Origin: an uncultured Collinsella sp.
Lineage (GTDB): Bacteria; Actinomycetota; Coriobacteriia; Coriobacteriales; Coriobacteriaceae
Direction of reading: 5' to 3'
DNA length: 64,000 bases
Assembly (NCBI GenBank): GCA_934668875.1
Contig: CAKUON010000005.1
Location: 1-64,000, forward strand
Shown here: piece by piece, positions 1 to 64,000 of the stretch
Layout of the letters: each line of letters starts with the position of its first letter
Numbering within the stretch: position 1 is the stretch's first letter
Translations under genes and position numbers: made by a program
The notes under the pieces: generated by a model
Told to the model about the DNA's origin: nothing
The model's input: only the letters and a program-made list of their open reading frames with translations
Database searches by the model: none

Positions 1-32
1 ATGTCGTGTTTCACTCTCAAGTCGACACGCAT

Positions 33-71
33 AAAAAGCCTCCCATTTCTCGTGTCCAAGAAATGGGAGGC
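33..71 (-). terminator. Rho-independent terminator, leftward
   Basis: A perfect 13-bp inverted repeat (38-50 with 59-71, arm gcctcccatttct) is followed on the minus strand by a run of five T. It would end a leftward transcript, but no convincing minus-strand gene lies between it and the plus-strand gene that starts at 417. It may serve a decayed gene. Confidence 0.6.
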
Positions 72-416
72 AGTTCAGACTGGTCATTGGGGACGTTCTT
101 TTTTGTCTAGTCGTTGGGGACACTCTTTGCAGGGCGCCTGGTCATTTGCCGACGTGCGAGTGTTCATTCGTCGACGTTTGCGGTTGCGGTGCTCTGCTGT
201 TTCTGTGGTGGCCTGGGTGGTGTGGCTCAAAAGAGCGGGTTCGCTGTCTATGCCTGCCTGCGGTTTTGTTGCGGCGCGCATTTTCGGTCAAGCTTTTCGT
301 CAAGTGTTTGGTCAGCATCTGGTTTGCAGCCGGAGGCCTATTTTGCCCGCGCTGGCCGTGGCTGCCCACCCTCCTCGTAAGCTCAAATTGAGGTCCATCA
401 GTTTGAGGAGGATGCC
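72..416. other. Gene-poor stretch with short 'ggggac' repeats
   Basis: No convincing gene is seen; open frames here lack a ribosome site and have shadow-like composition. Two copies of a short motif lie close together (tcattggggacgttctttt near 85 and tcgttggggacactcttt near 111). They resemble other gggac-containing repeats in this window near 4,156, 4,725 and 45,750. A good ribosome site (gaggagg, about 405-411) precedes the next gene. Confidence 0.4.
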
Positions 417-1124
417 ATGACTGACCATGTTTTTGACCGAGCGCAGCTGTCCGAAGCCGTCGGCAACGATATTGCCGACATGGCTCACTTTTGGATGCTG
501 CGGAAGTTTCAATTCCTGGAGCCGGCGCGCGAACAGTTTGAGGTCATTGTCGACCCGTGGCTCAGCTATTGCACCGAGCCTTCGCAAAACGAAATCATGG
601 CCTACAACATGGCATTTACCGATTGGCTGCTGTTTGAGCGCCCCTATCGCCATGGCAAAACGCTGCTCGAGCTATATGTTGACGAGCCGCCGGCGTCGCT
701 TTCGGCTGCGTCGCTCAAACGGCTCGAGCAGGTGCACGACACACAGTATTTCTCGCGCTTTGGCATTTTGGACAAGGATTCTGCAACCGGCATGGTTGCG
801 CTGAAGGATACGCGCACTGACCGTCGTTTTGATGTTTACGACCCGCACATCGTGCAAAAGGGGCACTGGAACGATGGCGCGATTGCGGTGCGCCTCGCGT
901 GCGTGGACGATGTCTGGCTGACGGCGGGGCAGCTCTATCTGTACGACATTGCCCGCCTGAGCGACACTGCAGTCGATGGGCCGGGCGCGGTGCATCCGGA
1001 GGACCTACAGGACGGCTTTGACACCTCGTGCATCAGCTTCTTCTTGCGTCTGGTTCGCGACATCATGGGCGCCCAGGGGCGGTACGTAAGGTCGCTCAAC
1101 ATCTACGAGCAGGAATGGGAGTAG
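417..1124 (+). CDS. Hypothetical protein, 235 aa
   Basis: The product is an acidic soluble protein of 235 residues with no signal peptide or membrane segment. The start is supported by gaggagg about 6 nt upstream. I recognise no catalytic motif. The N-terminal half is rich in aromatic residues (FWMLRKFQF, WLSYC, FTDWLLFERPY), and the C-terminal half reads like a compact alpha/beta fold. It stands alone, followed by a palindromic repeat array. Function is unknown; I am confident only that it is a real gene, from codon use and the ribosome site. Confidence 0.75.
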   Translation: MTDHVFDRAQLSEAVGNDIADMAHFWMLRKFQFLEPAREQFEVIVDPWLSYCTEPSQNEIMAYNMAFTDWLLFERPYRHGKTLLELYVDEPPASLSAASLKRLEQVHDTQYFSRFGILDKDSATGMVALKDTRTDRRFDVYDPHIVQKGHWNDGAIAVRLACVDDVWLTAGQLYLYDIARLSDTAVDGPGAVHPEDLQDGFDTSCISFFLRLVRDIMGAQGRYVRSLNIYEQEWE

Positions 1125-1146
1125 GGAGTGGGGCCGCTGCCGATTT

Positions 1147-1444
1147 GTCTTGATCTGTAACATCTGGAGGCCGTTTGGGGCCGTAACTGTTACGGATTGA
1201 GATGAACTGGCGCGGGCTGTCCGAATGTCTCGATCTGTAACAACTGGAGGTAATTCTGGTCCGTAACTGTTACAGATTGAGACTGAAGGTTGGCTGCCGA
1301 TGAATTATCTCAATCTGTAACATCTAGCGGCCAAAAACGGGTCTAATCGTTACAGATTGAGACAAAGGGTTGGACCGCTGCCGAAAGATCTTGTTCTGTA
1401 GCAACTGGTGGCTCAAAGACTGTCTTCTTGTTACAGATTGAGAC
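1147..1444. repeat. Array 1 of 57-bp palindromic units (four units, 80-bp period)
   Basis: Four units lie at 1147-1203, 1227-1283, 1307-1363 and 1388-1444. Each is exactly 57 bp: a 15-bp left arm (consensus gtctcgatctgtaac), a 27-bp centre and a 15-bp right arm (consensus gttacagattgagac) complementary to the left. Gaps are 23-24 bp. The first and fourth units are the most diverged. Centres begin a-t/a-c-t-g/a-g and vary afterwards. Each unit can fold into a long hairpin in DNA or RNA. Related arrays lie at 8,010 and 11,948, with one solitary unit at 41,750. Confidence 0.95.
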
Positions 1445-1487
1445 GTTTGTCGCGGCGACGACGGCTGTAATAGTTCGTTTGTCAAAT

Positions 1488-2540
1488 ATGGTGGTGATGG
1501 AAGTGTCCAGTACCGTTCTCAAACATAAGCGTTCGACTCGCAATACTATGGCACGAAACAGGATGCTCGCTCGGCTCACGGAGGCGGCTGAGCAAGGCAT
1601 GCTGCTTGCGACGCACGACAATGCCGAGCTCATGTGGCTGCGGCGCCATGTGGGGACCGACGATATCGCGGAGCCCGAGCCGTATCTATTCTGTTTTCAA
1701 CATGATTGGGATTTGCTGACGCCGTCGGAGCGGGCGCTGCGGACCATCAAGGGTCTTGCGGAGTTTCATCCCGATTGGGCGTTCTGGGGATATGACGCGG
1801 CCCTTCTGTGGGGCTTGGAAGTGCCGAACGATTTGCTCGGGCCGTGTTTTCTTGTTAAGACGGGCTGTTCTGCGCCGTTGAGCGGTGGGTGCAGGTTGCT
1901 GCGTCCGCAGGCGGCGGGTGCGCTAGAGCGCGTCGACGGTGTGCAGGTGACGCCGTTTTGGCGCACGGTGGAGGATTGCCTGCTACGGGCGCCGTTTTCG
2001 TATGGGTTGGCAATTGCGGACTCTGCCTTGCGGGCGAAGGGCTCGTCGCGCGATGAGTTGCGTGAGCGGCTTCGCGCCGATTGCGATGGTCGACGTGGGT
2101 ATCGCAGGGCGCAGGTGATTGCGGCGTATACTGACGGGCTGTCCGAAAACGGCGGCGAGTCTCGTTTTCGAGCTTTCTTTATTGCGTACGGCTTTCCGGT
2201 GCCGGAGCTTCAGGTGGAGTTTCATGACCCGCTTGATCCGAGCAACGTGTTTCGGGTCGACTATTTCTGGCGGCTCGAGGACGGGACGTGCGTCATCGGC
2301 GAGCTGGACGGGAAGGGGAAGTATACGCTGCAGGCCGGCGATGGCCGGAGGTCCGTCGACCCGTTTGTGGCGGAGCGCCAGCGAGAATCTCATCTGACAA
2401 TGCTCGGACACAAGGTGCTTCGGTTTACGTTCGATGAGCTCAAAGACCCGGGGAAGCTGGTCGAGAAGATGAGGCTGGCGGGTATTCCGCAGCGGGCGGA
2501 TCTGGCTGAGGAATGGAGGCGTCAGTGGTACGGGCGCTGA
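1488..2540 (+). CDS. AbiEi-like protein with C-terminal DUF559/Vsr-like nuclease fold
   Basis: The protein has about 350 residues. Its C-terminal third contains VDYFW, then GELDGKGKY, then a region ending in LGHKVLRFTFDEL. This arrangement (D, E-x-K, then the 'v-R-f' strand) fits a PD-(D/E)XK fold of the DUF559/Vsr-like group, often found behind an AbiEi-like winged-helix domain in actinobacteria. The N-terminal region (LTEAAEQGMLLATHDNAELMWLRRHV) is consistent with such a helix-turn-helix. An earlier in-frame start at 1428 lies inside the repeat array and is unlikely. ATGs at 1488, 1497 and 1548 are all possible and none has a strong ribosome site. A nucleic-acid or defence role is an inference only. 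Confidence 0.6.
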   Translation: MVVMEVSSTVLKHKRSTRNTMARNRMLARLTEAAEQGMLLATHDNAELMWLRRHVGTDDIAEPEPYLFCFQHDWDLLTPSERALRTIKGLAEFHPDWAFWGYDAALLWGLEVPNDLLGPCFLVKTGCSAPLSGGCRLLRPQAAGALERVDGVQVTPFWRTVEDCLLRAPFSYGLAIADSALRAKGSSRDELRERLRADCDGRRGYRRAQVIAAYTDGLSENGGESRFRAFFIAYGFPVPELQVEFHDPLDPSNVFRVDYFWRLEDGTCVIGELDGKGKYTLQAGDGRRSVDPFVAERQRESHLTMLGHKVLRFTFDELKDPGKLVEKMRLAGIPQRADLAEEWRRQWYGR

Positions 2541-2672
2541 GGTGAGCCGCGCTGGCCCCGTTCATCCTCACATTCCTCTCTTTTATCCGTTAACCGATAT
2601 GTGCGACTTTAGTCCGCTGCATTAGGTGATAATGGACAAATGTTGAAGTTTTCTGAGGGAGGGGAGCCCGAT

Positions 2673-4043
2673 ATGGCGTCTGCCGATCGTTCCACGTTGT
2701 TTATCAATGCGACTATTCTGGATGGCTCGGAGCATATGGAGCCGCAGTCCGATATGGCCGTGGCTGTTGAACGCGGCGTCATCACGTGGATCGGCCCGAG
2801 TGCCGTGGCGCAGGCACCAGCGGGTGCCGAGGTCATCGACCTGGGCGGCGCGTATCTCATGCCCGGTCTCATCAATATGCACGTGCATCTGTGCGGATCG
2901 GGCAAGCCGGTTTCGGCGGGCGATGCGGGCGCGCTCATGAAGAAGCTCGATAATCCCGTGGGGCGCGCCATCGTGCGCCGCATCCTCAAGGGCAGTGCCC
3001 AGCAGCAGCTGGCAAGCGGCGTGACCACGGTGCGCGGCGCGGGCGACCCGTTGTTTGCCGACATTGCCGTGCGCGACGCTATCGACGCCGGTAAGTATCA
3101 GGGTCCGCGCCTGGTAGCGCCGGGAACGGGCGTTACGGTGCCGGGCGGCCATGGCGCGGGCTTGTTCGCCCAGGTGGCCAACAGCCCCGTCGAGGCAGCC
3201 GAGCAGGTGCGAGACCTGTATGCGCGCGGCGCCGACGTCATTAAGCTGTTCGTAACGGGCGGTGTGTTCGATGCGACCGAGGTGGGCGAGCCGGGCGTGC
3301 TGCGTATGCCGGTGGAGGTTGCCGCGGCGGCGTGCAAGGCGGCGCACGAGGTGGGCCTGCCGGTTATGGCTCATGTCGAGAGCACCGAGGGCGTGAAGGC
3401 CGCGCTTGAGGCCGGGGTCGACACGATCGAGCACGGTGCCCCGATGACGCCCGAGATCCTGGAGCTGTACCGTGGCGCCGCGGGCACGCAGCTCGAGGGA
3501 CGTGCGCCCAGCGTTACCTGCACGATCAGCCCGGCGCTGCCGTTTGTGTTGCTCGATCCGGAGAAGACCCATTCGACTGACACGCAAAAGAAGAACGGCG
3601 ACATCGTGTGCTCGGGCATTATCGAGAGTGCTCGTGTGGCGCTGGAAGCTGGCGTTAAGGTGGGCCTTGGCACAGATTCGAGCTGCCCGTTCGTGACGCA
3701 GTACGACATGTGGCGTGAGGTGGCCTATTTTGCCAAGTATGTCGGCGTGAGCAACGCCTTCGCGCTGCATACGGCTACGCAGGTCAATGCCGAGCTCCTG
3801 GGGCTGGGCGGCGAGACCGGTACGATCGAGTGCGGCAAGGCCGCCGATATCCTGGTGACGCGCAAGAATCCGCTCGATGACCTGTGCGCTCTGCGTGAGC
3901 CGATACATGTGATGTGTCGCGGTGATCTGGTACGCAAGCTCAAGGTGAAGCGTATTCCCGAGGTGGACGCCGAGCTCGACGCGATTATGGCCATGCCTGC
4001 CGAAGCGCTGGCTGAGGAGCTGGCCCGCGACGGCGTAGCATAG
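2673..4043 (+). CDS. Amidohydrolase-family metal-dependent hydrolase
   Basis: This 456-residue protein is of the imidazolonepropionase/prolidase-like amidohydrolase family and probably cleaves an amide or dipeptide bond in the cytoplasm. Metal-site residues are all visible: H70-x-H72 in NMHVHL, a carboxylatable K191 in DVIKLFVTGG, H234 in MAHVES, H254 in IEHGAP and D335 in LGTDSS. An N-terminal beta domain (FINATILDG, then a urease-like DLGGAYLMPGL) completes the fold. I chose the ATG at 2673 because gagggagggg precedes it; an ATG at 2640 lacks a site. The gene is monocistronic and followed by a strong terminator. Substrate cannot be told from sequence. Confidence 0.9.
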   Translation: MASADRSTLFINATILDGSEHMEPQSDMAVAVERGVITWIGPSAVAQAPAGAEVIDLGGAYLMPGLINMHVHLCGSGKPVSAGDAGALMKKLDNPVGRAIVRRILKGSAQQQLASGVTTVRGAGDPLFADIAVRDAIDAGKYQGPRLVAPGTGVTVPGGHGAGLFAQVANSPVEAAEQVRDLYARGADVIKLFVTGGVFDATEVGEPGVLRMPVEVAAAACKAAHEVGLPVMAHVESTEGVKAALEAGVDTIEHGAPMTPEILELYRGAAGTQLEGRAPSVTCTISPALPFVLLDPEKTHSTDTQKKNGDIVCSGIIESARVALEAGVKVGLGTDSSCPFVTQYDMWREVAYFAKYVGVSNAFALHTATQVNAELLGLGGETGTIECGKAADILVTRKNPLDDLCALREPIHVMCRGDLVRKLKVKRIPEVDAELDAIMAMPAEALAEELARDGVA

Positions 4044-4056
4044 GCACTGGCGTGAC

Positions 4057-4133
4057 GGGGGCGACAGTTTTCGTCGAATGCTGTCGCCCCATGCAAAAAA
4101 GCCGAGGTCTCAGTGCGAGGCCTCGGCTTTTTT
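4057..4133 (+). terminator. Tandem hairpins ending the amidohydrolase gene
   Basis: The first hairpin pairs 4057-4066 (ggggcgacag) with 4081-4090. The second pairs 4101-4107 (gccgagg) with 4121-4127 and is followed by six T at 4128-4133. Six A at 4095-4100 make the second hairpin usable on the minus strand as well, where it would end the zinc-ribbon gene. Confidence 0.85.
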
Positions 4134-4155
4134 ATCGAACAAATACTTAAGATTT

Positions 4156-4184
4156 GGGACAAACAAACCTGATTAATTTGTCCC
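4156..4184. repeat. Short inverted repeat, gggacaaa family
   Basis: An 8-bp inverted repeat (gggacaaa 4156-4163, tttgtccc 4177-4184) encloses aacctgatta. It resembles the larger gggacaggtt palindrome at 4725-4771, and the two flank the zinc-ribbon gene on either side. Confidence 0.5.
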
Positions 4185-4195
4185 ACGTGCGGTGG

Positions 4196-4669
4196 CTAGG
4201 AGCGGGTTTCCATCTTGGCGTGGCACTTGGGGCAGGTGACGCGGATCTTGCCCTTGCCCTTGGGAACGGAGAGCATCTGGCCGCAGTTGGGGCACTTGAG
4301 GTAGGCCGTGGTCTTTCGACCCTTCCACATCTTCTTGGCCGTGCGCTTGGCGCGCTCAAAGTCTTCCTTGCTCGTTCCAGCCGCGCGCGAGGTGCCGACC
4401 GCTACAGTTCCACCGCCCAAGCTGGCGACGAACTTGCCCAAGCCGGGGACGTTCGCGGTCGCGGCGACAAAGGCCTCGTTTTCCTTACGACGTGCATCGA
4501 TATTTTTGGACAGGCCGCGCAGCACGCCAATCACGATTACGGCGATGGCGATCCAACTGAGCCACTGGAAATGTGCGAGCGACCCAATCATCGCGAGGAT
4601 GATACCGAAAAAGCCCAGCACGATGGTGAGTTCGTCGGTGCCGTTGCGACCTTTCATAAAGTTATCCAT
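4196..4669 (-). CDS. Membrane protein with C-terminal zinc ribbon, 157 aa
   Basis: The N terminus has two closely spaced hydrophobic helices (about residues 14-52: ELTIVLGFFGIILAMIGSL and WIAIAVIVIGVLRGL). A basic linker follows, and a C-terminal zinc ribbon with CPNCGQ and CPKCHA knuckles about 23 residues apart. The ribbon should face the cytoplasm if both helices form a hairpin. The ribosome site aaaggt lies upstream of the ATG. Similar small zinc-ribbon membrane proteins are common in Coriobacteriia; the function is not known. The gene is isolated and bracketed by related inverted repeats. Confidence 0.8.
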   Translation of the reverse strand: MDNFMKGRNGTDELTIVLGFFGIILAMIGSLAHFQWLSWIAIAVIVIGVLRGLSKNIDARRKENEAFVAATANVPGLGKFVASLGGGTVAVGTSRAAGTSKEDFERAKRTAKKMWKGRKTTAYLKCPNCGQMLSVPKGKGKIRVTCPKCHAKMETRS

Positions 4670-4724
4670 GCAGATTACCTTTCATTCGATATGCTGCACG
4701 CCTTTATACCCCATTTGGTGCATA

Positions 4725-4833
4725 GGGGACAGGTTAATCTGCACCAATGTGGTGCAAACGTACCTGTCCCCATTGCACTAGTGGCGGCGCAAGTCTGTCC
4801 CCGATGCACCAAGATGGTGCAAAGAAACCTGAC
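4725..4833. repeat. Nested palindrome 'ggggacaggt...gcacca' and a decayed second copy
   Basis: At 4725-4771 a perfect 10-bp arm (ggggacaggt with acctgtcccc) encloses an inner perfect 6-bp palindrome (gcacca with tggtgc at about 4741-4755). The spacers taatct and aaacgt are equal in length. A second, partial copy follows at about 4795-4833 (tgtccccgatgcacc, then tggtgcaaagaaacctga). The half-site ttggtgca also occurs just before, at about 4715, and as the perfect palindrome ttggtgcaccaa at 44843-44854. The block lies between the zinc-ribbon and csoR genes. Confidence 0.8.
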
Positions 4834-4846
4834 CCTCTTGCATCAA

Positions 4847-5119
4847 TTACTTGGCGAGTTTGTCGACGACGCGTTCGATTTCGGCGAGCTTGGCGGCCTT
4901 GAGTTCCTCGTCTCCCGATTCGATGGCAGATGCGACGCAGCCCTCGATATGCGCCTTGAGCACGTCGGCGTTGATGCGCGCAATGAGCGCCTGCGTTGCC
5001 ATGAGCTGCGTGGAAATATCGACGCAGTAGCGGTCCTCCTCGACCATCCGCAGGATGCCGTCGATCTGACCACGTGCCGTCTTGAGCATGCGGGTCACCG
5101 ATTTGTGGTCTGCCATCAT
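4847..5119 (-). CDS. csoR: CsoR-family copper-sensing transcriptional repressor
   Basis: This 90-residue all-helical repressor matches the CsoR/RcnR (DUF156) family in length and content. The conserved copper ligands are all present: C32 in RYCVDI, then H57 and C61 in KAHIEGC. RGQIDGILRMVEE at the N terminus is the typical DNA-contacting segment. Loss of DNA binding on Cu(I) binding is the known family mechanism. The start at tandem ATG codons (5119 and 5116) follows a gagga site. A longer in-frame reading to 5452 overlaps copZ and is not credible. It is the last gene of the copA-copZ-csoR operon, implying autoregulation. Confidence 0.93.
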   Translation of the reverse strand: MMADHKSVTRMLKTARGQIDGILRMVEEDRYCVDISTQLMATQALIARINADVLKAHIEGCVASAIESGDEELKAAKLAEIERVVDKLAK

Positions 5120-5157
5120 GGCGGGTCCTCGTTTCTGGTCGGGGTGCGCGTGGGTCG

Positions 5158-5379
5158 TTACGCGGCGGTTACGGACAGGGCGTGGAACTTCTCGCCGGCG
5201 CCCTCGACGGTGGCAGCGAGCTGCTTGGCGGTCACGGTGTCGGCGCACTCCACCTGGACGGTCTGAGTCTCGTGATCGGCGTCGGCGTCGGTCACGCCGG
5301 CCACGTTGAGCAACGCCGTCTCGACGGTGGCGTCGCAGTGGCCGCACATGAGGCCCGAAGTCTTGATTGTGTAACGCAT
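5158..5379 (-). CDS. copZ: Copper chaperone CopZ-like heavy-metal-associated protein
   Basis: This 73-residue protein is a single heavy-metal-associated domain with the metal site MCGHC near residues 11-15 (M-x-C-x-x-C). It would carry Cu(I) in the cytoplasm to the CopA ATPase encoded just upstream. The ATG at 5379 is preceded by gaggaa; earlier in-frame starts lack a site. A moderately conserved gap of about 150 bp separates it from copA and about 40 bp from csoR. Confidence 0.92.
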   Translation of the reverse strand: MRYTIKTSGLMCGHCDATVETALLNVAGVTDADADHETQTVQVECADTVTAKQLAATVEGAGEKFHALSVTAA

Positions 5380-5526
5380 GGGTATTCCTCTCTGTTGTGT
5401 CGGCTTTCCCAGGCACCCGACCTTGACCTTCAAACCGTCGCTCGCGTACCAAAGTACGCGTCGCTCCTCTTTCAGGTCAATCTCGGGCACCTGGAAAACC
5501 CGTTCTAAATGGACGTAATTGTGAAC

Positions 5527-7866
5527 CTATTTTGCCACTTTAGGCTTAAAGGATTTCAGGCGCAGGGCATTGCTTACGACGCATACGCTCGACAGGCTCA
5601 TCGCCGCGGCACCGAACATGGGCGAGAGCTGCCAGCCGGTGAGCGGGAAGAACACGCCCGCGGCCAGCGGGATACCGATGCCGTTGTAGAACAGCGCCCA
5701 GAACAGGTCCTGCTTGATGTTGCGGATCGTGGCGCGTGATAGCTCGATGGCACGGGCGACATCCATGAGGTCGCTGCGCATGAGCACCACGTCGGCACCC
5801 TCCTTGGCGATGTCGGCGCCGGTGCCGATGGCAAGACCCACGTCGGCGCGCGCCAGGGCGGGGGAGTCGTTGATGCCGTCGCCCACCATGGCGACCTTGC
5901 CGCCCGCGTCCTGCAGCTCGCGCACGTGGCGCTCCTTGTCGGCGGGCAGAACGTCGGCGATGACTTGCTCGCGGCCCAGTCCCACGCGGCGGGCGATGGC
6001 CTCGGCCGTCACGCGGTTGTCGCCGGTGAGCATGCGCACGTCGACGCCGAGCGAGCGCAGCGCGGCGATAGCTCCGGCGCTCGTCTCCTTGACCTCATCG
6101 GCCACGGCGATGGTGCCGGCAAGCTCGCCGTTCTTGGCGAAGAACAGCGGCGTCTTGCCCTCGGCGGCAAATTGCTCGGCAAGGCCCTCAGGAACGACGA
6201 CTCCCAGCTCGTCCATCAGGCGAACGTTGCCGGCGGCGATGGCGTTCTGCCCCTCGCGCGCCGTGACGCCGCGACCGGGCACGGCGGAAAAGTCCTCGAC
6301 CATGCGCGCGACGATTCCGCGTGTCTCGCACTCGGCCATAATCGCCTCGGCCAGCGGATGCTCACTTTGGCGCTCCAGCGCGGCGGCAAGCTTGAGCAGC
6401 GCTTTCTCGCTCATGGCAGGCGTCCCGTCGGCGCGCGTCGCCACCACAATGTCGGTCACAGCCGGCTTGCCGCGGGTGACGGTGCCCGTCTTGTCGAGCA
6501 CCACGGTGCCCACGTTGCGCAGGTTCTCCAGCGCCTCGGCGCTCTTAAACAGAATGCCCATCTCGGCGCCCTTGCCGGTGCCGACCATAATGGCGACGGG
6601 CGTGGCCAGGCCCAGCGCGCACGGACAGCTGATCACCAGCACGGCGACGGCGGAGGTGAGCGCCTCGTTCACGCTGCCGGTCAGCGCCAGCCACGCCACA
6701 AAGGTCACGGCCGAGATGACAAACACCACGGGCACAAACACGCCGGCGACCTTATCGGCCATGCGGGCGATGGGTGCCTTGGTGGCATTGGCGTCCTCCA
6801 CAAGCTGGATAATCTTGGCGAGCGACGTGTCGGCGCCCACGCGCGTAGCACGAAAGGTGAACGAACCAGTGCGGTTGACCGTGGCGGCGTTGACGGTGTC
6901 GCCGGCGGTCTTTTCCACGGGGATGGACTCGCCGGTAAGCGCGCTTTCATCGACGGCCGAGGCACCCTCGAGCACCACGCCGTCGACGGGGATGGACTCG
7001 CCGGGGCGCACGCGCAGCACCTGGCCGGGCAGGATGGCATCGACGTCGACGGTGGTCTCGGCGCCGTCCTCGGCAACGACGGTCGCGGTCTTGGGCGCAA
7101 GGTCGATCAGCGCCTCGATCGCATCGCCGGTCTTAGACTTGCTGCACGTCTCGAGGTACTTGCCCACGGTGACGAGCGACAGAATCGTGCCGGCGCTCTC
7201 AAAATACAGGTTGTCCATGCCCGTCATCGTGGCTTCGTGGACCTGTCCGGCGGCCAGCTGGTCGGTCATGATGAACATGGCGTAGAGCGACCAGGCGATG
7301 GATGCGGTGGCGCCGACCGCGATGAGCGCATCCATGGTGGGCGCGCCGTGCACGAGCGATTTGAAGCCGTTGATAAAGTACGCGTCGTTGACGTAGACGA
7401 TGGGGATGAGCAGGACGAGCTCGGTGAGGGCGAGCGTCATGCTGTGCGTGTGGTCGGTGAAAACGCTGGGCAGCGGCCAGCCGAGCATGTGCCCCATGCC
7501 TATGTAAAACAGCGGGACGAGGAAGATGATTGAGATGATGAGACGGGTGCGCATGGCGGAGGCGGCGACCTCCAACTTTTTGGTGGGCGACTCCATATGG
7601 GTTGCGCCGGACCTGGCCTGCGCGCTGCCGCTCGGGGCGGCTTCGGTGCCCGCGCTGACGGGCGATGCCGAGTAGCCCGCGCGGTCGACGGCGGTGCAGA
7701 TGTCGTCGGGGGTGACCTGCGCGGGGTCGTAGTCGACCAGCATGGAGCCGGCGAGCAGATTGACTGCGACGCTTTGGACGCCATCGAGCTTGCTGACGGC
7801 GCGATCCACGTGTGCCTGGCAGGCGGCGCACGTCATGCCGCCCACGTCGAACTTATCTTGAGCCAT
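5527..7866 (-). CDS. copA: Copper-exporting P1B-type ATPase CopA
   Basis: This 779-residue protein exports Cu(I) across the membrane using ATP. It has one N-terminal metal-binding domain (GMTCAAC, C13 and C16), a linker, then membrane helices with the actuator motif TGES. The transport motif CPC is at 414-416, the phosphorylation site D458 in DKTGT follows, and SEHPLA, TGDN and GDGINDSP complete the nucleotide and P domains. Length and motif order match PIB-1 ATPases. The ribosome site aaaggag lies just before the ATG. It heads a leftward operon with copZ and csoR, behind a CsoR-type operator. Confidence 0.97.
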
Positions 7867-7910
7867 GGCCTCTCCTTTCTGTGGGGTAATGTCGGAAATG
7901 TTAACCTGCC

Positions 7911-7950
7911 GATACTATACACCCATACCCCCTGGGGGTGTCCAGTGGGG
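7911..7950 (-). promoter_or_regulatory. copA promoter with CsoR-type operator
   Basis: The GC-rich palindrome ataccccctgggggtgt (7925-7941) matches the known CsoR operator style of runs of C and G flanked by TA-rich ends. On the minus strand it falls between a possible -35 (TGGACA, 7939-7944) and a -10 like TATAGT (about 7914-7919). The spacer is about 19 bp, so bound repressor would block RNA polymerase. The coding start follows some 50 bp downstream. Confidence 0.7.
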
Positions 7951-8009
7951 ATAGAAATGTATGACATTTCGTTTCAGAAGAGGCCAGCTGCCGGGGCGTC
8001 CAACCATTC

Positions 8010-8308
8010 ATCTCGGTCTGTAACAACTAGACCCGTTTTTGGACCTTAACTGTTGCAGGTCGAGACAAACCATCAGCCAACAACTCAAATGTCTCAATCT
8101 GTAACATCTGGAGAGGTTTTTGACCCCTTACTATTGCAGATTGAGACGTTGTTTCGCGGGGTTGAGATTTGTCTCGATCTGTAACATCTGGGGACCGTTT
8201 TGCCGAGTTACTGTTACAGATTGAGACAAACCGTCCCGCCGCAACCTCAATATCTCGATCTGTAACATCTAGCAGCGAAAATAACCCCTTACTGTTACGG
8301 ATCGAGAC
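8010..8308. repeat. Array 2 of 57-bp palindromic units (four units)
   Basis: Units lie at 8010-8066, 8091-8147, 8171-8227 and 8252-8308, each 57 bp, with start-to-start distances of 81, 80 and 81 bp. Arms match the array 1 consensus; the first unit has the most changes (gttgcaggtcgagac). The array fills the gap between the terminator of the LPXTG gene and the copA promoter. Its second unit and the following gap (gttgtttcgcggggttga...) closely match the second unit and gap of array 3. The 7867-8440 stretch holds nothing else beyond the copA promoter and the terminator at 8341. Confidence 0.95.
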
Positions 8309-8340
8309 AAACTGGAGCAGGTGCCTTGAACCCTGCAATG

Positions 8341-8378
8341 AAAAACGCCGGGGCGCCCGTGTGATGGACGCCCCGGCG
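8341..8378 (-). terminator. Terminator of the LPXTG protein gene
   Basis: A 10-bp perfect GC stem (cgccggggcg 8346-8355 with cgccccggcg 8369-8378) is followed on the minus strand by five T (8341-8345). It is placed about 60 bp past the stop codon of the leftward surface-protein gene. Confidence 0.85.
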
Positions 8379-8440
8379 TATGTTGGGCGGGGTTTACGGA
8401 GTAGCGGGAGAGGGGGGGAGAAGCCGTCCTCCCGAAATCC

Positions 8441-11400
8441 TTACTCCTGACGACGTTTCTTGTCAGCCAGGAAGACGCCGGCGGCTACGAGCACGACGCC
8501 TCCGATGACAAACGTCTCACCGGCGAGCGCAGCATTGTCGCCTGTGGTGGGGAGTGCCGAGTTGGCGGCCGTCTTGGCGTTACCTGCAGACGGCTTTCCA
8601 ACAGCCGGCTTGGCAGCAGCCGGCGTGATCTTGCCCTGCTCGGCCTTTGCCGCCTCCTGCTCCTGACGGGCGATCTCGTCCTTTAGGGCCTGCTCGGCGG
8701 CGACGCGCTTTGCCTTTGCCTCGTTGTAGGTATTGAGCGCCGCGGTATAGGTGGGCGTCGCAGCATCAAGGTCTGCCTGAGCGGCATCGAGTACGGCCTT
8801 CGCGTCATGCTCTGCCTGCTTGGCGGCGATGCACTTGGCAAAGAGGGCATTGAGGGTGTCATTCGCGTTTGCGTCAGAGCCGGTAGCAATGCCGTTTTCG
8901 ACGTTGACGGACTTGAGCTTTCCAAGGGCGGCGGCAGCGGCGTCCGATGCGGCCTGAGAATTCTCGACCGCTTGCTCGGTGTTTGCGATGGCGTCGTTTG
9001 CCGCGCTAAGGGCGACTTCGGCCTCGGTCACTGCTGCGTCGGCGTCCTTCTTGGTCGCCTTGGCCGCGGCAAGGTTGTCGGCCGCATTGCTCAAAGCGTC
9101 GGCATGGGCCTTCTTCGAGGTAAAGTCGTTTTCCGCCGTGGTCAGATTGCTTGTGGCGTGCTCCGCGGTCGCCGCCTTGGCCCCGGCATCGTCCTTCGCG
9201 CTGTCGAGGGCCTGCTTCTTGTCGGCCGCGTCGCGCCCTGCCTTTTCAAGAGCGTTCTGGGCCGCCGCCTGGGCCGCCGTGGCTTCATCGAGCGCTTGAT
9301 GGGCCTTGTCAGCCTTCTCCTGAGCCGCGGCAACATCGGCCGAGTACTTGGCGAGCTCATCACCAGCGGCGGTGTAGGCGGCTTGCTTGTCTGCAACGGC
9401 CTCCTTTGCGTTTTCGAGATCTGTCGTGCGTGCCGCAACAGTCTGCTGCGCCTGGTCGAACGCTGCCTGTGCGGCGTTGATGTCATTCTGCTTTTGAGTG
9501 ACTGTGGTTTGCGCGGCAGTCGCCTGCGCTTTGGCCGTCTCCGCAGCCTTTTGTGCAGCATCGCGTTCCGACTGGGCGGTAGCTACGGCAGCCGCGGCGG
9601 CAGCGACGCTATCGCTCTGCTTGTTTGCTGCCTGCTGCTTTTGCACGACTGCGGATGCAGCCTCACTTGCGGCTTCGTCAGCCTGCTGCTTATTTTTGGA
9701 AGCCTGTTGAGCTGCAACTTGTTTGCTGGCAAGATCCTTCTTGGCGGTCTCGAGTTTGCTTCCCGCGTTTTTGAGTCCGTTGACGTAGCCGTTAAGCGTC
9801 TGCTCGAACTCGTCGACGGACATGGCAGAGCTTGTCCAATCGTGGTCGGGCTTCCATGGCGAGGCCGTCTGGGCGGTAAAGGATGCGGTGTCTCCGTATT
9901 CGTTGTTGCGAGCGGTGTTGAGTCCAGTACCCATGACTGTGTAGTTGGGATTAATACAATTGATGTAATGGCCCACCATTGCGTTCTTGCCGCAGTTTTT
10001 AGTGACGTAACTGTCGATCTTGTTGGCATGTGACCGATAGAAGGCGTAGGCGTCCTTGCCCGTGAGATAGATACCGTTAAACTCGGCCGCTACCGCCTCG
10101 TCAAAGTACGCCTTCTCCTCCGTAATCCATCCCTGGCAGGGATCGCTGTAGTTCCACGAGAGGTTCTCTGCAACACCAAACTGCTGCGCGTGCTCAATGT
10201 TCGAACTTGACCAGTTGGCATCGGCAATTGCCGCCGCGACAAGGTTGTAGGTAACCTTAATTGGGTTTAGACCAACGGAAACGCGGTAGCTGTTGATTGA
10301 CTTCATGACCGTAATAGCCGAAATCATATTGTCGAGCGAGGTCGCATCGTCGTCATCGCCAACATGGGTGGCATCCTTATACTTGCAGTTCTCGATAATC
10401 GAGACCGCCTCATTGGCGCCAACGGATTTAAAGAACCCGATAGCACCCTGCTTGAGCGTGGACTCGGCAGAGCCTGCCGCCTGCTGGGCGGCGTCGACGG
10501 CTACCTGAGCGGATTGAACCGCGGCTTGGGCTGACTGCAGCTCGTTCTGAGCTTGCGCGGCCGCCTCGTCTGCAGCCGTCTTTGCTGCCTTTGCATCCTC
10601 GACGGCTTTATTCGCCTCATCGAGCTTGGCAAGCTCTGCGCCGTGGGCTGCCTTCGCGTCCTTGAGGGTCTCATCCTTTGCGGAGACTGCGGCATTCGCA
10701 GTATCGAGCTCGGACTTCTTTTGCTCGGCATTCTGCTTTGCGGCATCAAGCACCGATTGTGCTGCGGCAAGATCATTTTGCTTCTGAGTCTGATCCTGCT
10801 GGGCATTTTCCAGGGCCTTCTCAGCGTTTGCCTGGGCGCTCTTTGCGGCGTCAAGATCGGTCTTGGCAGCGTCGACCTTTGCCTGAGCGGCGTCGTATTC
10901 TGGGCCCTCGGCGCCTGCCTTTGCTGCGGCGAGGTCTGCCTGTGCGCTGTCATACGCCGCCTGCGCGTCAGCTACCTTACCGTCCGCGGCGGTCTTTGCC
11001 TGCTGGGCAGAAGTCAGCGTGCCCGCTGCCTCGTCGTAAGCGCTCTGTGCGGCGCTCTGAGCCTGCTGGGCGTCGGCGAGCGCGGAGTCGGCAGCGGTCT
11101 TTGCGGCCTTTGCCTGGTCAAGAACCTTCTGGGCATCTGCGGCAGACTGCTCGGCTGCCTTGATTTCCTCCGGCGTTGCGTTGGCGGCTGCCTTCTGGGC
11201 TTCCTCAAGCTTGGCTTGTGCATCGGCTGCCGCCTGCTTTGCGGAGTCGAGCGCCTTCGTCTTGCCCTCGGCATCGGCCTTGGCCGTGTCGAGCTTGCTC
11301 TGGGCATCCTTTAGCGTGGCACTGGCGCTGTCGGCCGCCTTGACGCTTTCATCGAGCTGGCGAGCGTATTCGGCACGCGCGGCGGCCTCTGCCTGCGAAT

Positions 11401-11806
11401 TGTCGGAGACGGAAGCGTCGTAGGCGGTCTGTGCGTTGTCGCGGGCCGTCTGTTTTTCGATATAGGGGGCAGCCGCTGTGTCGTAGTCGGACTTGGCTTC
11501 TGCCTCGGCAGCCTTTGTGGCGTCGATTGCGGCCTGCAAGTCGGCAATCTTCTGGGCGTTCGTCTTTACTGCGGAGCCTGCCGCCTCGCCGGCGTGGACG
11601 GCGAGCGGGGACATGATTGCGTCCTGTGCCGTGGCGCCGCTCACATCGTTGGCAAATGCCGAGAACGGGGCGAGCAACGACGAGCCGGTCATTGCGATGG
11701 TGGTGGCTGCGGTGACGGCGAGTCGCGCGGTCTTGTGACCCGCGAATGCGCGACGGGGCTCGGCGCCGCCCGAGGTTTCCAAGTGTTTGGGTGCGTACTT
11801 TGCCAT
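8441..11806 (-). CDS. LPXTG-anchored coiled-coil surface protein with central CAP domain
   Basis: This 1,121-residue protein is exported and probably sortase-linked to the cell wall. A long signal peptide ends near SLLAPFSAFA, about residue 50. Alanine-rich coiled coil fills about 60-440. A CAP/SCP-like domain lies at about 470-650, with ENLSWNY and a late block GHYINCINPNYTVMGTG typical of the family. A second coiled coil runs to about 1,050, and the tail is LPTTGDNA, a hydrophobic helix and KKRRQE. I chose the ATG at 11806 with gggag upstream; a TTG at 11818 is also open. Adhesion or wall-associated binding is inferred. Alanine-lysine-glutamate repeats dominate the codon use. The gene lies between two palindrome arrays. 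Confidence 0.9.
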   Translation of the reverse strand: MAKYAPKHLETSGGAEPRRAFAGHKTARLAVTAATTIAMTGSSLLAPFSAFANDVSGATAQDAIMSPLAVHAGEAAGSAVKTNAQKIADLQAAIDATKAAEAEAKSDYDTAAAPYIEKQTARDNAQTAYDASVSDNSQAEAAARAEYARQLDESVKAADSASATLKDAQSKLDTAKADAEGKTKALDSAKQAAADAQAKLEEAQKAAANATPEEIKAAEQSAADAQKVLDQAKAAKTAADSALADAQQAQSAAQSAYDEAAGTLTSAQQAKTAADGKVADAQAAYDSAQADLAAAKAGAEGPEYDAAQAKVDAAKTDLDAAKSAQANAEKALENAQQDQTQKQNDLAAAQSVLDAAKQNAEQKKSELDTANAAVSAKDETLKDAKAAHGAELAKLDEANKAVEDAKAAKTAADEAAAQAQNELQSAQAAVQSAQVAVDAAQQAAGSAESTLKQGAIGFFKSVGANEAVSIIENCKYKDATHVGDDDDATSLDNMISAITVMKSINSYRVSVGLNPIKVTYNLVAAAIADANWSSSNIEHAQQFGVAENLSWNYSDPCQGWITEEKAYFDEAVAAEFNGIYLTGKDAYAFYRSHANKIDSYVTKNCGKNAMVGHYINCINPNYTVMGTGLNTARNNEYGDTASFTAQTASPWKPDHDWTSSAMSVDEFEQTLNGYVNGLKNAGSKLETAKKDLASKQVAAQQASKNKQQADEAASEAASAVVQKQQAANKQSDSVAAAAAAVATAQSERDAAQKAAETAKAQATAAQTTVTQKQNDINAAQAAFDQAQQTVAARTTDLENAKEAVADKQAAYTAAGDELAKYSADVAAAQEKADKAHQALDEATAAQAAAQNALEKAGRDAADKKQALDSAKDDAGAKAATAEHATSNLTTAENDFTSKKAHADALSNAADNLAAAKATKKDADAAVTEAEVALSAANDAIANTEQAVENSQAASDAAAAALGKLKSVNVENGIATGSDANANDTLNALFAKCIAAKQAEHDAKAVLDAAQADLDAATPTYTAALNTYNEAKAKRVAAEQALKDEIARQEQEAAKAEQGKITPAAAKPAVGKPSAGNAKTAANSALPTTGDNAALAGETFVIGGVVLVAAGVFLADKKRRQE

Positions 11807-11872
11807 TTCTTCTCCCAATCATTGAAGGGGTACCTATGACAATTCGTACGTTAAGACCTTTGAAAGGGCTCC

Positions 11873-11884
11873 TGTTGCGCAACA
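11873..11884. promoter_or_regulatory. TGTTGCGCAACA palindrome upstream of LPXTG gene
   Basis: A perfect 12-bp palindrome lies 67 bp upstream of the LPXTG gene start. It is the same site found in front of the kinase, FHA and other genes at 15591, 18363, 18398, 37513, 40269, 40358 and 41009. Its recurrent position 42-106 bp before start codons points to an operator for an unknown regulator. Confidence 0.65.
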
Positions 11885-11947
11885 TTGGCGAGGAAATATC
11901 GACACATTTGAGTCACATTTATGAGGCGAAGCCCTCGGCAAGCTAGC

Positions 11948-12245
11948 GTCTCGTTCTGTAACATCTAGCAGGGAAAATGGCCTCTAACTGTTACAAATCG
12001 AGACAAACAATTCGGCGGTTGCCAAATGTCTCAATCTGTAACATCTGGAGAGGTTCTTGGCCTCTTACTGTTACAGATTGAGACGTTGTCTCGCGGGGTT
12101 GGGGTTTGTCTCGTTCTGTAACAACTAGACCCGTTTTTGCCGAGTTACTGTTACAGATTGAGACAAACCGTCTGGGGTCAACTCAAACGTCTCGATCCGT
12201 AACACCAGGACCCGGTTTTGCCCGCTAGATGTTACAAATCGAGAC
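11948..12245. repeat. Array 3 of 57-bp palindromic units (four units)
   Basis: Units lie at 11948-12004, 12028-12084, 12108-12164 and 12189-12245, each 57 bp and spaced 80, 80 and 81 bp. The last unit has a longer palindrome because its right centre reads ctagat before gttac, extending the stem. The array lies between the LPXTG promoter and the 3' end of the kinase gene. Several centres are near-copies of centres in array 2, but in a different order. Confidence 0.95.
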
Positions 12246-12289
12246 AAATACCGGGGGAGCGCCCGCCGCCGCGGCGGGACACCCGTCCC

Positions 12290-14374
12290 CTAAATACAGA
12301 ACCCGGGAATCACGCAGGTACGCTTGCTTGGCTTGTCCGCGGGCGTGGCGTACATAAACACGTCGCCGTCGTCGCCGACACGGTTGATATAGACCGTGCC
12401 CTTTACCTCCGACGTGTCGGGACTCACCGTGCGCTCCCACCAGCAGGTATCCTTGCCCTTCCACTGGCGCACCATGGTCGAGTTGGTGGAATATGGGCTC
12501 ACCTTGAGCTCGTGGAACAGCTGATACTCCTTGCCTTCGCCGTTGTAGATGTCTGCCAGGTAGTGATAGTCCTCGGCAAACGAATCGGGCGGCTGCACGT
12601 CGGACAGCTCGACCATGGCGGGCAGCCAGAGCGTCGCGGGCAGCTCACTCAGACACGAAGCGCTTCTGGCGACGCCCACGTTGTTCGAGGTCTTCTTGAC
12701 GGCCTTAATAAGCGCGCGCAACTCGTTGGGCAGCAGCTTAAGGCCGTCGCTGTCGAGCCATTCCCGCAGCTCGCAATCTGCCCAGCCGGCGCTCGGCGGT
12801 TCAGTCGCAGCGTTGCGCTCGGCAATACCCGCATCGAACATAAACGTCAGCCCGGCCTTGCCCGTCCCGTCCAGAAGCTCATCGTGACGGATGCCCACAA
12901 GCTGCGCGCCGACCTCCAGCCCGTTGGTGAGTTTCACGCGCTTGGTACACGGATAGGGGATATGCCCATCGGCATCGAGCAGGTGGTAGCGCTTGGCAAT
13001 CTCGCGTGCCTCGCTACGGGTCTCGGCGGCCTTAATCTTGAGCGAAATCTCCTGCAGCTGATCCCAAGTGTAGTCGTCAAGCGAACCGCGGATGCCGTCC
13101 AGGTAGTCGGGGATGCCAAAGCCATGGGTCGCCGCCCCAATGACGCTGAGCCCCGCAACGGCTGCAACGACGCCACCGATAATAAAGCGGCGGCGGGTCA
13201 TGGCATCGTGCCGGGCCTGCTCCAGGATCTCTCGCGCGCGCTCGCCGGCGACGTCGACCTTAAGGTGCGTGCCAGAATCGATATCAATTGCGGCCTCGTC
13301 TCCTGCGCCCTCGCGGCCCTCAGATTCTGCAGCGGGGAGGTATGCCGAGAGCACCTCGAGCATCTGCTGCTCGGTAGGGCGATCGCCCTGTTCGACCGAG
13401 ATGCCTTTCATGATGATCTGGACGAGCGCTTCATCGTCCTCGCAGCGCGGCTTGAGCGGTGCCGGCTTGGTCTTGGTCTTTATGAGGTAGAACGAGCCGG
13501 TTGCCGCTGCACCCGTCGACTCGATGTCGAACGGCTTACGACCGCTGTAGAGCTGGTACAGAATGCTCGAAAGCGCATAGACGTCGATCGCGGGCGAGCG
13601 GCGAAGGGCCGCGATGCCTTCGATATCCTGTGTGAGCATCTCGGGCGCGGCATATGCGGGTGTGGCAAAGCGCCAAATGTCGGCACGTCGGGTGATCGTG
13701 TCGTCGCCGAGTGCCATGGTCGCGGAGCCCATGTCGATGAGGCAGGGGTCAAAGGAGCAATCGGCGATCTGCTGCTCGAGCGTTCGGCTGGTGGTGCGGA
13801 ACATGATATTGGCAGGCGACAGGTCGCGATGGACGACCGGATTCACGAGGCCTTGGGTCATCAAGAGCGCGCGTAGCACGGCGTTTCCGACGGCGGCGAC
13901 CATCTGGGTGGTCAGCCCGCCCGAGGCGTCGTGCGGAAGCAGGGGCAGCGCCTGCTTGAGCGAGGTACCCTCGACCCACTCCATGAGGATGAGCGGGTCA
14001 TCCTCGCACGATCCGTAGCCATAGACGCGCGGAAATCCGCGCAGGTGCGAGACGGTACACAGATGACGGTACTCTTCGAACAGCGCGGCGGTGCTGGCCA
14101 GGTGCGCAGCCGCTTGCTCGGCAGAGCGATCGGGCGTCTGGTCGGAAAGGATGGCGTTGTCCTTGAGCAGCTTGACGGCAAAGACCTCGCCGCTCGTGTT
14201 GGTCGCGCGCAGCACGTGCCCGATATTGCCGCCGTCGCGGTATGCCGTCTGAAGAATAAGCGTCATAAACCGGCGCTTGGCGTCGTCCTCGGCACTGGGG
14301 TCGACTGCCACGGCGGTATCGAACGTGTCGAGACGGATGAGTTTGTCGCCATAGGCGCTATCGGTAGTATCCAT
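12290..14374 (-). CDS. Hanks-type Ser/Thr protein kinase with membrane segment and DUF6273-like domain
   Basis: This 694-residue protein has a cytoplasmic kinase domain (about 35-330), one membrane helix near 393-415 (FIIGGVVAAVAGLSVIG) and a large extracytoplasmic C-terminal region. The kinase has FAVKLL (catalytic lysine), VVHRDLSPANIMF near residue 180 and AAPEM. DFG is replaced by LIDMGSA, and the P-loop is poor in glycine (GGNIGHVLRA). The C-terminal 200 residues (ELREWLDSDGLKLLP, TLWLPAMVELSD, WWERTVSP) fit DUF6273, a possible ligand sensor. Ribosome site aaagga precedes the ATG. It is read in the same direction as the FHA gene just upstream, which suggests a kinase-FHA pair. It is a paralogue of the kinase at 17,044. 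Confidence 0.88.
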   Translation of the reverse strand: MDTTDSAYGDKLIRLDTFDTAVAVDPSAEDDAKRRFMTLILQTAYRDGGNIGHVLRATNTSGEVFAVKLLKDNAILSDQTPDRSAEQAAAHLASTAALFEEYRHLCTVSHLRGFPRVYGYGSCEDDPLILMEWVEGTSLKQALPLLPHDASGGLTTQMVAAVGNAVLRALLMTQGLVNPVVHRDLSPANIMFRTTSRTLEQQIADCSFDPCLIDMGSATMALGDDTITRRADIWRFATPAYAAPEMLTQDIEGIAALRRSPAIDVYALSSILYQLYSGRKPFDIESTGAAATGSFYLIKTKTKPAPLKPRCEDDEALVQIIMKGISVEQGDRPTEQQMLEVLSAYLPAAESEGREGAGDEAAIDIDSGTHLKVDVAGERAREILEQARHDAMTRRRFIIGGVVAAVAGLSVIGAATHGFGIPDYLDGIRGSLDDYTWDQLQEISLKIKAAETRSEAREIAKRYHLLDADGHIPYPCTKRVKLTNGLEVGAQLVGIRHDELLDGTGKAGLTFMFDAGIAERNAATEPPSAGWADCELREWLDSDGLKLLPNELRALIKAVKKTSNNVGVARSASCLSELPATLWLPAMVELSDVQPPDSFAEDYHYLADIYNGEGKEYQLFHELKVSPYSTNSTMVRQWKGKDTCWWERTVSPDTSEVKGTVYINRVGDDGDVFMYATPADKPSKRTCVIPGFCI

Positions 14375-14411
14375 GGCGTTCCTTTGTCTGGCATGGGTTG
14401 CCGCGCGTATG

Positions 14412-14462
14412 CGTCGGCAGTGCGGCTATTGGTAAAGCACCATGATAGCCGCACTGCCGACG
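14412..14462. repeat. Perfect 18-bp inverted repeat before kinase gene
   Basis: The arm cgtcggcagtgcggctat (14412-14429) is exactly complementary to 14445-14462, with a 15-bp loop. There is no T-run on either side, so it is not a classic terminator. It lies 38 bp upstream of the kinase start and just after the terminator-like hairpin of the FHA gene. It could be a processing or regulatory stem in the leader. Confidence 0.8.
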
Positions 14463-14512
14463 TATGCCGTTGAGTATTGTCGGTTACGACGCAGAAGGTA
14501 GAAGACGAAAGA

Positions 14513-14543
14513 CGGGCGGTGACCGTCTTTCGATCACCGCCCG
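14513..14543 (-). terminator. Terminator-like hairpin after the FHA gene
   Basis: The arms cgggcggtga (14513-14522) and tcaccgcccg (14534-14543) pair perfectly. On the minus strand they are followed by tctttcgtctt, a weak T-rich tail. The hairpin begins 3 bp after the stop codon, so it may only partly end transcription before the downstream kinase gene. Confidence 0.6.
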
Positions 14544-14545
14544 CG

Positions 14546-15508
14546 CTAATCCACAATGACAAGGAATGTCGTGTAGAGACCCAGATGGAGCCTGTCGCTG
14601 TTTTCGATTTCCACCGGGGGATAGATCTTGCCGGGCTCGCGTTGGTCGCGCGGCGGCTCAATCACAATATCGCCGTCGCCCGCGCCCGATTCGAGCACTG
14701 TGCCGTTGGTCGATCCAAGGCCCTGGGCGTACCAGTGCTCGCCCTCAAGCCAAATGCGAAGATGCTCGCGCGATGCGTCGGCGCCCACATCGGTGATGCT
14801 GGGCGAGGTTTTGGGCAAAGAACCAATCACGGTGCCGCGCGGATCGCGTGTGAGGGGATGGATTTGCATGTCGACGCAGTTGTCGGCATGTGTCCTGAGC
14901 AGACCGAGGTTGGGGGCGACGGTGCGCGGCTGCTCCAGGCTGCCCATAAAGCCACGTCCGACGGTAGTTTCGGTGGTGCCAAAGTGCCCGCCCGTCTTGC
15001 TGTCGCAAAAGCGCTCGACGGTGGCCACGCCTTGAACGGGATCGGCAAGTGCACCCGTTGCCACAAAGAGCATCAAGAAGAGCGTGCTTTTTTCGCGGGG
15101 GTTGTGGTCATCGGAGCTGTTGATACGCCCCAAGGCATTGGCGTAGAGGCGGTCGTCAAGGTCATAATCTGCGAGAATCGACATCATGCCTTGGGCCGCC
15201 GGGCCGCTGTAATGCTCGGATATTTCCTGATAGGCGCGTTCGCCTCCGCCGAGTTTGTTGCTAATGGCGGCGGCAAGGTTGAGTGTGGAGACGGTAAGGT
15301 CATTGTAGATACCTGGCGCACACTGATCGGGCTCGCGGTGGACGATGTAGCGAGTGAGGTACGAGCGGTTGGTAGAGCATTTGTCGAGCAGGGTACTGCC
15401 TGCATACGAATTGCCGTTAATGAGCATTCGCGCAATCTCGAGATGCTTGAGACCGCCGAACGATCGGATGTCGTTGTAGAGGACCGAGCACGGTGTTTCC
15501 GCCGCCAT
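14546..15508 (-). CDS. FHA-domain protein with helical N-terminal region
   Basis: The protein has 320 residues. Residues about 220-300 form a forkhead-associated domain, which binds phospho-threonine: TVIGSLP, then ASREHLRI, then GSTNGTVL hold the usual S-R-x-H and N-G-T positions. The N-terminal 200 residues are mostly helical and unrecognised (GGLKHLEIARMLINGNSYAG). The ATG at 15508 follows ggggagg; a longer reading to 15670 has no site. It is divergent from the zinc-ribbon gene at 15,689 and shares a promoter region containing TGTTGCGCAACG. It probably reads phosphorylated partners of the kinases encoded next to it. Confidence 0.85.
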   Translation of the reverse strand: MAAETPCSVLYNDIRSFGGLKHLEIARMLINGNSYAGSTLLDKCSTNRSYLTRYIVHREPDQCAPGIYNDLTVSTLNLAAAISNKLGGGERAYQEISEHYSGPAAQGMMSILADYDLDDRLYANALGRINSSDDHNPREKSTLFLMLFVATGALADPVQGVATVERFCDSKTGGHFGTTETTVGRGFMGSLEQPRTVAPNLGLLRTHADNCVDMQIHPLTRDPRGTVIGSLPKTSPSITDVGADASREHLRIWLEGEHWYAQGLGSTNGTVLESGAGDGDIVIEPPRDQREPGKIYPPVEIENSDRLHLGLYTTFLVIVD

Positions 15509-15590
15509 GGCTGCCTCCCCAGATAACTTTAATGACGTACTGCAAACATGATAGGAAATGGCTACGCTCAAAGCGTACCGACTCGAAAAA

Positions 15591-15602
15591 TGTTGCGCAA
15601 CG
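15591..15602. promoter_or_regulatory. TGTTGCGCAACG site in divergent FHA / zinc-ribbon promoter
   Basis: This is an 11-of-12 match to the palindrome TGTTGCGCAACA. It is nearly central between the two divergent start codons, 83 bp before the FHA gene and 87 bp before the zinc-ribbon gene, so one protein could control both. Confidence 0.6.
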
Positions 15603-15688
15603 CTTTGCATAACTATCGAGACATTATAGGGCATATACGCCAAGTTACAGGATGGCTGCAAACGACACATTTTGAGAGGTTGTGCCCT

Positions 15689-16933
15689 ATGGAATGCCCT
15701 TATTGCGGTGCATTATTGCCCGATGACGCTAGTTTTTGCTCTGAGTGTGGATCGCCTCTTGCCACGCCCTCGCCGACTGCGCCCGTCCCCGAAGATCCCT
15801 ATACTACGCCCCAGACCGTGTCGCAGAGCCCTGCCTTTTCTTGGCGCGACGGCGAGGCCGCTACGGCGGCAACGGTGGAGTTGCCTAAGGCGGATGCTGC
15901 CTCGAAAGCAGACGAGCAGCCGGTGACGGCACCCGGCGCGTCTGAGCTCGCTGTGCCCGAATCCGATTCGGACGCCACGCGTGTAGTCGATTCCCTGTCA
16001 GACTTTGGCACTACGATCGAGGACGCGGAAACTGAGTCTGCCTACCATGCCGATTTTGGTTCTACGCCGCTCAGTGAGGAAGAGCAGCTCGAGCAGGACC
16101 GCGAGAGCCTCAAGACGGCCAAGGCCGAGTACAAGCTGGCGCGCAAGCGCCTGGGCAAGTCGTATGCGCCCGCCATCGCCGCCGGCGTTATTGTCGTTGC
16201 CGCCTTGTGCGCGGGAACCGGCTGGGCGGGCTACTCATATGGTTTGGCCCATCCGCAAAACACCGAGCAGATCCAAAAGCTCAAGGAGCAGCTTGAATCT
16301 TCCAAGGACGAGCTCAAAAAGACGCAAGACGATCTCGACCAGACCAAGGCAGATCTAAAGGATGCTAAGGCGGAGCTCAAGACCGCAAGCAAGAACGGCG
16401 AGGACGCCAGCTCCGATGCCGAGGGCTCTTCCACGACGGGCAATGCGACCTCGTCGACCACCACGACCTCTGGTAGCACAGCGAAGCTCAACATCGATAA
16501 GCCCACGAGCTTTGCCAACACCACGTGGCGGGGGGCGCTTAAGGAGACGGGCAACTCTTGGGGCCATACTTGCTACGGTGCGAGCAAAAACGACCTCGTG
16601 ATCGTTTTTAAGAGCATCAGCGATTCCGGCGAAGCGGTCGCGGATATTTCCGCCACACTGCATGCGCACGATACCTATAACGCCGAAAAAACCGTCTCCC
16701 AGTCCGATGGTGATGTCTATCGCACCTATACGGACGTCACCGGAACGTTTGTCAGGAACAAGGGCTTTGAGTTCTCGCTTCCCGTTGAGGAGGAAGACTG
16801 CGACCTTACGGTGGCGGGTGTGCCAAAAAAGAAGAACGGCAAGTACTACCTGAATACCACGGTCGAATCGGGGGACGGTGCCGTTAACATGGGAACGCGC
16901 ATTACGGATTCCTTTGAGCTTTTGATCTCCTAG
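15689..16933 (+). CDS. Zinc-ribbon, single-pass membrane protein with coiled coil
   Basis: This 414-residue protein starts with a zinc ribbon (C3, C6, C17, C20 in MECPYCG and CSECG). A disordered acidic, proline- and alanine-rich linker follows, then one membrane helix near 159-185 (YAPAIAAGVIVVAALCAGTGWAG). A coiled coil (about 187-240) and a serine-threonine linker lead to a beta-rich outer domain of about 140 residues ending in LLIS. It fits an Nin/Cout architecture in which the cytoplasmic ribbon and linker may be a kinase substrate, but this is inference. The start follows gagagg. It is transcribed divergently from the FHA gene and ends at a strong terminator. Confidence 0.8.
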   Translation: MECPYCGALLPDDASFCSECGSPLATPSPTAPVPEDPYTTPQTVSQSPAFSWRDGEAATAATVELPKADAASKADEQPVTAPGASELAVPESDSDATRVVDSLSDFGTTIEDAETESAYHADFGSTPLSEEEQLEQDRESLKTAKAEYKLARKRLGKSYAPAIAAGVIVVAALCAGTGWAGYSYGLAHPQNTEQIQKLKEQLESSKDELKKTQDDLDQTKADLKDAKAELKTASKNGEDASSDAEGSSTTGNATSSTTTTSGSTAKLNIDKPTSFANTTWRGALKETGNSWGHTCYGASKNDLVIVFKSISDSGEAVADISATLHAHDTYNAEKTVSQSDGDVYRTYTDVTGTFVRNKGFEFSLPVEEEDCDLTVAGVPKKKNGKYYLNTTVESGDGAVNMGTRITDSFELLIS

Positions 16934-16955
16934 CATTGCCGGCATGCGATGCGTG

Positions 16956-17001
16956 CGGCGGCGGACGCGGCTTTATCGAGAGCTGTGTCCGCCGCCGTTT
17001 T
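16956..17001 (+). terminator. Terminator of zinc-ribbon membrane protein gene
   Basis: The arm cggcggcggac (16956-16966) pairs with gtccgccgccg (16987-16997), followed by four T. It separates this gene from the convergent kinase gene. Confidence 0.8.
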
Positions 17002-17043
17002 GTATCACTGGAGCCTTAATACCGGGACCGGTGTCGATGTCGG

Positions 17044-18321
17044 CTAAAGCATACCGGCGGATGCGAGAGTGAGTATGACCACGATCGCTATCAGGGCGAG
17101 TATGACCATCGTGAGCGCCATCGAGCGTTGGCGCTTGACGGCAAGACGTGCGCGACGCATGGATTCGGCGCTGCGGGCCGTCTCGGTGGATGGCGTCGGC
17201 CGAGACGCGGACTGCGCCTGCGCCGCCGCGCGGGCTGGAGCTGCCGCGCTTGCAGGGGCGGTGGCGCCCACCGGGATGATTGCGCTGCCGCGATTCGCCA
17301 CGGGCCGGCGCTTTCGCGGGGCACCCGTGCGGGCGAAAGGCTCAAGGCGCGCCGCGAGTTCGTTTGCCGAAGGACGGGCATCTTGCGATACCACTAGACA
17401 AGCCATAATCGCGTTGACCAAGCCCTGCTCGCGGGGAGTTGCGGGCGCAAGGGGTTGCGGCTGCACGGTGCGCTTAAGGCGCGCGTAGTCTCCAGAGCGC
17501 CTGAGCTCCGCCTCAAAGGGCGCATGCCCGCAATAGAGCTCGTAGAGGATACTTCCCAGCGCATAGATGTCGACGGCAGGATTGTCGCGCGCACCGGGGT
17601 CGGCCTTAAACCGCTCGAGCATTTCGGGCGCCGCATATGCCGGCGTGGCGCCGCGAAAGGCGTTGACGTCGACGGTAAAGGAAAAATCGGGCTTAACGAG
17701 CTTGGCGCTGCCCATGTCGATAAGACAGATGTCGAAATAGCCACTCGACACCTGCTCCTCGAGCGGGATGCGATCGTGGCGCAGCATGATGTTGCGCATA
17801 GAGAGATCACGGTGGACAAAGGGCGTGTCGAGCGATTGCGTGGACAAAATGATCTTGAGTACGCTCAGGCCCAGCGCAGCGACGATATCGCCGGGGCAGG
17901 TTGCAGCGCCATCACATAGAGCGGGCCGTGCATCAAGGAGCGAGACGCCGTCAACCCATTCCATGAGCAGCGCCGGGGTTCCGTCTGCCGCGTAGCCAAA
18001 ACCGTAGACATCGGGAAAACCCCTTAGGTTGGATACGACGGAGAGGGTGCGATATTCCTCTTCTAGGGTTTCCCGGTTGAGCTGCTCTTGCTCGGGCTGG
18101 GCATCGGGGCGAGGCATCTTAAGCGCGAGCTCAAAGGCGCGATCGCCGCTTTGGACGCGTCGAACGTAGGCGTTGCCGCCAAAGCCGCCCTTTTGTGGCG
18201 GAACGAGAAGCGTGCAAAAGCGACGCCGGGCTGCAGCCCGCTCACGCTCGGAGAGCAGTGCTGGCGTATGAAATTTGACGAGTCGAACTTCTTCGTAAGA
18301 ACCGGTCATGGCGCGCTTCAT
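17044..18321 (-). CDS. Hanks-type Ser/Thr protein kinase with C-terminal membrane anchor
   Basis: This protein of about 425 residues has an N-terminal kinase domain and a short C-terminal membrane helix (MALTMVILALIAIVVILTLA), with no outer sensor domain. Visible motifs are FELALKMP (lysine), FVHRDLSMRNIML near residue 170, LIDMGSAKL in place of DFG, and AYAAPEML. As in the kinase at 12,290, the catalytic loop has serine where lysine is usual (HRDLS). A proline-alanine linker joins kinase to anchor. Starts at 18321 and 18309 are both plausible behind ggaagaaagg. It is divergent from the ten-gene signalling operon, with two palindromic operator candidates in between. Confidence 0.88.
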   Translation of the reverse strand: MKRAMTGSYEEVRLVKFHTPALLSERERAAARRRFCTLLVPPQKGGFGGNAYVRRVQSGDRAFELALKMPRPDAQPEQEQLNRETLEEEYRTLSVVSNLRGFPDVYGFGYAADGTPALLMEWVDGVSLLDARPALCDGAATCPGDIVAALGLSVLKIILSTQSLDTPFVHRDLSMRNIMLRHDRIPLEEQVSSGYFDICLIDMGSAKLVKPDFSFTVDVNAFRGATPAYAAPEMLERFKADPGARDNPAVDIYALGSILYELYCGHAPFEAELRRSGDYARLKRTVQPQPLAPATPREQGLVNAIMACLVVSQDARPSANELAARLEPFARTGAPRKRRPVANRGSAIIPVGATAPASAAAPARAAAQAQSASRPTPSTETARSAESMRRARLAVKRQRSMALTMVILALIAIVVILTLASAGML

Positions 18322-18362
18322 CCTTTCTTCCGTTAGCAGGATATGCGCTGGCCGCCGCTTTC

Positions 18363-18409
18363 TGTTGCGCAACATCGACAAATCTGCCGCTCGCCAATGT
18401 TGCGCAACA
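18363..18409. promoter_or_regulatory. Paired TGTTGCGCAACA operators in the kinase / signalling-operon promoter
   Basis: Two perfect 12-bp palindromes lie at 18363-18374 and 18398-18409, 35 bp start to start. They sit 42 bp upstream of the leftward kinase and 79 bp upstream of the rightward operon. This is the only promoter in the window with two perfect copies. Confidence 0.7.
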
Positions 18410-18487
18410 GAATCGCGCAAAGCGGCGGTAGAAAGATGTTGGAAAGACGCGAGGACCAAACTGGTCAAAAACGGAGGGATAACAAGT

Positions 18488-19987
18488 ATGAGTGCCGTGG
18501 TTGGGATGTTTACATCTGCTGGCTCTGCGGCAAGTAGCACCGCATCTGCTGGGACAAGCCTGGGCGCTGCCGGCGCTGTTGGTATGGTCCTTTTGGCTCC
18601 CACCGCAATTGTTACAGGCGCGTTGGCTGCCCGTGAGACTGCTGAAAAAGATGCAAGCTATGCCGCGAAAGAGGAATTTAATGAGACTCTCGCGGACCTT
18701 AGGAAACGGATCGATGAGATGGCTTCCGGGCTGGATGAATCAACACGGGCAATGTTGGACGAGCTGATCACCAATTGTTCTCGCTCCTTTTATGCCGAAC
18801 ATGAAGAAAACACGATGAGTCTTGGTAGGGATACAAGGGTGAGGATGGAGAAGGCGTTAGCCCATTTGTTTTCAACGCTTCACGTCCTGTTTCCACAAAT
18901 GACTTTTGACGCTCATCTGAAGCAGAGGATGGAGATGAGCAAAAGTCAGATTGATGCTGCTTTGACCGTTGAAAAGCTGAGAGCACAAGGTCTTGCTAGG
19001 GCGATTGATTTTGATGTAACGCCTGATAATCCTATAGACCTGAAGAGGGCATTGCTTCAGATAACCGCGGCGGCAGAGTCTCCTTCGGGCGTCGAAACGT
19101 TTGAGGGGGCGGCGCAATCGTTTGACGCGTGGTCGGAAGTTGCCATCTCTCTGATGCAGGATGAAGCCTTGGATATGGCGCTGCGTAATCGAATAAGCGC
19201 GAAATTTGAATCGATCCGCGCCGCCTATGATGCGCTTGATTCCGATTCAACTGTTGAGGAGCTGCTTGCCATTAATAAGAGCATCAAGGATTTTGATCAT
19301 GTCATGAAGCGTGCCCAGTATGAGTCTGCTGAGAAGCACGAGCAGTACGTGCAGTACCAGATTCGAGTAGAGCTACTCAACGATCGATACCATCGCCCGA
19401 CTGTTCTTAAGCACATTTATGAGATCGATAATATTTACGAAGAAATCGAAATCGCCGATGCCGAGCTTGATAAGGCCGTAAAAGACGAGTATATCGAGCG
19501 TGCAATTAATGATGCTATGGCTGAACGTGGTGTCAATGTGGTCCGTTATGCCGTTATGGATGGCTCGGGCAAACCCTGGCGCCTTATGTTTGACACAAAC
19601 GAACACAAAGCGGTCGCCGTTCTTAAGGGCAGCAGCGAGCAGCAGATCATCATGCGTGTCGTAGAGGCTGACCCAGCTGAGTTTTCTGAAGACCCGAATA
19701 ATCCCACGATTATCAAAGACATGAAGATCCAGGATCAGTCAACCGTCGATAAGGCCGTTCAGGATCAAGTGGAATTTTGTGAATTCTATAAGCAGTTCAG
19801 TGAAGACCTTAAGAAGCGCGGCGTCTTTGCAGACACCTCGGCTGGTTTTGTGCGGCCGCCAAGTCCGGATGCTGCCGTCGAGATTCACCCGCACGATTAC
19901 GTGCCGCCCACGCCTTCCGCAGATGCGGAGCGTCGCCTGCGTAATCGCCGTCAAGCAAGTCAGCTCAAGCAAAGGGAAATGAGGTAA
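18488..19987 (+). CDS. Hypothetical 499-aa protein heading the signalling operon
   Basis: The start at 18488 follows ggaggg; longer readings have no site. The N terminus is a hydrophobic, glycine- and serine-rich segment (about residues 10-55: AGAVGMVLLAPTAIVTGALA) that could insert in the membrane. The rest is highly charged and mainly helical with coiled-coil stretches (LADLRKRIDEMASGL; YEIDNIYEEIEIADAELDKA). No enzyme motif is recognised. The C-terminal tail is basic and glutamine-rich. Codon use is slightly less GC-rich than its neighbours. It is separated by 3 bp from the FHA gene, so it almost certainly acts with the downstream products. Confidence 0.75.
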   Translation: MSAVVGMFTSAGSAASSTASAGTSLGAAGAVGMVLLAPTAIVTGALAARETAEKDASYAAKEEFNETLADLRKRIDEMASGLDESTRAMLDELITNCSRSFYAEHEENTMSLGRDTRVRMEKALAHLFSTLHVLFPQMTFDAHLKQRMEMSKSQIDAALTVEKLRAQGLARAIDFDVTPDNPIDLKRALLQITAAAESPSGVETFEGAAQSFDAWSEVAISLMQDEALDMALRNRISAKFESIRAAYDALDSDSTVEELLAINKSIKDFDHVMKRAQYESAEKHEQYVQYQIRVELLNDRYHRPTVLKHIYEIDNIYEEIEIADAELDKAVKDEYIERAINDAMAERGVNVVRYAVMDGSGKPWRLMFDTNEHKAVAVLKGSSEQQIIMRVVEADPAEFSEDPNNPTIIKDMKIQDQSTVDKAVQDQVEFCEFYKQFSEDLKKRGVFADTSAGFVRPPSPDAAVEIHPHDYVPPTPSADAERRLRNRRQASQLKQREMR

Positions 19988-19990
19988 ACC

Positions 19991-20983
19991 ATGACATGGG
20001 AATGCCCTATCTGTGGTCTTATGAACGATGACGCCCGCGATATGTGCGAGGACTGTGGGACGCCGCGTCCCGCCGGTGCGGTTCCCGCGCCTTCGACCCC
20101 TGCGCCCGCGGTCTCGGCACCCGAGGCGTCAGTCGCCCCAGCGTCCGGCTTTGCCGCCGCAGTCGCTGAGCGTCCGGCTCCCGCCGTCTATCCTGCAACA
20201 TCATCGATGGGCGGTGCTTCGCGGCCTCAGCGTCCCGCGCCCCAGCAGGTATATCAGGCCGCTCCTGCTCCCACGCCGCAGCCTGCCCCCATGCCCGTTT
20301 CGCAACCTGCTCCGGTTCCTGCGCCACAGCCGACACCTGCACCAATGCCGCAACCCGCGCCGCAACCCATGGCGAATGCCGCAGCTGCTCCTGCGGTTCC
20401 TGCGCTTACGCTTGCCGATCCGGTTATGGGTGAGCAGCTCCGTCTCACGGACGCCGCCGTGCTTGGACGCAACGCGTTCCCCAGTATGGCATCGAACTTT
20501 GCCATGTCCCGGCAGCATGCCAGCGTTCGTTTTGAGCGGGGCGCATGGATGGTTGCCGATGAGGGGTCCAATAACGGAACGGCTCTTATGCGTGGAGGCC
20601 AGATTCTCAACTTGGTTCCCGGCGTGGCCCAGCCGATTCATACCGGCGATACACTACTCATTCCGGCTGCGTCTGGCGAATTTGCCCAATTGCGTCTGAC
20701 GGTTACTGTGGAGGAACCGCCTGCGGCGCAACCCGTGCAGGCCCAGGCTTGGTCTGTGCCGCAGCCCGCGCCTGCTGCGGCACCGGTTGTTCCCGCTGCT
20801 GGTGAGTCTGCAGGTGTCGAGGGCTGGTTTGTCGAGTGTCCCGAGTGCGGTCGCTTGCATCTCGTTGCTGATGAGCGTGCAAAGGTTGGGGATGGCTGTG
20901 AGGAATGCGGTTGCTCGCTTGCACGTACCTCGGCCGTGTACCGTACACTCGATCCGGGCGAGGATTACGCCGATGTTCGTTAG
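19991..20983 (+). CDS. FHA-domain protein with zinc ribbons at both ends
   Basis: This 330-residue protein has an N-terminal zinc finger (CPICG and CEDCG, residues 5-24), then a long proline-alanine-glutamine linker. An FHA domain lies near 145-235 (LGRNAF, SRQHASVRF, GSNNGT), and a C-terminal ribbon (CPECG, CEECG, about 283-310) ends the protein. It should act as a phospho-threonine-binding adaptor in the cytoplasm. The likely ligand is the T-rich repeat tail of the kinase four genes downstream. Its stop codon overlaps the start of the radical-SAM gene by 11 bp, indicating translational coupling. Confidence 0.9.
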   Translation: MTWECPICGLMNDDARDMCEDCGTPRPAGAVPAPSTPAPAVSAPEASVAPASGFAAAVAERPAPAVYPATSSMGGASRPQRPAPQQVYQAAPAPTPQPAPMPVSQPAPVPAPQPTPAPMPQPAPQPMANAAAAPAVPALTLADPVMGEQLRLTDAAVLGRNAFPSMASNFAMSRQHASVRFERGAWMVADEGSNNGTALMRGGQILNLVPGVAQPIHTGDTLLIPAASGEFAQLRLTVTVEEPPAAQPVQAQAWSVPQPAPAAAPVVPAAGESAGVEGWFVECPECGRLHLVADERAKVGDGCEECGCSLARTSAVYRTLDPGEDYADVR

Positions 20984-21569
20984 CCATGTGCTTGCTCCCG
21001 TCGTCTCGCTGGGTCCGGGAGAACGTATTGTTGTCTGGACCGCTGGTTGTTCAAAGCGTTGTGCCGGATGTATTTCGCCCCAATGGCGCAACCAGCTGCC
21101 CGAGCAGGATGTCGATGTTGATGAGCTTGCGCAGATGTTGCTCGGTGCCGCACGCGAGCACGGCGTACATCGGCTGACGGTTTCGGGCGGAGATCCGCTC
21201 GAGCAGGCATCGGAGCTCATGAAGCTGCTGTCAATAATCCGCGGCGCTTACGACGACATCCTCGTTTACACCGGCTTCACGCTCGAAGAGCTGCCGCGGG
21301 CGATCGGTACGGATACGTGGGAGGCGCTCAAGCCCCTCATCGATGTACTGATTGACGGTCCGTATATAGACGAGCTTAACGTGCCCGACTGCGCGCTGCG
21401 CGGCTCGACTAACCAGCGCGTAATCTACCTGAGCGACCGTCCGCACGATGATTACGACCAGTATCTTCAGCAGCCCCGCCAGCTTCAAAACTATGTCCAG
21501 GACGGCACGGTTATCACCGTTGGCATTGCCGACCGTTACCACCATGAATTCTCTGCCAAGGAGGTATAA
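20973..21569 (+). CDS. Small radical-SAM (activase-like) protein
   Basis: This 198-residue protein carries the radical-SAM cluster motif C26-x3-C30-x2-C33 in AGCSKRCAGC and the SAM-binding SGGDPLE. Size and sequence fit the NrdG/PflA type activating enzymes, which make a glycyl radical on a partner. No glycyl-radical enzyme is encoded in this window, so either its partner is elsewhere or it has another role here. I chose the ATG at 20973; longer readings overlap the FHA gene. It is embedded between FHA and AAA+ genes with an 11-bp overlap on one side and a 3-bp gap on the other. Confidence 0.85.
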   Translation: MFVSHVLAPVVSLGPGERIVVWTAGCSKRCAGCISPQWRNQLPEQDVDVDELAQMLLGAAREHGVHRLTVSGGDPLEQASELMKLLSIIRGAYDDILVYTGFTLEELPRAIGTDTWEALKPLIDVLIDGPYIDELNVPDCALRGSTNQRVIYLSDRPHDDYDQYLQQPRQLQNYVQDGTVITVGIADRYHHEFSAKEV

Positions 21570-21572
21570 CAC

Positions 21573-23528
21573 ATGGCAACTGATTTCGAGCGTCAATCTT
21601 GGCAGCGCGAGATGCTCAACTTTAAAGGGGTGAAGAGCCTCTTCATCCTTGAGGGCAACGTGAACGACAAGTATCCCGATGTGGTCGATGGAGGGCTCCA
21701 GTTCTCGGAGCTTGCCGAGGTCGTGCGTGGTCTTTTCGAAGACGCCAATGGCTCGGTTGAGTACAACGTGGCATATTTCGACCCCATCCAGTTGTTTTCG
21801 AGCAGCATGGGCAACGTCGACTGCAAGCGTCTGGTGTCGCTGGCTCATGACGAGGCTTCCAAGAGCGACGATCGCATGATGGAGGCGAACGCCTGCATCG
21901 CCGATGGCCGCCAGGCGTATGCCACCGAGCAGTCGAGCCTGCCATCATACGGCGAGGTCATCCGCTCAATGTTGCGCCTGAAATACAACGACAATCCCGA
22001 CGGCGGCACCGAGGCCAAGCCGCTTTGTGTGATCGTCAACATGGCGTCGCGTCTGCTTGCCTCATCGACCGGTCTTATGCCCGACGAGACGCAGTTTTTC
22101 CTTAATCTGTACCTTGGTGCCAGCAAGGCGCGCCTCATTAACCGCACGGCCGTCAACACGCTCATTCTGGTAACGGATAATGTGCGCAACCTGCCTGTGT
22201 GGTTTATCGAGGAGAATCCCTTCCTGCGTACCATTACGCTGCCGCACCCCGATCGTGATATGCGTGAGGCCTATATCCAAAGCAAATTTGGCTTTGGCGG
22301 GGCGATGTCCGATTCCGATGACCGCGCGGTGCGTCGCTTTATCGATACCACCGACGGCATGAGCGTCAAGGAGCTCGAGGGGCTGCAGCGCATGTACCAG
22401 CGTGACATGCAAAACCCCGAAGCTTCCATTGAGGCCATCCTTCCCAAGCTCGTTGACGTCTACAAGTACGGTTTTCGCGAGAACAAATGGCAGCAGATGT
22501 TCGAGAAGCTCGAGGAGGATCCCGAGGAAAAGATCAAACGCCGCGTGAAGGGTCAGGACGAGGCCGTCGAGAAGGCCGTTACCGTGCTCAAGCGCTCCGT
22601 CATGGGCCTTTCGGGCGCTACCCATTCATCTGGCTCCAAGCCCAAAGGCGTCCTGTTTTTGAGCGGCCCCACCGGTACCGGTAAAACCGAGATCGTTAAG
22701 GCCATTACGGAGCTTCTCTTTGGTGATGAGCGCAGCATGCTGCGTTTTGATATGTCCGAGTACGGTGCCGAGAACTCCGATCAAAAGCTCTTTGGTGCTC
22801 CTCCGGGATATGTGGGCTATGCCGAGGGCGGTCAGCTCACCAACGCCGTTAAGGCCAATCCGTTCTCCGTAGTGCTTTTCGACGAGATCGAGAAGGCCGC
22901 ACCGAGCATCATGGACAAGTTCCTGCAGATCCTCGAAGACGGCCGCCTGACCGATGGCCAGGGCAATACCGTGTACTTCTCGGAGACGGTCATCTTCTTT
23001 ACGAGCAACATCGGCTTTTCCAAGATCGAGATCGATGCGCAGGGCAACGAGGTGCGTAATACCATTGCGCCCAACACGCCCTATAACGAGATTTGCGAGC
23101 GCGTGCGCACCGAGATGGACCGCGAGTTTAAGCCCGAGTTCCTGGGCCGTATCGGCGACAACGTGGTCATCTTCAACTTTATCGACGATGCCGTGGCGCT
23201 TCAGATCCTTAACTCCAAGATCGATGCCGTCAACCGCAACGTGCATAAGGCGCAGCCCGATATTACGGTCGAGGCAACCGATGCTGCCCGCGAGCTGCTG
23301 CATTCCATTGCCATGACGGATGCCGTTAAAGCCAAGGGCGGCCGTGGCATTGGCAACCTGGTGGAGAGCGGCTACCTTAACGGGCTTTCCGACTTTCTGT
23401 TTGAACATCGCGCCGAGTGGCGTGGTCGTCCCGGCATGGTGGCGCGCGCCGTGCCGCAGGGCGAGGGCGACGATGCGCATATCGCATTTGAGCTCGTGCC
23501 CGGATCGATGGGAGGCGATTGGCGATGA
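21573..23528 (+). CDS. ClpA/ClpB-like AAA+ ATPase with unusual N-terminal module
   Basis: This 651-residue protein has a Clp/Hsp100-type second AAA+ domain in its C-terminal half. It shows Walker A GPTGTGKT at 365-372, GAPPGYVGY pore-loop region, Walker B with D437-E438 in VVLFDEIEKA, sensor TSNIGF, and arginine-finger region PEFLGRI. The first 330 residues look like a degenerate AAA fold without a Walker A (CVIVNMASRLL, LILVTDNVRNLP). The usual Clp N domain and M domain are missing. It probably remodels or unfolds a protein partner. Its stop overlaps the PP2C start (ATGA). Comparable Clp-type ATPases work with kinase/PP2C/FHA modules in type VI secretion. Confidence 0.9.
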   Translation: MATDFERQSWQREMLNFKGVKSLFILEGNVNDKYPDVVDGGLQFSELAEVVRGLFEDANGSVEYNVAYFDPIQLFSSSMGNVDCKRLVSLAHDEASKSDDRMMEANACIADGRQAYATEQSSLPSYGEVIRSMLRLKYNDNPDGGTEAKPLCVIVNMASRLLASSTGLMPDETQFFLNLYLGASKARLINRTAVNTLILVTDNVRNLPVWFIEENPFLRTITLPHPDRDMREAYIQSKFGFGGAMSDSDDRAVRRFIDTTDGMSVKELEGLQRMYQRDMQNPEASIEAILPKLVDVYKYGFRENKWQQMFEKLEEDPEEKIKRRVKGQDEAVEKAVTVLKRSVMGLSGATHSSGSKPKGVLFLSGPTGTGKTEIVKAITELLFGDERSMLRFDMSEYGAENSDQKLFGAPPGYVGYAEGGQLTNAVKANPFSVVLFDEIEKAAPSIMDKFLQILEDGRLTDGQGNTVYFSETVIFFTSNIGFSKIEIDAQGNEVRNTIAPNTPYNEICERVRTEMDREFKPEFLGRIGDNVVIFNFIDDAVALQILNSKIDAVNRNVHKAQPDITVEATDAARELLHSIAMTDAVKAKGGRGIGNLVESGYLNGLSDFLFEHRAEWRGRPGMVARAVPQGEGDDAHIAFELVPGSMGGDWR

Positions 23529-24286
23529 CAACGTTTATCGCGGCTGCAAAAACCCAAGCGGGAACCAACCACCCCGTTAACGAGGATCGTCTTCTGTTTG
23601 ACGGCAACGTCCTTTGCTATGGCCTGGTGGGCGATTGCGAGCGCGAGATGGGGTGCATGGCAGTCTTTGATGGCGTGAGCGAAGGTGGGCACGGGGCGGC
23701 TGCCTCTACGCTCGCTGCTCAGGCGTTTGCGCAGGCCGTGCGCGTCTTTGATGCCGATACCGTCAACGCGTTACAGGAGCGCCTACGCATGGCGGGCGAG
23801 CGAGCCGAGAACGATGTTGAGACGTATGCGGCTCGCTATGGACTGTCTGTTGCCGCATCCACGGTTGCTGGCCTCGTGGTTGCTCCTGACGGGCACGGTG
23901 CTGTTTTTAATGCCGGCGATTCTCGCGTGTACCGACTGCGTGGCGGTGTGCTTGCCGTGCTTAGCTGTGACCACACGCCTGAGCGGCGCGTGGGCGGCGT
24001 TGGCGCTGAATACAGAGACGACGCCGTTTCGCATTGTATTGAGCTCGCGATTGGACTCAATCAGGGCGGTCGCAATCTTGAGGTCAAGACGACCGTGATG
24101 CTTCCGGGCGATCGCTATCTGATCTGTTCCGATGGTATTGATGGGCAGATTGCGCAGGAGCGTTTGCAGCAGATGCTTGCGAGCGATTCGACATGTGCGC
24201 AGTTGTGCGAAGAGCTATATGCCGAGGCTCGGGTGAACGGCTCGACGGACGATGCAACGCTGATTGTAATTGAGGTAGGGGAGTAG
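23525..24286 (+). CDS. PP2C-family protein serine/threonine phosphatase
   Basis: This 253-residue protein dephosphorylates phospho-Ser/Thr and uses metal-binding aspartates. NEDRLLF near the start, FDGVSEGGHG, NAGDSRVYRL, and GSTDDATLIVIE near the end are the usual PP2C blocks. Length equals a bare catalytic domain, without a membrane anchor. The ATG at 23525 overlaps the AAA+ stop codon as ATGA. It lies directly before the large kinase, 2 bp apart, so the two should oppose each other on the same substrates. Confidence 0.93.
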   Translation: MTTFIAAAKTQAGTNHPVNEDRLLFDGNVLCYGLVGDCEREMGCMAVFDGVSEGGHGAAASTLAAQAFAQAVRVFDADTVNALQERLRMAGERAENDVETYAARYGLSVAASTVAGLVVAPDGHGAVFNAGDSRVYRLRGGVLAVLSCDHTPERRVGGVGAEYRDDAVSHCIELAIGLNQGGRNLEVKTTVMLPGDRYLICSDGIDGQIAQERLQQMLASDSTCAQLCEELYAEARVNGSTDDATLIVIEVGE

Positions 24287-24288
24287 CC

Positions 24289-27200
24289 ATGTCAGATGAG
24301 ACGATTACGGTACACCGAGATGGCGGCAATGACAATGATGAGACCGTAACGGTGCGCCGCGGGAATGCGCCTGTAGGGGGAGAGACAGTTACCGTGAACC
24401 GCGGTGGCCAGACTTCTGCACCTGGAGAGACCGCGACGGTGCGTCGCGCTGATGTCCCGGCGTCTGGTGAAACAGTTACCGTCCGCCGCGATGATGCACC
24501 ATCGGCTGGTGAAACGGTGACGGTGCGTCGCCCGGCAATTGAATCGAATAGTGAAACAGTAACGGTTGCGAGGCCGTCTAGTGCTTCTGTCGACGGCAAG
24601 ACCGTTCCTGTTTCACGCCCTGGTACTCCTGCGGCGGGCGAAACCGTCACGGTGTCGCGCGCTGCGAACCCCGACGGCCAGACAGTAACTGTCTCGCGCG
24701 GCGCCACGGCCAGCTCCAATGGCGAAACGGTGACCGTTTCTCGTGGGGGCGCACATGCTGCCGCTGCATCTGCCTCGCCTTTTGTTGCAGAGGATGCTAC
24801 GGTTGTCTCGAATGACGGGCAGCAGTTTATTATTCATTTGGGACAGGTCATTGGCCATGGCGGTCAATCTACCATTGTTGCCGCCGAGCGGGTGAGCGAT
24901 GGTTTGGCATGCGTTGCCAAGGTCTTTAAGCCTCTTGTGGGCGCCGAGCGTTCGGCATATCAAAAGGTGGTAAGCGCCGTAATGGGACTTAATGGCCGCC
25001 CCGTGTCTCAAACGCATCTGCTGCCCATCTTTGCCTATCTGCACCAGGGCCTGAGCGCGACCGAAGTGGGGGCTGCGGCTCCTCAGCTGTGGGATGTTTC
25101 CATTACGCCGCTGGCCACATGCCTTTTTGATCGTCCCCGTAGCAAGAATATGGTTAAGAGCCGCGTGATTCCCGAGCTCAGCCAGGCAATCGAGTTGCTC
25201 CATACCGAGCTTGGCATTGTCCATCGTGACATTAAGCCGCAGAACGTCTACCTGTACGACAAGCAGATCGTGCTGGGAGATTATGGCTCCGCCCGCTCGC
25301 TTGCCGGATTTGACAGCCGACTGACGAACACCATGACGCGCTCCGATGGCTATACGCCTGGTCGTGGCGGCATGGTCGACCCTCGTAACGACTGGTATTC
25401 GTTTGGCTATACAATCTGGACGCTCTACGAAAACAATGTCCACCCGCTGCAGGAGTTCATAGACGACAATACGCTTTCCGATCGCCAAGAGACGGGCGAG
25501 CCTGCAGACTTCAACCATCCAGAAGATGCGACCTTAGGAAACCTCCTCAAGGGCCTGACGTTTGAGCTTTCGGGCGAGCGTTTTGGCTATGAAGAGGTTA
25601 AAGACTGGATGGCCGACCCAGATCATTTCTATCGCAAGCTTCCCACCATGGACGCCGGCAGTGCTCGCAAGCCTTACGAGTTTGCGGGCAAGCAGTATAG
25701 CGATCCGGTGTTGCTCGCTCGAGCGCTGTCCTCCAATTGGGACGAGGCTAAACTTCGCATGAGCCAACAGCAGCTCGAAAACCTGATGGGCGACTGGGGT
25801 GAAAATGACCTGCAGACTAGGATTCACCAGTTAGTCGAAGAGGATATCCAGACAGCGTCCAATCCCGACCTGGCGCTCGCTTGCGTAATCTATGAGATGT
25901 CCAACGGCAAGATTATGTCGTGGCGCGGCGAGGATGTCTCGTTGACTAATGCACCCGATGCTTTGCCGGCGCGTATTGCATCGATGGCTGTGGATACAAT
26001 TGATCGCTATGCTCGGCAGTCAGACCTTGATGGAACAAATTCATCTGGCGTGTTGCCCTCTGGATTCCTCTCGCTCGTCTTATCTCGAGAAGCAAACGCC
26101 GACAGTCAAAGGGTTCGTTTGGCTTCTGATATTCACAGTCTTGAGCTTCTTGCTCGTCAATCGGACGACCCGCATTTTGCAGCCTGCCTATTTAAGGGCT
26201 TGTTGACGTCCGGTGAAAACAAGCATGCTATGGCCCAGGGTGCGCTTAAGTCGGTATTACGGCAACCCTCTGCATTCTTTGGCGTCTGTTCGTCTTCTCG
26301 ATCGCTCGATGAGTTTTTGCTCTATTTTGCCGGCGATGTTGATATGTCGGCAATCATCGCTGCTCGCGATGGAGCAAATACTGAGGGTGGCATAGACACC
26401 GACGTTGTCCTTGTCTTTATGGATAAGGTCGCCGACGATAAGGCCGCCGTGCGCTCGTTTTATCGAAAGTATGGAAACTATGCTGCCTGGATTTGGCTTT
26501 CTGGTCATACCGACTTATATGAAACGATGCAGGGTTCGACAGGTGAAGCTGCAGTTATCGCGCTTCGTGGACTTAATCCGGCAATGGATGCGCCCGTCTC
26601 GACACTTGTTAAGTTGGGCAGCAACGCCCGTCTTGAGGGCATTAAGCTTCGAGGCGACATGGAATCTACGCCGGTTCCATATATTCTGGGCTGGGAACTT
26701 GACGAACGTTTTGGAACTCGCCCCATCGCGATGGGATCACTGTTCTGTGCTCAGGTAAAGGATGATGTCGTGCCTCGTGGGTACGTTTCTGACCTCTTGA
26801 CCTCTTGTGAGGACCGTGGCGTGCTCGACATCCTTGAGATTAGGCTTTTGGCGGATGTCGAGAGCCTGCCGTCCGCGGCATATTCACAATATTTGGATGA
26901 CGCTCGAGGAGTTGCCGATGGACAGCTGAAGGCCGCTATCGAAACGGACACGCGTGAATACGGTGTCGTCAAGGGCATCGCTGACAGCGATGCTCAGATT
27001 GCTGCTGTAAAGAAGGAGCAGCGGAACGTTCTCATTACTACCATTGCCGTTGCGCTTCTCTATCTCCTTATTATTAAGTGTGCCCGCGGCGCATTCGGTC
27101 AGCTTATCGTTTCACTTGGAACGTTTGGCCCTCTCGTTGTCGTCTTCTTGGTGCTGGCATTTTTGGGCTCTTTCGGCTTCCTTGCGCTCAATGTGCTCCG

Positions 27201-28434
27201 TTCTTTTTCTGCTGTTGACCGTGTCAGGGGTCTCGAAGATGCTCTGGATTCAAATGCTGCTGCCTTAGAGGGGTATTTGGTCAAGCTGGTGGATTTCGAT
27301 GGACGCGCTGACAAAATAACTGAAATTCTGTCAGCTCAGTCGGGAGATGCCGCATTGACCGACACGCGTAAGCAGCTGTTCTCGACAGGGCGTCACTCTG
27401 TGTCGTTTTATACCGATCCCGAAGTCATGGATCGATTCGGACGTCTTGCTGGCAGGTTGGTGCTTATCACGGCGCTCGTCGTTAGCGCGTTTGGCTTTAT
27501 GGGGTCAATGTATGTTGATGGTGATGTGTATGCGAGAGTTGAAGTTTTAATTGCGGTTTGCTTCGGGTTGATGATCGTATTGATCATGTTTGGCGAGGAT
27601 GCACATCCTGGTAGCGCTCAAGCGTTGCGTTCGTGGCTTTACATGTGGATCCCTCCGATACTCATTGAGTTTTTGCTTTCCGGAGTTGTCTCATTTGCCA
27701 ACTTCCTGAGCCTTTTCGGCTTCATTTTCCTCTTGCTTGCTTTTGTGATTAGCGTCATTGCATTCGTGTTTTTCCGTGGTTTGGAAAAATGGGATGATAT
27801 CCAATCGCGGAAAAAGCAGGTGTCGGTTGCCCAGCCGATTGCTATCCAGCAGAACGGTACTAAACAAGACAACATTCAGCAGAATGGCGTTCAGAATTCC
27901 AGCACTGGAATGAAGGCGGATAACGAGGCGCCTGTTAGTCATGTTTATGTTTCTGACAGTGCTGCGTCTGCCGGTCGTACGGGCAATGCTTCTGCTGCGA
28001 AAAAGGAAACAGCGAATGCTAAGAAGTCCAGTTCTGGAGTGAAAGGCAAAAAGGAACCGAACGCTATTGGATATGGCACCTATGATCAGATGCCTTGCCG
28101 TATCGACATCTATGCTAACTACATCAAGATTATTCGTACCTCGATGTATTCTGGAAGGCGCGATTTAGACAAATATAAATCCGTAGTTAAATCGGGGAAA
28201 ATGTCTGACTTGGACAAGGCGTTTAATAGACCTTATGCTGGAAATGCAATCAATATTCCAGCAAACGCGCTCACTAATTGGCTTCGCGTGCCTGGCATCA
28301 CCAATAGCCCCGAATTTACGTTTGACCGAAAAAATCGCGAGCTGCACACTCGCGTGCAACACACGATTCAGGTTTTTTCGCCGGGTTTCGACGAGGTGCT
28401 CGAAGATTTTGCAGACTCTCATTTCCATTACTGA
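24289..28434 (+). CDS. Giant multi-pass protein kinase with T-rich N-terminal repeats
   Basis: This 1,381-residue protein has four parts. Residues 1-155 hold eleven E-T-V-T-V-x-R type repeats. A kinase domain follows (about 180-440): VIGHGGQSTIV, VAKVFKP, VHRDIKPQNVYLY near 310, and GDYGSARSL in place of DFG. A long helical region runs to about 905. Five or more membrane helices lie between about 910 and 1165. A C-terminal 125-residue domain begins GYGTYDQMPCRIDIY and recurs in the next gene. HRD and the lysine are intact, so it is probably active. It sits 2 bp after the PP2C gene. The N-terminal repeats are likely phospho-acceptors read by the operon's FHA protein. Confidence 0.9.
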   Translation: MSDETITVHRDGGNDNDETVTVRRGNAPVGGETVTVNRGGQTSAPGETATVRRADVPASGETVTVRRDDAPSAGETVTVRRPAIESNSETVTVARPSSASVDGKTVPVSRPGTPAAGETVTVSRAANPDGQTVTVSRGATASSNGETVTVSRGGAHAAAASASPFVAEDATVVSNDGQQFIIHLGQVIGHGGQSTIVAAERVSDGLACVAKVFKPLVGAERSAYQKVVSAVMGLNGRPVSQTHLLPIFAYLHQGLSATEVGAAAPQLWDVSITPLATCLFDRPRSKNMVKSRVIPELSQAIELLHTELGIVHRDIKPQNVYLYDKQIVLGDYGSARSLAGFDSRLTNTMTRSDGYTPGRGGMVDPRNDWYSFGYTIWTLYENNVHPLQEFIDDNTLSDRQETGEPADFNHPEDATLGNLLKGLTFELSGERFGYEEVKDWMADPDHFYRKLPTMDAGSARKPYEFAGKQYSDPVLLARALSSNWDEAKLRMSQQQLENLMGDWGENDLQTRIHQLVEEDIQTASNPDLALACVIYEMSNGKIMSWRGEDVSLTNAPDALPARIASMAVDTIDRYARQSDLDGTNSSGVLPSGFLSLVLSREANADSQRVRLASDIHSLELLARQSDDPHFAACLFKGLLTSGENKHAMAQGALKSVLRQPSAFFGVCSSSRSLDEFLLYFAGDVDMSAIIAARDGANTEGGIDTDVVLVFMDKVADDKAAVRSFYRKYGNYAAWIWLSGHTDLYETMQGSTGEAAVIALRGLNPAMDAPVSTLVKLGSNARLEGIKLRGDMESTPVPYILGWELDERFGTRPIAMGSLFCAQVKDDVVPRGYVSDLLTSCEDRGVLDILEIRLLADVESLPSAAYSQYLDDARGVADGQLKAAIETDTREYGVVKGIADSDAQIAAVKKEQRNVLITTIAVALLYLLIIKCARGAFGQLIVSLGTFGPLVVVFLVLAFLGSFGFLALNVLRSFSAVDRVRGLEDALDSNAAALEGYLVKLVDFDGRADKITEILSAQSGDAALTDTRKQLFSTGRHSVSFYTDPEVMDRFGRLAGRLVLITALVVSAFGFMGSMYVDGDVYARVEVLIAVCFGLMIVLIMFGEDAHPGSAQALRSWLYMWIPPILIEFLLSGVVSFANFLSLFGFIFLLLAFVISVIAFVFFRGLEKWDDIQSRKKQVSVAQPIAIQQNGTKQDNIQQNGVQNSSTGMKADNEAPVSHVYVSDSAASAGRTGNASAAKKETANAKKSSSGVKGKKEPNAIGYGTYDQMPCRIDIYANYIKIIRTSMYSGRRDLDKYKSVVKSGKMSDLDKAFNRPYAGNAINIPANALTNWLRVPGITNSPEFTFDRKNRELHTRVQHTIQVFSPGFDEVLEDFADSHFHY
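24298..24744 (+). repeat. Eleven coding repeats E-T-V-T-V-x-R
   Basis: Within the kinase gene, eleven copies of the seven-residue motif (ETITVHR, ETVTVRR, ETVTVNR, ETATVRR, ETVTVRR, ETVTVRR, ETVTVAR, KTVPVSR, ETVTVSR, QTVTVSR, ETVTVSR) are separated by 6-10 residues rich in G, S, A and P. The codons differ freely between copies, for example gaaacagttaccgtc against gagaccgtaacggtg. The protein motif is therefore conserved while the DNA is not. Confidence 0.95.
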
Positions 28435-28507
28435 TGAGGGCAGAAGAAAATACCCATGCGCCCGTTGGGGAGGGCCCCGATTGGCGAGACGATAGTTTGG
28501 ATGAATT

Positions 28508-29119
28508 ATGCCGACGTTAAACTTGGGAAATATGTTTGGAAGCTCCGGTAACGATAGGAATCGTAACGGGGGCTCTCAACAACAGGGCTCCAATGCTCAG
28601 CGAGCCGGTGGGCAACTTCATGATGTTGAGCGGCTGGTTATGGGGGGTCGCGAGGCTATTGCAAATAGCGCCGAGGCACAGCGCCAGCGACGCCGCCTTG
28701 CCGAGAGCATGGCTAGGAAAGATGCGGTGTATGGAACCGTCATCGACCAAGGATATGGTACGTACGATGGAAGGCCCTGTTCGATTAGGTTGTACGAAAA
28801 CCGCATCGAGATTGTTGCAAAACGCGAAGGCTCGACGCTGGACAATCATCCAGTGGTCAAGTCGCTTGTGCCAGGCCTTGGCAAAAGCAAGGCTGTTGCG
28901 GGAAGGATTCTTGCTCCGGGAAATTCAAACCCGCCAATTGTCATCCCCGCCAATGCCATGACGGGTTTTCAGCAAGTGGCATGGGGTATGTTTCCGACGT
29001 TTGTATTCATGCGAAGGGACCCTGTGACGAGGAAGCGAGAGACCCACACGATTAAAGCTATGACTAGAGAGCTTGGCTATTCGTTAGAGCGTTTTGGCGC
29101 TATGCATTACCACTTCTGA
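28508..29119 (+). CDS. Small protein carrying the 'GYGTYD' domain
   Basis: This 203-residue protein has a disordered Asn/Gly/Gln-rich N terminus. From residue 78 on, its domain is the same as at the C terminus of the preceding kinase. Shared features, in order, are GYGTYD, a Pro-Cys pair, an I-x-x-Y-x-N strand, I-P-A-N-A-x-T and a final H-Y/F-H-F/Y. No family name is known to me. It has no membrane segment, so it may be a soluble counterpart of the kinase's cytoplasmic tail. The ribosome site is weak and the start is not certain. Confidence 0.75.
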
Positions 29120-29140
29120 TGATTTGTGAGGATATAGATA

Positions 29141-30280
29141 ATGGGCATGGGGGAACGAGATTCTGAGGGTCTGTCGGCACAGGAGCGGCTCGAACAGCTT
29201 CGCGCTCAGAGGATGGCGCCGAAAGACTCTGGGGTACATATTGAATCTGACGCAGCAAATGGACGTCTGGACATCAACTGGAATAGTGCCGGTGCACCAA
29301 AGCACCATGTGAGCATTAATTTATCGCGCATTGTAGATGCTATTCCGACCATCATTCGTTTTCTTCCGGTGCGTATTTTTACGTTGTGGGGTCTTTGCTC
29401 GGTTTGGTATCGCTTGTTCCTCAATACGGGCGGAGACGACATTTTGCATACGGGTCTTCCTGCTCCCGGATATAGCGCTTTTAACCCATTCGCTCAAGCA
29501 GCCGTTATTTTCGGTGGCCTATTTGTCGTTTCGATTGAGTTATTTATTGGACCGCTGAGTTTGATTATCAAACAGCTGATCATTGGTCTTTTCTATTTGC
29601 TACGCGGTTCAGCTGCTACAAGGCGCGCGTTATCGGATGCGCATGCTCAATTTAACTTTAGTCAGTTTATCGCTGACACGCGCGAAGGCTATCACAATGG
29701 CTATTCACTATTGGGGTCGGCGTTGCGCGCAAAACGTGGTGCGCGCAACGGCTCATCTTCGCTTGATTACGGCGAGGGTGCTTTGACGGGCGTAGATCCA
29801 TATTCATATCAATATGATGATGGAATTGGTGATCGTCCGTCCGTCTTGGAACTGACCGATGAAGAGGCCGATCGCTTGTGGGACCTGTACTACCCGGCCT
29901 ACGGCGCCGAGGGCCCCATGTCCAACCTGCACGAGGCGCTCGCCGCGGACGACCCGCAGGACTACACGGCCCTGATGAGCCTCGCCCTCAACGTGGCGGA
30001 GTGGTGCGAGCAAAACGGCACGCCCGACACCCACGGCTGGTTCGACGACCCCGTCTACCCGGGCGACTACGTTGACGCCGGCACGTTCTACCTCATGGCG
30101 TACTCGTTCTGGGAGCAGGCGGCCGAGGCGCGGCGCGTGGGGCCGATCGAGCCGCTCGCGGACGACATGAGCCGCTTCATCCTGCGCCACCTGAGCGACT
30201 GGTCGCGCGAGAACGCCCACGCCTACCGCTGGCGCGGCGACTGGCGCGACGCTGACTACTTCGACAAGGACCGCCTGTAG
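29141..30280 (+). CDS. Two-helix membrane protein with compositional break
   Basis: The protein has 379 residues. A soluble start (SAQERLEQLRAQRM) leads to hydrophobic segments near 65-90 and 120-160 (AAVIFGGLFVVSIELFIGPL), then a polar helical C-terminal domain. The C-terminal 150 residues (LTDEEADRLWDLYYPAYGAEGPM onward) are very rich in W, Y, D and E. No known family is recognised. From about 29,870 to the stop the DNA becomes much richer in GC than the preceding 700 bp, as though the two parts have different histories. It is seventh gene of the operon, and a gagg site lies upstream. Confidence 0.7.
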   Translation: MGMGERDSEGLSAQERLEQLRAQRMAPKDSGVHIESDAANGRLDINWNSAGAPKHHVSINLSRIVDAIPTIIRFLPVRIFTLWGLCSVWYRLFLNTGGDDILHTGLPAPGYSAFNPFAQAAVIFGGLFVVSIELFIGPLSLIIKQLIIGLFYLLRGSAATRRALSDAHAQFNFSQFIADTREGYHNGYSLLGSALRAKRGARNGSSSLDYGEGALTGVDPYSYQYDDGIGDRPSVLELTDEEADRLWDLYYPAYGAEGPMSNLHEALAADDPQDYTALMSLALNVAEWCEQNGTPDTHGWFDDPVYPGDYVDAGTFYLMAYSFWEQAAEARRVGPIEPLADDMSRFILRHLSDWSRENAHAYRWRGDWRDADYFDKDRL

Positions 30281-30301
30281 GCGGCGGAAGGGGAAACACG
30301 G

Positions 30302-31207
30302 ATGGCAATTAATCAGAACGGGTCTGGCCGCGGGGGCGCCGGGTCCAACGGATCGGATATCAACGATATCGTGAACCGCTTGGGCGGTCCGCGCGTGGTG
30401 ATCGTTCTTGCCGTGGTGGTAGTCATCGCCATCGTGGCGGTCACGTCTATCACGAGCGGTATCTCCGAAACCAATCAGCAGACCGAGCAGCGTGCCGAGG
30501 CCAAACAGCAGCAAGAAGACGAGGCGGCGCGCGCTCAGCGTAAAAAGGAAAAAGAAGAACGCCACCAGGAAGAAGCGAAAAAGGCCACAGTGCTCACGCT
30601 CGATGAGATTACGGACGAGGCGCTGCGTACGGACTTAGCGCTCGATGCAGATGAGGATGGCAATATTTCGCAAGAGACTGCGGATGAAGCTAGCTCAATC
30701 GACGTCGAGTCGTTTGATTCGCTTCCGCTGCTGGCTAGCTTTCACAACATCACGACGTTTGGCATTGGCGACTACGACAGCGAAAGCTACGACATAAGCT
30801 CCATTAGCAATATCACTCATCTGTCCATTGGCGACTGCTCGGTGCCTACGGTTGATCTCACACGTTTTCCTCAGCTACAGCGCGTTACCGTAAACAGGCT
30901 CGAGAGTCCCATCGATACCCTGAATGCCAAAAACATGTCCTCGTTGACGAATGTCCAGATCGAAGGTCTTGGCGGCAGCATTGGGACGCTTGACCTGTCG
31001 GGCGATGTGAACCTCAAGGTCCTGAAGATCGGTAGCAGAGTCGACACGCTCAATCTGTGCGGGGCAGGCAGGGAAGATGCCTTCCATTTCACGTTTACGC
31101 CCAATCATGTTGGCAAGATCTTGTACGACAGCGAAACGAGCAGCAGCGTGGTCGAGTATTTGCAAAAAATGAGCAGTGACTACGGCTACACCATGGAGCA
31201 ACAGTAG
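30302..31207 (+). CDS. Membrane-anchored leucine-rich-repeat-like protein A
   Basis: This 301-residue protein has a short cytoplasmic start, one membrane helix (about 36-58: VVIVLAVVVVIAIVAVTSI) and a charged coiled-coil stalk rich in E, K and Q. A calcium-loop-like DADEDGNIS (about residue 119) precedes an irregular leucine-rich repeat domain (ITHLSIGDC, LQRVTVNRLE, LTNVQIEGLG, LDLSGDVNLKVLKIGS). Repeats of this type usually bind proteins outside the membrane. It is paralogous to the next gene. A ggaagggg site precedes the ATG by about 10 bp. Confidence 0.8.
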   Translation: MAINQNGSGRGGAGSNGSDINDIVNRLGGPRVVIVLAVVVVIAIVAVTSITSGISETNQQTEQRAEAKQQQEDEAARAQRKKEKEERHQEEAKKATVLTLDEITDEALRTDLALDADEDGNISQETADEASSIDVESFDSLPLLASFHNITTFGIGDYDSESYDISSISNITHLSIGDCSVPTVDLTRFPQLQRVTVNRLESPIDTLNAKNMSSLTNVQIEGLGGSIGTLDLSGDVNLKVLKIGSRVDTLNLCGAGREDAFHFTFTPNHVGKILYDSETSSSVVEYLQKMSSDYGYTMEQQ

Positions 31208-31234
31208 CGATGCGCTCAAGTGAGGAGAAGCAAT

Positions 31235-32299
31235 ATGGCGAATTTTAAGCCCGACATGTCTTGGCGGGATAACGAACGGGTTCAGCGTGTGACCGAGCAG
31301 CCTTCGGGCGGGGCTAATGAGCGGGCTGCAGAAACGCCGGATATGCGCGTGAATATGCGTCCGAACGGACAGGAAGCTGAACAATCTGCCGGACCGGCAC
31401 GGCAGGCGTCGGGACGTTCGGCAGGTCGGACTCCCCGTCCTGCTGGGCAGCCGAACGGGCAGGCAGCCGAGCGTGCAAATGAAGCCGTCTCGCGCTTGGG
31501 TGGCGTTCGCGCCCTGGTGGTGCTTGCGGCGGTTGTGGTCATAGGCGCGGTTGCCGCTTTCGCCGTGATTGGCGGCGTCGGTGATGTGCAAGGCGGCGGG
31601 GGAGCCTCATCGAGCGCCTCTAAAGAGTCGAGCTCGGCTGACGCTTCTGGCTCCGAGACCAAGAAAGAAAAAGGCCTCGTCGATGTCGATGCGGTCACGG
31701 ACGATACCCTGCACGGGCTGCTTGCCGACTACGATAACGATGACGATGGCCAGCTGACCGTCAAGGAGACCCAGCGCATCACGGAGCTGGTCGTGAGTGA
31801 CGAGGTGACGGACTTCACGCCCATTAGCAAGCTGGACAAGCTCGATACGCTCGGCATCAATACCCTGAGCGCTGCGAGTGCAGACTTTAGCGAGCTCGAG
31901 GCACTCGAGGTGCTCAAGTTTGGCGACATGACGACCCAGAATCTCGATTTGAGCGTCTGCCCCAAACTTAATGCCTTTAAGATCGAGGGTCTTAAGGGTG
32001 CTGTCAATTCCATCGATGCCTCGGGTCTTAAGAACCTGATGTTCTTCACCGTCGATCAGGGACTCCAGGGTGATGTCGAGAAGATTGATCTCTCGAACGA
32101 TGACATTCTTGGCGCACTCGAGATTACCTGCAACGTCGGCGAACTTAATCTGTCTGGTTGCAGCCATTCGTTCCCCAAACTCAACATTGCCGCTGATCAC
32201 ATCGACAAGATCGTGGTCGACAGCAACACCAACGCGGACCTGGTGGCAACCCTACGCGACCTATGCACCCAGAAGGGCTGGACGCTGGAGGAGCGGTAG
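31235..32299 (+). CDS. Membrane-anchored leucine-rich-repeat-like protein B
   Basis: This 354-residue paralogue of the preceding protein has a longer cytoplasmic, disordered N terminus rich in N, Q, E and P. One membrane helix follows (VRALVVLAAVVVIGAVAAFAV), then a Ser/Gly linker. It also has the loop DYDNDDDGQLT, followed by leucine-rich repeats (LDTLGINTL, LEVLKFGDM, LNAFKIEGLKG). I chose the ATG at 31235 behind gaggag; a start at 31220 is possible. It is the last gene of the operon, followed by a strong two-way terminator. Confidence 0.8.
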   Translation: MANFKPDMSWRDNERVQRVTEQPSGGANERAAETPDMRVNMRPNGQEAEQSAGPARQASGRSAGRTPRPAGQPNGQAAERANEAVSRLGGVRALVVLAAVVVIGAVAAFAVIGGVGDVQGGGGASSSASKESSSADASGSETKKEKGLVDVDAVTDDTLHGLLADYDNDDDGQLTVKETQRITELVVSDEVTDFTPISKLDKLDTLGINTLSAASADFSELEALEVLKFGDMTTQNLDLSVCPKLNAFKIEGLKGAVNSIDASGLKNLMFFTVDQGLQGDVEKIDLSNDDILGALEITCNVGELNLSGCSHSFPKLNIAADHIDKIVVDSNTNADLVATLRDLCTQKGWTLEER

Positions 32300-32349
32300 G
32301 GTCCCTTGGAGCGGCAGAGTAACTTTTGCTGCAAGGCCATAGACGAACA

Positions 32350-32392
32350 AAAAGAAGCGGGGCTCGGCCATCTACGAGCCCCGCTTCTTTTC
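32350..32392. terminator. Bidirectional terminator closing the signalling operon
   Basis: A perfect 13-bp stem (gaagcggggctcg 32354-32366 with 32375-32387) is flanked by A-rich DNA on the left and four T on the right. It serves both the rightward operon and the leftward TIR gene ending at 32,436. Confidence 0.88.
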
Positions 32393-32435
32393 GCTTGTTA
32401 TTACTGGATGGTTTTTCTTCCAGCCTATTTTTCTC

Positions 32436-33659
32436 TTACGACTGTGTTCTCTTCCTGTATTCCTCCTCAAGATCGTTGATGGTTTTATTTTCATCGGTCG
32501 TCCACATAGTTTTACCGTTGGAGCTTCGACCTGCTACGAATCCCGCTGCCGCTGAGGGACTCGAAAACGCAATGTCATCGGTGAGCACGTAATCCTCTAT
32601 GAGGTCTGCATGCGCGTTGCGTTGCTTGGTGACGGAGGTCGGGCAGCTTACTGTTAGATCCCTGGCAATTTTTGTGCCTTTTTCGACGATAAAAACGCCA
32701 TTGGACACATGAGCGGTCCCTTCGGAGCTCTTTGTCGAGAGATGAAAAACATGGCCGGAAAGTGCAGCGGCAAGCTCGTCGTCTAATGGCTTGACCGTCT
32801 TCGCTTTCTCAATTGTAGAATCCTCTTTCTCAGCCATTTGTTTGTTCTTAATGATTGAGTCTGCAACGATGAAAATCTTGTTAGCAAGCCAGCGAACGAT
32901 GCAGTCCTTTACGAAATCGTAATCAGAGCCCTGCGCATCATCCTTAAGAAGTTCAATGAACTTAGGGAGGACCGCCTCCAGGCCATTGAACTCTTTGATT
33001 GCCTCCCAAGTGCTACAGGCGTTTTTTGCTGAGTTCTTATCTTTTGAGGGATTGCCGGAGGCGCTTTCGTCGCCGCTTTCCTTATCGCGGATTTCGCGGG
33101 TTTGCTCTTTATCGAATGGCTCGTCACGATCGTTTTCGTCGTCATGGCCGTCCGGGCTGGTTTGACTGGATTTTTCTCTTGCAGCGGGTTCTCCGTGGGC
33201 GCTTTCGCCATATTTCTTTTTTAGATTCGCTTCAATTCTATCTTGGCTTGTCCAAAAAACTGGAATGCACCGGCGAGGCTTGTCATCCTTATCAGTTTTT
33301 TCCTCTTTTTCTCCCTCAGCGTTTTCGAGGAAATGATTATATTCGTGGCAGCAGTTCTTGCTTTCGATATAGCCGGGCGTTATGAAAGCAAGTAGGATGT
33401 CCGAGCCTTCGAGAGCTTCATTCACCTTTTGTTCCCAGCGCTGCCCGTAATCGATGGAGACGATATCGGTGAACTTGTCAATTCGATAGTCGGTCAAAGC
33501 AAGCATATCTTTGCTTGTGTTGAGCATATCTAGGGTTCTGTCAGCGATATCGAGCATGTGGTTGAATGTGTTGTCCGCACGTCGGTAGCTTACGAATATG
33601 TGCAGAAGGGTGTGCCCCTCGCTGTCTTGCTTTGAATTTACGGCGGATGGCTTTCCCAT
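32436..33659 (-). CDS. TIR-domain protein with C-terminal DUF4357-like domain
   Basis: This 407-residue protein has an N-terminal TIR domain (about 18-140). LHIFVSYRRAD starts the first strand, WEQKVNEALEGSDILLAFITPGYIES follows, and NCCHEYNHFLE places a glutamate (E106) at the usual NADase position. A very acidic, disordered linker follows (about 140-210), then helices, then about 320-400 with GVFIVEKGTKI, SPSAAAGFVAGRSSNG and MWTT, which fits DUF4357. TIR proteins in bacterial defence often cleave NAD+ or make signalling nucleotides. DNA here is lower in GC than the flanks. It lies 26 bp after the channel-like gene and shares its strand. ATG at 33659 follows aaagga. Confidence 0.85.
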   Translation of the reverse strand: MGKPSAVNSKQDSEGHTLLHIFVSYRRADNTFNHMLDIADRTLDMLNTSKDMLALTDYRIDKFTDIVSIDYGQRWEQKVNEALEGSDILLAFITPGYIESKNCCHEYNHFLENAEGEKEEKTDKDDKPRRCIPVFWTSQDRIEANLKKKYGESAHGEPAAREKSSQTSPDGHDDENDRDEPFDKEQTREIRDKESGDESASGNPSKDKNSAKNACSTWEAIKEFNGLEAVLPKFIELLKDDAQGSDYDFVKDCIVRWLANKIFIVADSIIKNKQMAEKEDSTIEKAKTVKPLDDELAAALSGHVFHLSTKSSEGTAHVSNGVFIVEKGTKIARDLTVSCPTSVTKQRNAHADLIEDYVLTDDIAFSSPSAAAGFVAGRSSNGKTMWTTDENKTINDLEEEYRKRTQS

Positions 33660-33685
33660 ATCGCAATCCTTTCAATTGAAAACCG

Positions 33686-36085
33686 TTATTTATTCGTGTC
33701 CTTCTTGGGTTTGACAACATTTCCCTCGGCTATTCGGGCAGAAAGAGCGGCGATGATTCGGTCATAGGCATAGACGTCTTTTCCTAGCAGGAACCCGCGG
33801 GCGCCGAGCACGTCGTTGTCAGGTGTCATGTAGGCGTGACGCATGAGGGTCTCGGATTTATTCGTGCCTTCGGGCTTGTCTTTGGGCTCCTCTTCTTTAA
33901 GGAGAAGATTGACACTATGTGCGCGCCTGCGCTGGTCCCTTTCGTCTTCCTTGGTGCCGTGTCCCAGCTCGGTCATGCCTATTGCCTGACAGTAGGCGAG
34001 CCAGCGTTCGTGCTCTATATCACCCAATAGACAGATATTTTTAATTCTTCTGCGATAGTTGGCTTCATTGTTGGCAAATGCCTCCAATGTGTCGCCTTTC
34101 TTTTTATTTTCGAGTAGGTATTGTCTTACCAGATGACCATTGTCTAGGCCTTCGCTTCTTCCGCCTTCTAGTTTCGCCAGATAGTCGTTTTCGAGCGTAT
34201 CGATGGTTTCCGATAGACCAACCGACCAAAAGCGACTGGGAAGATATGCGGCCGCCGCACGACTGCTGCATTTGTTCCACTCGCTCTTGTTGAATTTGTC
34301 GCGTGCCGTATCGTCTGGCATGGAGGCATCATAGCTGACGGTGGCATGGTCATAGTTGCACATCTCATATACCGCATTGAGCTGTATGGCGCGCTGTTCG
34401 AGCTTATTGTTGAGGAGATTGTCGTAGGTGAAGAAAGCCTTTCGAGAACCGAAGGGATGCATGATTCCGACGATGGGGTGCTTTTCCTTTTCGGTACTTG
34501 CTTCGGTCATGGCGAGCTTTCTTAAGGCCTTAAGAATCTCTTCGCTCTCGATGTGAGGGCAAATAACAGGGCGCTGCTTCATGTAGTTTGGAGTGCCATG
34601 CTCGACAAAGCGGTTGAATATCTGCCGCTGGAGCATAAGGGAGCAAGAAAGGTTCTGACTGCAGTCGCCCGTGGCCACAAAGGCATAGACGTACGTGTTA
34701 TCGGGCAGCAGGACACAGCCGTCCTCACATGCCACGCGCTTGCTCTGAAGGTCGTAGTGCAGTGTCGTGACGCTGTCACCTGCCATGAGACGGTCAAGCG
34801 TGATTGAAGGGGCGCTGGCCTCGACAAAACGCACTGTAGGTGTCCCGTCTTTAATCTCTCCGAGCATTTCGGGATACTGTGCCGCCTCGCGCTCGACGAT
34901 TTCGTGAGCATTGGGATCGACGATCACAATGTTGAGCTTTACTTGCGGTAGGCGGCCCATCCAGTACGCGGTGCGTGCGGCTTGCATGCCGTAATCTCCT
35001 GCGCCAATGACGAGCACCGTGAGATTCTGGGGTTTGGAATTGTCGTTACGGGTGATGTCGACGGGAGCAAGCCATCTGTAAAGAGGCGCTTCGTCCAGAA
35101 CATTGTAGATCTCGTTTTGCGTGCGAGAAACCAGGTGCAGATTGACCTTTTTTGGATAGGGCTTGATGGCATCAAAAACTCTCGGGTCGTCGGGGTTGCT
35201 GTGAAGACAATGCAGCGTAATCTCAAAAGGAGGCTTGTCGGTTTGGAACTGCTGGTTAAGCGTCTCGAGCATGTCGATCGTTGCGCTTACATTTCGATCG
35301 GTTTTTTCTGAAGTCGCAACAACGTCGATAGGCTTGGTGCATTTTGATTGAGCTTTATTGGCGGCGGTCTTCAGGACATCGGCTGCGCTATCTTCGGTGA
35401 ACGCATAGCGTACGTATCCTTGGCAGAGATTGCGCAGCATGCGCTGGCGATCGCCGTCCTCGTCGCAATCAAGGCAAAAGATTAGGGCGATGTCGCCATT
35501 GTTATCGCTCTTATCGAACGTCCCGTTTTTGATGTTGTCGACGATATTGCGAACGAGCAACTCGGTGTTAGCGTCGACGCTTTCAAAGACAACCACGCGG
35601 TTGGCATGTTTGAGGTGATGCTTGATTACCCCGCCCGAGAGGCGTGTGACAACGGCGTTGAAGGCAAGTAGGCCAACTTCAACGGGAAGGGCAATGATGT
35701 ATGCGAGTGCTAGCAGCGAATAGAACAGACCGCATGCTTGGTTGGAGACGACGCTGTTGACGACCGACGTTATATCGGTAAGGCCAGTCTGGATGGTCGT
35801 TGTCCAGCCAACTGTAAATAGGTTGGTGATGAACCAGCTGATATAATTCCAGCCCCCTGGTTCCCAGCCCTCGCCAAGGTCGGATGAAAAGCATTGCTCC
35901 CAGGTAACGGGCGCGAATAGGAAAAGGGCTCCAATGGCAAGGACGATGAAGGCGACGAGGCGACGATCATAATCGATTTCGTGGCCAAAGAACCTGTACT
36001 GATGACTGTGGAGCTCCAAGAAGACAGAGCAGCCGAGCGCGACGGAAGCTATCAGCGCTATGGTCCATAAGATTTGTTCAGTCAA
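33686..36085 (-). CDS. Channel-like membrane protein with Rossmann and RyR-like domains
   Basis: This 799-residue protein starts at a TTG behind a perfect aggagg. Three or four membrane helices fill 1-155, with a pore-like stretch NLFTVGWTTT between the second and the last. Two nucleotide-binding-like segments follow: RVVVFESVDANTELL near 160, and the clear LVIGAGDYGMQAARTAYW near 340, like RCK/TrkA-N regions of ion channels. The C terminus has IEHERWLAYCQAIGM, then RRAHSVNLL and KDVYAYDRIIAAL, matching the bacterial RyR-like domain. The order resembles CASTOR/POLLUX-type channels. With the TIR gene next door, a nucleotide-gated defence effector is a reasonable inference. GC is lower than in the flanks. 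Confidence 0.75.
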   Translation of the reverse strand: MTEQILWTIALIASVALGCSVFLELHSHQYRFFGHEIDYDRRLVAFIVLAIGALFLFAPVTWEQCFSSDLGEGWEPGGWNYISWFITNLFTVGWTTTIQTGLTDITSVVNSVVSNQACGLFYSLLALAYIIALPVEVGLLAFNAVVTRLSGGVIKHHLKHANRVVVFESVDANTELLVRNIVDNIKNGTFDKSDNNGDIALIFCLDCDEDGDRQRMLRNLCQGYVRYAFTEDSAADVLKTAANKAQSKCTKPIDVVATSEKTDRNVSATIDMLETLNQQFQTDKPPFEITLHCLHSNPDDPRVFDAIKPYPKKVNLHLVSRTQNEIYNVLDEAPLYRWLAPVDITRNDNSKPQNLTVLVIGAGDYGMQAARTAYWMGRLPQVKLNIVIVDPNAHEIVEREAAQYPEMLGEIKDGTPTVRFVEASAPSITLDRLMAGDSVTTLHYDLQSKRVACEDGCVLLPDNTYVYAFVATGDCSQNLSCSLMLQRQIFNRFVEHGTPNYMKQRPVICPHIESEEILKALRKLAMTEASTEKEKHPIVGIMHPFGSRKAFFTYDNLLNNKLEQRAIQLNAVYEMCNYDHATVSYDASMPDDTARDKFNKSEWNKCSSRAAAAYLPSRFWSVGLSETIDTLENDYLAKLEGGRSEGLDNGHLVRQYLLENKKKGDTLEAFANNEANYRRRIKNICLLGDIEHERWLAYCQAIGMTELGHGTKEDERDQRRRAHSVNLLLKEEEPKDKPEGTNKSETLMRHAYMTPDNDVLGARGFLLGKDVYAYDRIIAALSARIAEGNVVKPKKDTNK

Positions 36086-36141
36086 AGCAGAAACCTCCTA
36101 GTAAAGGACAGTGTGAGCAAATGGGCGAATCTATCCACCGC

Positions 36142-37407
36142 CTACGTAAACATGCGATCCCTCAGCTCGGCGGCCTCGTTGATTTCGACGTTGGTGCGGC
36201 CTTGGAGATCTTCGGTTCGCTTGCTGGTGAGCTTGCCGTCCTTTAGCCCGTAGGTGGTGTACTGTACGATTGCACCGGCAGTTTCGGCTGCTTGACGTAG
36301 CGGCTCGTAGGTATCGGTCTGCTCGCACCAGGCGTAGAAATCGTCAACGGTGGCGTTGGGATTGCCGCTAAAGAGTCGATACCATTCGCATCCAAAGCTG
36401 CCAAGGACCGAGAACGTCTTTTTCTCGACAAGCTTGTCGCCCTTGTATTTGTAGTCCAGCGTGAGGTCCACCAGAAAGGCGGCTCCCGTTTCAAAGGCGT
36501 TCTCATTGCCCTGATGACCGATGATCTCGGCCTCTGGATAGTACTTGCCAATAAACTCGGCGGCATCGCCTTCGTAATCGGCAACGATGCGCACGCTTTG
36601 CACCTTGCCCCGCTTGTACGTGCAGTGCAGGATACGCAGCAATCGCTCCTGCCAAAACGCATAGGAAAACAGGTGGTCGACAAAGTGCGGGTTCTCAAGC
36701 CGATTTGCCTGCTCCATCCAGACGGTTTGGAACAGCTGGTAGTCGGCCTGTGGCTCGCCGGTGACCTCGCGGAACCACTGCACGGCGGCGTCGGCGGGGA
36801 CATAAAACGCAAGCCGCTCTTGTGGGGTGCCGCTCTTGGTCGTTTTGGCACGCAGGGGAATCTCGACTTCGTAGCCGGTGCCGTCGTCTGTTCCGCAGTT
36901 TAAAACGGGCGGCAGCATAAACTGGCAGGGGCCCTCGTCACATACACGCATCGGCTGGGGACTAACGGGTTGCCCGTCAAATTCCACCTCGATGTCTTCT
37001 TCGTCATCCTCGTCATCATCATCGATGCCAAGGTCGTAGCCGGTGTAGTAGTCATCCAGGTGCCGCTCGTTTGCATTTCGCCCGTTTACGACGTCAAAGA
37101 CGGCAACATCCGTCATGCGGTCGCAATACTTTGCGACTTCAAAGAGGTTATAGCTCTCCTCGGGCGTAAGGTTGTCCATGCGGCGCTGGAACTCGATGGC
37201 GCATTCCTCGGGATTGTAGCCGTCCATGCCACTGCCATTGACCCACCAGTTGGGATCGCGATTGCTTTTGAAGTACCACCAGTACCAGACAGGGCAGAAT
37301 ACCGCATTTACGCCAAAAAAGACCTTTTGGATGATGTTGCCGTTGCCGTCGAACTTGTAATCGAGCGGCAAGTAGTAAACCGGATCGTTTGATGTGTCGC
37401 GCGCCAT
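36142..37407 (-). CDS. Hypothetical 421-aa protein
   Basis: The ATG at 37407 follows gggag; longer readings have no site. The N-terminal part is rich in W and Y with a hydrophobic stretch (VFFGVNAVFCPVWYWWYF) that is not a clear membrane helix. An acidic run near 135-150 (DDDDEDDEEDIEVEF) separates two domains. The C-terminal domain echoes the first: LTLDYKYKGDKLVEKKTF resembles LDYKFDGNGNIIQKVFF, and both precede a C-x-W-Y block. This hints at an internal duplication. No function is recognised. It follows the 858-aa gene and carries its own palindromic operator candidates. Confidence 0.7.
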   Translation of the reverse strand: MARDTSNDPVYYLPLDYKFDGNGNIIQKVFFGVNAVFCPVWYWWYFKSNRDPNWWVNGSGMDGYNPEECAIEFQRRMDNLTPEESYNLFEVAKYCDRMTDVAVFDVVNGRNANERHLDDYYTGYDLGIDDDDEDDEEDIEVEFDGQPVSPQPMRVCDEGPCQFMLPPVLNCGTDDGTGYEVEIPLRAKTTKSGTPQERLAFYVPADAAVQWFREVTGEPQADYQLFQTVWMEQANRLENPHFVDHLFSYAFWQERLLRILHCTYKRGKVQSVRIVADYEGDAAEFIGKYYPEAEIIGHQGNENAFETGAAFLVDLTLDYKYKGDKLVEKKTFSVLGSFGCEWYRLFSGNPNATVDDFYAWCEQTDTYEPLRQAAETAGAIVQYTTYGLKDGKLTSKRTEDLQGRTNVEINEAAELRDRMFT

Positions 37408-37512
37408 GGTGTGCTCCCTGCGATGATTTGTGTTGCGCTCGAGGGTCGGATTCGATGCGTCCGACCTGCGCGCGCCTATTACTTCGCATACTAGGCTGCC
37501 TGCGTTACATTC

Positions 37513-37568
37513 TGTTGCGCAACATCGTGGGCGGTGCGGAACACCGCCGAGGTCGATGCTACGCAACA
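37513..37568. promoter_or_regulatory. TGTTGCGCAACA pair upstream of the 421-aa gene
   Basis: One perfect site lies at 37513-37524 and a 10-of-12 site (tgctacgcaaca) at 37557-37568, 44 bp apart start to start. The perfect site is 106 bp upstream of the start at 37407. Confidence 0.6.
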
Positions 37569-37598
37569 GAAACGCTTTCTCGCTGTGCTAGCCGTTCT

Positions 37599-40175
37599 TT
37601 AGTAGCGTGCGGAGCGTTGGGCGTTGCCCGGGTTATAGCCCGCCCAGGCAGCGATGGCATCCGACTCAACGGCGCTCGTTGCAATGTTGATAAAGCTGCC
37701 GATACGGGGCAGGTCGGCATGGAAGTCTTCGAGCAGGTTGGGCTGGAATCGAAAGTCCTCAAAGTTGGCGGTGTTGGGGTTATAGAGCTGGTACGTGCCA
37801 TCCTCGGCGGAGATTGAGCCAACCATGTAAATGGCCTTGTGCTCCACGGCCTCGGTATCGTCGACGTCGATCATCTCTCCGCGATCGTGCGCAGCGGCGG
37901 CGCGCTCCATGAGCTCGAGGAATCGGTCGGCTTCGGCGCTGCAGAGTACGCAGCGCGAGAAAAGCACCGTAAGGGCATAACCCGTCTTACGATCCAGCTT
38001 CTCTCGCAGCTCGCTAAAGCGCTGTGACTGTTCCGGGGTCATGCGCGTCTTGGACGGCGCGGTTTGTTTGAGTCCGCACGTTTTAAGGAACATCGCGTTG
38101 GCCTTGCGCAGGGCACTCATGGCGGCGGAGTCGCTCTTTGCCGCGGAGACGTCGATGCGTCCTCCCTCGGGAATCTGCTTATAGCGAGAGAAGCCCTTCT
38201 CGCCCTCGACGGGCATCCAGTACGTAATGACGTCATTTTCCACTACGCTAAAGCGGCACGTAAAGGGCACGCCGATTGCCGGCGCCTCGCCGTAGAACTT
38301 TACGCGCACGGCTTGGTCGGTGTCCGCCATCCACATCATAAAGCGCTGGCTATTGTCGCCGTTATGGCTCCGGAGCTTTGCAATAAGGTAGCAAACCGAG
38401 TCGCAACGGCTCTCGAGCGCGGCACCTCTTCCGGTGGCAATGGCGCTTATGCCTTGGGCCTTGAGCTCGATGTCGCGGTGCAGCGCGTTGAGCTCTTCGG
38501 ATGTCAGCAGGTCTTGGCCGAGAAGTCCTGCGACAAGCGCGCCGACTTCTATGTCGGTATTAAGGGCGGCGTCGATAACCTTGCGATGCGCCTGGTGGCT
38601 TGCATAAGCCGGCATAGGCTTGCGGCCTGTGGCAAATCCAAATGGGTCGCGGATCTGGTCGCCGCCGCGATAGAGCGGCTCCAAAAAGAACATGTTCATG
38701 TCATTTTGCTTGCCCTGCTTTTGGCCGTAGGCATCGAGGGAGTTCCAGACATGCTTCTCTGCAATAGGGTTCATCCACAGGCTGATTTTCGATTTTTCTG
38801 CCGAGGAGGTCGAGGCGTTCTTTTTGGAGCTTGCGGCGGGACGAGAAGCCGGCTTCTGATATCCAGCGGGGAGAACTTGTTCAAAATCGAATTTTTTAAG
38901 CAGCCTAACGTAGACTCCGACCGATGCTTCCTCTGCCATTTCCGCCATGACCGGCTGCGAAGGGTCATCGACAAAGGAAATGCGCGTTTTGCCGTCATCG
39001 GAGACTGCCTGACAATAGCCGCATCGAAGTGCGACGTAGCCTTCGTTATCACTGCCGCGGTCAAAGTACATTTGCTCTTTGCAGCCGAGTGTGCCGGGGA
39101 CGAATGCGGTCGGGTTTGCGATGTCGGGGATCGTAATGGCAGCGCCGGTCGCTCGCTTAAGCTCATCGAAATACTCGACGTACAGCGGAATGCTGTAGTG
39201 CTGGACGAGCGCCTCGAGAACGACGGCGTTGGGCACGGAGTGCGCCACGCGATAGCGCACGGAGTTATAACCCCATTCGATATCGGTTGCATCATCGGGG
39301 ATTCCGTGACCCACCATGGTCTTTAGGACTTCATCGGGTGAGTCAAACGTGCTATCGGGCGTACCGCAAATCGCCTGGAGCGAGAACCCGCCAAAGCACT
39401 TGTCGAGATCATCGCGGATATACTCACAGCAGTCATGATTGGGAAAGACGATACGAAACGTCATCGCACCCATGGCCTGGGACATGTAGACGTTGCCTGA
39501 CGCTTGCGCATCGGACTCTGCCTGGGGCTCTTCTTGGGCGCCAAACTGGTCTTTGAGGAAGTCGAAGTACAGGGACACGTTTCCGCGCTGCGCATACGAA
39601 CGCATGATGGGGTCGGTGGTGTCCTCAAAGTACTTTTGGCTTCCGTCGGGCATGGACATAGTTCCCATGCCGCAGCGGAACAGGGTGTCGGTGGCACCGT
39701 CGAACCCCTCCGGGAAATACGCCCAGCAGCTCTTGTCGACCACGTTTGCAAACGAGACGCTGTCGCCCTGTGCATCGGCGATCACGGCGCCGGCTGCGAG
39801 CTCGTCGGCATCGGTGTACTCGTAGTAGACGGGAACGCCGACCATCTTTGAGATGGTCTTGGCAACCTCCAGCGAGGGGATGCCATTGTATTCGTACTGG
39901 AGTGAGTTGTAACCCCAGACGACGTTGGTGACCTCTTCGCCGTCGGACCCGCAGGTTTCCAGGGCGGCATTGATGGCATCGGTCGGATCCATGTGCTGGA
40001 AGTCCTCGTAGTCGGGGATAACGGCAGCAAAGCAAAACTCGCCATAGTCCCGCTCCAAGGCGGCTTTTGCCTGCATGCAGATATCGTGGTTGGGAAACAC
40101 GATGCGGTTGACAATCTGGTTGATCGAGATTCCTCGGTCGGTATCTTGAAGTAGATGCTCAAAAATCTCGTCCAT
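37599..40175 (-). CDS. Hypothetical 858-aa protein with duplicated N-terminal domain
   Basis: The protein has two copies of one domain, about residues 16-200 and 242-430. Each holds IVFPNHD-x-C, then WGYNS with an aromatic or tyrosine pair, then P-x-Y-x-E-Y-x-D/E-x-L and a glycine-alanine block. A disordered serine-lysine linker (about 455-475) leads to a C-terminal domain of 380 residues with no known motif; it has several cysteines and the helix PEQSQRFSELREKLDRKTGY. No signal peptide or membrane segment is seen. The ATG at 40175 follows aagga. It is divergent from the membrane protein gene at 40,439, with operator candidates between. Function is unknown. Confidence 0.75.
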   Translation of the reverse strand: MDEIFEHLLQDTDRGISINQIVNRIVFPNHDICMQAKAALERDYGEFCFAAVIPDYEDFQHMDPTDAINAALETCGSDGEEVTNVVWGYNSLQYEYNGIPSLEVAKTISKMVGVPVYYEYTDADELAAGAVIADAQGDSVSFANVVDKSCWAYFPEGFDGATDTLFRCGMGTMSMPDGSQKYFEDTTDPIMRSYAQRGNVSLYFDFLKDQFGAQEEPQAESDAQASGNVYMSQAMGAMTFRIVFPNHDCCEYIRDDLDKCFGGFSLQAICGTPDSTFDSPDEVLKTMVGHGIPDDATDIEWGYNSVRYRVAHSVPNAVVLEALVQHYSIPLYVEYFDELKRATGAAITIPDIANPTAFVPGTLGCKEQMYFDRGSDNEGYVALRCGYCQAVSDDGKTRISFVDDPSQPVMAEMAEEASVGVYVRLLKKFDFEQVLPAGYQKPASRPAASSKKNASTSSAEKSKISLWMNPIAEKHVWNSLDAYGQKQGKQNDMNMFFLEPLYRGGDQIRDPFGFATGRKPMPAYASHQAHRKVIDAALNTDIEVGALVAGLLGQDLLTSEELNALHRDIELKAQGISAIATGRGAALESRCDSVCYLIAKLRSHNGDNSQRFMMWMADTDQAVRVKFYGEAPAIGVPFTCRFSVVENDVITYWMPVEGEKGFSRYKQIPEGGRIDVSAAKSDSAAMSALRKANAMFLKTCGLKQTAPSKTRMTPEQSQRFSELREKLDRKTGYALTVLFSRCVLCSAEADRFLELMERAAAAHDRGEMIDVDDTEAVEHKAIYMVGSISAEDGTYQLYNPNTANFEDFRFQPNLLEDFHADLPRIGSFINIATSAVESDAIAAWAGYNPGNAQRSARY

Positions 40176-40268
40176 CGTTCCTTCTTTCGTATGCGGTGGA
40201 AGCCGACGATTCTGGTTTGGGACTCGTGGCTTTGTTAACCCGAACGCTACCGCCCCGATGGGCGAGAA

Positions 40269-40369
40269 CGTTGCGCAACATCCGCGAGTGCGCAAATTGC
40301 AATGCGGAACGGTTTTTGCTGGGCGTTTTGAGAGCGGATCCGTCTCGATCTCGGCAATGTTGCGCAACG
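40269..40369. promoter_or_regulatory. Two TGTTGCGCAACA-type sites in a divergent promoter
   Basis: Near-perfect sites lie at 40269-40280 (CGTTGCGCAACA) and 40358-40369 (TGTTGCGCAACG), 89 bp apart. One is 94 bp upstream of the leftward 858-aa gene and the other 70 bp upstream of the rightward gene at 40439. Confidence 0.6.
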
Positions 40370-40438
40370 TCTGCTCGGTATGGATTTCTACACTTGAGTT
40401 GTCCAAAAGGGATTCGGTTCTTGAATGAGGGATGAACG

Positions 40439-40984
40439 ATGAGCAGGAACTCCTATTACGATGACGATATGTCTGAAGAGGACTACGAGCGGGTCATGGA
40501 GCATATGTACGAGCTTGAGTGCGAGCTCGAGGAGCCTCATGACGCTCGCACCGACCAATTGATTCGCGAGGAGCTCGAGGATCTTTCGAGTGCCATGTTG
40601 TTTGAGCCGGTGGTAAAAAACGGTGAGTACCTTGGCGAGCGCGACCATGTGCCCGGGTATTGGACGGATCGTCGCGATTTGGAGTCTGAGTCTTCAGGCG
40701 CTTCGAGCGATGTCGACGAGGTGGAGAAGGATGAGCCGTTTGATTTGATTGGCTATCAGGGCTCTTCCTCGGGTGGCTCGGTGCTCGACATGTTTACTCC
40801 CATTTTAAGGAGTCGCGTGTTCTGGATCTTCATTGCGTTTCTGGTGTTTATCGGCATGCTCGACATGTTCTACGACAGTTTTACCGTTCCTTCGGGCTTC
40901 GCTATTAGCCGCATCAATTTTCAGGGTTTGGTGTTGCTGGCGATTGTCGTAGCATGCATTGCCCTGAGGCGTCGTCGCCGCTAG
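40439..40984 (+). CDS. Acidic protein with C-terminal membrane anchor, 181 aa
   Basis: The first 120 residues are very acidic and largely helical (MSEEDYERVMEHMYELECELEEP). Two membrane helices follow (RVFWIFIAFLVFIGMLDMF and FQGLVLLAIVVACIAL), ending in RRRRR. The soluble part should be cytoplasmic. No known domain is seen. The gene is preceded by gaggga and by TGTTGCGCAACG 70 bp upstream, placing it in the putative regulon with the kinases. Confidence 0.75.
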   Translation: MSRNSYYDDDMSEEDYERVMEHMYELECELEEPHDARTDQLIREELEDLSSAMLFEPVVKNGEYLGERDHVPGYWTDRRDLESESSGASSDVDEVEKDEPFDLIGYQGSSSGGSVLDMFTPILRSRVFWIFIAFLVFIGMLDMFYDSFTVPSGFAISRINFQGLVLLAIVVACIALRRRRR

Positions 40985-41008
40985 CGACGGTATTGGCGCA
41001 ACTGCCGA

Positions 41009-41020
41009 TGTTGCGCAACA
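41009..41020. promoter_or_regulatory. TGTTGCGCAACA upstream of GNAT gene
   Basis: A perfect copy of the 12-bp palindrome lies 61 bp upstream of the acetyltransferase start and 25 bp after the preceding stop codon, so the gene may be controlled separately. Confidence 0.6.
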
Positions 41021-41080
41021 GGTTATCTGGACAGCGGCGTATGCTCGGGTTGTCCTGAAAGCGAGAGAAAGGACAGGACA

Positions 41081-41629
41081 ATGGCTGAAGTTGAAGTAAG
41101 GGCTTTGGGTCCCGACGACGTCGACGATATGGTCGATCTGGATGAGCAGTCGGGCTACGAGGTCTATGATGCATATGAGCCTTTTGTCGAGGATGAGGAC
41201 GAAGAGAACTGTTACCTCTGGGGCGTCTTTGCCGATGACGAGCTGGTCGGCTTTTGCGTGACGGGCGGTGCGGATGACCCCGACCTGCCGGATGCCGTTA
41301 CGGAGCATCCGCTCAACGAGGAAACGTCGACGTTTTTGAGCCATGTGTATGTTGATCCCGACTACCGCGGCAACGGCTATGGCGCGCGCCTGGTACACGA
41401 CGCCCTGCTGGGATACTGGGAGAGCGAGGGCGAGCAGCAGCCTACATTCCTGGATCTGAGCGGATATCTCTTTGATGATGCTGATGCGGATCCGATTAAG
41501 CTCGCACATCTGCTCATCGACTTCTTTGGCAAGAACGGGTTTGAGCCCATTCCCGACGATGAACACGACATCACCTACACCTGCATGGTCTTGGATCCCG
41601 AGAACTTTAAGGACCCGGACGCAGAGTAG
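41081..41629 (+). CDS. GNAT-family N-acetyltransferase
   Basis: This 182-residue protein has the GNAT core: a strand LSHVYVDPDYRGNGYGARLVHDAL in which R-G-N-G-Y-G binds acetyl-CoA. The first half is unusually acidic (DDVDDMVDLDEQSG). The substrate cannot be told. A gagaaagga site lies about 10 bp before the ATG. It follows the acidic membrane protein gene and has its own operator candidate. Confidence 0.85.
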   Translation: MAEVEVRALGPDDVDDMVDLDEQSGYEVYDAYEPFVEDEDEENCYLWGVFADDELVGFCVTGGADDPDLPDAVTEHPLNEETSTFLSHVYVDPDYRGNGYGARLVHDALLGYWESEGEQQPTFLDLSGYLFDDADADPIKLAHLLIDFFGKNGFEPIPDDEHDITYTCMVLDPENFKDPDAE

Positions 41630-41749
41630 GGGCTGCGGGGTGTTGGCTCAGCTTTCCTAGTTGGTGTTTAACGGGGTCGGACGTTCCAGTTGTGATGGCT
41701 GGACGTCCGGTCCTTTTTTGGCCTGTCGGGGTTGGTGGTTGGTGCGTTT

Positions 41750-41806
41750 GTATCGATCTGTAACGCGTAGAGGAAGATTTGCCCTGTAGATGTTACAGAT
41801 TGAGAC
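41750..41806. repeat. Solitary 57-bp palindromic unit
   Basis: One unit of the family seen in arrays 1-3, with the same 57-bp length and 15-bp arms (left gtatcgatctgtaac, right exact consensus). Its centre ends in gtagat, which extends pairing beyond the arms, as in the last unit of array 3. Confidence 0.9.
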
Positions 41807-42090
41807 AATCGGCCGGGCCAACCCCTGGGACCCATCCTGCCCGTCCCGTCATCTGTGGTTTACGTGGGGGCATGCGAAGCGCGGGTATACTAACCGGCGG
41901 CGAATCTGCTCCATCGCTTAGAGCTGCTGCGTCTGGACGGCGCGTGATAGGGCTGCCAAAGCGATCGCCAGCGTGCTGAGCAACGTCCTCTCTGTGCGCA
42001 CCGGTTTTTGTATGTATTAGCGCACTACCAAGCACGCCCGCGCGGCCGCATGCCGTGCCCATTGCGCGTGCAGATAAGGAACAACAACAT
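41807..42090 (+). other. Long leader of the DEAD-box helicase gene
   Basis: No gene is seen here. A candidate -10-like gggtatact lies at about 41891, which would leave an untranslated leader near 190 nt. Long leaders are common for cold-induced RNA helicases, but nothing here proves that. The stretch 41630-41749 before the solitary palindrome holds a weak hairpin (ggacgtccgg, 41701-41710) followed by a T-run that may end the GNAT transcript. Confidence 0.35.
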
Positions 42091-44319
42091 ATGCGTAATT
42101 CTGTATCCGACGTCACGGACGCCGAGATTCTGGACGAGACCCGCGAGGCCATGACCCAGGCTGCTTTCGATGCCGCCGATGAGGCCAATGCTGCCCAGGC
42201 CGTCGAGTCCGCTACCGAGAGCCTGCCCGCCTTTGACGAGCTGGGGCTTTCGGACGAGATGCTTCGTGCTATCGAGAACCTGGGCTACACGGCGCCGACG
42301 CCTGTCCAGGCCGGCTCGATTCCTGTGGTGCTCGAAGGCCGCGATCTGCTTGCCGCCGCTCAGACTGGCACCGGCAAGACGGCGGCTTTCTTGCTGCCGA
42401 CCATGAACAACCTGGAGCACATCGCTCCGCCCAAGCCCGTGCGCGAGCGCGGCAGCCGCAACCGCCGTCGCGGTGCCAAGAAGCCCGAGGGCAACGGCCG
42501 CGGCCCCGTGATGCTCGTCATCACCCCCACGCGCGAGCTTGCCCAGCAGATCGACGAGGTCGCGAGCAAGATCGCCGACGTCACCGGCCACGTCGCCGTG
42601 ACCGTCGTGGGTGGCGTGAGCTACAAGCCCCAGACCGCGGCGCTCAAGTATGGCTGCGACATCCTGGTCGCCACGCCGGGCCGTCTGGTCGATCTGATTG
42701 AGCAGGGCGCCTGCCACCTGGACGAGGTCAAGGTGCTGGTGCTCGACGAGGCCGACCGTATGCTCGACATGGGCTTTTTGCCCGCCGTCCGCCGCATCGT
42801 GCGCGAGACGCCGGCCGAGCGCCAGACGCTGCTGTTCTCGGCGACCCTCGACGAGGAGGCCGTGGGCGAGATCACCGACCTGGTGAGCGACCCGGCCCGC
42901 GTGGAGATCGCGCCGGCCACGTCGACCGCCGACACTGTCGATCAGTTTGTGTTCCCGGTGTCTATCGAGGCCAAGAACAACCTGTTGCCCGAGTTCCTCA
43001 AGAAGGAAGGTCCGGAGCGCACCATCGTCTTTATGCGTACCAAGCATCGCGCCGACAGCTGCTGCCGTCGTCTGGAGCGTAAGGGCATCAAGGCCGCCGC
43101 GATTCACGGCAACCGCAGCCAGGCCCAGCGCGAGCGCGCGCTTTCGGCCTTCCGCGACGGTACCGTCGACGTGTTGGTGGCAACCGACGTGCTCGCCCGC
43201 GGCATCGACATTAGCGACGTGCGCTACGTCGTGAACTTTGACGTGCCGGCCGAGCCGACCGACTACATCCACCGCATTGGCCGTACCGGCCGTGCCGGCG
43301 AGCTGGGCTGGGCCATCACGTTTGTGACCGAGCAGGACGTCGATGAGTTCTACGAGATAGAGAAGCTCATGGACAAGACGGCCGACATTTACGAGGCCGG
43401 CGACCTGCACGTGGGTCCCAACCCGCCTGCCGTTGATCCCGAGCGCAATCCTGCGGCCTTTAAGGTGAAGAAGAAGACCAAGCGCGGCAAGTCCAAGAGC
43501 AAGAAGAAGCTTGAGCAGGCGCGTCGCGACGGCAAACGCAATGGCGACGATTACGGCGATGTTGCCGGTCGTTCCAACCGCGGTCGCGATGAGCGCCGTG
43601 GCGACGGCGAGCGTCCGAGCCGTCCCAAGCGCGGCGGTAAGACCCGCGTGCGCGAGGGCGTTCAGGCCCGCGTGGACGAGGCCGTTGAGAGCGTGGCCCG
43701 CGAGATGGCTGCCGAGGAGCGCGGCGGTGCTGCTGAGCAGGGCCCGCGTGGCAACCGTGCCGAGCGTCGTGCCAAGCAGTTCCAGGGCGAGGCACACCGC
43801 CGCCGTCGCGAGGACGAGGATCGCGGCGGTCGTCGTCGTGTCGAGCGCGAGGGCGAGGGCCGTGGTTCGCGCGGCGGCAAGCGCGGTTCGGGCGCTCGTC
43901 GTCGTTCCGGTCGCGACGACGAGCGCGGCGCACGTGATGAGCGTCGCGGCGGCGAGGCTCGCGGTGAGCGCGATGGTCGTGGCGGCGAGTCCCGTGGCGG
44001 CAAGCGCTTTGACGAGCGTGGTGGCCGCGAGGGCGCTCGTGGCAACGGCGGCCGCAGCGGCGCCGGCCGCTCTGGTGAGTCGCGCGATCGTCGTGATCCG
44101 CGTGCCAGCCGCGATCGTCGCGATGACTGGCGCAACTACGACGACACCCGCGAGGAGCGTCGTGGCGGCTATCGTGGCGGGCGTGGCGGCAACCAGGCCG
44201 GCTCCCGCGGCGGTCGTGCCGGCGGTCGCGATAACCGTGGCAGCTATGGCAATAGTCGTGATGGCAAGCGCGGTAGCAGCTCCCGCCGCCCCGGTGACGG
44301 CGGCGGCAAGCGCAAGTAA
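42091..44319 (+). CDS. deaD: DEAD-box ATP-dependent RNA helicase
   Basis: This 742-residue RNA helicase has the Q motif region (GYTAPTPVQ), Walker A AQTGTGKT near 91, PTRELA, DEAD near 219 (VLDEADRMLDMGF), SAT, and the second RecA domain with ARGIDI and HRIGRTGRAG. A basic linker and a 300-residue tail follow, rich in R, G, D and E in RGG-like runs, which should bind RNA and is probably disordered. The tail is longer than in most DeaD proteins. The ATG at 42091 follows aagga; upstream alternatives at 42055 are weaker. It is monocistronic. Confidence 0.93.
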   Translation: MRNSVSDVTDAEILDETREAMTQAAFDAADEANAAQAVESATESLPAFDELGLSDEMLRAIENLGYTAPTPVQAGSIPVVLEGRDLLAAAQTGTGKTAAFLLPTMNNLEHIAPPKPVRERGSRNRRRGAKKPEGNGRGPVMLVITPTRELAQQIDEVASKIADVTGHVAVTVVGGVSYKPQTAALKYGCDILVATPGRLVDLIEQGACHLDEVKVLVLDEADRMLDMGFLPAVRRIVRETPAERQTLLFSATLDEEAVGEITDLVSDPARVEIAPATSTADTVDQFVFPVSIEAKNNLLPEFLKKEGPERTIVFMRTKHRADSCCRRLERKGIKAAAIHGNRSQAQRERALSAFRDGTVDVLVATDVLARGIDISDVRYVVNFDVPAEPTDYIHRIGRTGRAGELGWAITFVTEQDVDEFYEIEKLMDKTADIYEAGDLHVGPNPPAVDPERNPAAFKVKKKTKRGKSKSKKKLEQARRDGKRNGDDYGDVAGRSNRGRDERRGDGERPSRPKRGGKTRVREGVQARVDEAVESVAREMAAEERGGAAEQGPRGNRAERRAKQFQGEAHRRRREDEDRGGRRRVEREGEGRGSRGGKRGSGARRRSGRDDERGARDERRGGEARGERDGRGGESRGGKRFDERGGREGARGNGGRSGAGRSGESRDRRDPRASRDRRDDWRNYDDTREERRGGYRGGRGGNQAGSRGGRAGGRDNRGSYGNSRDGKRGSSSRRPGDGGGKRK

Positions 44320-44353
44320 GATGCGCATCGCGCGCTAGCGTGAGACAAGCTAA

Positions 44354-44384
44354 GGGCCCGAGCAAACAACGCTCGGGCCCTTTT
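44354..44384 (+). terminator. Terminator of DEAD-box helicase gene
   Basis: A perfect 10-bp stem (gggcccgagc 44354-44363 with gctcgggccc 44371-44380) is followed by tttt and a further T-rich tail. Confidence 0.9.
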
Positions 44385-44490
44385 GTTTGCCGTGTCCATC
44401 GCTAATTCAAACGTGATTTTCTCGGGAATGCATCTGGGGGATGCTGAGGACCTATTTTCCGCCATGCAGCAATGGGTCCTATGGAGTGCG

Positions 44491-44727
44491 CCGTGCATTT
44501 TTTGGAGTATTCTGCAGTTCGAGTTGTCTGCATATGATTCGACGTCGCCAACGGTGGCCTTCGGATATCCCTAGCGAGCGTTCCGAGTCAGATTTCGCCG
44601 TTTTCCGGAGCAGGGGCGCGTCATTCTCGCCATGTCGGGACTTAGAACGATACGGCGCCCTACAGTTTTGCCCACCCGCGGCGGTGCTGGCGCGGTCACG
44701 TTGCAGAATACTCCGTTTTTTGCACGG
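44491..44727. mobile_element. MITE-like element with 26-bp inverted ends
   Basis: The left end (44491-44516: ccgtgca, T6, ggagtattctgca) and right end (44702-44727) are inverted copies, identical at 20 of 26 positions; only the A/T tract in the middle differs. The 237-bp span has no convincing gene. Outside the ends, short similarity continues. Size and structure fit a miniature, non-autonomous element or an old one. The rest of 44,385-44,937 holds only the operator-like repeats described next. Confidence 0.5.
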
Positions 44728-44764
44728 GCCAGGATGGGGTACCTCAGGAGAACGCGGCGATATC

Positions 44765-44854
44765 CCGTAAATATATACAATCTGTACCGTAATTTATACA
44801 AAACGAAGAGGCAGACAGCGTAGGGTGGGTGCATTGGGGTGCTTGGTGCACCAA
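44765..44854. promoter_or_regulatory. Direct repeats and palindrome upstream of EFR1 gene
   Basis: Two AT-rich direct repeats (ccgtaaatatatacaa 44765-44780 and ccgtaatttatacaaa 44787-44802) are 22 bp apart, two turns of the helix. Some 40 bp further on lies the perfect palindrome ttggtgcaccaa (44843-44854). A possible -10 (gtatact) is at about 44874. These could be binding sites controlling the ferredoxin gene. Confidence 0.4.
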
Positions 44855-44937
44855 AACGGGGATCCCATGCGCCGTATACTCTGTCTGAATGTGAAAACGG
44901 CTTGACGCGTTGCCTGGCGTAGGGGGAGGGTGCCTCG

Positions 44938-45699
44938 ATGAGCGTATTCGAAATTGTGTTTAGTCCGACGGGTGGAACGCGGAAGGTGTCTGGCCTTGTG
45001 GCCGGGGCACTGGACAAGAATACCGTTACCGTCGATCTGACCGATAGCGGGCTAGATTTCAGCGCTGTCTCGATGACTGAGGACGACGTGGCCGTAATCT
45101 CTGTGCCGGCGTATGCCGGTAGAATCCCGGCTGTGGTGGCTGACCGGTTGGGCATGGTGCGCGGCAACGGGGCTCGGACTGTTTTGGTTTGTGTATACGG
45201 AAACCGCGCGTTTGAGGACACGCTCGTAGAGCTGGAGGACGTTGCGAAGCGCGCCGGATTTAGGGTGGTTGCAGCGGTTTCTGCTATTGCCGAGCATTCC
45301 GTTGCTCGTCAGTTTGCTGCTGGGCGACCGGATGCGCAGGATGCGGCGCAGCTCGCAGAGTTTGCGCAGCAAATTCAGCAAAAGCTGTTGGCTGAGGATG
45401 CGCCCGAGCCCTCTATTCCCGGCAATCGTCCTTATAAACAAGCTGGAAGTCACCGTATGGCACCCGAGGCAACAGAGGATTGCGTCTTCTGCGGTGCATG
45501 CGCCGCGGCGTGCCCCGTTTGTGCTATCGAAAAGGGCGACCCCAAGCGAACAGCTGGCGAGGCGTGCATCTCCTGCATGCGCTGCATCGCCGTATGTCCG
45601 CGAGGCGCTCGCAAGCTTGATCTCAACAAGCTATCCGCTGTTTCCCAGATGCTGAGCAAGGTTTGCGTCGTGCGGAAGGAATGCGAGCTCTTCATCTAG
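44938..45699 (+). CDS. EFR1-family ferredoxin with flavodoxin-like domain
   Basis: This 253-residue electron-transfer protein has an N-terminal flavodoxin fold (FSPTGGTRKVSGLV binds the FMN phosphate; VPAYAGRIPA). Its C terminus carries two [4Fe-4S] motifs (CVFCGACAAACPVCAI and CISCMRCIAVCPRGA). The arrangement matches EFR1 ferrodoxins of anaerobes. A strong site (gggggaggg) precedes the ATG. It stands alone. It probably moves electrons between ferredoxin and flavin pools; the partner is not evident. Confidence 0.9.
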   Translation: MSVFEIVFSPTGGTRKVSGLVAGALDKNTVTVDLTDSGLDFSAVSMTEDDVAVISVPAYAGRIPAVVADRLGMVRGNGARTVLVCVYGNRAFEDTLVELEDVAKRAGFRVVAAVSAIAEHSVARQFAAGRPDAQDAAQLAEFAQQIQQKLLAEDAPEPSIPGNRPYKQAGSHRMAPEATEDCVFCGACAAACPVCAIEKGDPKRTAGEACISCMRCIAVCPRGARKLDLNKLSAVSQMLSKVCVVRKECELFI

Positions 45700-45870
45700 C
45701 GCATACGAAATTGCTGCAAGGAGCGTCTCTGGGTGCCGGCGGGAAAGGAACGTCCCTAAGTGCCGCTTAAATACCGTTTATCGAAGAATAAATACCGCTC
45801 ACCGGTCATAATGACTATCCTGGCTTTGCTGTTGCCTACAATAATAACCCTCGTAAAAAGAAATGCGGAA

Positions 45871-45957
45871 GGTTACCGAGTCCCTCGGACGTGGGCCTAA
45901 CCAAAGTCTTTGAACGGATGTGTCTCTATGGACGCATTCGCTTGATTTTGGTTGGGC
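45871..45957 (+). promoter_or_regulatory. Candidate antiterminator / terminator leader of the PTS operon
   Basis: In the leader of the EIIA gene a 32-nt stem-loop (45871-45902) begins GGTTACCGAG and ends GGCCTAACC. Its length and ends resemble the RNA antiterminator bound by BglG/LicT proteins. Its 3' part (gcctaaccaaa, 45895-45905) can instead pair with tttggttgggc (45947-45957) to form a terminator-like stem. The two folds exclude each other, as in known LicT leaders, and a BglG-type protein is encoded in this operon. The T-run after the second stem is weak. Confidence 0.45.
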
Positions 45958-45982
45958 TATATTTATGAAGGGACATGCCACC

Positions 45983-46495
45983 ATGGGTTTCTTTTCTCGC
46001 CTGATGGGCGGTTCGGATGAGCAGAAGACTGCAACTTCCGAGTTCGAAATCCTCGCTCCTGTTTCCGGCGAGCTTGTTCACCTAGAAAAAACCAATGATC
46101 CCGCTTTTAGCAGCCGTGCCGTGGGCGATGGCGTTGCCGTGGTTCCCCAAGAGGGAACGGTGTGCGCTCCTGTCTCCGGTACTGTCGCGGCGCTGTTTCC
46201 GACTGAGCACGCGCTGGGCATCATGTCCGACGACAGCTCTGCTCAGGTGATGCTGCATATCGGAATCGACACTGTTAAACTTGAGGGCAAGGGCTTCCAT
46301 GCGCTCGTTGCCCAGGGTGACCATGTCGACGCGGGCCAGCCCCTCGTCGAGGTCGATTTCGACGCGGTCCGCGCCGCCGGCTTCGATCCCACGGTCTTCG
46401 TTATCGTGTGCGAGCGTTCGGAGAACTCGACTCTTCGTGAGCATGCTTCCGGCCCTGTTGCTGTTAAAGAGCCTGTCGTCTGGCTTTCCGAGTAA
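45983..46495 (+). CDS. crr: PTS glucose-type EIIA component
   Basis: This 170-residue phosphocarrier has the EIIA-Glc fold, with ILAPVSGELVHLE near the start and the phospho-accepting H92 in VMLHIGIDTVKL. It would pass phosphate from HPr to the EIICB encoded downstream, which lacks its own EIIA domain. The ATG at 45983 follows gaaggga; an ATG at 45965 is an alternative. First gene of a four-gene alpha-glucoside operon. Confidence 0.93.
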   Translation: MGFFSRLMGGSDEQKTATSEFEILAPVSGELVHLEKTNDPAFSSRAVGDGVAVVPQEGTVCAPVSGTVAALFPTEHALGIMSDDSSAQVMLHIGIDTVKLEGKGFHALVAQGDHVDAGQPLVEVDFDAVRAAGFDPTVFVIVCERSENSTLREHASGPVAVKEPVVWLSE

Positions 46496-46513
46496 ATTCT
46501 TGTGGTGGGTACC

Positions 46514-47368
46514 GTGGTTATCAAGCGAGTTTTCAACAATAACGTCGCAATGGTCACTTCGGACGATGGCTCCGAGCTCATCGTCATCGGCCGAGGCCTC
46601 TGCTTTGGCCGTCATGCCGGCGATGCTATCGATGAAGCATCGGTCGAAAAGACCTATGCGCTGCAGGAGGGCACTTCTCAGGATTCGCGTACGATTGACC
46701 GCTTGGCACATCTTTTGGAGTCCATCCCCACCGTCAACCTCGTGATTGCCGAAGACATTGTTCAGATGCTCCGTCGAGAGCTCAATGTCGATATCAATGA
46801 CAAGATTCTCATCGCTCTCGCAGACCATATCAGCCTCGCCCTCGATCGCGAGCGCAAAGGCGTTCCCTGCGAGAACCCGCTGCTGCTCGAGATCCAGCAG
46901 TTCTATCGCAAGGAGTACGCGCTTGCGGGCCGTGCGCTGCAGATTATCAAGGAGTATATGGGCATCCAGATGAGCGAAGAAGAGCAGGGTTTTATTACGC
47001 TGCATATCGTCAACGCCACCATGCCGCAACGCTCCGACCGTCTCATCATCTCGGTCCAGCTTGTTCGCGACGTGCTTGCGATTGTTTCCGAGCGCTATGC
47101 TACGACCCTCGATGACACCTCGCTGCCTTACGAACGTTTCGTTCGTCACCTGCAGTTTTTCGCACAGCGAGCGCTCGATCCTGCGGCCGGGCAAATCAAT
47201 GGCGATGCGCTGTTCCGAATCGATGAAACTAAGTATCCGTGCGCGTTCACGTGCGCAGATGCCATAGCCGCCCACTTGTCGTCTACCTATAACGTTGTCG
47301 TTACCGATGCCGAGAAGAGTTATCTCGCATATCACATTGTTAACCTGCTTGGAGAACCTGGTCTCTAG
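46514..47368 (+). CDS. BglG/LicT-family transcription antiterminator
   Basis: This protein of about 284 residues has an RNA-binding CAT domain (VIKRVFNNNVAMV to about 60) and two PTS-regulated PRD domains with conserved histidines (ADHISLAL; LHIVNAT; YLAYHIVNLLG). It is expected to bind a leader RNA when sugar is present and prevent termination. A GTG at 46514 gives the usual family start; another GTG at 46502 is open. It lies between EIIA and EIICB, and a candidate target lies in the leader at 45871. Confidence 0.92.
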   Translation: MVIKRVFNNNVAMVTSDDGSELIVIGRGLCFGRHAGDAIDEASVEKTYALQEGTSQDSRTIDRLAHLLESIPTVNLVIAEDIVQMLRRELNVDINDKILIALADHISLALDRERKGVPCENPLLLEIQQFYRKEYALAGRALQIIKEYMGIQMSEEEQGFITLHIVNATMPQRSDRLIISVQLVRDVLAIVSERYATTLDDTSLPYERFVRHLQFFAQRALDPAAGQINGDALFRIDETKYPCAFTCADAIAAHLSSTYNVVVTDAEKSYLAYHIVNLLGEPGL

Positions 47369-47467
47369 GCATAACGTGCCCATACATCGATTGATATAAG
47401 GCAAGGCTCACGGTCTTGTCCAGGGCACATCTGTCTTAATTTGCGGAAAAGGAAGGGGAGTACCGCT

Positions 47468-49084
47468 ATGACCGCAAAAAAGAAGTTCAATTTCAAAGCG
47501 CCGTTGGAGGTGTTCGCGAAGTCAATCGTCCAGCCGATGATGTACCTCTCGGTTGCCGGCATTCTGCTCATCGTGGGCATCATTCTAACCAACAAGACCA
47601 TCTGCGCCATGATTCCCGTGCTGGGCTCCGGTCCGTTCCAGCTTGTGGGCGCCGTTGTCTATCAGTCGCTGATGTTTATCATCAACAACCTCTCGATTCT
47701 GTTCTGCGTGGGCATCGCCGGCGCCATGGCAAAGAAGAACAAGGGCCATGCTTCGCTGATCGCCCTGATGTCGTTCTTCCTGTTCCTTCAGGCCAATAAC
47801 ATCGTGCTCAACGCCACCGGCTCTCTTGCCGAAGCGAGCGGCATGCTCGGCCTTACCGGAACCGGCCAGAGCACCGTTATGGGCATTCAGGTGCTCGATA
47901 CCGGCGTGTTTGGCGGCATCATTCTTGGTTGCATCACCGGTGCCGTGTTCAACAAGTACTCGAACAAGCAGTTCCCCATTGCTCTTTCGATGTTCTCGGG
48001 CGTTCGCTTCCCGTTCCTGATCATGATCATCATCTCCTGGATCATGGGCGCTGGCTTCTGCATCGTTTGGCCTCCGGTTCAGGGCGCCATCTCCTCCGTT
48101 GCCGGCATTATTAAGGAGTCGGGCAACATCGGCCTCTTTATCTACGGCATGCTCAACAAGCTGCTCGTTCCCACCGGTCTGCACCACCTCATCTACACCC
48201 CGTTCCAGTTCTCCGATGTGGGCGGCACCCTGACGCTTGGCGATCAGGTTATCGCCGGCGCCTATCCCATCCGTGTTGCCGAGATGGCAATGACGGGCCA
48301 GCCCTTCTCCGATAGCACGTATTTCAACAGCTACACCTTCAACAACCTGTGGCCCTACATCGGTATCGGTCTCGCCTTTATCTTCACCGCTTACAAGGGG
48401 AACAAGGACAAGACCAAGGCCGTTATCATCCCGCTGATCATCACCGCCGTGCTCTCCTGTGTCACCGAGCCCATGGACTTCCTCTTTGTCTTTGCCGCTC
48501 CCGTGCTCTTTGTCGTTCACTCGGTTCTTTCCGGTATCTTCCTGGTCCTGCTCAAGGTCCTCTCCGTGCCCGCTTCGACTGCAGGCGGCATCATCAACAT
48601 CGTGGTTTCCAACCTGGTCCTCGGTGTCGACAAGACCAACTGGCCGGTTATGCTGGTGCTTGGAGTTGTCAACGCCGCTCTGTACTTCTTCCTCTTCACC
48701 TTCCTTATTAAGAAGCTCAACCTCCACACCCCTGGTCGCGAGGAAGAGTCCGAGCTCGCCGAGTCCGTTGCCGAGGGCGAGGCCGCCGCGTCTGTCGCGG
48801 TGAAGCAGGGCGCTGTTGCCGCAGCTCCCGCAGAGGGCGTCGATGCAGGTATTGCCGACCTGGTCGCAGGTCTTGGCGGCAAGGACAACATCGAGGAGCT
48901 CGAGAACTGCTTTACGCGTCTCCGCGTGAACGTTAAGAACCCGGACCTCATCGATGAGAACCTCATCAACCACGTGCCCAACAGCGGCATCAACCGCAAC
49001 GGCAACAATATCCAGATCATCTTTGGCATGAAGGTCGCCGAGATGCGCGACAAGGTCGAAAACGCAATTGAGAAGGAGCAGTAA
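47468..49084 (+). CDS. PTS alpha-glucoside-type EIICB permease
   Basis: This 538-residue protein transports and phosphorylates a sugar. The EIIC part (1-420) has about ten membrane helices (VFAKSIVQPMMYLSVAG, LIYTPFQF, SCVTEPMDFLFVFAAP). A flexible alanine-glutamate linker leads to an EIIB domain with phospho-cysteine C481 in LENCFTRLRV. It has no EIIA domain. The maltose/alpha-glucoside group (MalX/GlvC-like) is suggested by the GH4 neighbour. Ribosome site ggaaggggag precedes the ATG. Confidence 0.93.
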   Translation: MTAKKKFNFKAPLEVFAKSIVQPMMYLSVAGILLIVGIILTNKTICAMIPVLGSGPFQLVGAVVYQSLMFIINNLSILFCVGIAGAMAKKNKGHASLIALMSFFLFLQANNIVLNATGSLAEASGMLGLTGTGQSTVMGIQVLDTGVFGGIILGCITGAVFNKYSNKQFPIALSMFSGVRFPFLIMIIISWIMGAGFCIVWPPVQGAISSVAGIIKESGNIGLFIYGMLNKLLVPTGLHHLIYTPFQFSDVGGTLTLGDQVIAGAYPIRVAEMAMTGQPFSDSTYFNSYTFNNLWPYIGIGLAFIFTAYKGNKDKTKAVIIPLIITAVLSCVTEPMDFLFVFAAPVLFVVHSVLSGIFLVLLKVLSVPASTAGGIINIVVSNLVLGVDKTNWPVMLVLGVVNAALYFFLFTFLIKKLNLHTPGREEESELAESVAEGEAAASVAVKQGAVAAAPAEGVDAGIADLVAGLGGKDNIEELENCFTRLRVNVKNPDLIDENLINHVPNSGINRNGNNIQIIFGMKVAEMRDKVENAIEKEQ

Positions 49085-49087
49085 ACA

Positions 49088-50470
49088 ATGATCATTACTC
49101 TGTGTGGTGGCGGATCCACCTTTACCCCCGGCATCGTCAAGTCCATTGCCCTGCGCAAGGACGAGCTCGACGTTGACGAGATTCGTCTGTACGACATCAA
49201 CGAGGAGCGTCAGCGCAAGATCGGCGTGCTCGTGGACTGGATTCTGCACGAGGACCTTGGCCTGGACATCAAGCTTACGGTGACCACCGATAAGGAGACG
49301 GCTTTTACCGACGCGAGCTTCGTGTTTGCCCAGATGCGCGTGGGCGGCTATGCCATGCGCGAGCAGGACGAGAAGATTCCGCTGCGTCACGGCTGCGTGG
49401 GTCAGGAGACCTGCGGTTGCGGCGGCCTTGCCTATGGCATGCGCACCATCTTCCCCATGGTCGAGCTGATCGATGACGTTGAGAAGTACGCCAAGAAGGA
49501 TTACTGGATTCTCAACTACTCCAACCCCGCTGCCATTGTGTCCGAGGGCTGCCGTGTTCTGCGCCCCAACGCTCGCATCATTAACATCTGCGACATGCCG
49601 ATCGCGATCATCGACGTGGTCTGCGCCGCGCTCGATATCGACAAGAAGGATGTTGAGTACGACTACTTTGGCCTTAACCACTTTGGCTGGTTCACCTCGA
49701 TCCGTCACAAGGGCGAGGAGGTGCTTCCGCAGCTGCGCGAGTACATCAAGGAGCATGAGATTCTGCTGCCCGATTCGTACCTCAAGGGCATGGGCTCGCT
49801 GATGTCCAAGAAGCCCGAGGAGGCCACCGACGAGCACCCCGAGCAGAACCGTCACACCAAGGGCAGCTGGTACTACGTCTGGAAGGGCGAGTACGAGATC
49901 ATGGAGTGCTTCCCGGAGTACCTGCCCAACACGTATCTGAACTACTACCTGCAGCAGAAGGAGTTCGTCGAGCATTCCAACCCCGAGCGCACCCGTGCTA
50001 ACGAGGTTGAGGAGACGCGTGAGAAGAACCTCTTTGATGGTATCGACCATTACGAGAAGACCGGCGAGATCGACGAGAGCACGTTCTACGCGGGCAGCCA
50101 CGGCGATTGGATTGCCGATCTGGCCATCGCTCTGAAGAACGACACCAAGCAGCGCTTCCTGGTCATTTGCGAGAACAAGGGCGCAATCCCCAACATGCCC
50201 TACGACGCTATGGTCGAACTGCCTGCCTACATTGGCAAGAACGGCCCCGAGGTCATCAGCCGCGACAACATCCCGCTGTTCCAGCAGGGCCTCATGATGC
50301 AGCAGCTCAACTCCGAGAAGCTCGTGGTCGAGGCTACGATCGAGGGCTCTTACGAGAAGGCACTCAAGGCCTTTACGCTCAACAAGACCGTGCCTTCGAT
50401 GAAGGTTGCCAAGGAAGTTCTCGACGACATGATCGAGGCCAACAAGGGTTACTGGCCCGAGCTTAAGTAA
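49088..50470 (+). CDS. GH4 6-phospho-alpha-glucosidase
   Basis: This 460-residue enzyme hydrolyses the phosphorylated disaccharide imported by the PTS. GH4 enzymes use NAD+ and Mn2+ in a redox mechanism. The NAD site CGGGSTFTPG starts the protein, metal ligands are expected in NICDMP (near 167) and NHFGW (near 197), and VGQETCG is typical of the alpha-specific (GlvA/MalH) subgroup. It starts 4 bp after the EIICB stop, so the two are co-translated or tightly coupled. A stem-loop follows. Confidence 0.93.
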   Translation: MIITLCGGGSTFTPGIVKSIALRKDELDVDEIRLYDINEERQRKIGVLVDWILHEDLGLDIKLTVTTDKETAFTDASFVFAQMRVGGYAMREQDEKIPLRHGCVGQETCGCGGLAYGMRTIFPMVELIDDVEKYAKKDYWILNYSNPAAIVSEGCRVLRPNARIINICDMPIAIIDVVCAALDIDKKDVEYDYFGLNHFGWFTSIRHKGEEVLPQLREYIKEHEILLPDSYLKGMGSLMSKKPEEATDEHPEQNRHTKGSWYYVWKGEYEIMECFPEYLPNTYLNYYLQQKEFVEHSNPERTRANEVEETREKNLFDGIDHYEKTGEIDESTFYAGSHGDWIADLAIALKNDTKQRFLVICENKGAIPNMPYDAMVELPAYIGKNGPEVISRDNIPLFQQGLMMQQLNSEKLVVEATIEGSYEKALKAFTLNKTVPSMKVAKEVLDDMIEANKGYWPELK

Positions 50471-50504
50471 AAGCAACAGGGTCGCTGACCGCATACCTGA
50501 AGCA

Positions 50505-50538
50505 ATGCCCCGTCCACGTGATTGCGTGGGCGGGGCAT
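50505..50538 (+). terminator. Hairpin after the GH4 gene
   Basis: atgccccgtccacg (50505-50518) pairs fully with cgtgggcggggcat (50525-50538), with one G-T pair. The following T-run is short (cgtcattt), so termination may be partial. Confidence 0.65.
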
Positions 50539-50726
50539 CGTCATTTGGTAACGCGTTTTATCAAATATGGCATTTATCTGCGGTAATGTTCGTTTTCACC
50601 GCTGAGGGCGACATTTTATACCGCCTGCCGAACCGTGTGGAGACCTAACAACTTTTTAGGTCAGTGTTGTGCGTGTAGCAACTTCGCCCGGCCTCGCCTC
50701 CGGGCCGCCATGTGAGAGGGGATCTT

Positions 50727-52559
50727 ATGGCTCGACTGCACGTAATGGAACGCAGCCACGCTCAGGCCGTCATGGACGACCTGCACGATGCGCTCGGACG
50801 TCGTCTGGCGGTGAGTTCGCTCGCCCCGTGTCCCGTTGAGTTTACGGCAGCGCTCGTCAACCTGTGCTCCACCCAGAGCTGCGGCAAGTGTACGCCCTGC
50901 CGCGTGGGCCTAAGCGCGCTGAGCGACCTGCTCGCCGATGTGCTCGAAGGGCGCGCCGATGAGTCCACGCTCAACCTGATTGAGCGCACGGCCCGTACCA
51001 TCTACCTTTCGAGCGACTGCGCCATCGGCTACGAAGCTGGCGCCATGGCACTCACGGCTATTCGTGGCTTCCGTGATGACTTCGAGCATCACATTCGCGA
51101 GCACTCCTGTGGCTTTGACCGCGAGGCTCGCGTCCCGTGCGTCTCGGGCTGCCCGGCGCACGTCGACATTCCCGGTTACATTTCGCTCGTCGAGGCCGGC
51201 CGCTATGCCGATGCCGTCAAGGTCATCCGCAAGAACAACCCGCTGCCGCTCGTTTGCGGTCTGGTGTGCGAGCATCCCTGCGAGATGCACTGCCGTCGCG
51301 GCATGGTCGACGATCCCATGAACATCCTCGCCCTCAAGCGTTTTGCCGTTGAGCACAGCGACCTCAACGATTACAAGCCCAGCGTGGCCGACAACACCGG
51401 CAAGCGCATCGCCGTGATCGGCGGCGGCCCGGCCGGCCTTTCCTGTGCCTACTACCTGGCCGTGATGGGTCATAAGGTGACGATCTTTGAGCAGCGTCAC
51501 CACCTGGGCGGCATGTTGCGCTACGGCATCCCCAGCTACCGCCTGCCGCGCGAGCGCCTGCAGGCCGAGATCGACTGGATCTTGAGCGCCGGCATCGACG
51601 TGGAACTCAACCACTCCGTCAACGGCGAGGAGCTTGCCCGCCTGCGCGACGAGTTTGATGCCGTCTACCTGGCCATTGGCGCCCACAGCGATAAGAAGCT
51701 CGGCCTTCCGGGCGAAGAGGCGCCCGGCGTGGAGTCGGCCGTCAAGATGCTGCGTGCCATCGGCGACGACGAGCTGCCCGACCTGAGCGGCCAGCGCGTG
51801 TGCGTCATCGGCGGCGGTAATGTGGCCATGGACGTGGCGCGCTCTGCCGTGCGCTGCGGTGCCGAAAAGGTGAGCATCGTCTACCGCCGTCGTATCTGCG
51901 ACATGACGGCCCAGGATGCCGAGATTGCCGGCGCCCAGGCCGAGGGCTGCGAGGTTCTGGAGCTCACGGCCCCGCTCGCTATCGAGACGGGCGAGGACGG
52001 TCGCGTGAGCGGCCTGCGCGTGCAGCCGCAGATTATCGGTGAGCCCCGTCGTGGGCGTCCGGCCCCGCGTGCCGCCGCCACGCCCGAGCGCGTCATTCCC
52101 TGCGAGCGCGTGTTTGTGGCCATTGGCCAGGACATCGATTCCAAGCCGTTTGAGGACATGGGTATCGCCTGCAAGTGGGGTCGCGTCGTCACCGATTCGG
52201 ATGGCGCCGTGCCTAACTTCGATGGCCTCTTTAGCGGCGGTGACTGCCAGACCGGCCCCGCCACCGTCATTCGTGCCATCAACGCCGGCCGCGTTGCTTC
52301 GGCAAATATCGACCGCTACCTGGGCTTTGACCACAAGATCAAGCTCGACGTTGAGCTGCCGACCGTGCAGTTTAAGGGCAAGCACGAGTGCGGCCGCTGC
52401 GAGCTGGGCGAGCGCGAGGCCGGCGAGCGCATCCACGATTGGAATCTGGTCGAGCAAGGCCTTACCGAGGAGGAGGCACGCCAGGAGGCAAGCCGCTGCC
52501 TGCGTTGCGACCACTTTGGCTTTGGCGCGTTCCGCGGAGGGAGGAACCTGGAATGGTAG
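50727..52559 (+). CDS. NuoF-tail / GltD-like flavin oxidoreductase subunit
   Basis: This 610-residue protein begins with the iron-sulfur motif SCGKCTPCR of NuoF-type subunits, then a GltD/NfnB-like part with CVSGCPAHVDIPGY. FAD binding GGGPAGL lies near 231 and NAD(P)H binding GGGNVAM near 361. Its C terminus has further cysteines (HECGRCELG, CLRCDHFG). It should pass electrons between NAD(P)H and the hydrogenase encoded next, whose start overlaps its stop by 7 bp. The NuoF core (FMN and NADH sites) is not present, only its cluster tail. ATG at 50727 follows gagagggg. Confidence 0.88.
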   Translation: MARLHVMERSHAQAVMDDLHDALGRRLAVSSLAPCPVEFTAALVNLCSTQSCGKCTPCRVGLSALSDLLADVLEGRADESTLNLIERTARTIYLSSDCAIGYEAGAMALTAIRGFRDDFEHHIREHSCGFDREARVPCVSGCPAHVDIPGYISLVEAGRYADAVKVIRKNNPLPLVCGLVCEHPCEMHCRRGMVDDPMNILALKRFAVEHSDLNDYKPSVADNTGKRIAVIGGGPAGLSCAYYLAVMGHKVTIFEQRHHLGGMLRYGIPSYRLPRERLQAEIDWILSAGIDVELNHSVNGEELARLRDEFDAVYLAIGAHSDKKLGLPGEEAPGVESAVKMLRAIGDDELPDLSGQRVCVIGGGNVAMDVARSAVRCGAEKVSIVYRRRICDMTAQDAEIAGAQAEGCEVLELTAPLAIETGEDGRVSGLRVQPQIIGEPRRGRPAPRAAATPERVIPCERVFVAIGQDIDSKPFEDMGIACKWGRVVTDSDGAVPNFDGLFSGGDCQTGPATVIRAINAGRVASANIDRYLGFDHKIKLDVELPTVQFKGKHECGRCELGEREAGERIHDWNLVEQGLTEEEARQEASRCLRCDHFGFGAFRGGRNLEW

Positions 52560-54364
52560 AGCCCAACAAAACCACCGTCAGCGACAACACCGAAAGCGGA
52601 GCACTCAACATGGTCAAGCTCACGATCGATAATTGCGAGGTCGTGGTGCCCGAGCACACCACGATCCTGGATGCGGCCAAGTCCGTCGGCATCCAGATTC
52701 CCACCCTGTGCTACCTGCGCGATTTAAACGAGATCGGCGGTTGCCGCGTGTGCGTGGTCGAGGTTGAGGGCTGCGACCAGCTGGTTGCCGCCTGCAACAA
52801 CTACGTGCTCGACGGCATGGTGGTCCACACTAACAGCCCCAAGGCCCGCGAGGCGCGTCGCACCAACGTGCAACTGCTGCTGTCCCAGCACGACTCGCGC
52901 TGTACGAGCTGCGTGCGCAGTGGTAACTGCAACCTGCAGACCATCGCCAACGACCTGGGCATCTTCTATCTGCCGTACGAGCAGCACCTGGCGCGCGAGG
53001 GCTGGGACTTCGATTTCCCCATCATCCGCGATAACGACAAGTGCATCAAATGCATGCGCTGCATCAAGGTGTGCGAGAGCGTGCAGGGTTTAGGGATTTG
53101 GGACCTGACCAACCGCGCCACGCATACCGCCGTGGGCACCCGTGGGCGTGCGCCGATCGGCAAGACCGATTGCGTCGCGTGCGGTCAGTGCATCACGCAT
53201 TGCCCGACGGGCGCCCTGCGCGAGCGTGACGATACCGAGACCGTGTTCGATGCTCTCGCCGATCCCGACAAGATCGTACTGGTGCAGATCGCGCCGGCCG
53301 TGCGTAGCGCCTGGGGCGAGGAGCTCGGCATTCCGCGCGAGGAGGCTACCGTCGAGCGCCTGGCTTGCGCGCTGCGTCGCGTGGGCTTTGAGTACGTGTT
53401 CGACACCGATTTCTCGGCCGACCTCACCATTATGGAGGAGGGCTCCGAGCTGCTCGAGCGCCTGGGTAAGGCCGCCAAGGGCGATGGCGACAGCCGCGGC
53501 TGGCCCATGTTTACGAGCTGCTGTCCGGGCTGGGTGCGCTTTGTGAAGGCACGTTACCCCGAGTTTGTCGACAGCCTGTCCACGTCAAAGTCACCGCAGC
53601 AGATGTTTGGCGCCATCGCCAAGACCTACTACGCCAAGGTGCTGGGCGTGGAGCCCGAGCGCCTGTTTGTGGTGTCCGTGATGCCGTGTACGGCCAAGAA
53701 GGCCGAGTGTGCGCTGCCGAGCATGGTGGGCGAGGGCGGCACGCCCGATGTGGACGTTGCGCTGACGGTGCGCGAGATGGTGCGCATGATCCGCGCGAAC
53801 CACGTGAGCGTGGATACGCTCGTCGAGGAGCCGCTCGATACGCCGCTGGGCTTTGGCACGGGCGCGGGTGTGATCTTTGGCGCCACGGGCGGCGTGATGG
53901 AGGCCGCCGTGCGCTCGGCATATTACCTGGTGACGGACAAGAATCCCGACGCCGACTTCTTTACCGACGTGCGCGGCCTGGACGGCTGGAAGGAAGCCGT
54001 GGCCGATATCGATGGCATCAAGGTGCGCGTCGCCGTGGCACACGGGCTGGGCAACGCCGCTCGTCTGCTCGACGCGATTCGCGACGGCCGCGTGAGCTAT
54101 GACTTCGTTGAGGTCATGGCGTGCCCGGGCGGCTGCGTCGGTGGCGGCGGTCAGCCCATCCACGACGGCTGCGAGTTGGCAGCCGAGCGCGGTCAGGTGC
54201 TGTGGGGCCTGGATGCGAAGGCGGACATTCGCTTCTCGCACGAGAACCCCGATGTCCAGGCATGCTACCGCGAGTTCTTGGGCGAGCCGCTTTCGCCGCT
54301 GGCCGAGGAGTTGCTGCATACCGACCATCACGCATGGACGATGCCTAACGAGGGGACGTGCTAG
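52553..54364 (+). CDS. hydA: [FeFe] hydrogenase catalytic subunit
   Basis: This 603-residue enzyme makes or oxidises H2. It has an N-terminal [2Fe-2S] domain (CYLRDLNEIGGCRVC), a histidine-type cluster motif (HDSRCTSCVRSGNC) and two [4Fe-4S] motifs (CIKCMRCIKVC, CVACGQCITHC). The three H-cluster signatures are intact: TSCCPGW near 321, MPCTAKKAE near 377, and EVMACPGGCVGGGG near 520. The fourth, small C-terminal domain is complete. A ggagggagg site precedes the ATG, which overlaps the upstream stop. No maturase (hydE, hydF, hydG) is encoded in this window. Confidence 0.96.
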   Translation: MVEPNKTTVSDNTESGALNMVKLTIDNCEVVVPEHTTILDAAKSVGIQIPTLCYLRDLNEIGGCRVCVVEVEGCDQLVAACNNYVLDGMVVHTNSPKAREARRTNVQLLLSQHDSRCTSCVRSGNCNLQTIANDLGIFYLPYEQHLAREGWDFDFPIIRDNDKCIKCMRCIKVCESVQGLGIWDLTNRATHTAVGTRGRAPIGKTDCVACGQCITHCPTGALRERDDTETVFDALADPDKIVLVQIAPAVRSAWGEELGIPREEATVERLACALRRVGFEYVFDTDFSADLTIMEEGSELLERLGKAAKGDGDSRGWPMFTSCCPGWVRFVKARYPEFVDSLSTSKSPQQMFGAIAKTYYAKVLGVEPERLFVVSVMPCTAKKAECALPSMVGEGGTPDVDVALTVREMVRMIRANHVSVDTLVEEPLDTPLGFGTGAGVIFGATGGVMEAAVRSAYYLVTDKNPDADFFTDVRGLDGWKEAVADIDGIKVRVAVAHGLGNAARLLDAIRDGRVSYDFVEVMACPGGCVGGGGQPIHDGCELAAERGQVLWGLDAKADIRFSHENPDVQACYREFLGEPLSPLAEELLHTDHHAWTMPNEGTC

Positions 54365-54366
54365 CG

Positions 54367-55425
54367 ATGCGCACGTTTGATGTTGAGATGTCGCGCCGGG
54401 GGTTTGCCTCGGCGCTCGCCGCGGGCGCACTGTCGCTTGCGCTCGCGGGCTGTGGCGGCGGGGCTGCCGGTGCCGGGTCCGCCGCGGACTCGGCTGCCGG
54501 GTCTGCTGCGGGCAGTTCTGCCGCAGAGCCGGTCGAGGTGCATGTCGCCTCGCTCAAGGGGCCGACTTCGATCGGTCTGGTGCAGTTTATGGACCAGGCC
54601 GCAAACGGCGAGACGGACAATGAGTTCGACTTTGCGATCAACACCGCCGCCGACGAGATCGTGCCCAAGGTCATTCAGGGCGATGTCGATATCGCGCTGG
54701 TGCCGGCCAACGTGGCAAGCGTGCTGTACAACAAGACCGAGGGCGCGGTGCAGGTCATCGACATCAACACGCTGGGCGTGCTGAACGTGGTGACGGGCGA
54801 TGCCGGCGTGGCTTCGTTTGGCGACCTAGCGGGCCGCACCGTCTACATGACGGGCAAGGGCACCACGCCTGAGTATGTGATGAACTACCTGCTGGAGCGC
54901 GCAGGTCTGACCGGCCAGGTGACGCTCGAGTTTAAGAGCGAGCCCACCGAGGTGCTGTCGGCCCTGCTGGCCGATCCGTCTGCCGTGGGCGTGCTGCCCG
55001 AGCCGTTTAAGACCGCGGCCATCGCCAAGAGCGAGGGCAAGCTGTCGGCGCCGGTGAGTCTGACCGACGTGTGGGATGAGCTGGCGGGCGACACGGGCTC
55101 ACGCCTGCTGACGGGTGTGACCGTGGTGCGCCGTGCGTTTGCCGAGGAGCATCCCGAGGCCGTGGCGGAGTTCTTGAGCTGCCACGAGGCGAGCGTTAAG
55201 GCCGTCAACGCGGCGCCGGCGGACTGGGCGCAGGCCGTGGTCGATGCCGGCATCGTGGACAACGCCAAGATTGCCGAGAAGGCGATTCCCGGGTGCATGC
55301 TCGTGTGCCAGACGGGCAAGGATATGAAGACGGCGCTTGGCGGGTATCTGCAGGTGCTGGCCGACGCGGACGCGAGCGCCGTGGGCGGTAAACTACCGGC
55401 TGACGATTTCTACTACATGGAGTAG
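54367..55425 (+). CDS. Tat-type lipoprotein, ABC substrate-binding protein
   Basis: This 352-residue lipoprotein has a twin-arginine signal (SRRGFAS) and lipobox LALAGC, so it is probably exported folded and lipid-anchored. The mature part fits the NMT1/SsuA-like binding proteins (VHVASLKGPTSIGLVQFM, VDIALVPANVASVLYN, GVLPEPFKTAA). The substrate is unknown; related proteins carry thiamine precursors, sulfonates or similar small organics. A start at 54388 is also possible. It follows hydA by 2 bp and precedes the permease-ATPase gene by 3 bp. Confidence 0.88.
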   Translation: MRTFDVEMSRRGFASALAAGALSLALAGCGGGAAGAGSAADSAAGSAAGSSAAEPVEVHVASLKGPTSIGLVQFMDQAANGETDNEFDFAINTAADEIVPKVIQGDVDIALVPANVASVLYNKTEGAVQVIDINTLGVLNVVTGDAGVASFGDLAGRTVYMTGKGTTPEYVMNYLLERAGLTGQVTLEFKSEPTEVLSALLADPSAVGVLPEPFKTAAIAKSEGKLSAPVSLTDVWDELAGDTGSRLLTGVTVVRRAFAEEHPEAVAEFLSCHEASVKAVNAAPADWAQAVVDAGIVDNAKIAEKAIPGCMLVCQTGKDMKTALGGYLQVLADADASAVGGKLPADDFYYME

Positions 55426-55428
55426 CCC

Positions 55429-56808
55429 GTGCGTGCGTTTGCTCAACAAATAGCAGAGCGTATGAAGGCGGTGGCGGCAGCAGGTGCCGTCGCCGCCTTT
55501 TGGCTTGCCGCGTGGATGCTGGTGGCGGCGCTGGTGGCGCAGCCGCTGATCTTGCCGGGGCCGGGTGCTGTTGTAGCGGCGCTGCTGCGGCTGGTGTGCG
55601 ATGCCGGCACGTGGGCGATTTTGGCGGGCTCGGGCGCGCGGATTCTGGGCGGGTTGGCGCTTGCCGCGGTATGCGGCGGCGTGCTGGCCGGGGTTTCGTC
55701 ACGCTCGTGGGCTTTTGCTCGCCTGGTGGCGCCGGCGCTGTCGTTTGTGAAGGCGACGCCGGTTGCCTGCGTGGTGGTCCTGCTGCTCATTTGGCTGGGG
55801 TCGGCGCGCGTGAGCATCGCCGCGGTGTTTTTGATGGCGCTGCCGGGCGTGTATTTTTCGCTGGCCGAGGGCCTGGCGCAGGTCGATAAGCCGCTAGAGC
55901 AGATGCTCCGCATGCATGGCGTGCGGGGCTGGCGCCTGTTTTGCGCCCATACCTGGCGCGAAGTCCTGCCGTTTGTGCTTTCGTGCGCCCGCGCCGTGAT
56001 TGGCATGAGCTGGAAGGCCGGCGTGGCGGCGGAGCTGATCGGCATGGCGGTGGGCACCGTGGGTGAGCGCATCTATCAGGCGAAGCTGCTCATCGAGACG
56101 GCTGACCTGCTGGCGTGGACCGTGTTGGTCGTGGCGGCATCGTGGGCATGCGAGCGCGTGCTGGTGTGGCTGCTGCGGGCTTCGGGGCCCGCAGCATGGC
56201 GTGCTGCTGTGCGGGCGCATGGGCGTTGTCCTCGCGGACGTGCAGGCGGCTCTGCTGGCGGCAGGGCTGCTGCGGAGCTTGCGCTCGCCGTGGGCGATCG
56301 CGCTCCCTGGGCTCCGGCGCTCGACGGACTGGTGCTTCGTGTGCCCGCCGGTGGGCGCGCCTGCGTGATGGGCACCTCGGGCGTGGGCAAGTCGACGCTG
56401 CTTGCGCTGGTGGCGGGGGAGTGCGCGCCGTGCTCCATGGTGTTTCAGGATGTGCGCCTGGTAGAGGGCGCCGCGGCGCTGGATAACGTGCTAGTGTGCG
56501 CCGATGCACGCTTGGACGCCTCGAGTGCTGCGGCCCTGTTGCGCCTGCTGGTGCCGGGGGTCGATGTGCATGCTCGTGTGGCCGAGCTTTCGGGCGGGCA
56601 GCGCCGTCGCGTCGAGATTGCCCGAGCCCTGCTGTGTCCGGGCGGCGCAGTGATTCTGGACGAGCCCTTTACCGGCCTAGATACCGCTGCGCGCGACGCA
56701 TGCGCCGAGGTTGTGCTCGACTTGCTCGACGGCCGCATGCTGTTGCTTGCTACGCACGATGCCGTCGACGCTCAGGCCCTCAATATCTCGGACATCATCA
56801 CGCTCTAA
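55429..56808 (+). CDS. Fused ABC permease and ATPase
   Basis: A single 459-residue reading frame holds a SsuC-like permease (about 1-255, six likely helices, with the EAA-like loop PLEQMLRMHGVRGWRLF) and an ABC ATPase (about 280-459). ATPase motifs are GTSGVGKST near 315, VFQDVRL, LSGGQRRRVEIARAL near 387, AVILDEPFTGLD near 408 and ATHDA. The ATPase is about 45 residues shorter than usual, with almost nothing between Walker A and the Q-loop. The GTG start is 3 bp after the lipoprotein gene. The arginine-alanine linker could be read as a joined pair of genes, so an assembly or frameshift error cannot be fully excluded. Confidence 0.82.
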   Translation: MRAFAQQIAERMKAVAAAGAVAAFWLAAWMLVAALVAQPLILPGPGAVVAALLRLVCDAGTWAILAGSGARILGGLALAAVCGGVLAGVSSRSWAFARLVAPALSFVKATPVACVVVLLLIWLGSARVSIAAVFLMALPGVYFSLAEGLAQVDKPLEQMLRMHGVRGWRLFCAHTWREVLPFVLSCARAVIGMSWKAGVAAELIGMAVGTVGERIYQAKLLIETADLLAWTVLVVAASWACERVLVWLLRASGPAAWRAAVRAHGRCPRGRAGGSAGGRAAAELALAVGDRAPWAPALDGLVLRVPAGGRACVMGTSGVGKSTLLALVAGECAPCSMVFQDVRLVEGAAALDNVLVCADARLDASSAAALLRLLVPGVDVHARVAELSGGQRRRVEIARALLCPGGAVILDEPFTGLDTAARDACAEVVLDLLDGRMLLLATHDAVDAQALNISDIITL

Positions 56809-56828
56809 ATACTTACTCAGCAACAAAA

Positions 56829-57253
56829 TGATCCGTTTTTTCTCCGTCCCCATAGGGTTGGGTATGGTATTCTATCTGCGGGGTAATACTTAGGATTACC
56901 AAGTAATACCAACGCAGTAGAAACAAACTCCAGATGCGGGCCAATCGGGTTGCCTTCACAGCCCGTCGCCCAGCCGCGTGGCCCGCATCTATCCGCACCA
57001 CCGTCGTTTCAAAAAGGAAGCGCCATGGCAGAACACATGACCCCGGTTGTCGCGAAGGTCTTGCCCGAGGAAAAGGCGGCCTTCGCGGCGGCAACCCAAC
57101 TCGTAGGCACCACGCCGTCCAACGCCATCCGCATGTTCATCGCCGCCTTCAATCGCTGCGGCACCTTTCCGTTCGACATTTCGCCCAGCGGGGCCTTTGG
57201 CACTGCGCCCGATTCTCATCAATAAGTGATCCGTTTTCCTCCGTCCCCATGGG
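56829..57253. repeat. Direct repeats flanking the RelB-type gene
   Basis: tgatccgtttttt-ctccgtccccat (56829-56856) and tgatccgttttcctccgtcc (57227-57253) are near-identical direct copies of about 27 bp, 398 bp apart start to start. They enclose the small antitoxin-like gene. Both lie just after a stop codon. Confidence 0.8.
57025..57225 (+). CDS. RelB/DinJ-family antitoxin-like protein (orphan)
   Basis: This 66-residue protein matches the N-terminal ribbon-helix-helix of RelB/DinJ antitoxins: TPVVAKVLPEEKAAFAAATQLVGTTPSNAIRMFIAAF. It ends earlier than most DinJ proteins and lacks a long toxin-wrapping tail. No RelE/YafQ toxin gene follows. It may be a solitary regulator or the remains of a toxin-antitoxin pair. 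The ATG is behind aaggaag. A large reading that begins at 56934 in another frame is not real in this part. Confidence 0.8.
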   Translation: MAEHMTPVVAKVLPEEKAAFAAATQLVGTTPSNAIRMFIAAFNRCGTFPFDISPSGAFGTAPDSHQ

Positions 57254-57308
57254 ATCAGCTCTCTGCCGAGTTGTGGTAGAACTAGGGAACGGTTTTGAGG
57301 AGGTTGGC

Positions 57309-58220
57309 ATGCTCAATGCGATAGCGTGGGCGCTTGCCTGTTTTGGCGTTGTTGCTGCCGATATAGCCCTGAGCGTGGTTCTGCTTTCTGTTCTCGGTGC
57401 CGTGTCGGCACTGACGGGTTTCCCGATCGACAACCTCGATATCCAATGGTTTCAGGCTGCCGCTCAGACGGCGTCGTTTTTGATGGCGCTGCTGTGGTGG
57501 CGCTATCTGTGGCCTCGCTCCTTCATGGCGCGCCGGCAAGGTGAACGCCCGCTCGGCGGGGGAGCAAATGCTGCATGGAAGCGCATCGCATACGTTGTCG
57601 TGATCGGCCTATCCATGCAGGTGGTCATTAGCTACCTATGCGACGGCGTGCTGTCGCTGCTGCCCGAGGTTGCGGCGGACTATAGCGAGCTCGTCGAGGA
57701 AACAGGCTTGGGCGATACCAACCTTCTTGCCGTCCTGACCACGGTGCTCGGCGCCCCATTTTGTGAAGAGCTGCTGGTGCGCGGCATTATTTTTGAGTTT
57801 TCGCTCCGAGCGTTTAATCCGCAGTGCCGCCCACTTTGGAAGTGCCGGCGTCGTGTGAGCGCGCAGAGTGGCGCCATGGTGCCCTGGGCGGCCCCGAGTA
57901 CCTGGGGTATCGCCGCGGCGGTCGTGTTGCAGGCGGCGATCTTCGGTTTTATGCACATGAACTGGGTGCAGGGCTGCTATGCAGGTGCCGCCGGCCTCAT
58001 CTTTGGCTGGGTGCTCGTGACCACCGGAAAGCTCCGCTACACGATCCTGCTGCACTTTGCCTTTAATGCCGGGTCGTATTTCATGACGTTGCTCTGGTTT
58101 GTGAACACACCGTTCGACGTGATAATCACGGTCGCTATCGCCGGCGTCATCCTCGTTGAGGCAATGCGCTCGCTGCGCCACGCGTGTGGGATGGACGCAG
58201 CGAGCGCACCGCTGCCCTAG
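57309..58220 (+). CDS. CPBP-family intramembrane metalloprotease
   Basis: This 303-residue protein has about seven membrane helices and the CPBP (Abi/CAAX-like) motifs: CEELLVRGII (glutamate pair near 153), FGFMHMN (metal-binding histidine) and LHFAFNAGS. Members cut proteins within the membrane, sometimes in bacteriocin self-immunity. Start at 57309 follows gaggagg. Its stop codon TAG and that of the opposite ygiQ gene share the palindrome CTAG. The substrate is unknown. Confidence 0.88.
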   Translation: MLNAIAWALACFGVVAADIALSVVLLSVLGAVSALTGFPIDNLDIQWFQAAAQTASFLMALLWWRYLWPRSFMARRQGERPLGGGANAAWKRIAYVVVIGLSMQVVISYLCDGVLSLLPEVAADYSELVEETGLGDTNLLAVLTTVLGAPFCEELLVRGIIFEFSLRAFNPQCRPLWKCRRRVSAQSGAMVPWAAPSTWGIAAAVVLQAAIFGFMHMNWVQGCYAGAAGLIFGWVLVTTGKLRYTILLHFAFNAGSYFMTLLWFVNTPFDVIITVAIAGVILVEAMRSLRHACGMDAASAPLP

Positions 58221-60364
58221 TTGCGACGCCCGCCTCCGTTGGCGCCCTGACGCCCCTGGGCCGCGCGATTACGCCCGGCAGTGTTTTGCGCGCGCGACAT
58301 GCCGCTGTGCCCCTTGCTGCCCTTGGGCCCCTTGCCAGCGCCGCCAGAGCCGCCGTGGGCCTTGCCGCCCTTCTTGCCGGTGCCATGCCCACCGCCAGCA
58401 GACGTCTCGCCCGGGCGCGGCGGCACGGGGCGGATTAGACAGTGTTTGGTGTAGCCGATCAGGTCACGACGTCCGGCTTTTTCCAGCGCCTCGCGCACGA
58501 GCTTATAGTTCTCGGGCTTGCGATACTGGATGAGCGCACGCTGCATGGCCTTTTCGTGCGGGTCGCGCGCCACATAGATCGGCTCCATGGTGCGCGGATC
58601 CACGCCGGTGTAGTACATGCAGGTCGACATGGTGGATGGGGTGGGGTAGAAGTCTTGCACCTGCTCGGGCATGTAGCCCATGTCGCGCACGGCCTCGGCA
58701 AGGTCCACGGCTTCCTTCATGGTTGAACCGGGGTGGCTCGAGATCAGGTACGGCACCACGTACTGCTTGAGGCCGTATTCGCGGTTCAGGCGTTCAAATT
58801 TACGGCAGAATGCGTCGTAGACGGCGCGACTCGGCTTGCCCATCACGGACAGCACCGCGTCGCTCACGTGCTCGGGCGCTACGCGCAGCTGGCCCGAGAC
58901 ATGGTACTCCAACAGCTCGCGTAAAAACTCGTCCGAGGCATCGGCCATGGTGTAGTCAAAGCGGATGCCGCTGCGCACGAAGACCTTTTTGACGCCCGGC
59001 AGCTGGCGCAGGTCGCGCAGCAGCTGCGTGTAGCCGCTCTCGTCGACCACCATGTTCTTGCATACGCTCGGCCACAGGCAGCGTTTGTTCTTGCATACGC
59101 CGTGCTTGAGCTGCTTGTCGCAGGCAGGGCGGCTAAAGTTTGCTGTCGGTCCGCCCACGTCGTTGATGTAGCCCTTAAACTCGGGATCGTGCGTGAGCAG
59201 CTCGGCCTCGCGCATGATCGAATCGTGGCTGCGCATCTGCAGTACGCGACCCTGGTGGAAGGTGAGCGCGCAAAACGAGCACTCGCCAAAACAGCCGCGG
59301 TTGGAGCTAATGGAAAACTTGATCTCGGCAAAGGCCGGCACGCCGCCCGCCGCGTCGTAGTCGGGATGCCAATCGCGTGCGTAGGGGAGCTCGGCCACCT
59401 CGTCCATCTCATCGGTGGTGAGCGTCGCCGACGGCGGGTTCTGCACCACGTACACGCTGTTGGGATATGGCTCTACCAGACGATGCCCGGTGATGGGGTC
59501 CATGTTCTGCTGCTGCACATTAAAGCTGCGCGCGTAGTTGAGCTTGTCGGCGGCAAGGTCGTCCCAGCTGGGCAGCAGGTCGTAGTCGTAGACCTCGTCG
59601 AGCGAACCCGTGCGGTAGACGGTACCGTTGATGTAGGTGATCTGATCGACAGGCAGTCCGGCATCGAGTGCGTCGGCGATTTCGACGATCGCGTGCTCGC
59701 CCATGCCGTAGATGAGGATGTCGGCGCCCGAGTCGAGCAGTACCGAGCGCTTGAGCTTGTCCTGCCAGTAGTCGTAGTGGGCCAGGCGGCGCAGGCTTGC
59801 CTCGATGCCGCCGATGATGATGGGGGCGTCCTTGAACGTCTGGCGGATGAGGTTGCCGTAGACCGTGACGGCTCGGTTGGGACGGCGCCCCTCCTCGCCG
59901 CCGGGGGTATAGGCATCGGTGTGGCGGCGGTGCTTGGTCACCGAATAGTGGTTGACCATGGAGTCCATGTTGCCGGCGCTGACGAGAAAGCCCAGGCGCG
60001 GCTCGCCGAGCACGGTGATACTGGCGGGGTCGGTCCAGTCGGGCTGGCAGATGATACCCACCTTGTAGCCATGCGCATCGAGCACGCGGCTGATGATGGC
60101 CATGCCAAAGCTCGGATGGTCCACGTAGGCATCGCCGCAGATGTAGACAAAGTCGCACTGGTCCCAGCCACGCGCATCCATGTCGGCGCGGCTGACGGGG
60201 AGGAACTTGTCGCGGCCCGGTCGCCAGGGGCGGGCGGGCGTCGCTTGGGAATGCTTGGTGCGGGCGACCGTGGCCTGCGCCTTGCCGCCGCGCTTTTGCT
60301 GCTGGCCCTGTTTGCCCTGCTGACTGCGCTGGTTGTTCTGAGCGTGCTGAGGCTTTTTTGCCAC
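58217..60364 (-). CDS. ygiQ: YgiQ-family radical-SAM protein
   Basis: This 715-residue protein is a UPF0313/YgiQ radical-SAM enzyme. The cluster motif CFGECSFC lies near 358, after a B12-binding-like N-terminal region (FVYICGDAYVDHPSFG, IIIGGIEASLRRLAHYD). The C-terminal part has SGQLRVAPEHVS and FYPTPSTMSTCMYYTG typical of the family. The tail is glycine-lysine-rich and low-complexity. It starts at a GTG behind gggaggg. Function of the family is not settled. Confidence 0.92.
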   Translation of the reverse strand: MAKKPQHAQNNQRSQQGKQGQQQKRGGKAQATVARTKHSQATPARPWRPGRDKFLPVSRADMDARGWDQCDFVYICGDAYVDHPSFGMAIISRVLDAHGYKVGIICQPDWTDPASITVLGEPRLGFLVSAGNMDSMVNHYSVTKHRRHTDAYTPGGEEGRRPNRAVTVYGNLIRQTFKDAPIIIGGIEASLRRLAHYDYWQDKLKRSVLLDSGADILIYGMGEHAIVEIADALDAGLPVDQITYINGTVYRTGSLDEVYDYDLLPSWDDLAADKLNYARSFNVQQQNMDPITGHRLVEPYPNSVYVVQNPPSATLTTDEMDEVAELPYARDWHPDYDAAGGVPAFAEIKFSISSNRGCFGECSFCALTFHQGRVLQMRSHDSIMREAELLTHDPEFKGYINDVGGPTANFSRPACDKQLKHGVCKNKRCLWPSVCKNMVVDESGYTQLLRDLRQLPGVKKVFVRSGIRFDYTMADASDEFLRELLEYHVSGQLRVAPEHVSDAVLSVMGKPSRAVYDAFCRKFERLNREYGLKQYVVPYLISSHPGSTMKEAVDLAEAVRDMGYMPEQVQDFYPTPSTMSTCMYYTGVDPRTMEPIYVARDPHEKAMQRALIQYRKPENYKLVREALEKAGRRDLIGYTKHCLIRPVPPRPGETSAGGGHGTGKKGGKAHGGSGGAGKGPKGSKGHSGMSRAQNTAGRNRAAQGRQGANGGGRRN

Positions 60365-60617
60365 GATCCCTCCCGGTGTTTGTATTCTGCACGTAATTGT
60401 AACCAGTCTTTTTGGGACGGGGCTAAAAAGACTGGTGGAGTACATGAGCTGGTGAGTGAGAGCGTCGCTGAGCCAGTCGTTTGTTTCCAGACTGTGTATC
60501 CCCGTGTCGAAGGGGTCGTCTCGCGCGCACGCCATGTTGTCAATGGGTTACAGTATGAACGGCGGCTATGTTTCCGCCAACGCACGAGAGAGTCGTCAAC
60601 AAGGAGGATGCACGACG

Positions 60618-61334
60618 ATGCAGCGTGCCAAGCAGATATCGGAGTCTATTGAGCTGGGCATCATCTTGGCGCTCGCCGGTGGCTTTATGGACGTTTATTC
60701 GTACATTGGGCGCGACCATGTTTTCGCAAATGCGCAGACGGGCAATATCTTGCTGGTGGGCGTGAGCATTTCGGAGGGCAACTGGGCGCTGGCGGGACGC
60801 TATTTCTTCCCCGTGGTGTCGTTTGCCGTGGGCATTATGCTTGCCGACCTGGTTCACGAGCGGTTTGGCAGCGTGATTCACTGGCGCCAGGTGACGGTGT
60901 TTTTTGAAGCCGTTATCTTGCTGGGCGTGAGCTTTATCCCGGGCGGCGATTTCAACCTGCTCGCCAACTGCCTTACTTCGTTTGCCTGCGGTATGCAAGT
61001 CGAGAGCTTCCGCAAGATCCACGGTCACGGCATCGCCACGACCATGTGTATCGGCAACTTGCGCAACGCGCTGCAAAACGTGGACGATTACATCATCACC
61101 CACAAGCGCGGCTTTTTGGAAAACGGCCTGCTGTACTTTGGCGTGATCTTTACCTTTGTGTTTGGCGCCGTGTTGGGCAACTGGTGTATTGAGCGCATGG
61201 GCCTGCACGCCATCGTCGTGGCGAGCGTGCTGTTGTTTGTCGCGTTTGCCATCATGTTCATCGACCGCGAGCGCGACTTGCGTTTTCGCTGGAAGGTTGC
61301 GGCCGAGGCTTGGAAAGACGCCTGCCAAAAGTAA
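60618..61334 (+). CDS. YoaK/DUF1275-family membrane protein
   Basis: This 238-residue protein has six likely membrane helices. The N-terminal block LALAGGFMDVYSYIGRDHVFANAQTGNIL is the hallmark of the family, as is HGHGIATTMCIGNLRNAL. Its transported substrate is not known. The aaggagg site lies about 11 bp before the ATG at 60618; longer readings have none. It is transcribed away from ygiQ. Confidence 0.9.
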   Translation: MQRAKQISESIELGIILALAGGFMDVYSYIGRDHVFANAQTGNILLVGVSISEGNWALAGRYFFPVVSFAVGIMLADLVHERFGSVIHWRQVTVFFEAVILLGVSFIPGGDFNLLANCLTSFACGMQVESFRKIHGHGIATTMCIGNLRNALQNVDDYIITHKRGFLENGLLYFGVIFTFVFGAVLGNWCIERMGLHAIVVASVLLFVAFAIMFIDRERDLRFRWKVAAEAWKDACQK

Positions 61335-61376
61335 CTATCTTGCTCCTGAACGTTGCTACGAACTGCTTTTTGCGAT

Positions 61377-61916
61377 TTATTCGAGATGCTCTTCAATCCG
61401 AGCCCTCAGAAGGGCAATGGCTGTGGGTATTCCAATTGCGGCGGCTAATTCGGCTTTATCCAAAACCTGTATGCTAAAGCACGATTGTTTATCACATTGA
61501 AGGACGATAACTGAAGATAGCTTCACTTCCCGTTGACTGAATATATCGTAATCTCCAGATAGGAAGTTACCTTTTATTGTGTAATTCGGTATGTTCGTTA
61601 CGCACTTCATCTCAAGCCTGTTTAGGCCATAATCGAACACCGCAACTTCCTTGTGTTCGATGATGAGCGCAACCCTGGGCATGTTACTAAAACCACCGTC
61701 GACGACAGTAAAGAGTTTTTCATTTGCATCGTCATAAACGGTATATTTAAGACTCAATAGCTGTCCTAGTGGACCCGTGAACCCATGTCTTTTGATATCG
61801 AGGTTGTCTCCAGCTGGGTTGATGAGAGCTAGAGCATGCGGATAAGGGTTACCTTCAATTGAGATTCGATATTCGTTTGTAGCCGTCTTGCTCGATTTAG
61901 GACCAGTAGCCAACAC
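61377..61916 (-). CDS. LURP-one-related-like protein, 179 aa
   Basis: The protein has a small beta-rich fold. YTVYDDANEKLFTVVDGG, then VAVFDYGLNRLEMKC, IKGNFLSGDYDIF, and a C-terminal hydrophobic helix AAIGIPTAIALLRARIE resemble the LURP-one/DUF567 (Tubby-like) family. The GTG start at 61916 has a gaggcg site. Codon use is AT-richer than most of the window, suggesting recent acquisition. No operon partner is seen. Confidence 0.65.
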   Translation of the reverse strand: MLATGPKSSKTATNEYRISIEGNPYPHALALINPAGDNLDIKRHGFTGPLGQLLSLKYTVYDDANEKLFTVVDGGFSNMPRVALIIEHKEVAVFDYGLNRLEMKCVTNIPNYTIKGNFLSGDYDIFSQREVKLSSVIVLQCDKQSCFSIQVLDKAELAAAIGIPTAIALLRARIEEHLE

Positions 61917-62327
61917 GTGTCATCGCCTCGATCGAATTGGAACCGACTTCTGCTTCGTGCGGAGAATTACGCTGTACGTTGCAGTGCAAGCAGCTGCAAT
62001 AACAACATTGGCAATTTCTAACAAAATGAATGACGCTATTTGCTGCATGCATGTTATTTACTATAAAGTATCCTTTTATAAACGTATTGTCAAACATATA
62101 TTGCTAAAACAGAAACAATTTTAGACTGAGTTGGTCGTATTCTTTGGGCGATTGCTCCTATAATCTAGCCCTCGCTGCTGTTGGGAGGGAAGGACTAGGG
62201 CTCCGTTATTATGTTGAAACGCTTTAACACTTTTGATGTTCTCGCGTGTTTTTTGTTTCAAAAGCGTTAGGATGGGACTCATAGCGCGGGGCGTAATGGG
62301 TGCTCCGCACACGATGGGAGGCTATCA
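61917..62327. other. AT-rich intergenic stretch before fucO
   Basis: No gene is seen. The stretch is clearly AT-richer than the window. It has a perfect TATAAT at about 62159-62164 (in cctataatctag) that could be the fucO -10, leaving a leader near 160 nt; no matching -35 is obvious. A gggagg site precedes the fucO start by about 7 bp. Confidence 0.45.
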
Positions 62328-63494
62328 ATGGCTAATCGTTTCGTTCTCAACACCATTTCTTATCATGGTTCCGGCGCCATCAAGGAGATCCCCGGCGAGC
62401 TCCAGCGTCGCGGCTACAAGAAGATTTTCGTCTGCTCTGATCCCGATCTGGTCAAGTTTGGCGTTACCGCCAAGGTGACCGACGAGCTCGACGCCGCCGG
62501 CATCGCTTGGAGCCTCTACTCCGAGATTAAGCCCAACCCCACCATCCAGAACGTCAAGGACGGCGTCGAGGCCTTCAAGGCCGCCGAGGCTGACGCTATC
62601 GTGACCATCGGTGGCGGCTCCTCCATGGACACCGCTAAGGCCATTGGCATCATCATCAACAACCCCGAGTTCGCCGATGTCCGCAGCCTCGAGGGCGTTG
62701 CTCCCACTAAGAACCACGCCGTGTTTACCATCGCTGTGCCGACGACCGCCGGTACCGCTGCCGAGGTGACTATCAACTACGTCATCACCGACCCCGAGAA
62801 GGTCCGCAAGTTCGTGTGCGTCGACACCAACGACGCCCCCGAGGTTGCCGTCGTCGACCCCGACATGATGGCCTCCATGCCCGCCGGCCTGACCGCTTCC
62901 ACTGGTATGGACGCTCTGACCCACGCTATCGAGGGCTACACCACCAAGGGCGCTTGGGAGCTTTCCGATATGTTCCACTTTGAGGCCATTAAGCTGATCA
63001 GCGAGAACCTGCGCGACTCCGTCGCCGAGGCCAAGTCCGGCCAGCCCGGCTCCGGCCGCGAGGGCATGGCTCTTGGCCAGTATGTCGCCGGCATGGGCTT
63101 CTCCAACGTTGGCCTGGGCATCGACCATGCCATGGCTCACACCCTGTCTGCTCACTACGACACCCCGCACGGCGTCGCTTGCGCCATGCTGCTGCCGATT
63201 GCCATGGAGTTCAACAAGCCGGTTTGCGCCGAGCGTCTGGCCAAGGTTGCCGTCGCCATGGGCGTTGACACCACGGGCATGAGCACCGACGAGGCCGCCG
63301 ATGCCGCCATCGCCGCCGTCAAGCAGCTCTCTGCCGACGTGAACATCCCGCACGTCTGCGAGGCCATGAAGGCCGACGAGATCGAGGTCCTGGCCAAGGA
63401 CGCCATGGCCGACGCCTGCTTCCCGGGTAACCCGCGCGAGGCGACGCTCGACGACGTTATCGAGCTCTTCAAGAAGATCTGCCCGGCTGCCTAA
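62328..63494 (+). CDS. fucO: Lactaldehyde reductase (iron-containing alcohol dehydrogenase)
   Basis: This 388-residue enzyme reduces lactaldehyde to 1,2-propanediol, or related aldehydes, with NADH. It follows E. coli FucO closely: NNPEFADVRSLEG, GTAAEVTINYVITD, KFVCVD and ALGQYVAGMGFSNVGLG. Metal ligands are expected in DALTHAIE and HAMAHTLSAHYDTPHG. The NAD site is GGGSSMDTAKA. Codon use is strongly biased, as in highly expressed genes. It is monocistronic, with a gggagg site. This suggests fucose or rhamnose fermentation. Confidence 0.93.
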   Translation: MANRFVLNTISYHGSGAIKEIPGELQRRGYKKIFVCSDPDLVKFGVTAKVTDELDAAGIAWSLYSEIKPNPTIQNVKDGVEAFKAAEADAIVTIGGGSSMDTAKAIGIIINNPEFADVRSLEGVAPTKNHAVFTIAVPTTAGTAAEVTINYVITDPEKVRKFVCVDTNDAPEVAVVDPDMMASMPAGLTASTGMDALTHAIEGYTTKGAWELSDMFHFEAIKLISENLRDSVAEAKSGQPGSGREGMALGQYVAGMGFSNVGLGIDHAMAHTLSAHYDTPHGVACAMLLPIAMEFNKPVCAERLAKVAVAMGVDTTGMSTDEAADAAIAAVKQLSADVNIPHVCEAMKADEIEVLAKDAMADACFPGNPREATLDDVIELFKKICPAA

Positions 63495-63501
63495 CTTGGT
63501 T

Positions 63502-63632
63502 CGGCGGGCCCCTGCCCGTTAGCCCCACAATCGTCCTCGGACATGTCGGAAGCCCCCGCTGCGCTCTTCGTGCGGCGGGGGCTTCCTCCGTCCTGCGGAA
63601 TGATTGTGGGGCTAACGGGCAGAGGCCCGCCG
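63502..63632. repeat. Nested long inverted repeat after fucO
   Basis: The outer arms, 31 bp each (63502-63532 and 63602-63632), match at 30 of 31 positions. The inner hairpin pairs 63548-63559 (ggaagcccccgc) with 63575-63586. The whole can fold as one long cruciform or RNA stem. No T-run follows, so it may end transcription poorly and is more like an intergenic repeat element. Confidence 0.85.
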
Positions 63633-63751
63633 GCTCGTTATCGTGGCTGGCGCAGTTCTGGGGAGCTCGATGGGTCATCTCGCTAGGTAAAAAGATGGTT
63701 CGCGGTGGTATTGTTGCTGTGGGTTTAATTCGATATGAAAGGGTGACTTTG

Positions 63752-64000
63752 GTGTCCAAGATGGATTCTACGCTCTCCTATATTACTGACCAGTTGAAGA
63801 CGCTGACTTCTATTGCTTCTCCTACGGGCTATACCCGTGCGGCGACCGATTATCTGATGGAGACGCTTCGCGATATGGGGTTTGGGCCTGAGCGTTCCAA
63901 TAAGGGCAATGTGCTCGTTGAGCTTGGCGGCGAGGGCGAGCCGCTCGTGTTGGCGAGCCATGTCGATACTCTGGGCGCCATGGTGCGCTCCATCAAGGAC
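63752..64000 (+). CDS. M42-family peptidase, N-terminal part (runs off window)
   Basis: The visible 83 residues start at a GTG behind aaagggtga (an ATG at 63761 is an alternative). TSIASPTGYTRAATDYL, then NKGNVLVELGG and LASHVDTLGAMVRSI fit M42 aminopeptidases (FrvX-like), with the first metal ligands in HVDTLG. The rest, with the catalytic glutamate, lies beyond the window. Confidence 0.8.
   Translation, partial: MSKMDSTLSYITDQLKTLTSIASPTGYTRAATDYLMETLRDMGFGPERSNKGNVLVELGGEGEPLVLASHVDTLGAMVRSIKD

Follow-up and report, generated by a model that had tools for sequence, protein, structure and literature searches.

A kinase, a PP2C phosphatase, an FHA protein and a Clp-type ATPase (PpkA-PppA-Fha-ClpV) are regulatory parts of type VI secretion, and in Mokosh type I the MkoA protein is a helicase-kinase. 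To our knowledge, Mokosh lacks an AAA+/radical-SAM/coiled-coil core. KKP, a published antiphage kinase-phosphatase module, consists of a PP2C gene followed by two kinase genes of 0.9-1.3 kb, with CSD/FHA fusions, and is common in prophages (PMC11341870). The window, the whole 64,000-nucleotide stretch analyzed here from an uncultured Collinsella sp., carries a ten-gene operon (Table 1) that, with a probability of about one half, represents the membrane-kinase version of a mobile and modular phospho-switch of defence type, with a core made up of a coiled-coil protein (CC), a Clp-like unfoldase whose first ring is dead, and an NrdG-like radical-SAM enzyme.

The operon and its proteins

All ten ORFs of the operon (18488-32299) are present on the forward strand in the window's ORF list. 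They lie mostly 21 bp or less apart, in agreement with the sequence-only reading of one operon with tiny gaps or overlaps, and the only real gap is the 73 bp between the kinase and tail-protein genes. The FHA gene is 3 bp from the CC gene and overlaps the radical-SAM gene by 11 bp (ATG at 20973), which is followed after 3 bp by the AAA+ gene. The AAA+ and PP2C genes overlap by 4 bp (ATGA; PP2C start at 23525), the kinase gene follows after 2 bp, and the gaps past the tail protein are 21, 21 and 12 bp in order.

Table 1. Features of the operon and the island around it
Feature	Position	Strand	Basis
Accessory island holding the operon, 26 kb	15519..41777		Comparison with five same-genus genomes
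Coiled-coil protein (CC); MSGPK-family relative, itself without MSGPK start	18488..19987	+	hhalign to cluster X2
FHA adaptor; RanBP-type zinc finger at the N-terminus (below cut-off) and, by eye, a Cys4 part at the C-terminus	19991..20983	+	Pfam FHA 1.2e-5
NrdG-like radical-SAM enzyme, single 4Fe-4S cluster	20973..21569	+	Pfam Fer4_12 2.3e-28
Two-ring Clp-like AAA+; ring 1 without Walker A, ring 2 ClpB-like	21573..23528	+	Pfam AAA_2 4e-51
PP2C phosphatase	23525..24286	+	Pfam PP2C_2 3.3e-9
Membrane Ser/Thr kinase, 1381 aa	24289..28434	+	Pfam Pkinase 2.9e-11
Kinase N-terminal Thr repeat array	24298..24741	+	Nine ET(V/A/I)TV copies
Kinase tail domain, common to kinase and next gene	28069..28431	+	Alignment
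Small protein with tail domain	28508..29119	+	Aligns with kinase tail
Membrane protein	29141..30280	+	Hydrophobic segment 121-139
Single-pass LRR-like protein, EF-hand-like loop	30302..31207	+	Hydrophobic segment 32-50
Single-pass LRR-like protein, EF-hand-like loop, paralogue of 30302..31207 gene	31220..32299	+	Hydrophobic segment 99-117
Terminator-like hairpin, 17 pairs, just past last gene	32350..32391	+	Terminator scan: 20 sites vs 18.6 in shuffles overall

The CC had been called an unknown helical protein. It is related to a conserved family of coiled-coil proteins, with an hhalign probability of 96.9% to cluster X2 over 132 columns in the C-terminal part. The links are partial, since the probabilities to X1 (0.8%) and X3 (5.2%) amount to no direct match. 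The CC structure model is poor (pLDDT 58.6), mostly helical and unfit for structure search, and the best match of the CC alignment A2 among PDB sequences had an E value of 0.23, the rest being worse. A relationship to DUF1257/DUF2997 was rejected, as hhalign returned nothing.

The FHA protein has the motifs GR, SRQH and NNGT, where the pThr-binding residues can be seen by eye. The radical-SAM protein has the Cys motif CSKRCAGC (by eye) and scores 90.7 bits against the curated NrdG equivalog (cut-off 126.1). The AAA+ protein carries GPTGTGKTE and FDEIEK in its second ring (by eye), and its model (pLDDT 81) matches ClpC/ClpB chains in Foldseek at a TM of about 0.4-0.5. The first-ring Walker A is absent in the 37 of 38 AAA+ family members that were scored (all but L098), and in the AAA tree the family groups apart from four controls. 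PP2C has the motifs NEDR, DGVSEGGHG and DDATL (by eye), and scores 79.7 bits against the Stp1 family (cut-off 230). None of the PADLOC models was matched by the window CC, FHA, radical-SAM or PP2C protein at an E value of 0.01.

The kinase has HRD and DYG motifs (by eye) and six hydrophobic segments at residues 914-1160, and its score against the curated PASTA kinase (PknB/Stk1) model is 37 bits (cut-off 450). With both curated cut-offs missed, NrdG and PASTA-kinase memberships were rejected. The kinase N-terminus holds nine ETVTV-like copies, and 11 near-copies were counted vs 2.7 in shuffles. Some other family kinases also begin with lineage-specific Thr repeat motifs; in the shuffle comparison the repeats are not significant in 11/25 kinases, a count that leaves out L107 and L116, whose kinases have weak profile scores. 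Together with a Thr+3 preference, the motifs make it likely that the repeats are docking sites for the FHA protein.

The small protein after the kinase does align with the kinase tail, as first proposed, and the tail protein of a relative matches the window kinase tail at 31% over 125 aa. Homologues of the tail protein fall into 13 protein clusters, for which no Pfam domain had been precomputed, and a PDB sequence search with it gave no relative. Between the window and L094, identity at fourfold sites is.40 for the kinase,.32 for the tail and.39 for the CC (the last partly from a broken reading frame in L094) vs.79 for the AAA gene.

Of 37 other loci, one (L094) was found to have the tail, membrane and two LRR-like genes, so these last four genes look like a local add-on, and the operon is not the single ten-gene unit that had been proposed. 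Of the three membrane proteins of that proposal, two with leucine-rich repeats (LRR), each has a hydrophobic segment. The repeats are the least secure point of the sequence-only reading and were not confirmed by Pfam: no LRR model passes its cut-off in either protein, the best being LRR_EndoS (E 0.022, second protein only). Both LRR-like proteins also have a DxDxDG loop (by eye), and the second is 29% identical to the L094 copy of the first. The other membrane protein (29141..30280) matched no family among Pfam and curated models.

Distribution and related forms

The six core genes (CC, FHA, radical SAM, AAA+, PP2C and kinase) form a scattered gene-cluster family spread over Actinomycetota, Bacillota and Pseudomonadota. 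Of the 38 family loci with the AAA+ gene, 34 have a radical-SAM gene close to it, 27 a kinase, 24 a CC, 21 an FHA and 18 a PP2C, vs 2, 2, 0, 0 and 2, respectively, of 73 control loci. The controls are ClpB/ClpC-like (L008-L080; L007 left out) and come from a genome-contig scan that returned mostly such loci. Radical SAM is missing in four AAA loci (L103, L104 and, on short contigs, L111 and L112), and 11/38 show no kinase. The window falls in this family with an AAA+ lacking the first-ring Walker A, a radical SAM and a CC (the CC via X2 only).

The order CC-FHA-radical SAM-AAA-PP2C-kinase recurs in L092, L094 and L097, which are nearest AAA relatives, and a Clostridia plasmid keeps it with a DUF6273 gene placed in front of the kinase. 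L095, L096 and L098 have the order of the window core with the PP2C match absent, and other loci have the same core genes in different orders. Because the core order recurs in its nearest relatives, the first six genes, unlike the last four, held up as a conserved unit and are not found mostly apart. The idea that unrelated genes gathered by chance in a hotspot draws on the occurrence of the last four genes in one other locus; for the six core genes it was ruled out by the control loci and by the same set in distant phyla and plasmids, and it is extremely improbable overall.

A second alternative is a toxic-kinase switch like KKP, with the kinase as the toxin and PP2C as its antidote, and with no more than a sensing role for the remaining genes. 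PP2C lies directly 5' of the kinase at the 2-bp gap, and KKP is a published antiphage precedent (PMC11341870). However, radical SAM occurs in more loci than PP2C (34/38 vs 18/38), and one form of the family, with an SF1 helicase and a PIN nuclease, shows no kinase, leaving this switch quite unlikely.

Five plasmids and two genome contigs were found to carry the helicase-PIN form, examples of which are L147 (Leisingera) and L142 (Photobacterium); the protein in the place of the CC shows weak similarity to the CC family (67% to X3, no match to the other clusters). Other relatives combine the AAA+/radical-SAM pair with a kinase fused to an SF1 helicase, and L105 has an MTES_1575 nuclease domain. 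The kinase-helicase proteins of L105, L108 and L109 match the defence candidate PDC-S37 (1e-139 to 1e-149) and Hhe (1e-58 to 1e-68) in PADLOC. The helicase-PIN forms make one clade in the AAA tree, and the kinase-helicase forms another. A plasmid of Aristaeella lactis (Clostridia) encodes, in a row, DUF4011, kinase, CC, FHA, 4Fe-4S, AAA, PP2C, DUF6273 and kinase.

Defence-type neighbours of family loci include Cmr, a probable Cas10, ABC-3C and a GajB-like helicase. The neighbour scan covers 120/208 test and 120/564 control ORFs and lists 25/86 families, with matches counted per family, not gene. A type III-A CRISPR operon beside L119 was rejected; PADLOC was unsupportive, and by eye the sequences resemble selenocysteine genes.

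The island is absent from four of the five same-genus genomes compared. In three of them (G175, G116 and G185) window positions 15518 and 41778 are only about 0.2 kb apart, and in G304 position 7991 is joined to 41788; the fifth, G150, has another insert there, about 24 kb long. The GC content of the island is 0.564 and 0.542 vs 0.60-0.61 in the flanks. A long surface-type protein gene lies nearby (8441-11818). Carriers are rare, at 1/43 genomes of the nearest genus and 9/296 Coriobacteriia, and are scattered in three phyla (7/398, 5/396 and 12/398 genomes); the loci analyzed do not include the near-duplicate carrier genome G1387. The window AAA region had no match to plasmids at the DNA level, and 0/5426 E. 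coli genomes had 80% of the helicase-type AAA/radical-SAM query at that level. Phage origin was rejected, as the CC alignment A2 had no relative in viral contigs and 80% of the AAA gene was covered by 0/148 matching phage records.

A proposed phospho-switch and its alternatives

Gene sets akin to this one are present in distant bacteria, in some cases coupled to nucleases, and this suggests an undescribed defence-type system. The rare scattered carriers, the empty site, the alternative insert and the helicase/nuclease partners count for a defence role, and the lack of a nuclease among the window's six core genes counts against it. In the predicted pathway, an envelope event would be sensed by the membrane protein together with the two single-pass LRR-like proteins, and the kinase would autophosphorylate the Thr repeats ahead of its own catalytic domain. 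The FHA protein may bind the phosphorylated repeats and gather CC, radical SAM and AAA+ at the kinase, while PP2C would remove the phospho-signal. Upon phage or mobile-element invasion, the AAA+ motor may unfold or remodel a target, or alternatively the kinase may phosphorylate host proteins and stop growth.

The same parts could instead make up an envelope-state regulator, with the cell surface monitored by the LRR-like ectodomains and AAA+ directed by the phospho-switch to remodel a complex of the surface or of secretion, as in the type VI threonine phosphorylation pathway. In its favour, type VI secretion has a kinase, a PP2C, an FHA protein and a Clp-type ATPase as regulatory parts, hydrophobic segments are present in every one of the eight kinases from the AAA group to which the window belongs (the window and L092-L098), and the surface-type protein gene is close by. 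On the other hand, the 18 ORFs scanned include no secretion genes, the genes are rare and on an island, relatives couple the same core to helicases and nucleases, and kinases without hydrophobic segments exist elsewhere in the family (for example L101, L102, L106 and L110). Such a regulator is rather unlikely. The membrane complex for sensing and remodelling put forward in the sequence-only reading stays a candidate; the L109 kinase also lacks hydrophobic segments and contains a helicase, so the membrane is not essential to the family.

A maturation machine, in which the radical SAM would activate or modify a glycyl-radical enzyme or peptide partner presented by AAA+ and CC, is very unlikely. 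The enzyme is NrdG/PflA-like, and relatives neighbour contractile-injection genes and, in DUF2997 clusters, other AAA genes, but no glycyl-radical enzyme was recognized among the ORFs scanned with Pfam, and a cluster search gave no common substrate gene despite a Cys motif kept in 34/34 radical-SAM genes of the family.

The defence-type reading can be extended, tentatively, to a new class of bacterial immune machine. It would have a constant core of unfoldase, radical SAM and coiled-coil scaffold and an exchangeable effector (membrane kinase, kinase-helicase-nuclease, or helicase with PIN nuclease), and the lineage-own Thr repeats would be a private phospho-docking code preventing cross-talk between parallel systems in one cell. 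If true, this would be a defence-type system of constant core unfoldase and radical chemistry that matches no specific PADLOC 2023 model or paper found, would link eukaryote-like phospho-signalling to nuclease effectors, and would provide a case in which a repeat-based phospho-docking code can be tested. The named plasmid versions make the system directly testable.

Comparison with known systems

A search of the full-text literature found no description of the system. The L100 helicase matches MkoA of Mokosh at 9e-109, and the window kinase matches it at 1.2e-14 in the kinase part only (residues 292-516). With no helicase in the ten genes and only the kinase matching MkoA, Mokosh membership was rejected. 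The window form also differs from PDC-S37 and Hhe in having no kinase-helicase protein.

KKP and the window both oppose a kinase to a PP2C. The window differs in having one membrane kinase of 4146 bp (4.1 kb) after the PP2C, not two short kinases, and separate FHA, AAA+, radical-SAM and CC genes, and it was not assigned to KKP.

The radical SAM shares the fold family and Cys motif of NrdG, but it is below the NrdG cut-off and adjoins an AAA+ gene, not NrdD. The AAA+ has the two-ring fold and second-ring sequence of ClpB/ClpC; as a ClpB it was rejected, at 240 bits against a curated equivalog cut-off of 1232.

The comparison with type VI secretion made in the sequence-only reading holds at the level of parts only. 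A Pfam scan of the 10 core and 8 flanking ORFs gave no Tss/Tag secretion genes, and the AAA+ scores 219 bits against the ClpV model TIGR03345 (cut-off 885), so membership in type VI regulation was rejected. The kinase, PP2C, FHA and Clp-type ATPase of the threonine phosphorylation pathway all have counterparts in the window operon, which differs in adding a radical SAM and a CC.

The operon and its core genes

The ten genes overlap or lie within 21 bp of each other apart from a single 73-bp gap, bearing out their description as one operon with tiny gaps or overlaps, and a 17-pair hairpin lies 3' of the last (window GC, 58.8%). The gene families and motifs named by the sequence-only reading stand, except that its leucine-rich repeats in two proteins are unconfirmed.

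Relatives of the AAA+ protein were sought in genome contigs and further genomes with an alignment of 20 AAA proteins. With the best 3-4 candidates per genome scored, they are carried by 9/296 Coriobacteriia genomes and, with a wider alignment at 1e-110, by 7/398, 5/396 and 12/398 genomes of three phyla; these counts take in centre genomes G004 and G002, and G038 is counted in both 9/296 and 5/396. The genus of the nearest relative, a set exempt from that scoring rule, has 1 carrier in 43 genomes.

The core genes recur near the AAA gene. Profiles were compared over 38 loci (the window and 37 others, two pairs of which share a genome) and 73 ClpB/C-like control loci; 31 of the 37 and 56 of the 73 are at least 12 kb long. 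Radical SAM is found in 34/38 test versus 2/73 control loci (those two scoring 37 and 22 bits), the kinase in 27 versus 2, the coiled-coil protein in 24 versus 0, FHA in 21 versus 0, PP2C in 18 versus 2 and an SF1 helicase in 6 versus 0, counting a match anywhere in the stretch and using profiles trained on the test loci, a bias in their favour. A direct tblastn search using the proteins of the window itself finds radical SAM in 15/17 loci. FHA is undercounted, with weak matches in L092, L096, L098 and L110, and gene absence is weak evidence in L001, L006, L111, L112, L117 and L126 because their contigs are short; L103 and L104 are long loci in which the AAA gene alone was seen. Conservation does not extend to the whole operon: the last four gene products (tail, membrane, two LRR-like) have tblastn matches, among 37 loci, only in L094, the nearest relative. 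Elsewhere, 13 protein clusters are homologous to the tail protein.

Two genomes hold two different versions of the system each (G258, L092 and L101; G215, L093 and L100). Radical-SAM relatives also lie near other AAA genes (L145, L146, L149), in DUF2997 clusters of Paenibacillus (also with DUF1257) and Paenarthrobacter, and beside VgrG/baseplate genes on a Treponema succinifaciens plasmid.

The coiled-coil protein and the kinase repeats

Genes adjoining AAA fall into clusters X1, X2 and X3. The 12 proteins in X1 and X2 all start with MSGPK or VSGPK, a start that the window's helical protein (HEL) lacks. Profile comparison links HEL to X2 (96.9% probability), X1 to X2 (94.8%) and X1 to X3 (89.9%); X2 against X3 gives 69.9%, and direct HEL-X1 (0.8%) and HEL-X3 (5.2%) matches are not significant; the common part is a C-terminal domain of ~130 columns behind the coiled coil. 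The HEL-X2 match and the links among the clusters make the helical protein a probable sixth conserved component. The L094 coiled-coil gene is split over two frames, and may be broken or misassembled.

Repeated threonine motifs precede the kinase domain and vary by lineage, among them ETVTV (window, L094), QQTRREND (L120), PPTQRDQR (L115), VTERFD (L110), ETLL (L093) and TELDPGR (L114). Near-copies exceed shuffles in 14/25 kinases (uncorrected p < 0.05), and for seven of these p is the lowest that 200 shuffles allow; SF1-fused L108 reaches 0.03 owing to an Ala-rich stretch. The other 11, including SF1-fused L105 and L109, are not significant. Position Thr+3 is the one read by FHA domains. D/E/I/L/V/F, a class picked after the repeats had been seen, occupies it in 59% of 125 sites versus 30% elsewhere, and in 40/78 versus 30% with each distinct tetramer taken once (p 1.5e-4).

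Compared with L094 at fourfold sites, the window has an identity of.79 in AAA and in the neighbouring kinase kinC,.90 and.79 in its LRR-like genes,.66 in radical SAM,.59 in the membrane protein,.54 in FHA,.53 in PP2C,.40 in the kinase,.39 in the coiled-coil gene (partly due to the broken frame in L094) and.32 in the tail gene. Judged from this one pair of loci, segments of the operon have apparently been swapped.

The island and defence-type neighbours of the loci

Five genomes were compared, from 22 whose match to the right flank runs over 2.6 kb (one being G252 itself). In three of the same genus (G175, G116, G185) only ~0.2 kb separates window 15518 from 41778, so that they lack 26.2 kb, the island. 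In G304, where 7991 meets 41788, the flanking kinase and FHA genes are therefore missing too. That pair belongs to the resident flank, since its DNA is kept in three island-free genomes; a DUF6273 protein is found in the Aristaeella operon described below. G150 has ~24 kb of other genes at the same spot, perhaps another signalling system.

Coordinates of features in the window and in related loci
Stretch	Position	Strand	Feature
Window	8230-12020		No match among those listed in the five relatives
Window	8441-11818		1125-aa coiled-coil surface-type protein; CAP-like domain (below cut-off), LPTTG-like end
Window	12025-15518		Kept in three island-free genomes
Window	12290-15670	-	Kinase with DUF6273; FHA protein
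Window	18488-32299	+	Ten-gene operon
Window	32436-40406	-	Remainder of island: TIR protein with DUF4357/RAMA part, its end matching PADLOC PDC-S14 (next island gene after the operon); protein with three hydrophobic segments, no Pfam match; two uncharacterised proteins (Pfam run on one, PADLOC on both)
G150	L127 5109 to L128 about 9390		Insert: kinase; by eye, two DnaK-like and zinc-ribbon proteins; large uncharacterised proteins
L094	1408-3011		Coiled-coil gene
L141 (Acinetobacter plasmid)	14709-16213		Second AAA and second radical-SAM protein, consecutive, adjoining the helicase-PIN form

PADLOC at 1e-20 was run on 120/208 non-core test neighbours (29 loci) and 120/564 control neighbours (47 loci), giving 86 and 28 families respectively; these are families, not genes, and a single protein may match many. 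Among the matches listed, test families (25 of 86) include Cas10, Csx1, CARF-HEPN, ZorD, DpdE, RTasHel and Csm3, and control families (25 of 28) are mostly kinase models, DndA/SspA and mad3. Cmr2 and Cmr6 were assigned to L106. The Cas10 locus is probably L122, since Cas10 is matched by two members and GGDD occurs in L106 and L122 only. L107 has a UvrD-type helicase that matches RTasHel and GajB, and L105 has ABC-3C. Five of ten neighbours scanned singly gave weak PADLOC matches or nothing useful.

Forms of the system and known systems

The second-ring Walker A is present in 37/38 AAA members, and an upstream Walker A in none of those 37. The AAA model (pLDDT 81, pTM 0.63) aligns with ClpC/ClpB chains over 490-780 columns at a TM of just 0.40-0.46 and rmsd of about 10 or more, so the ring arrangement is tentative. 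In the AAA tree 45/45 members separate from four controls, a split that trimming the controls to 400 residues may favour; L116 and L099 have long branches.

No description of the gene set was recognised in a full-text literature search, with subscription papers mostly outside its scope, nor in passages of PMC7159879, PMC11341870, PMC10250203 and PMC10853773, which were among the papers it listed.

The loci take three forms. Form K, to which the window, most Coriobacteriia and Clostridia loci, and others belong, combines FHA and PP2C with a separate kinase, more or less completely. Form H (L100, L125, L140-L143, L147) has an SF1 helicase, PIN nuclease, coiled-coil-like protein, AAA and radical SAM, and no kinase was seen. 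Seven further copies of the system (L138-L143, L147) come from a plasmid collection searched on purpose. An Aristaeella lactis plasmid encodes, consecutively, DUF4011, kinase, coiled-coil protein, FHA, 4Fe-4S, AAA, PP2C, DUF6273 and kinase. Form KH (L105, L107, L108, L109, L138) fuses the kinase to an SF1 helicase, and H and KH each form one AAA clade (100/100). The L107 ORF is shorter, and only kinase, DUF4011 and AAA_11 were detected in it; L105 has an MTES_1575 nuclease domain as well. For L105, L108 and L109, matches among known systems are to PDC-S37, Hhe and a portion of MkoA.
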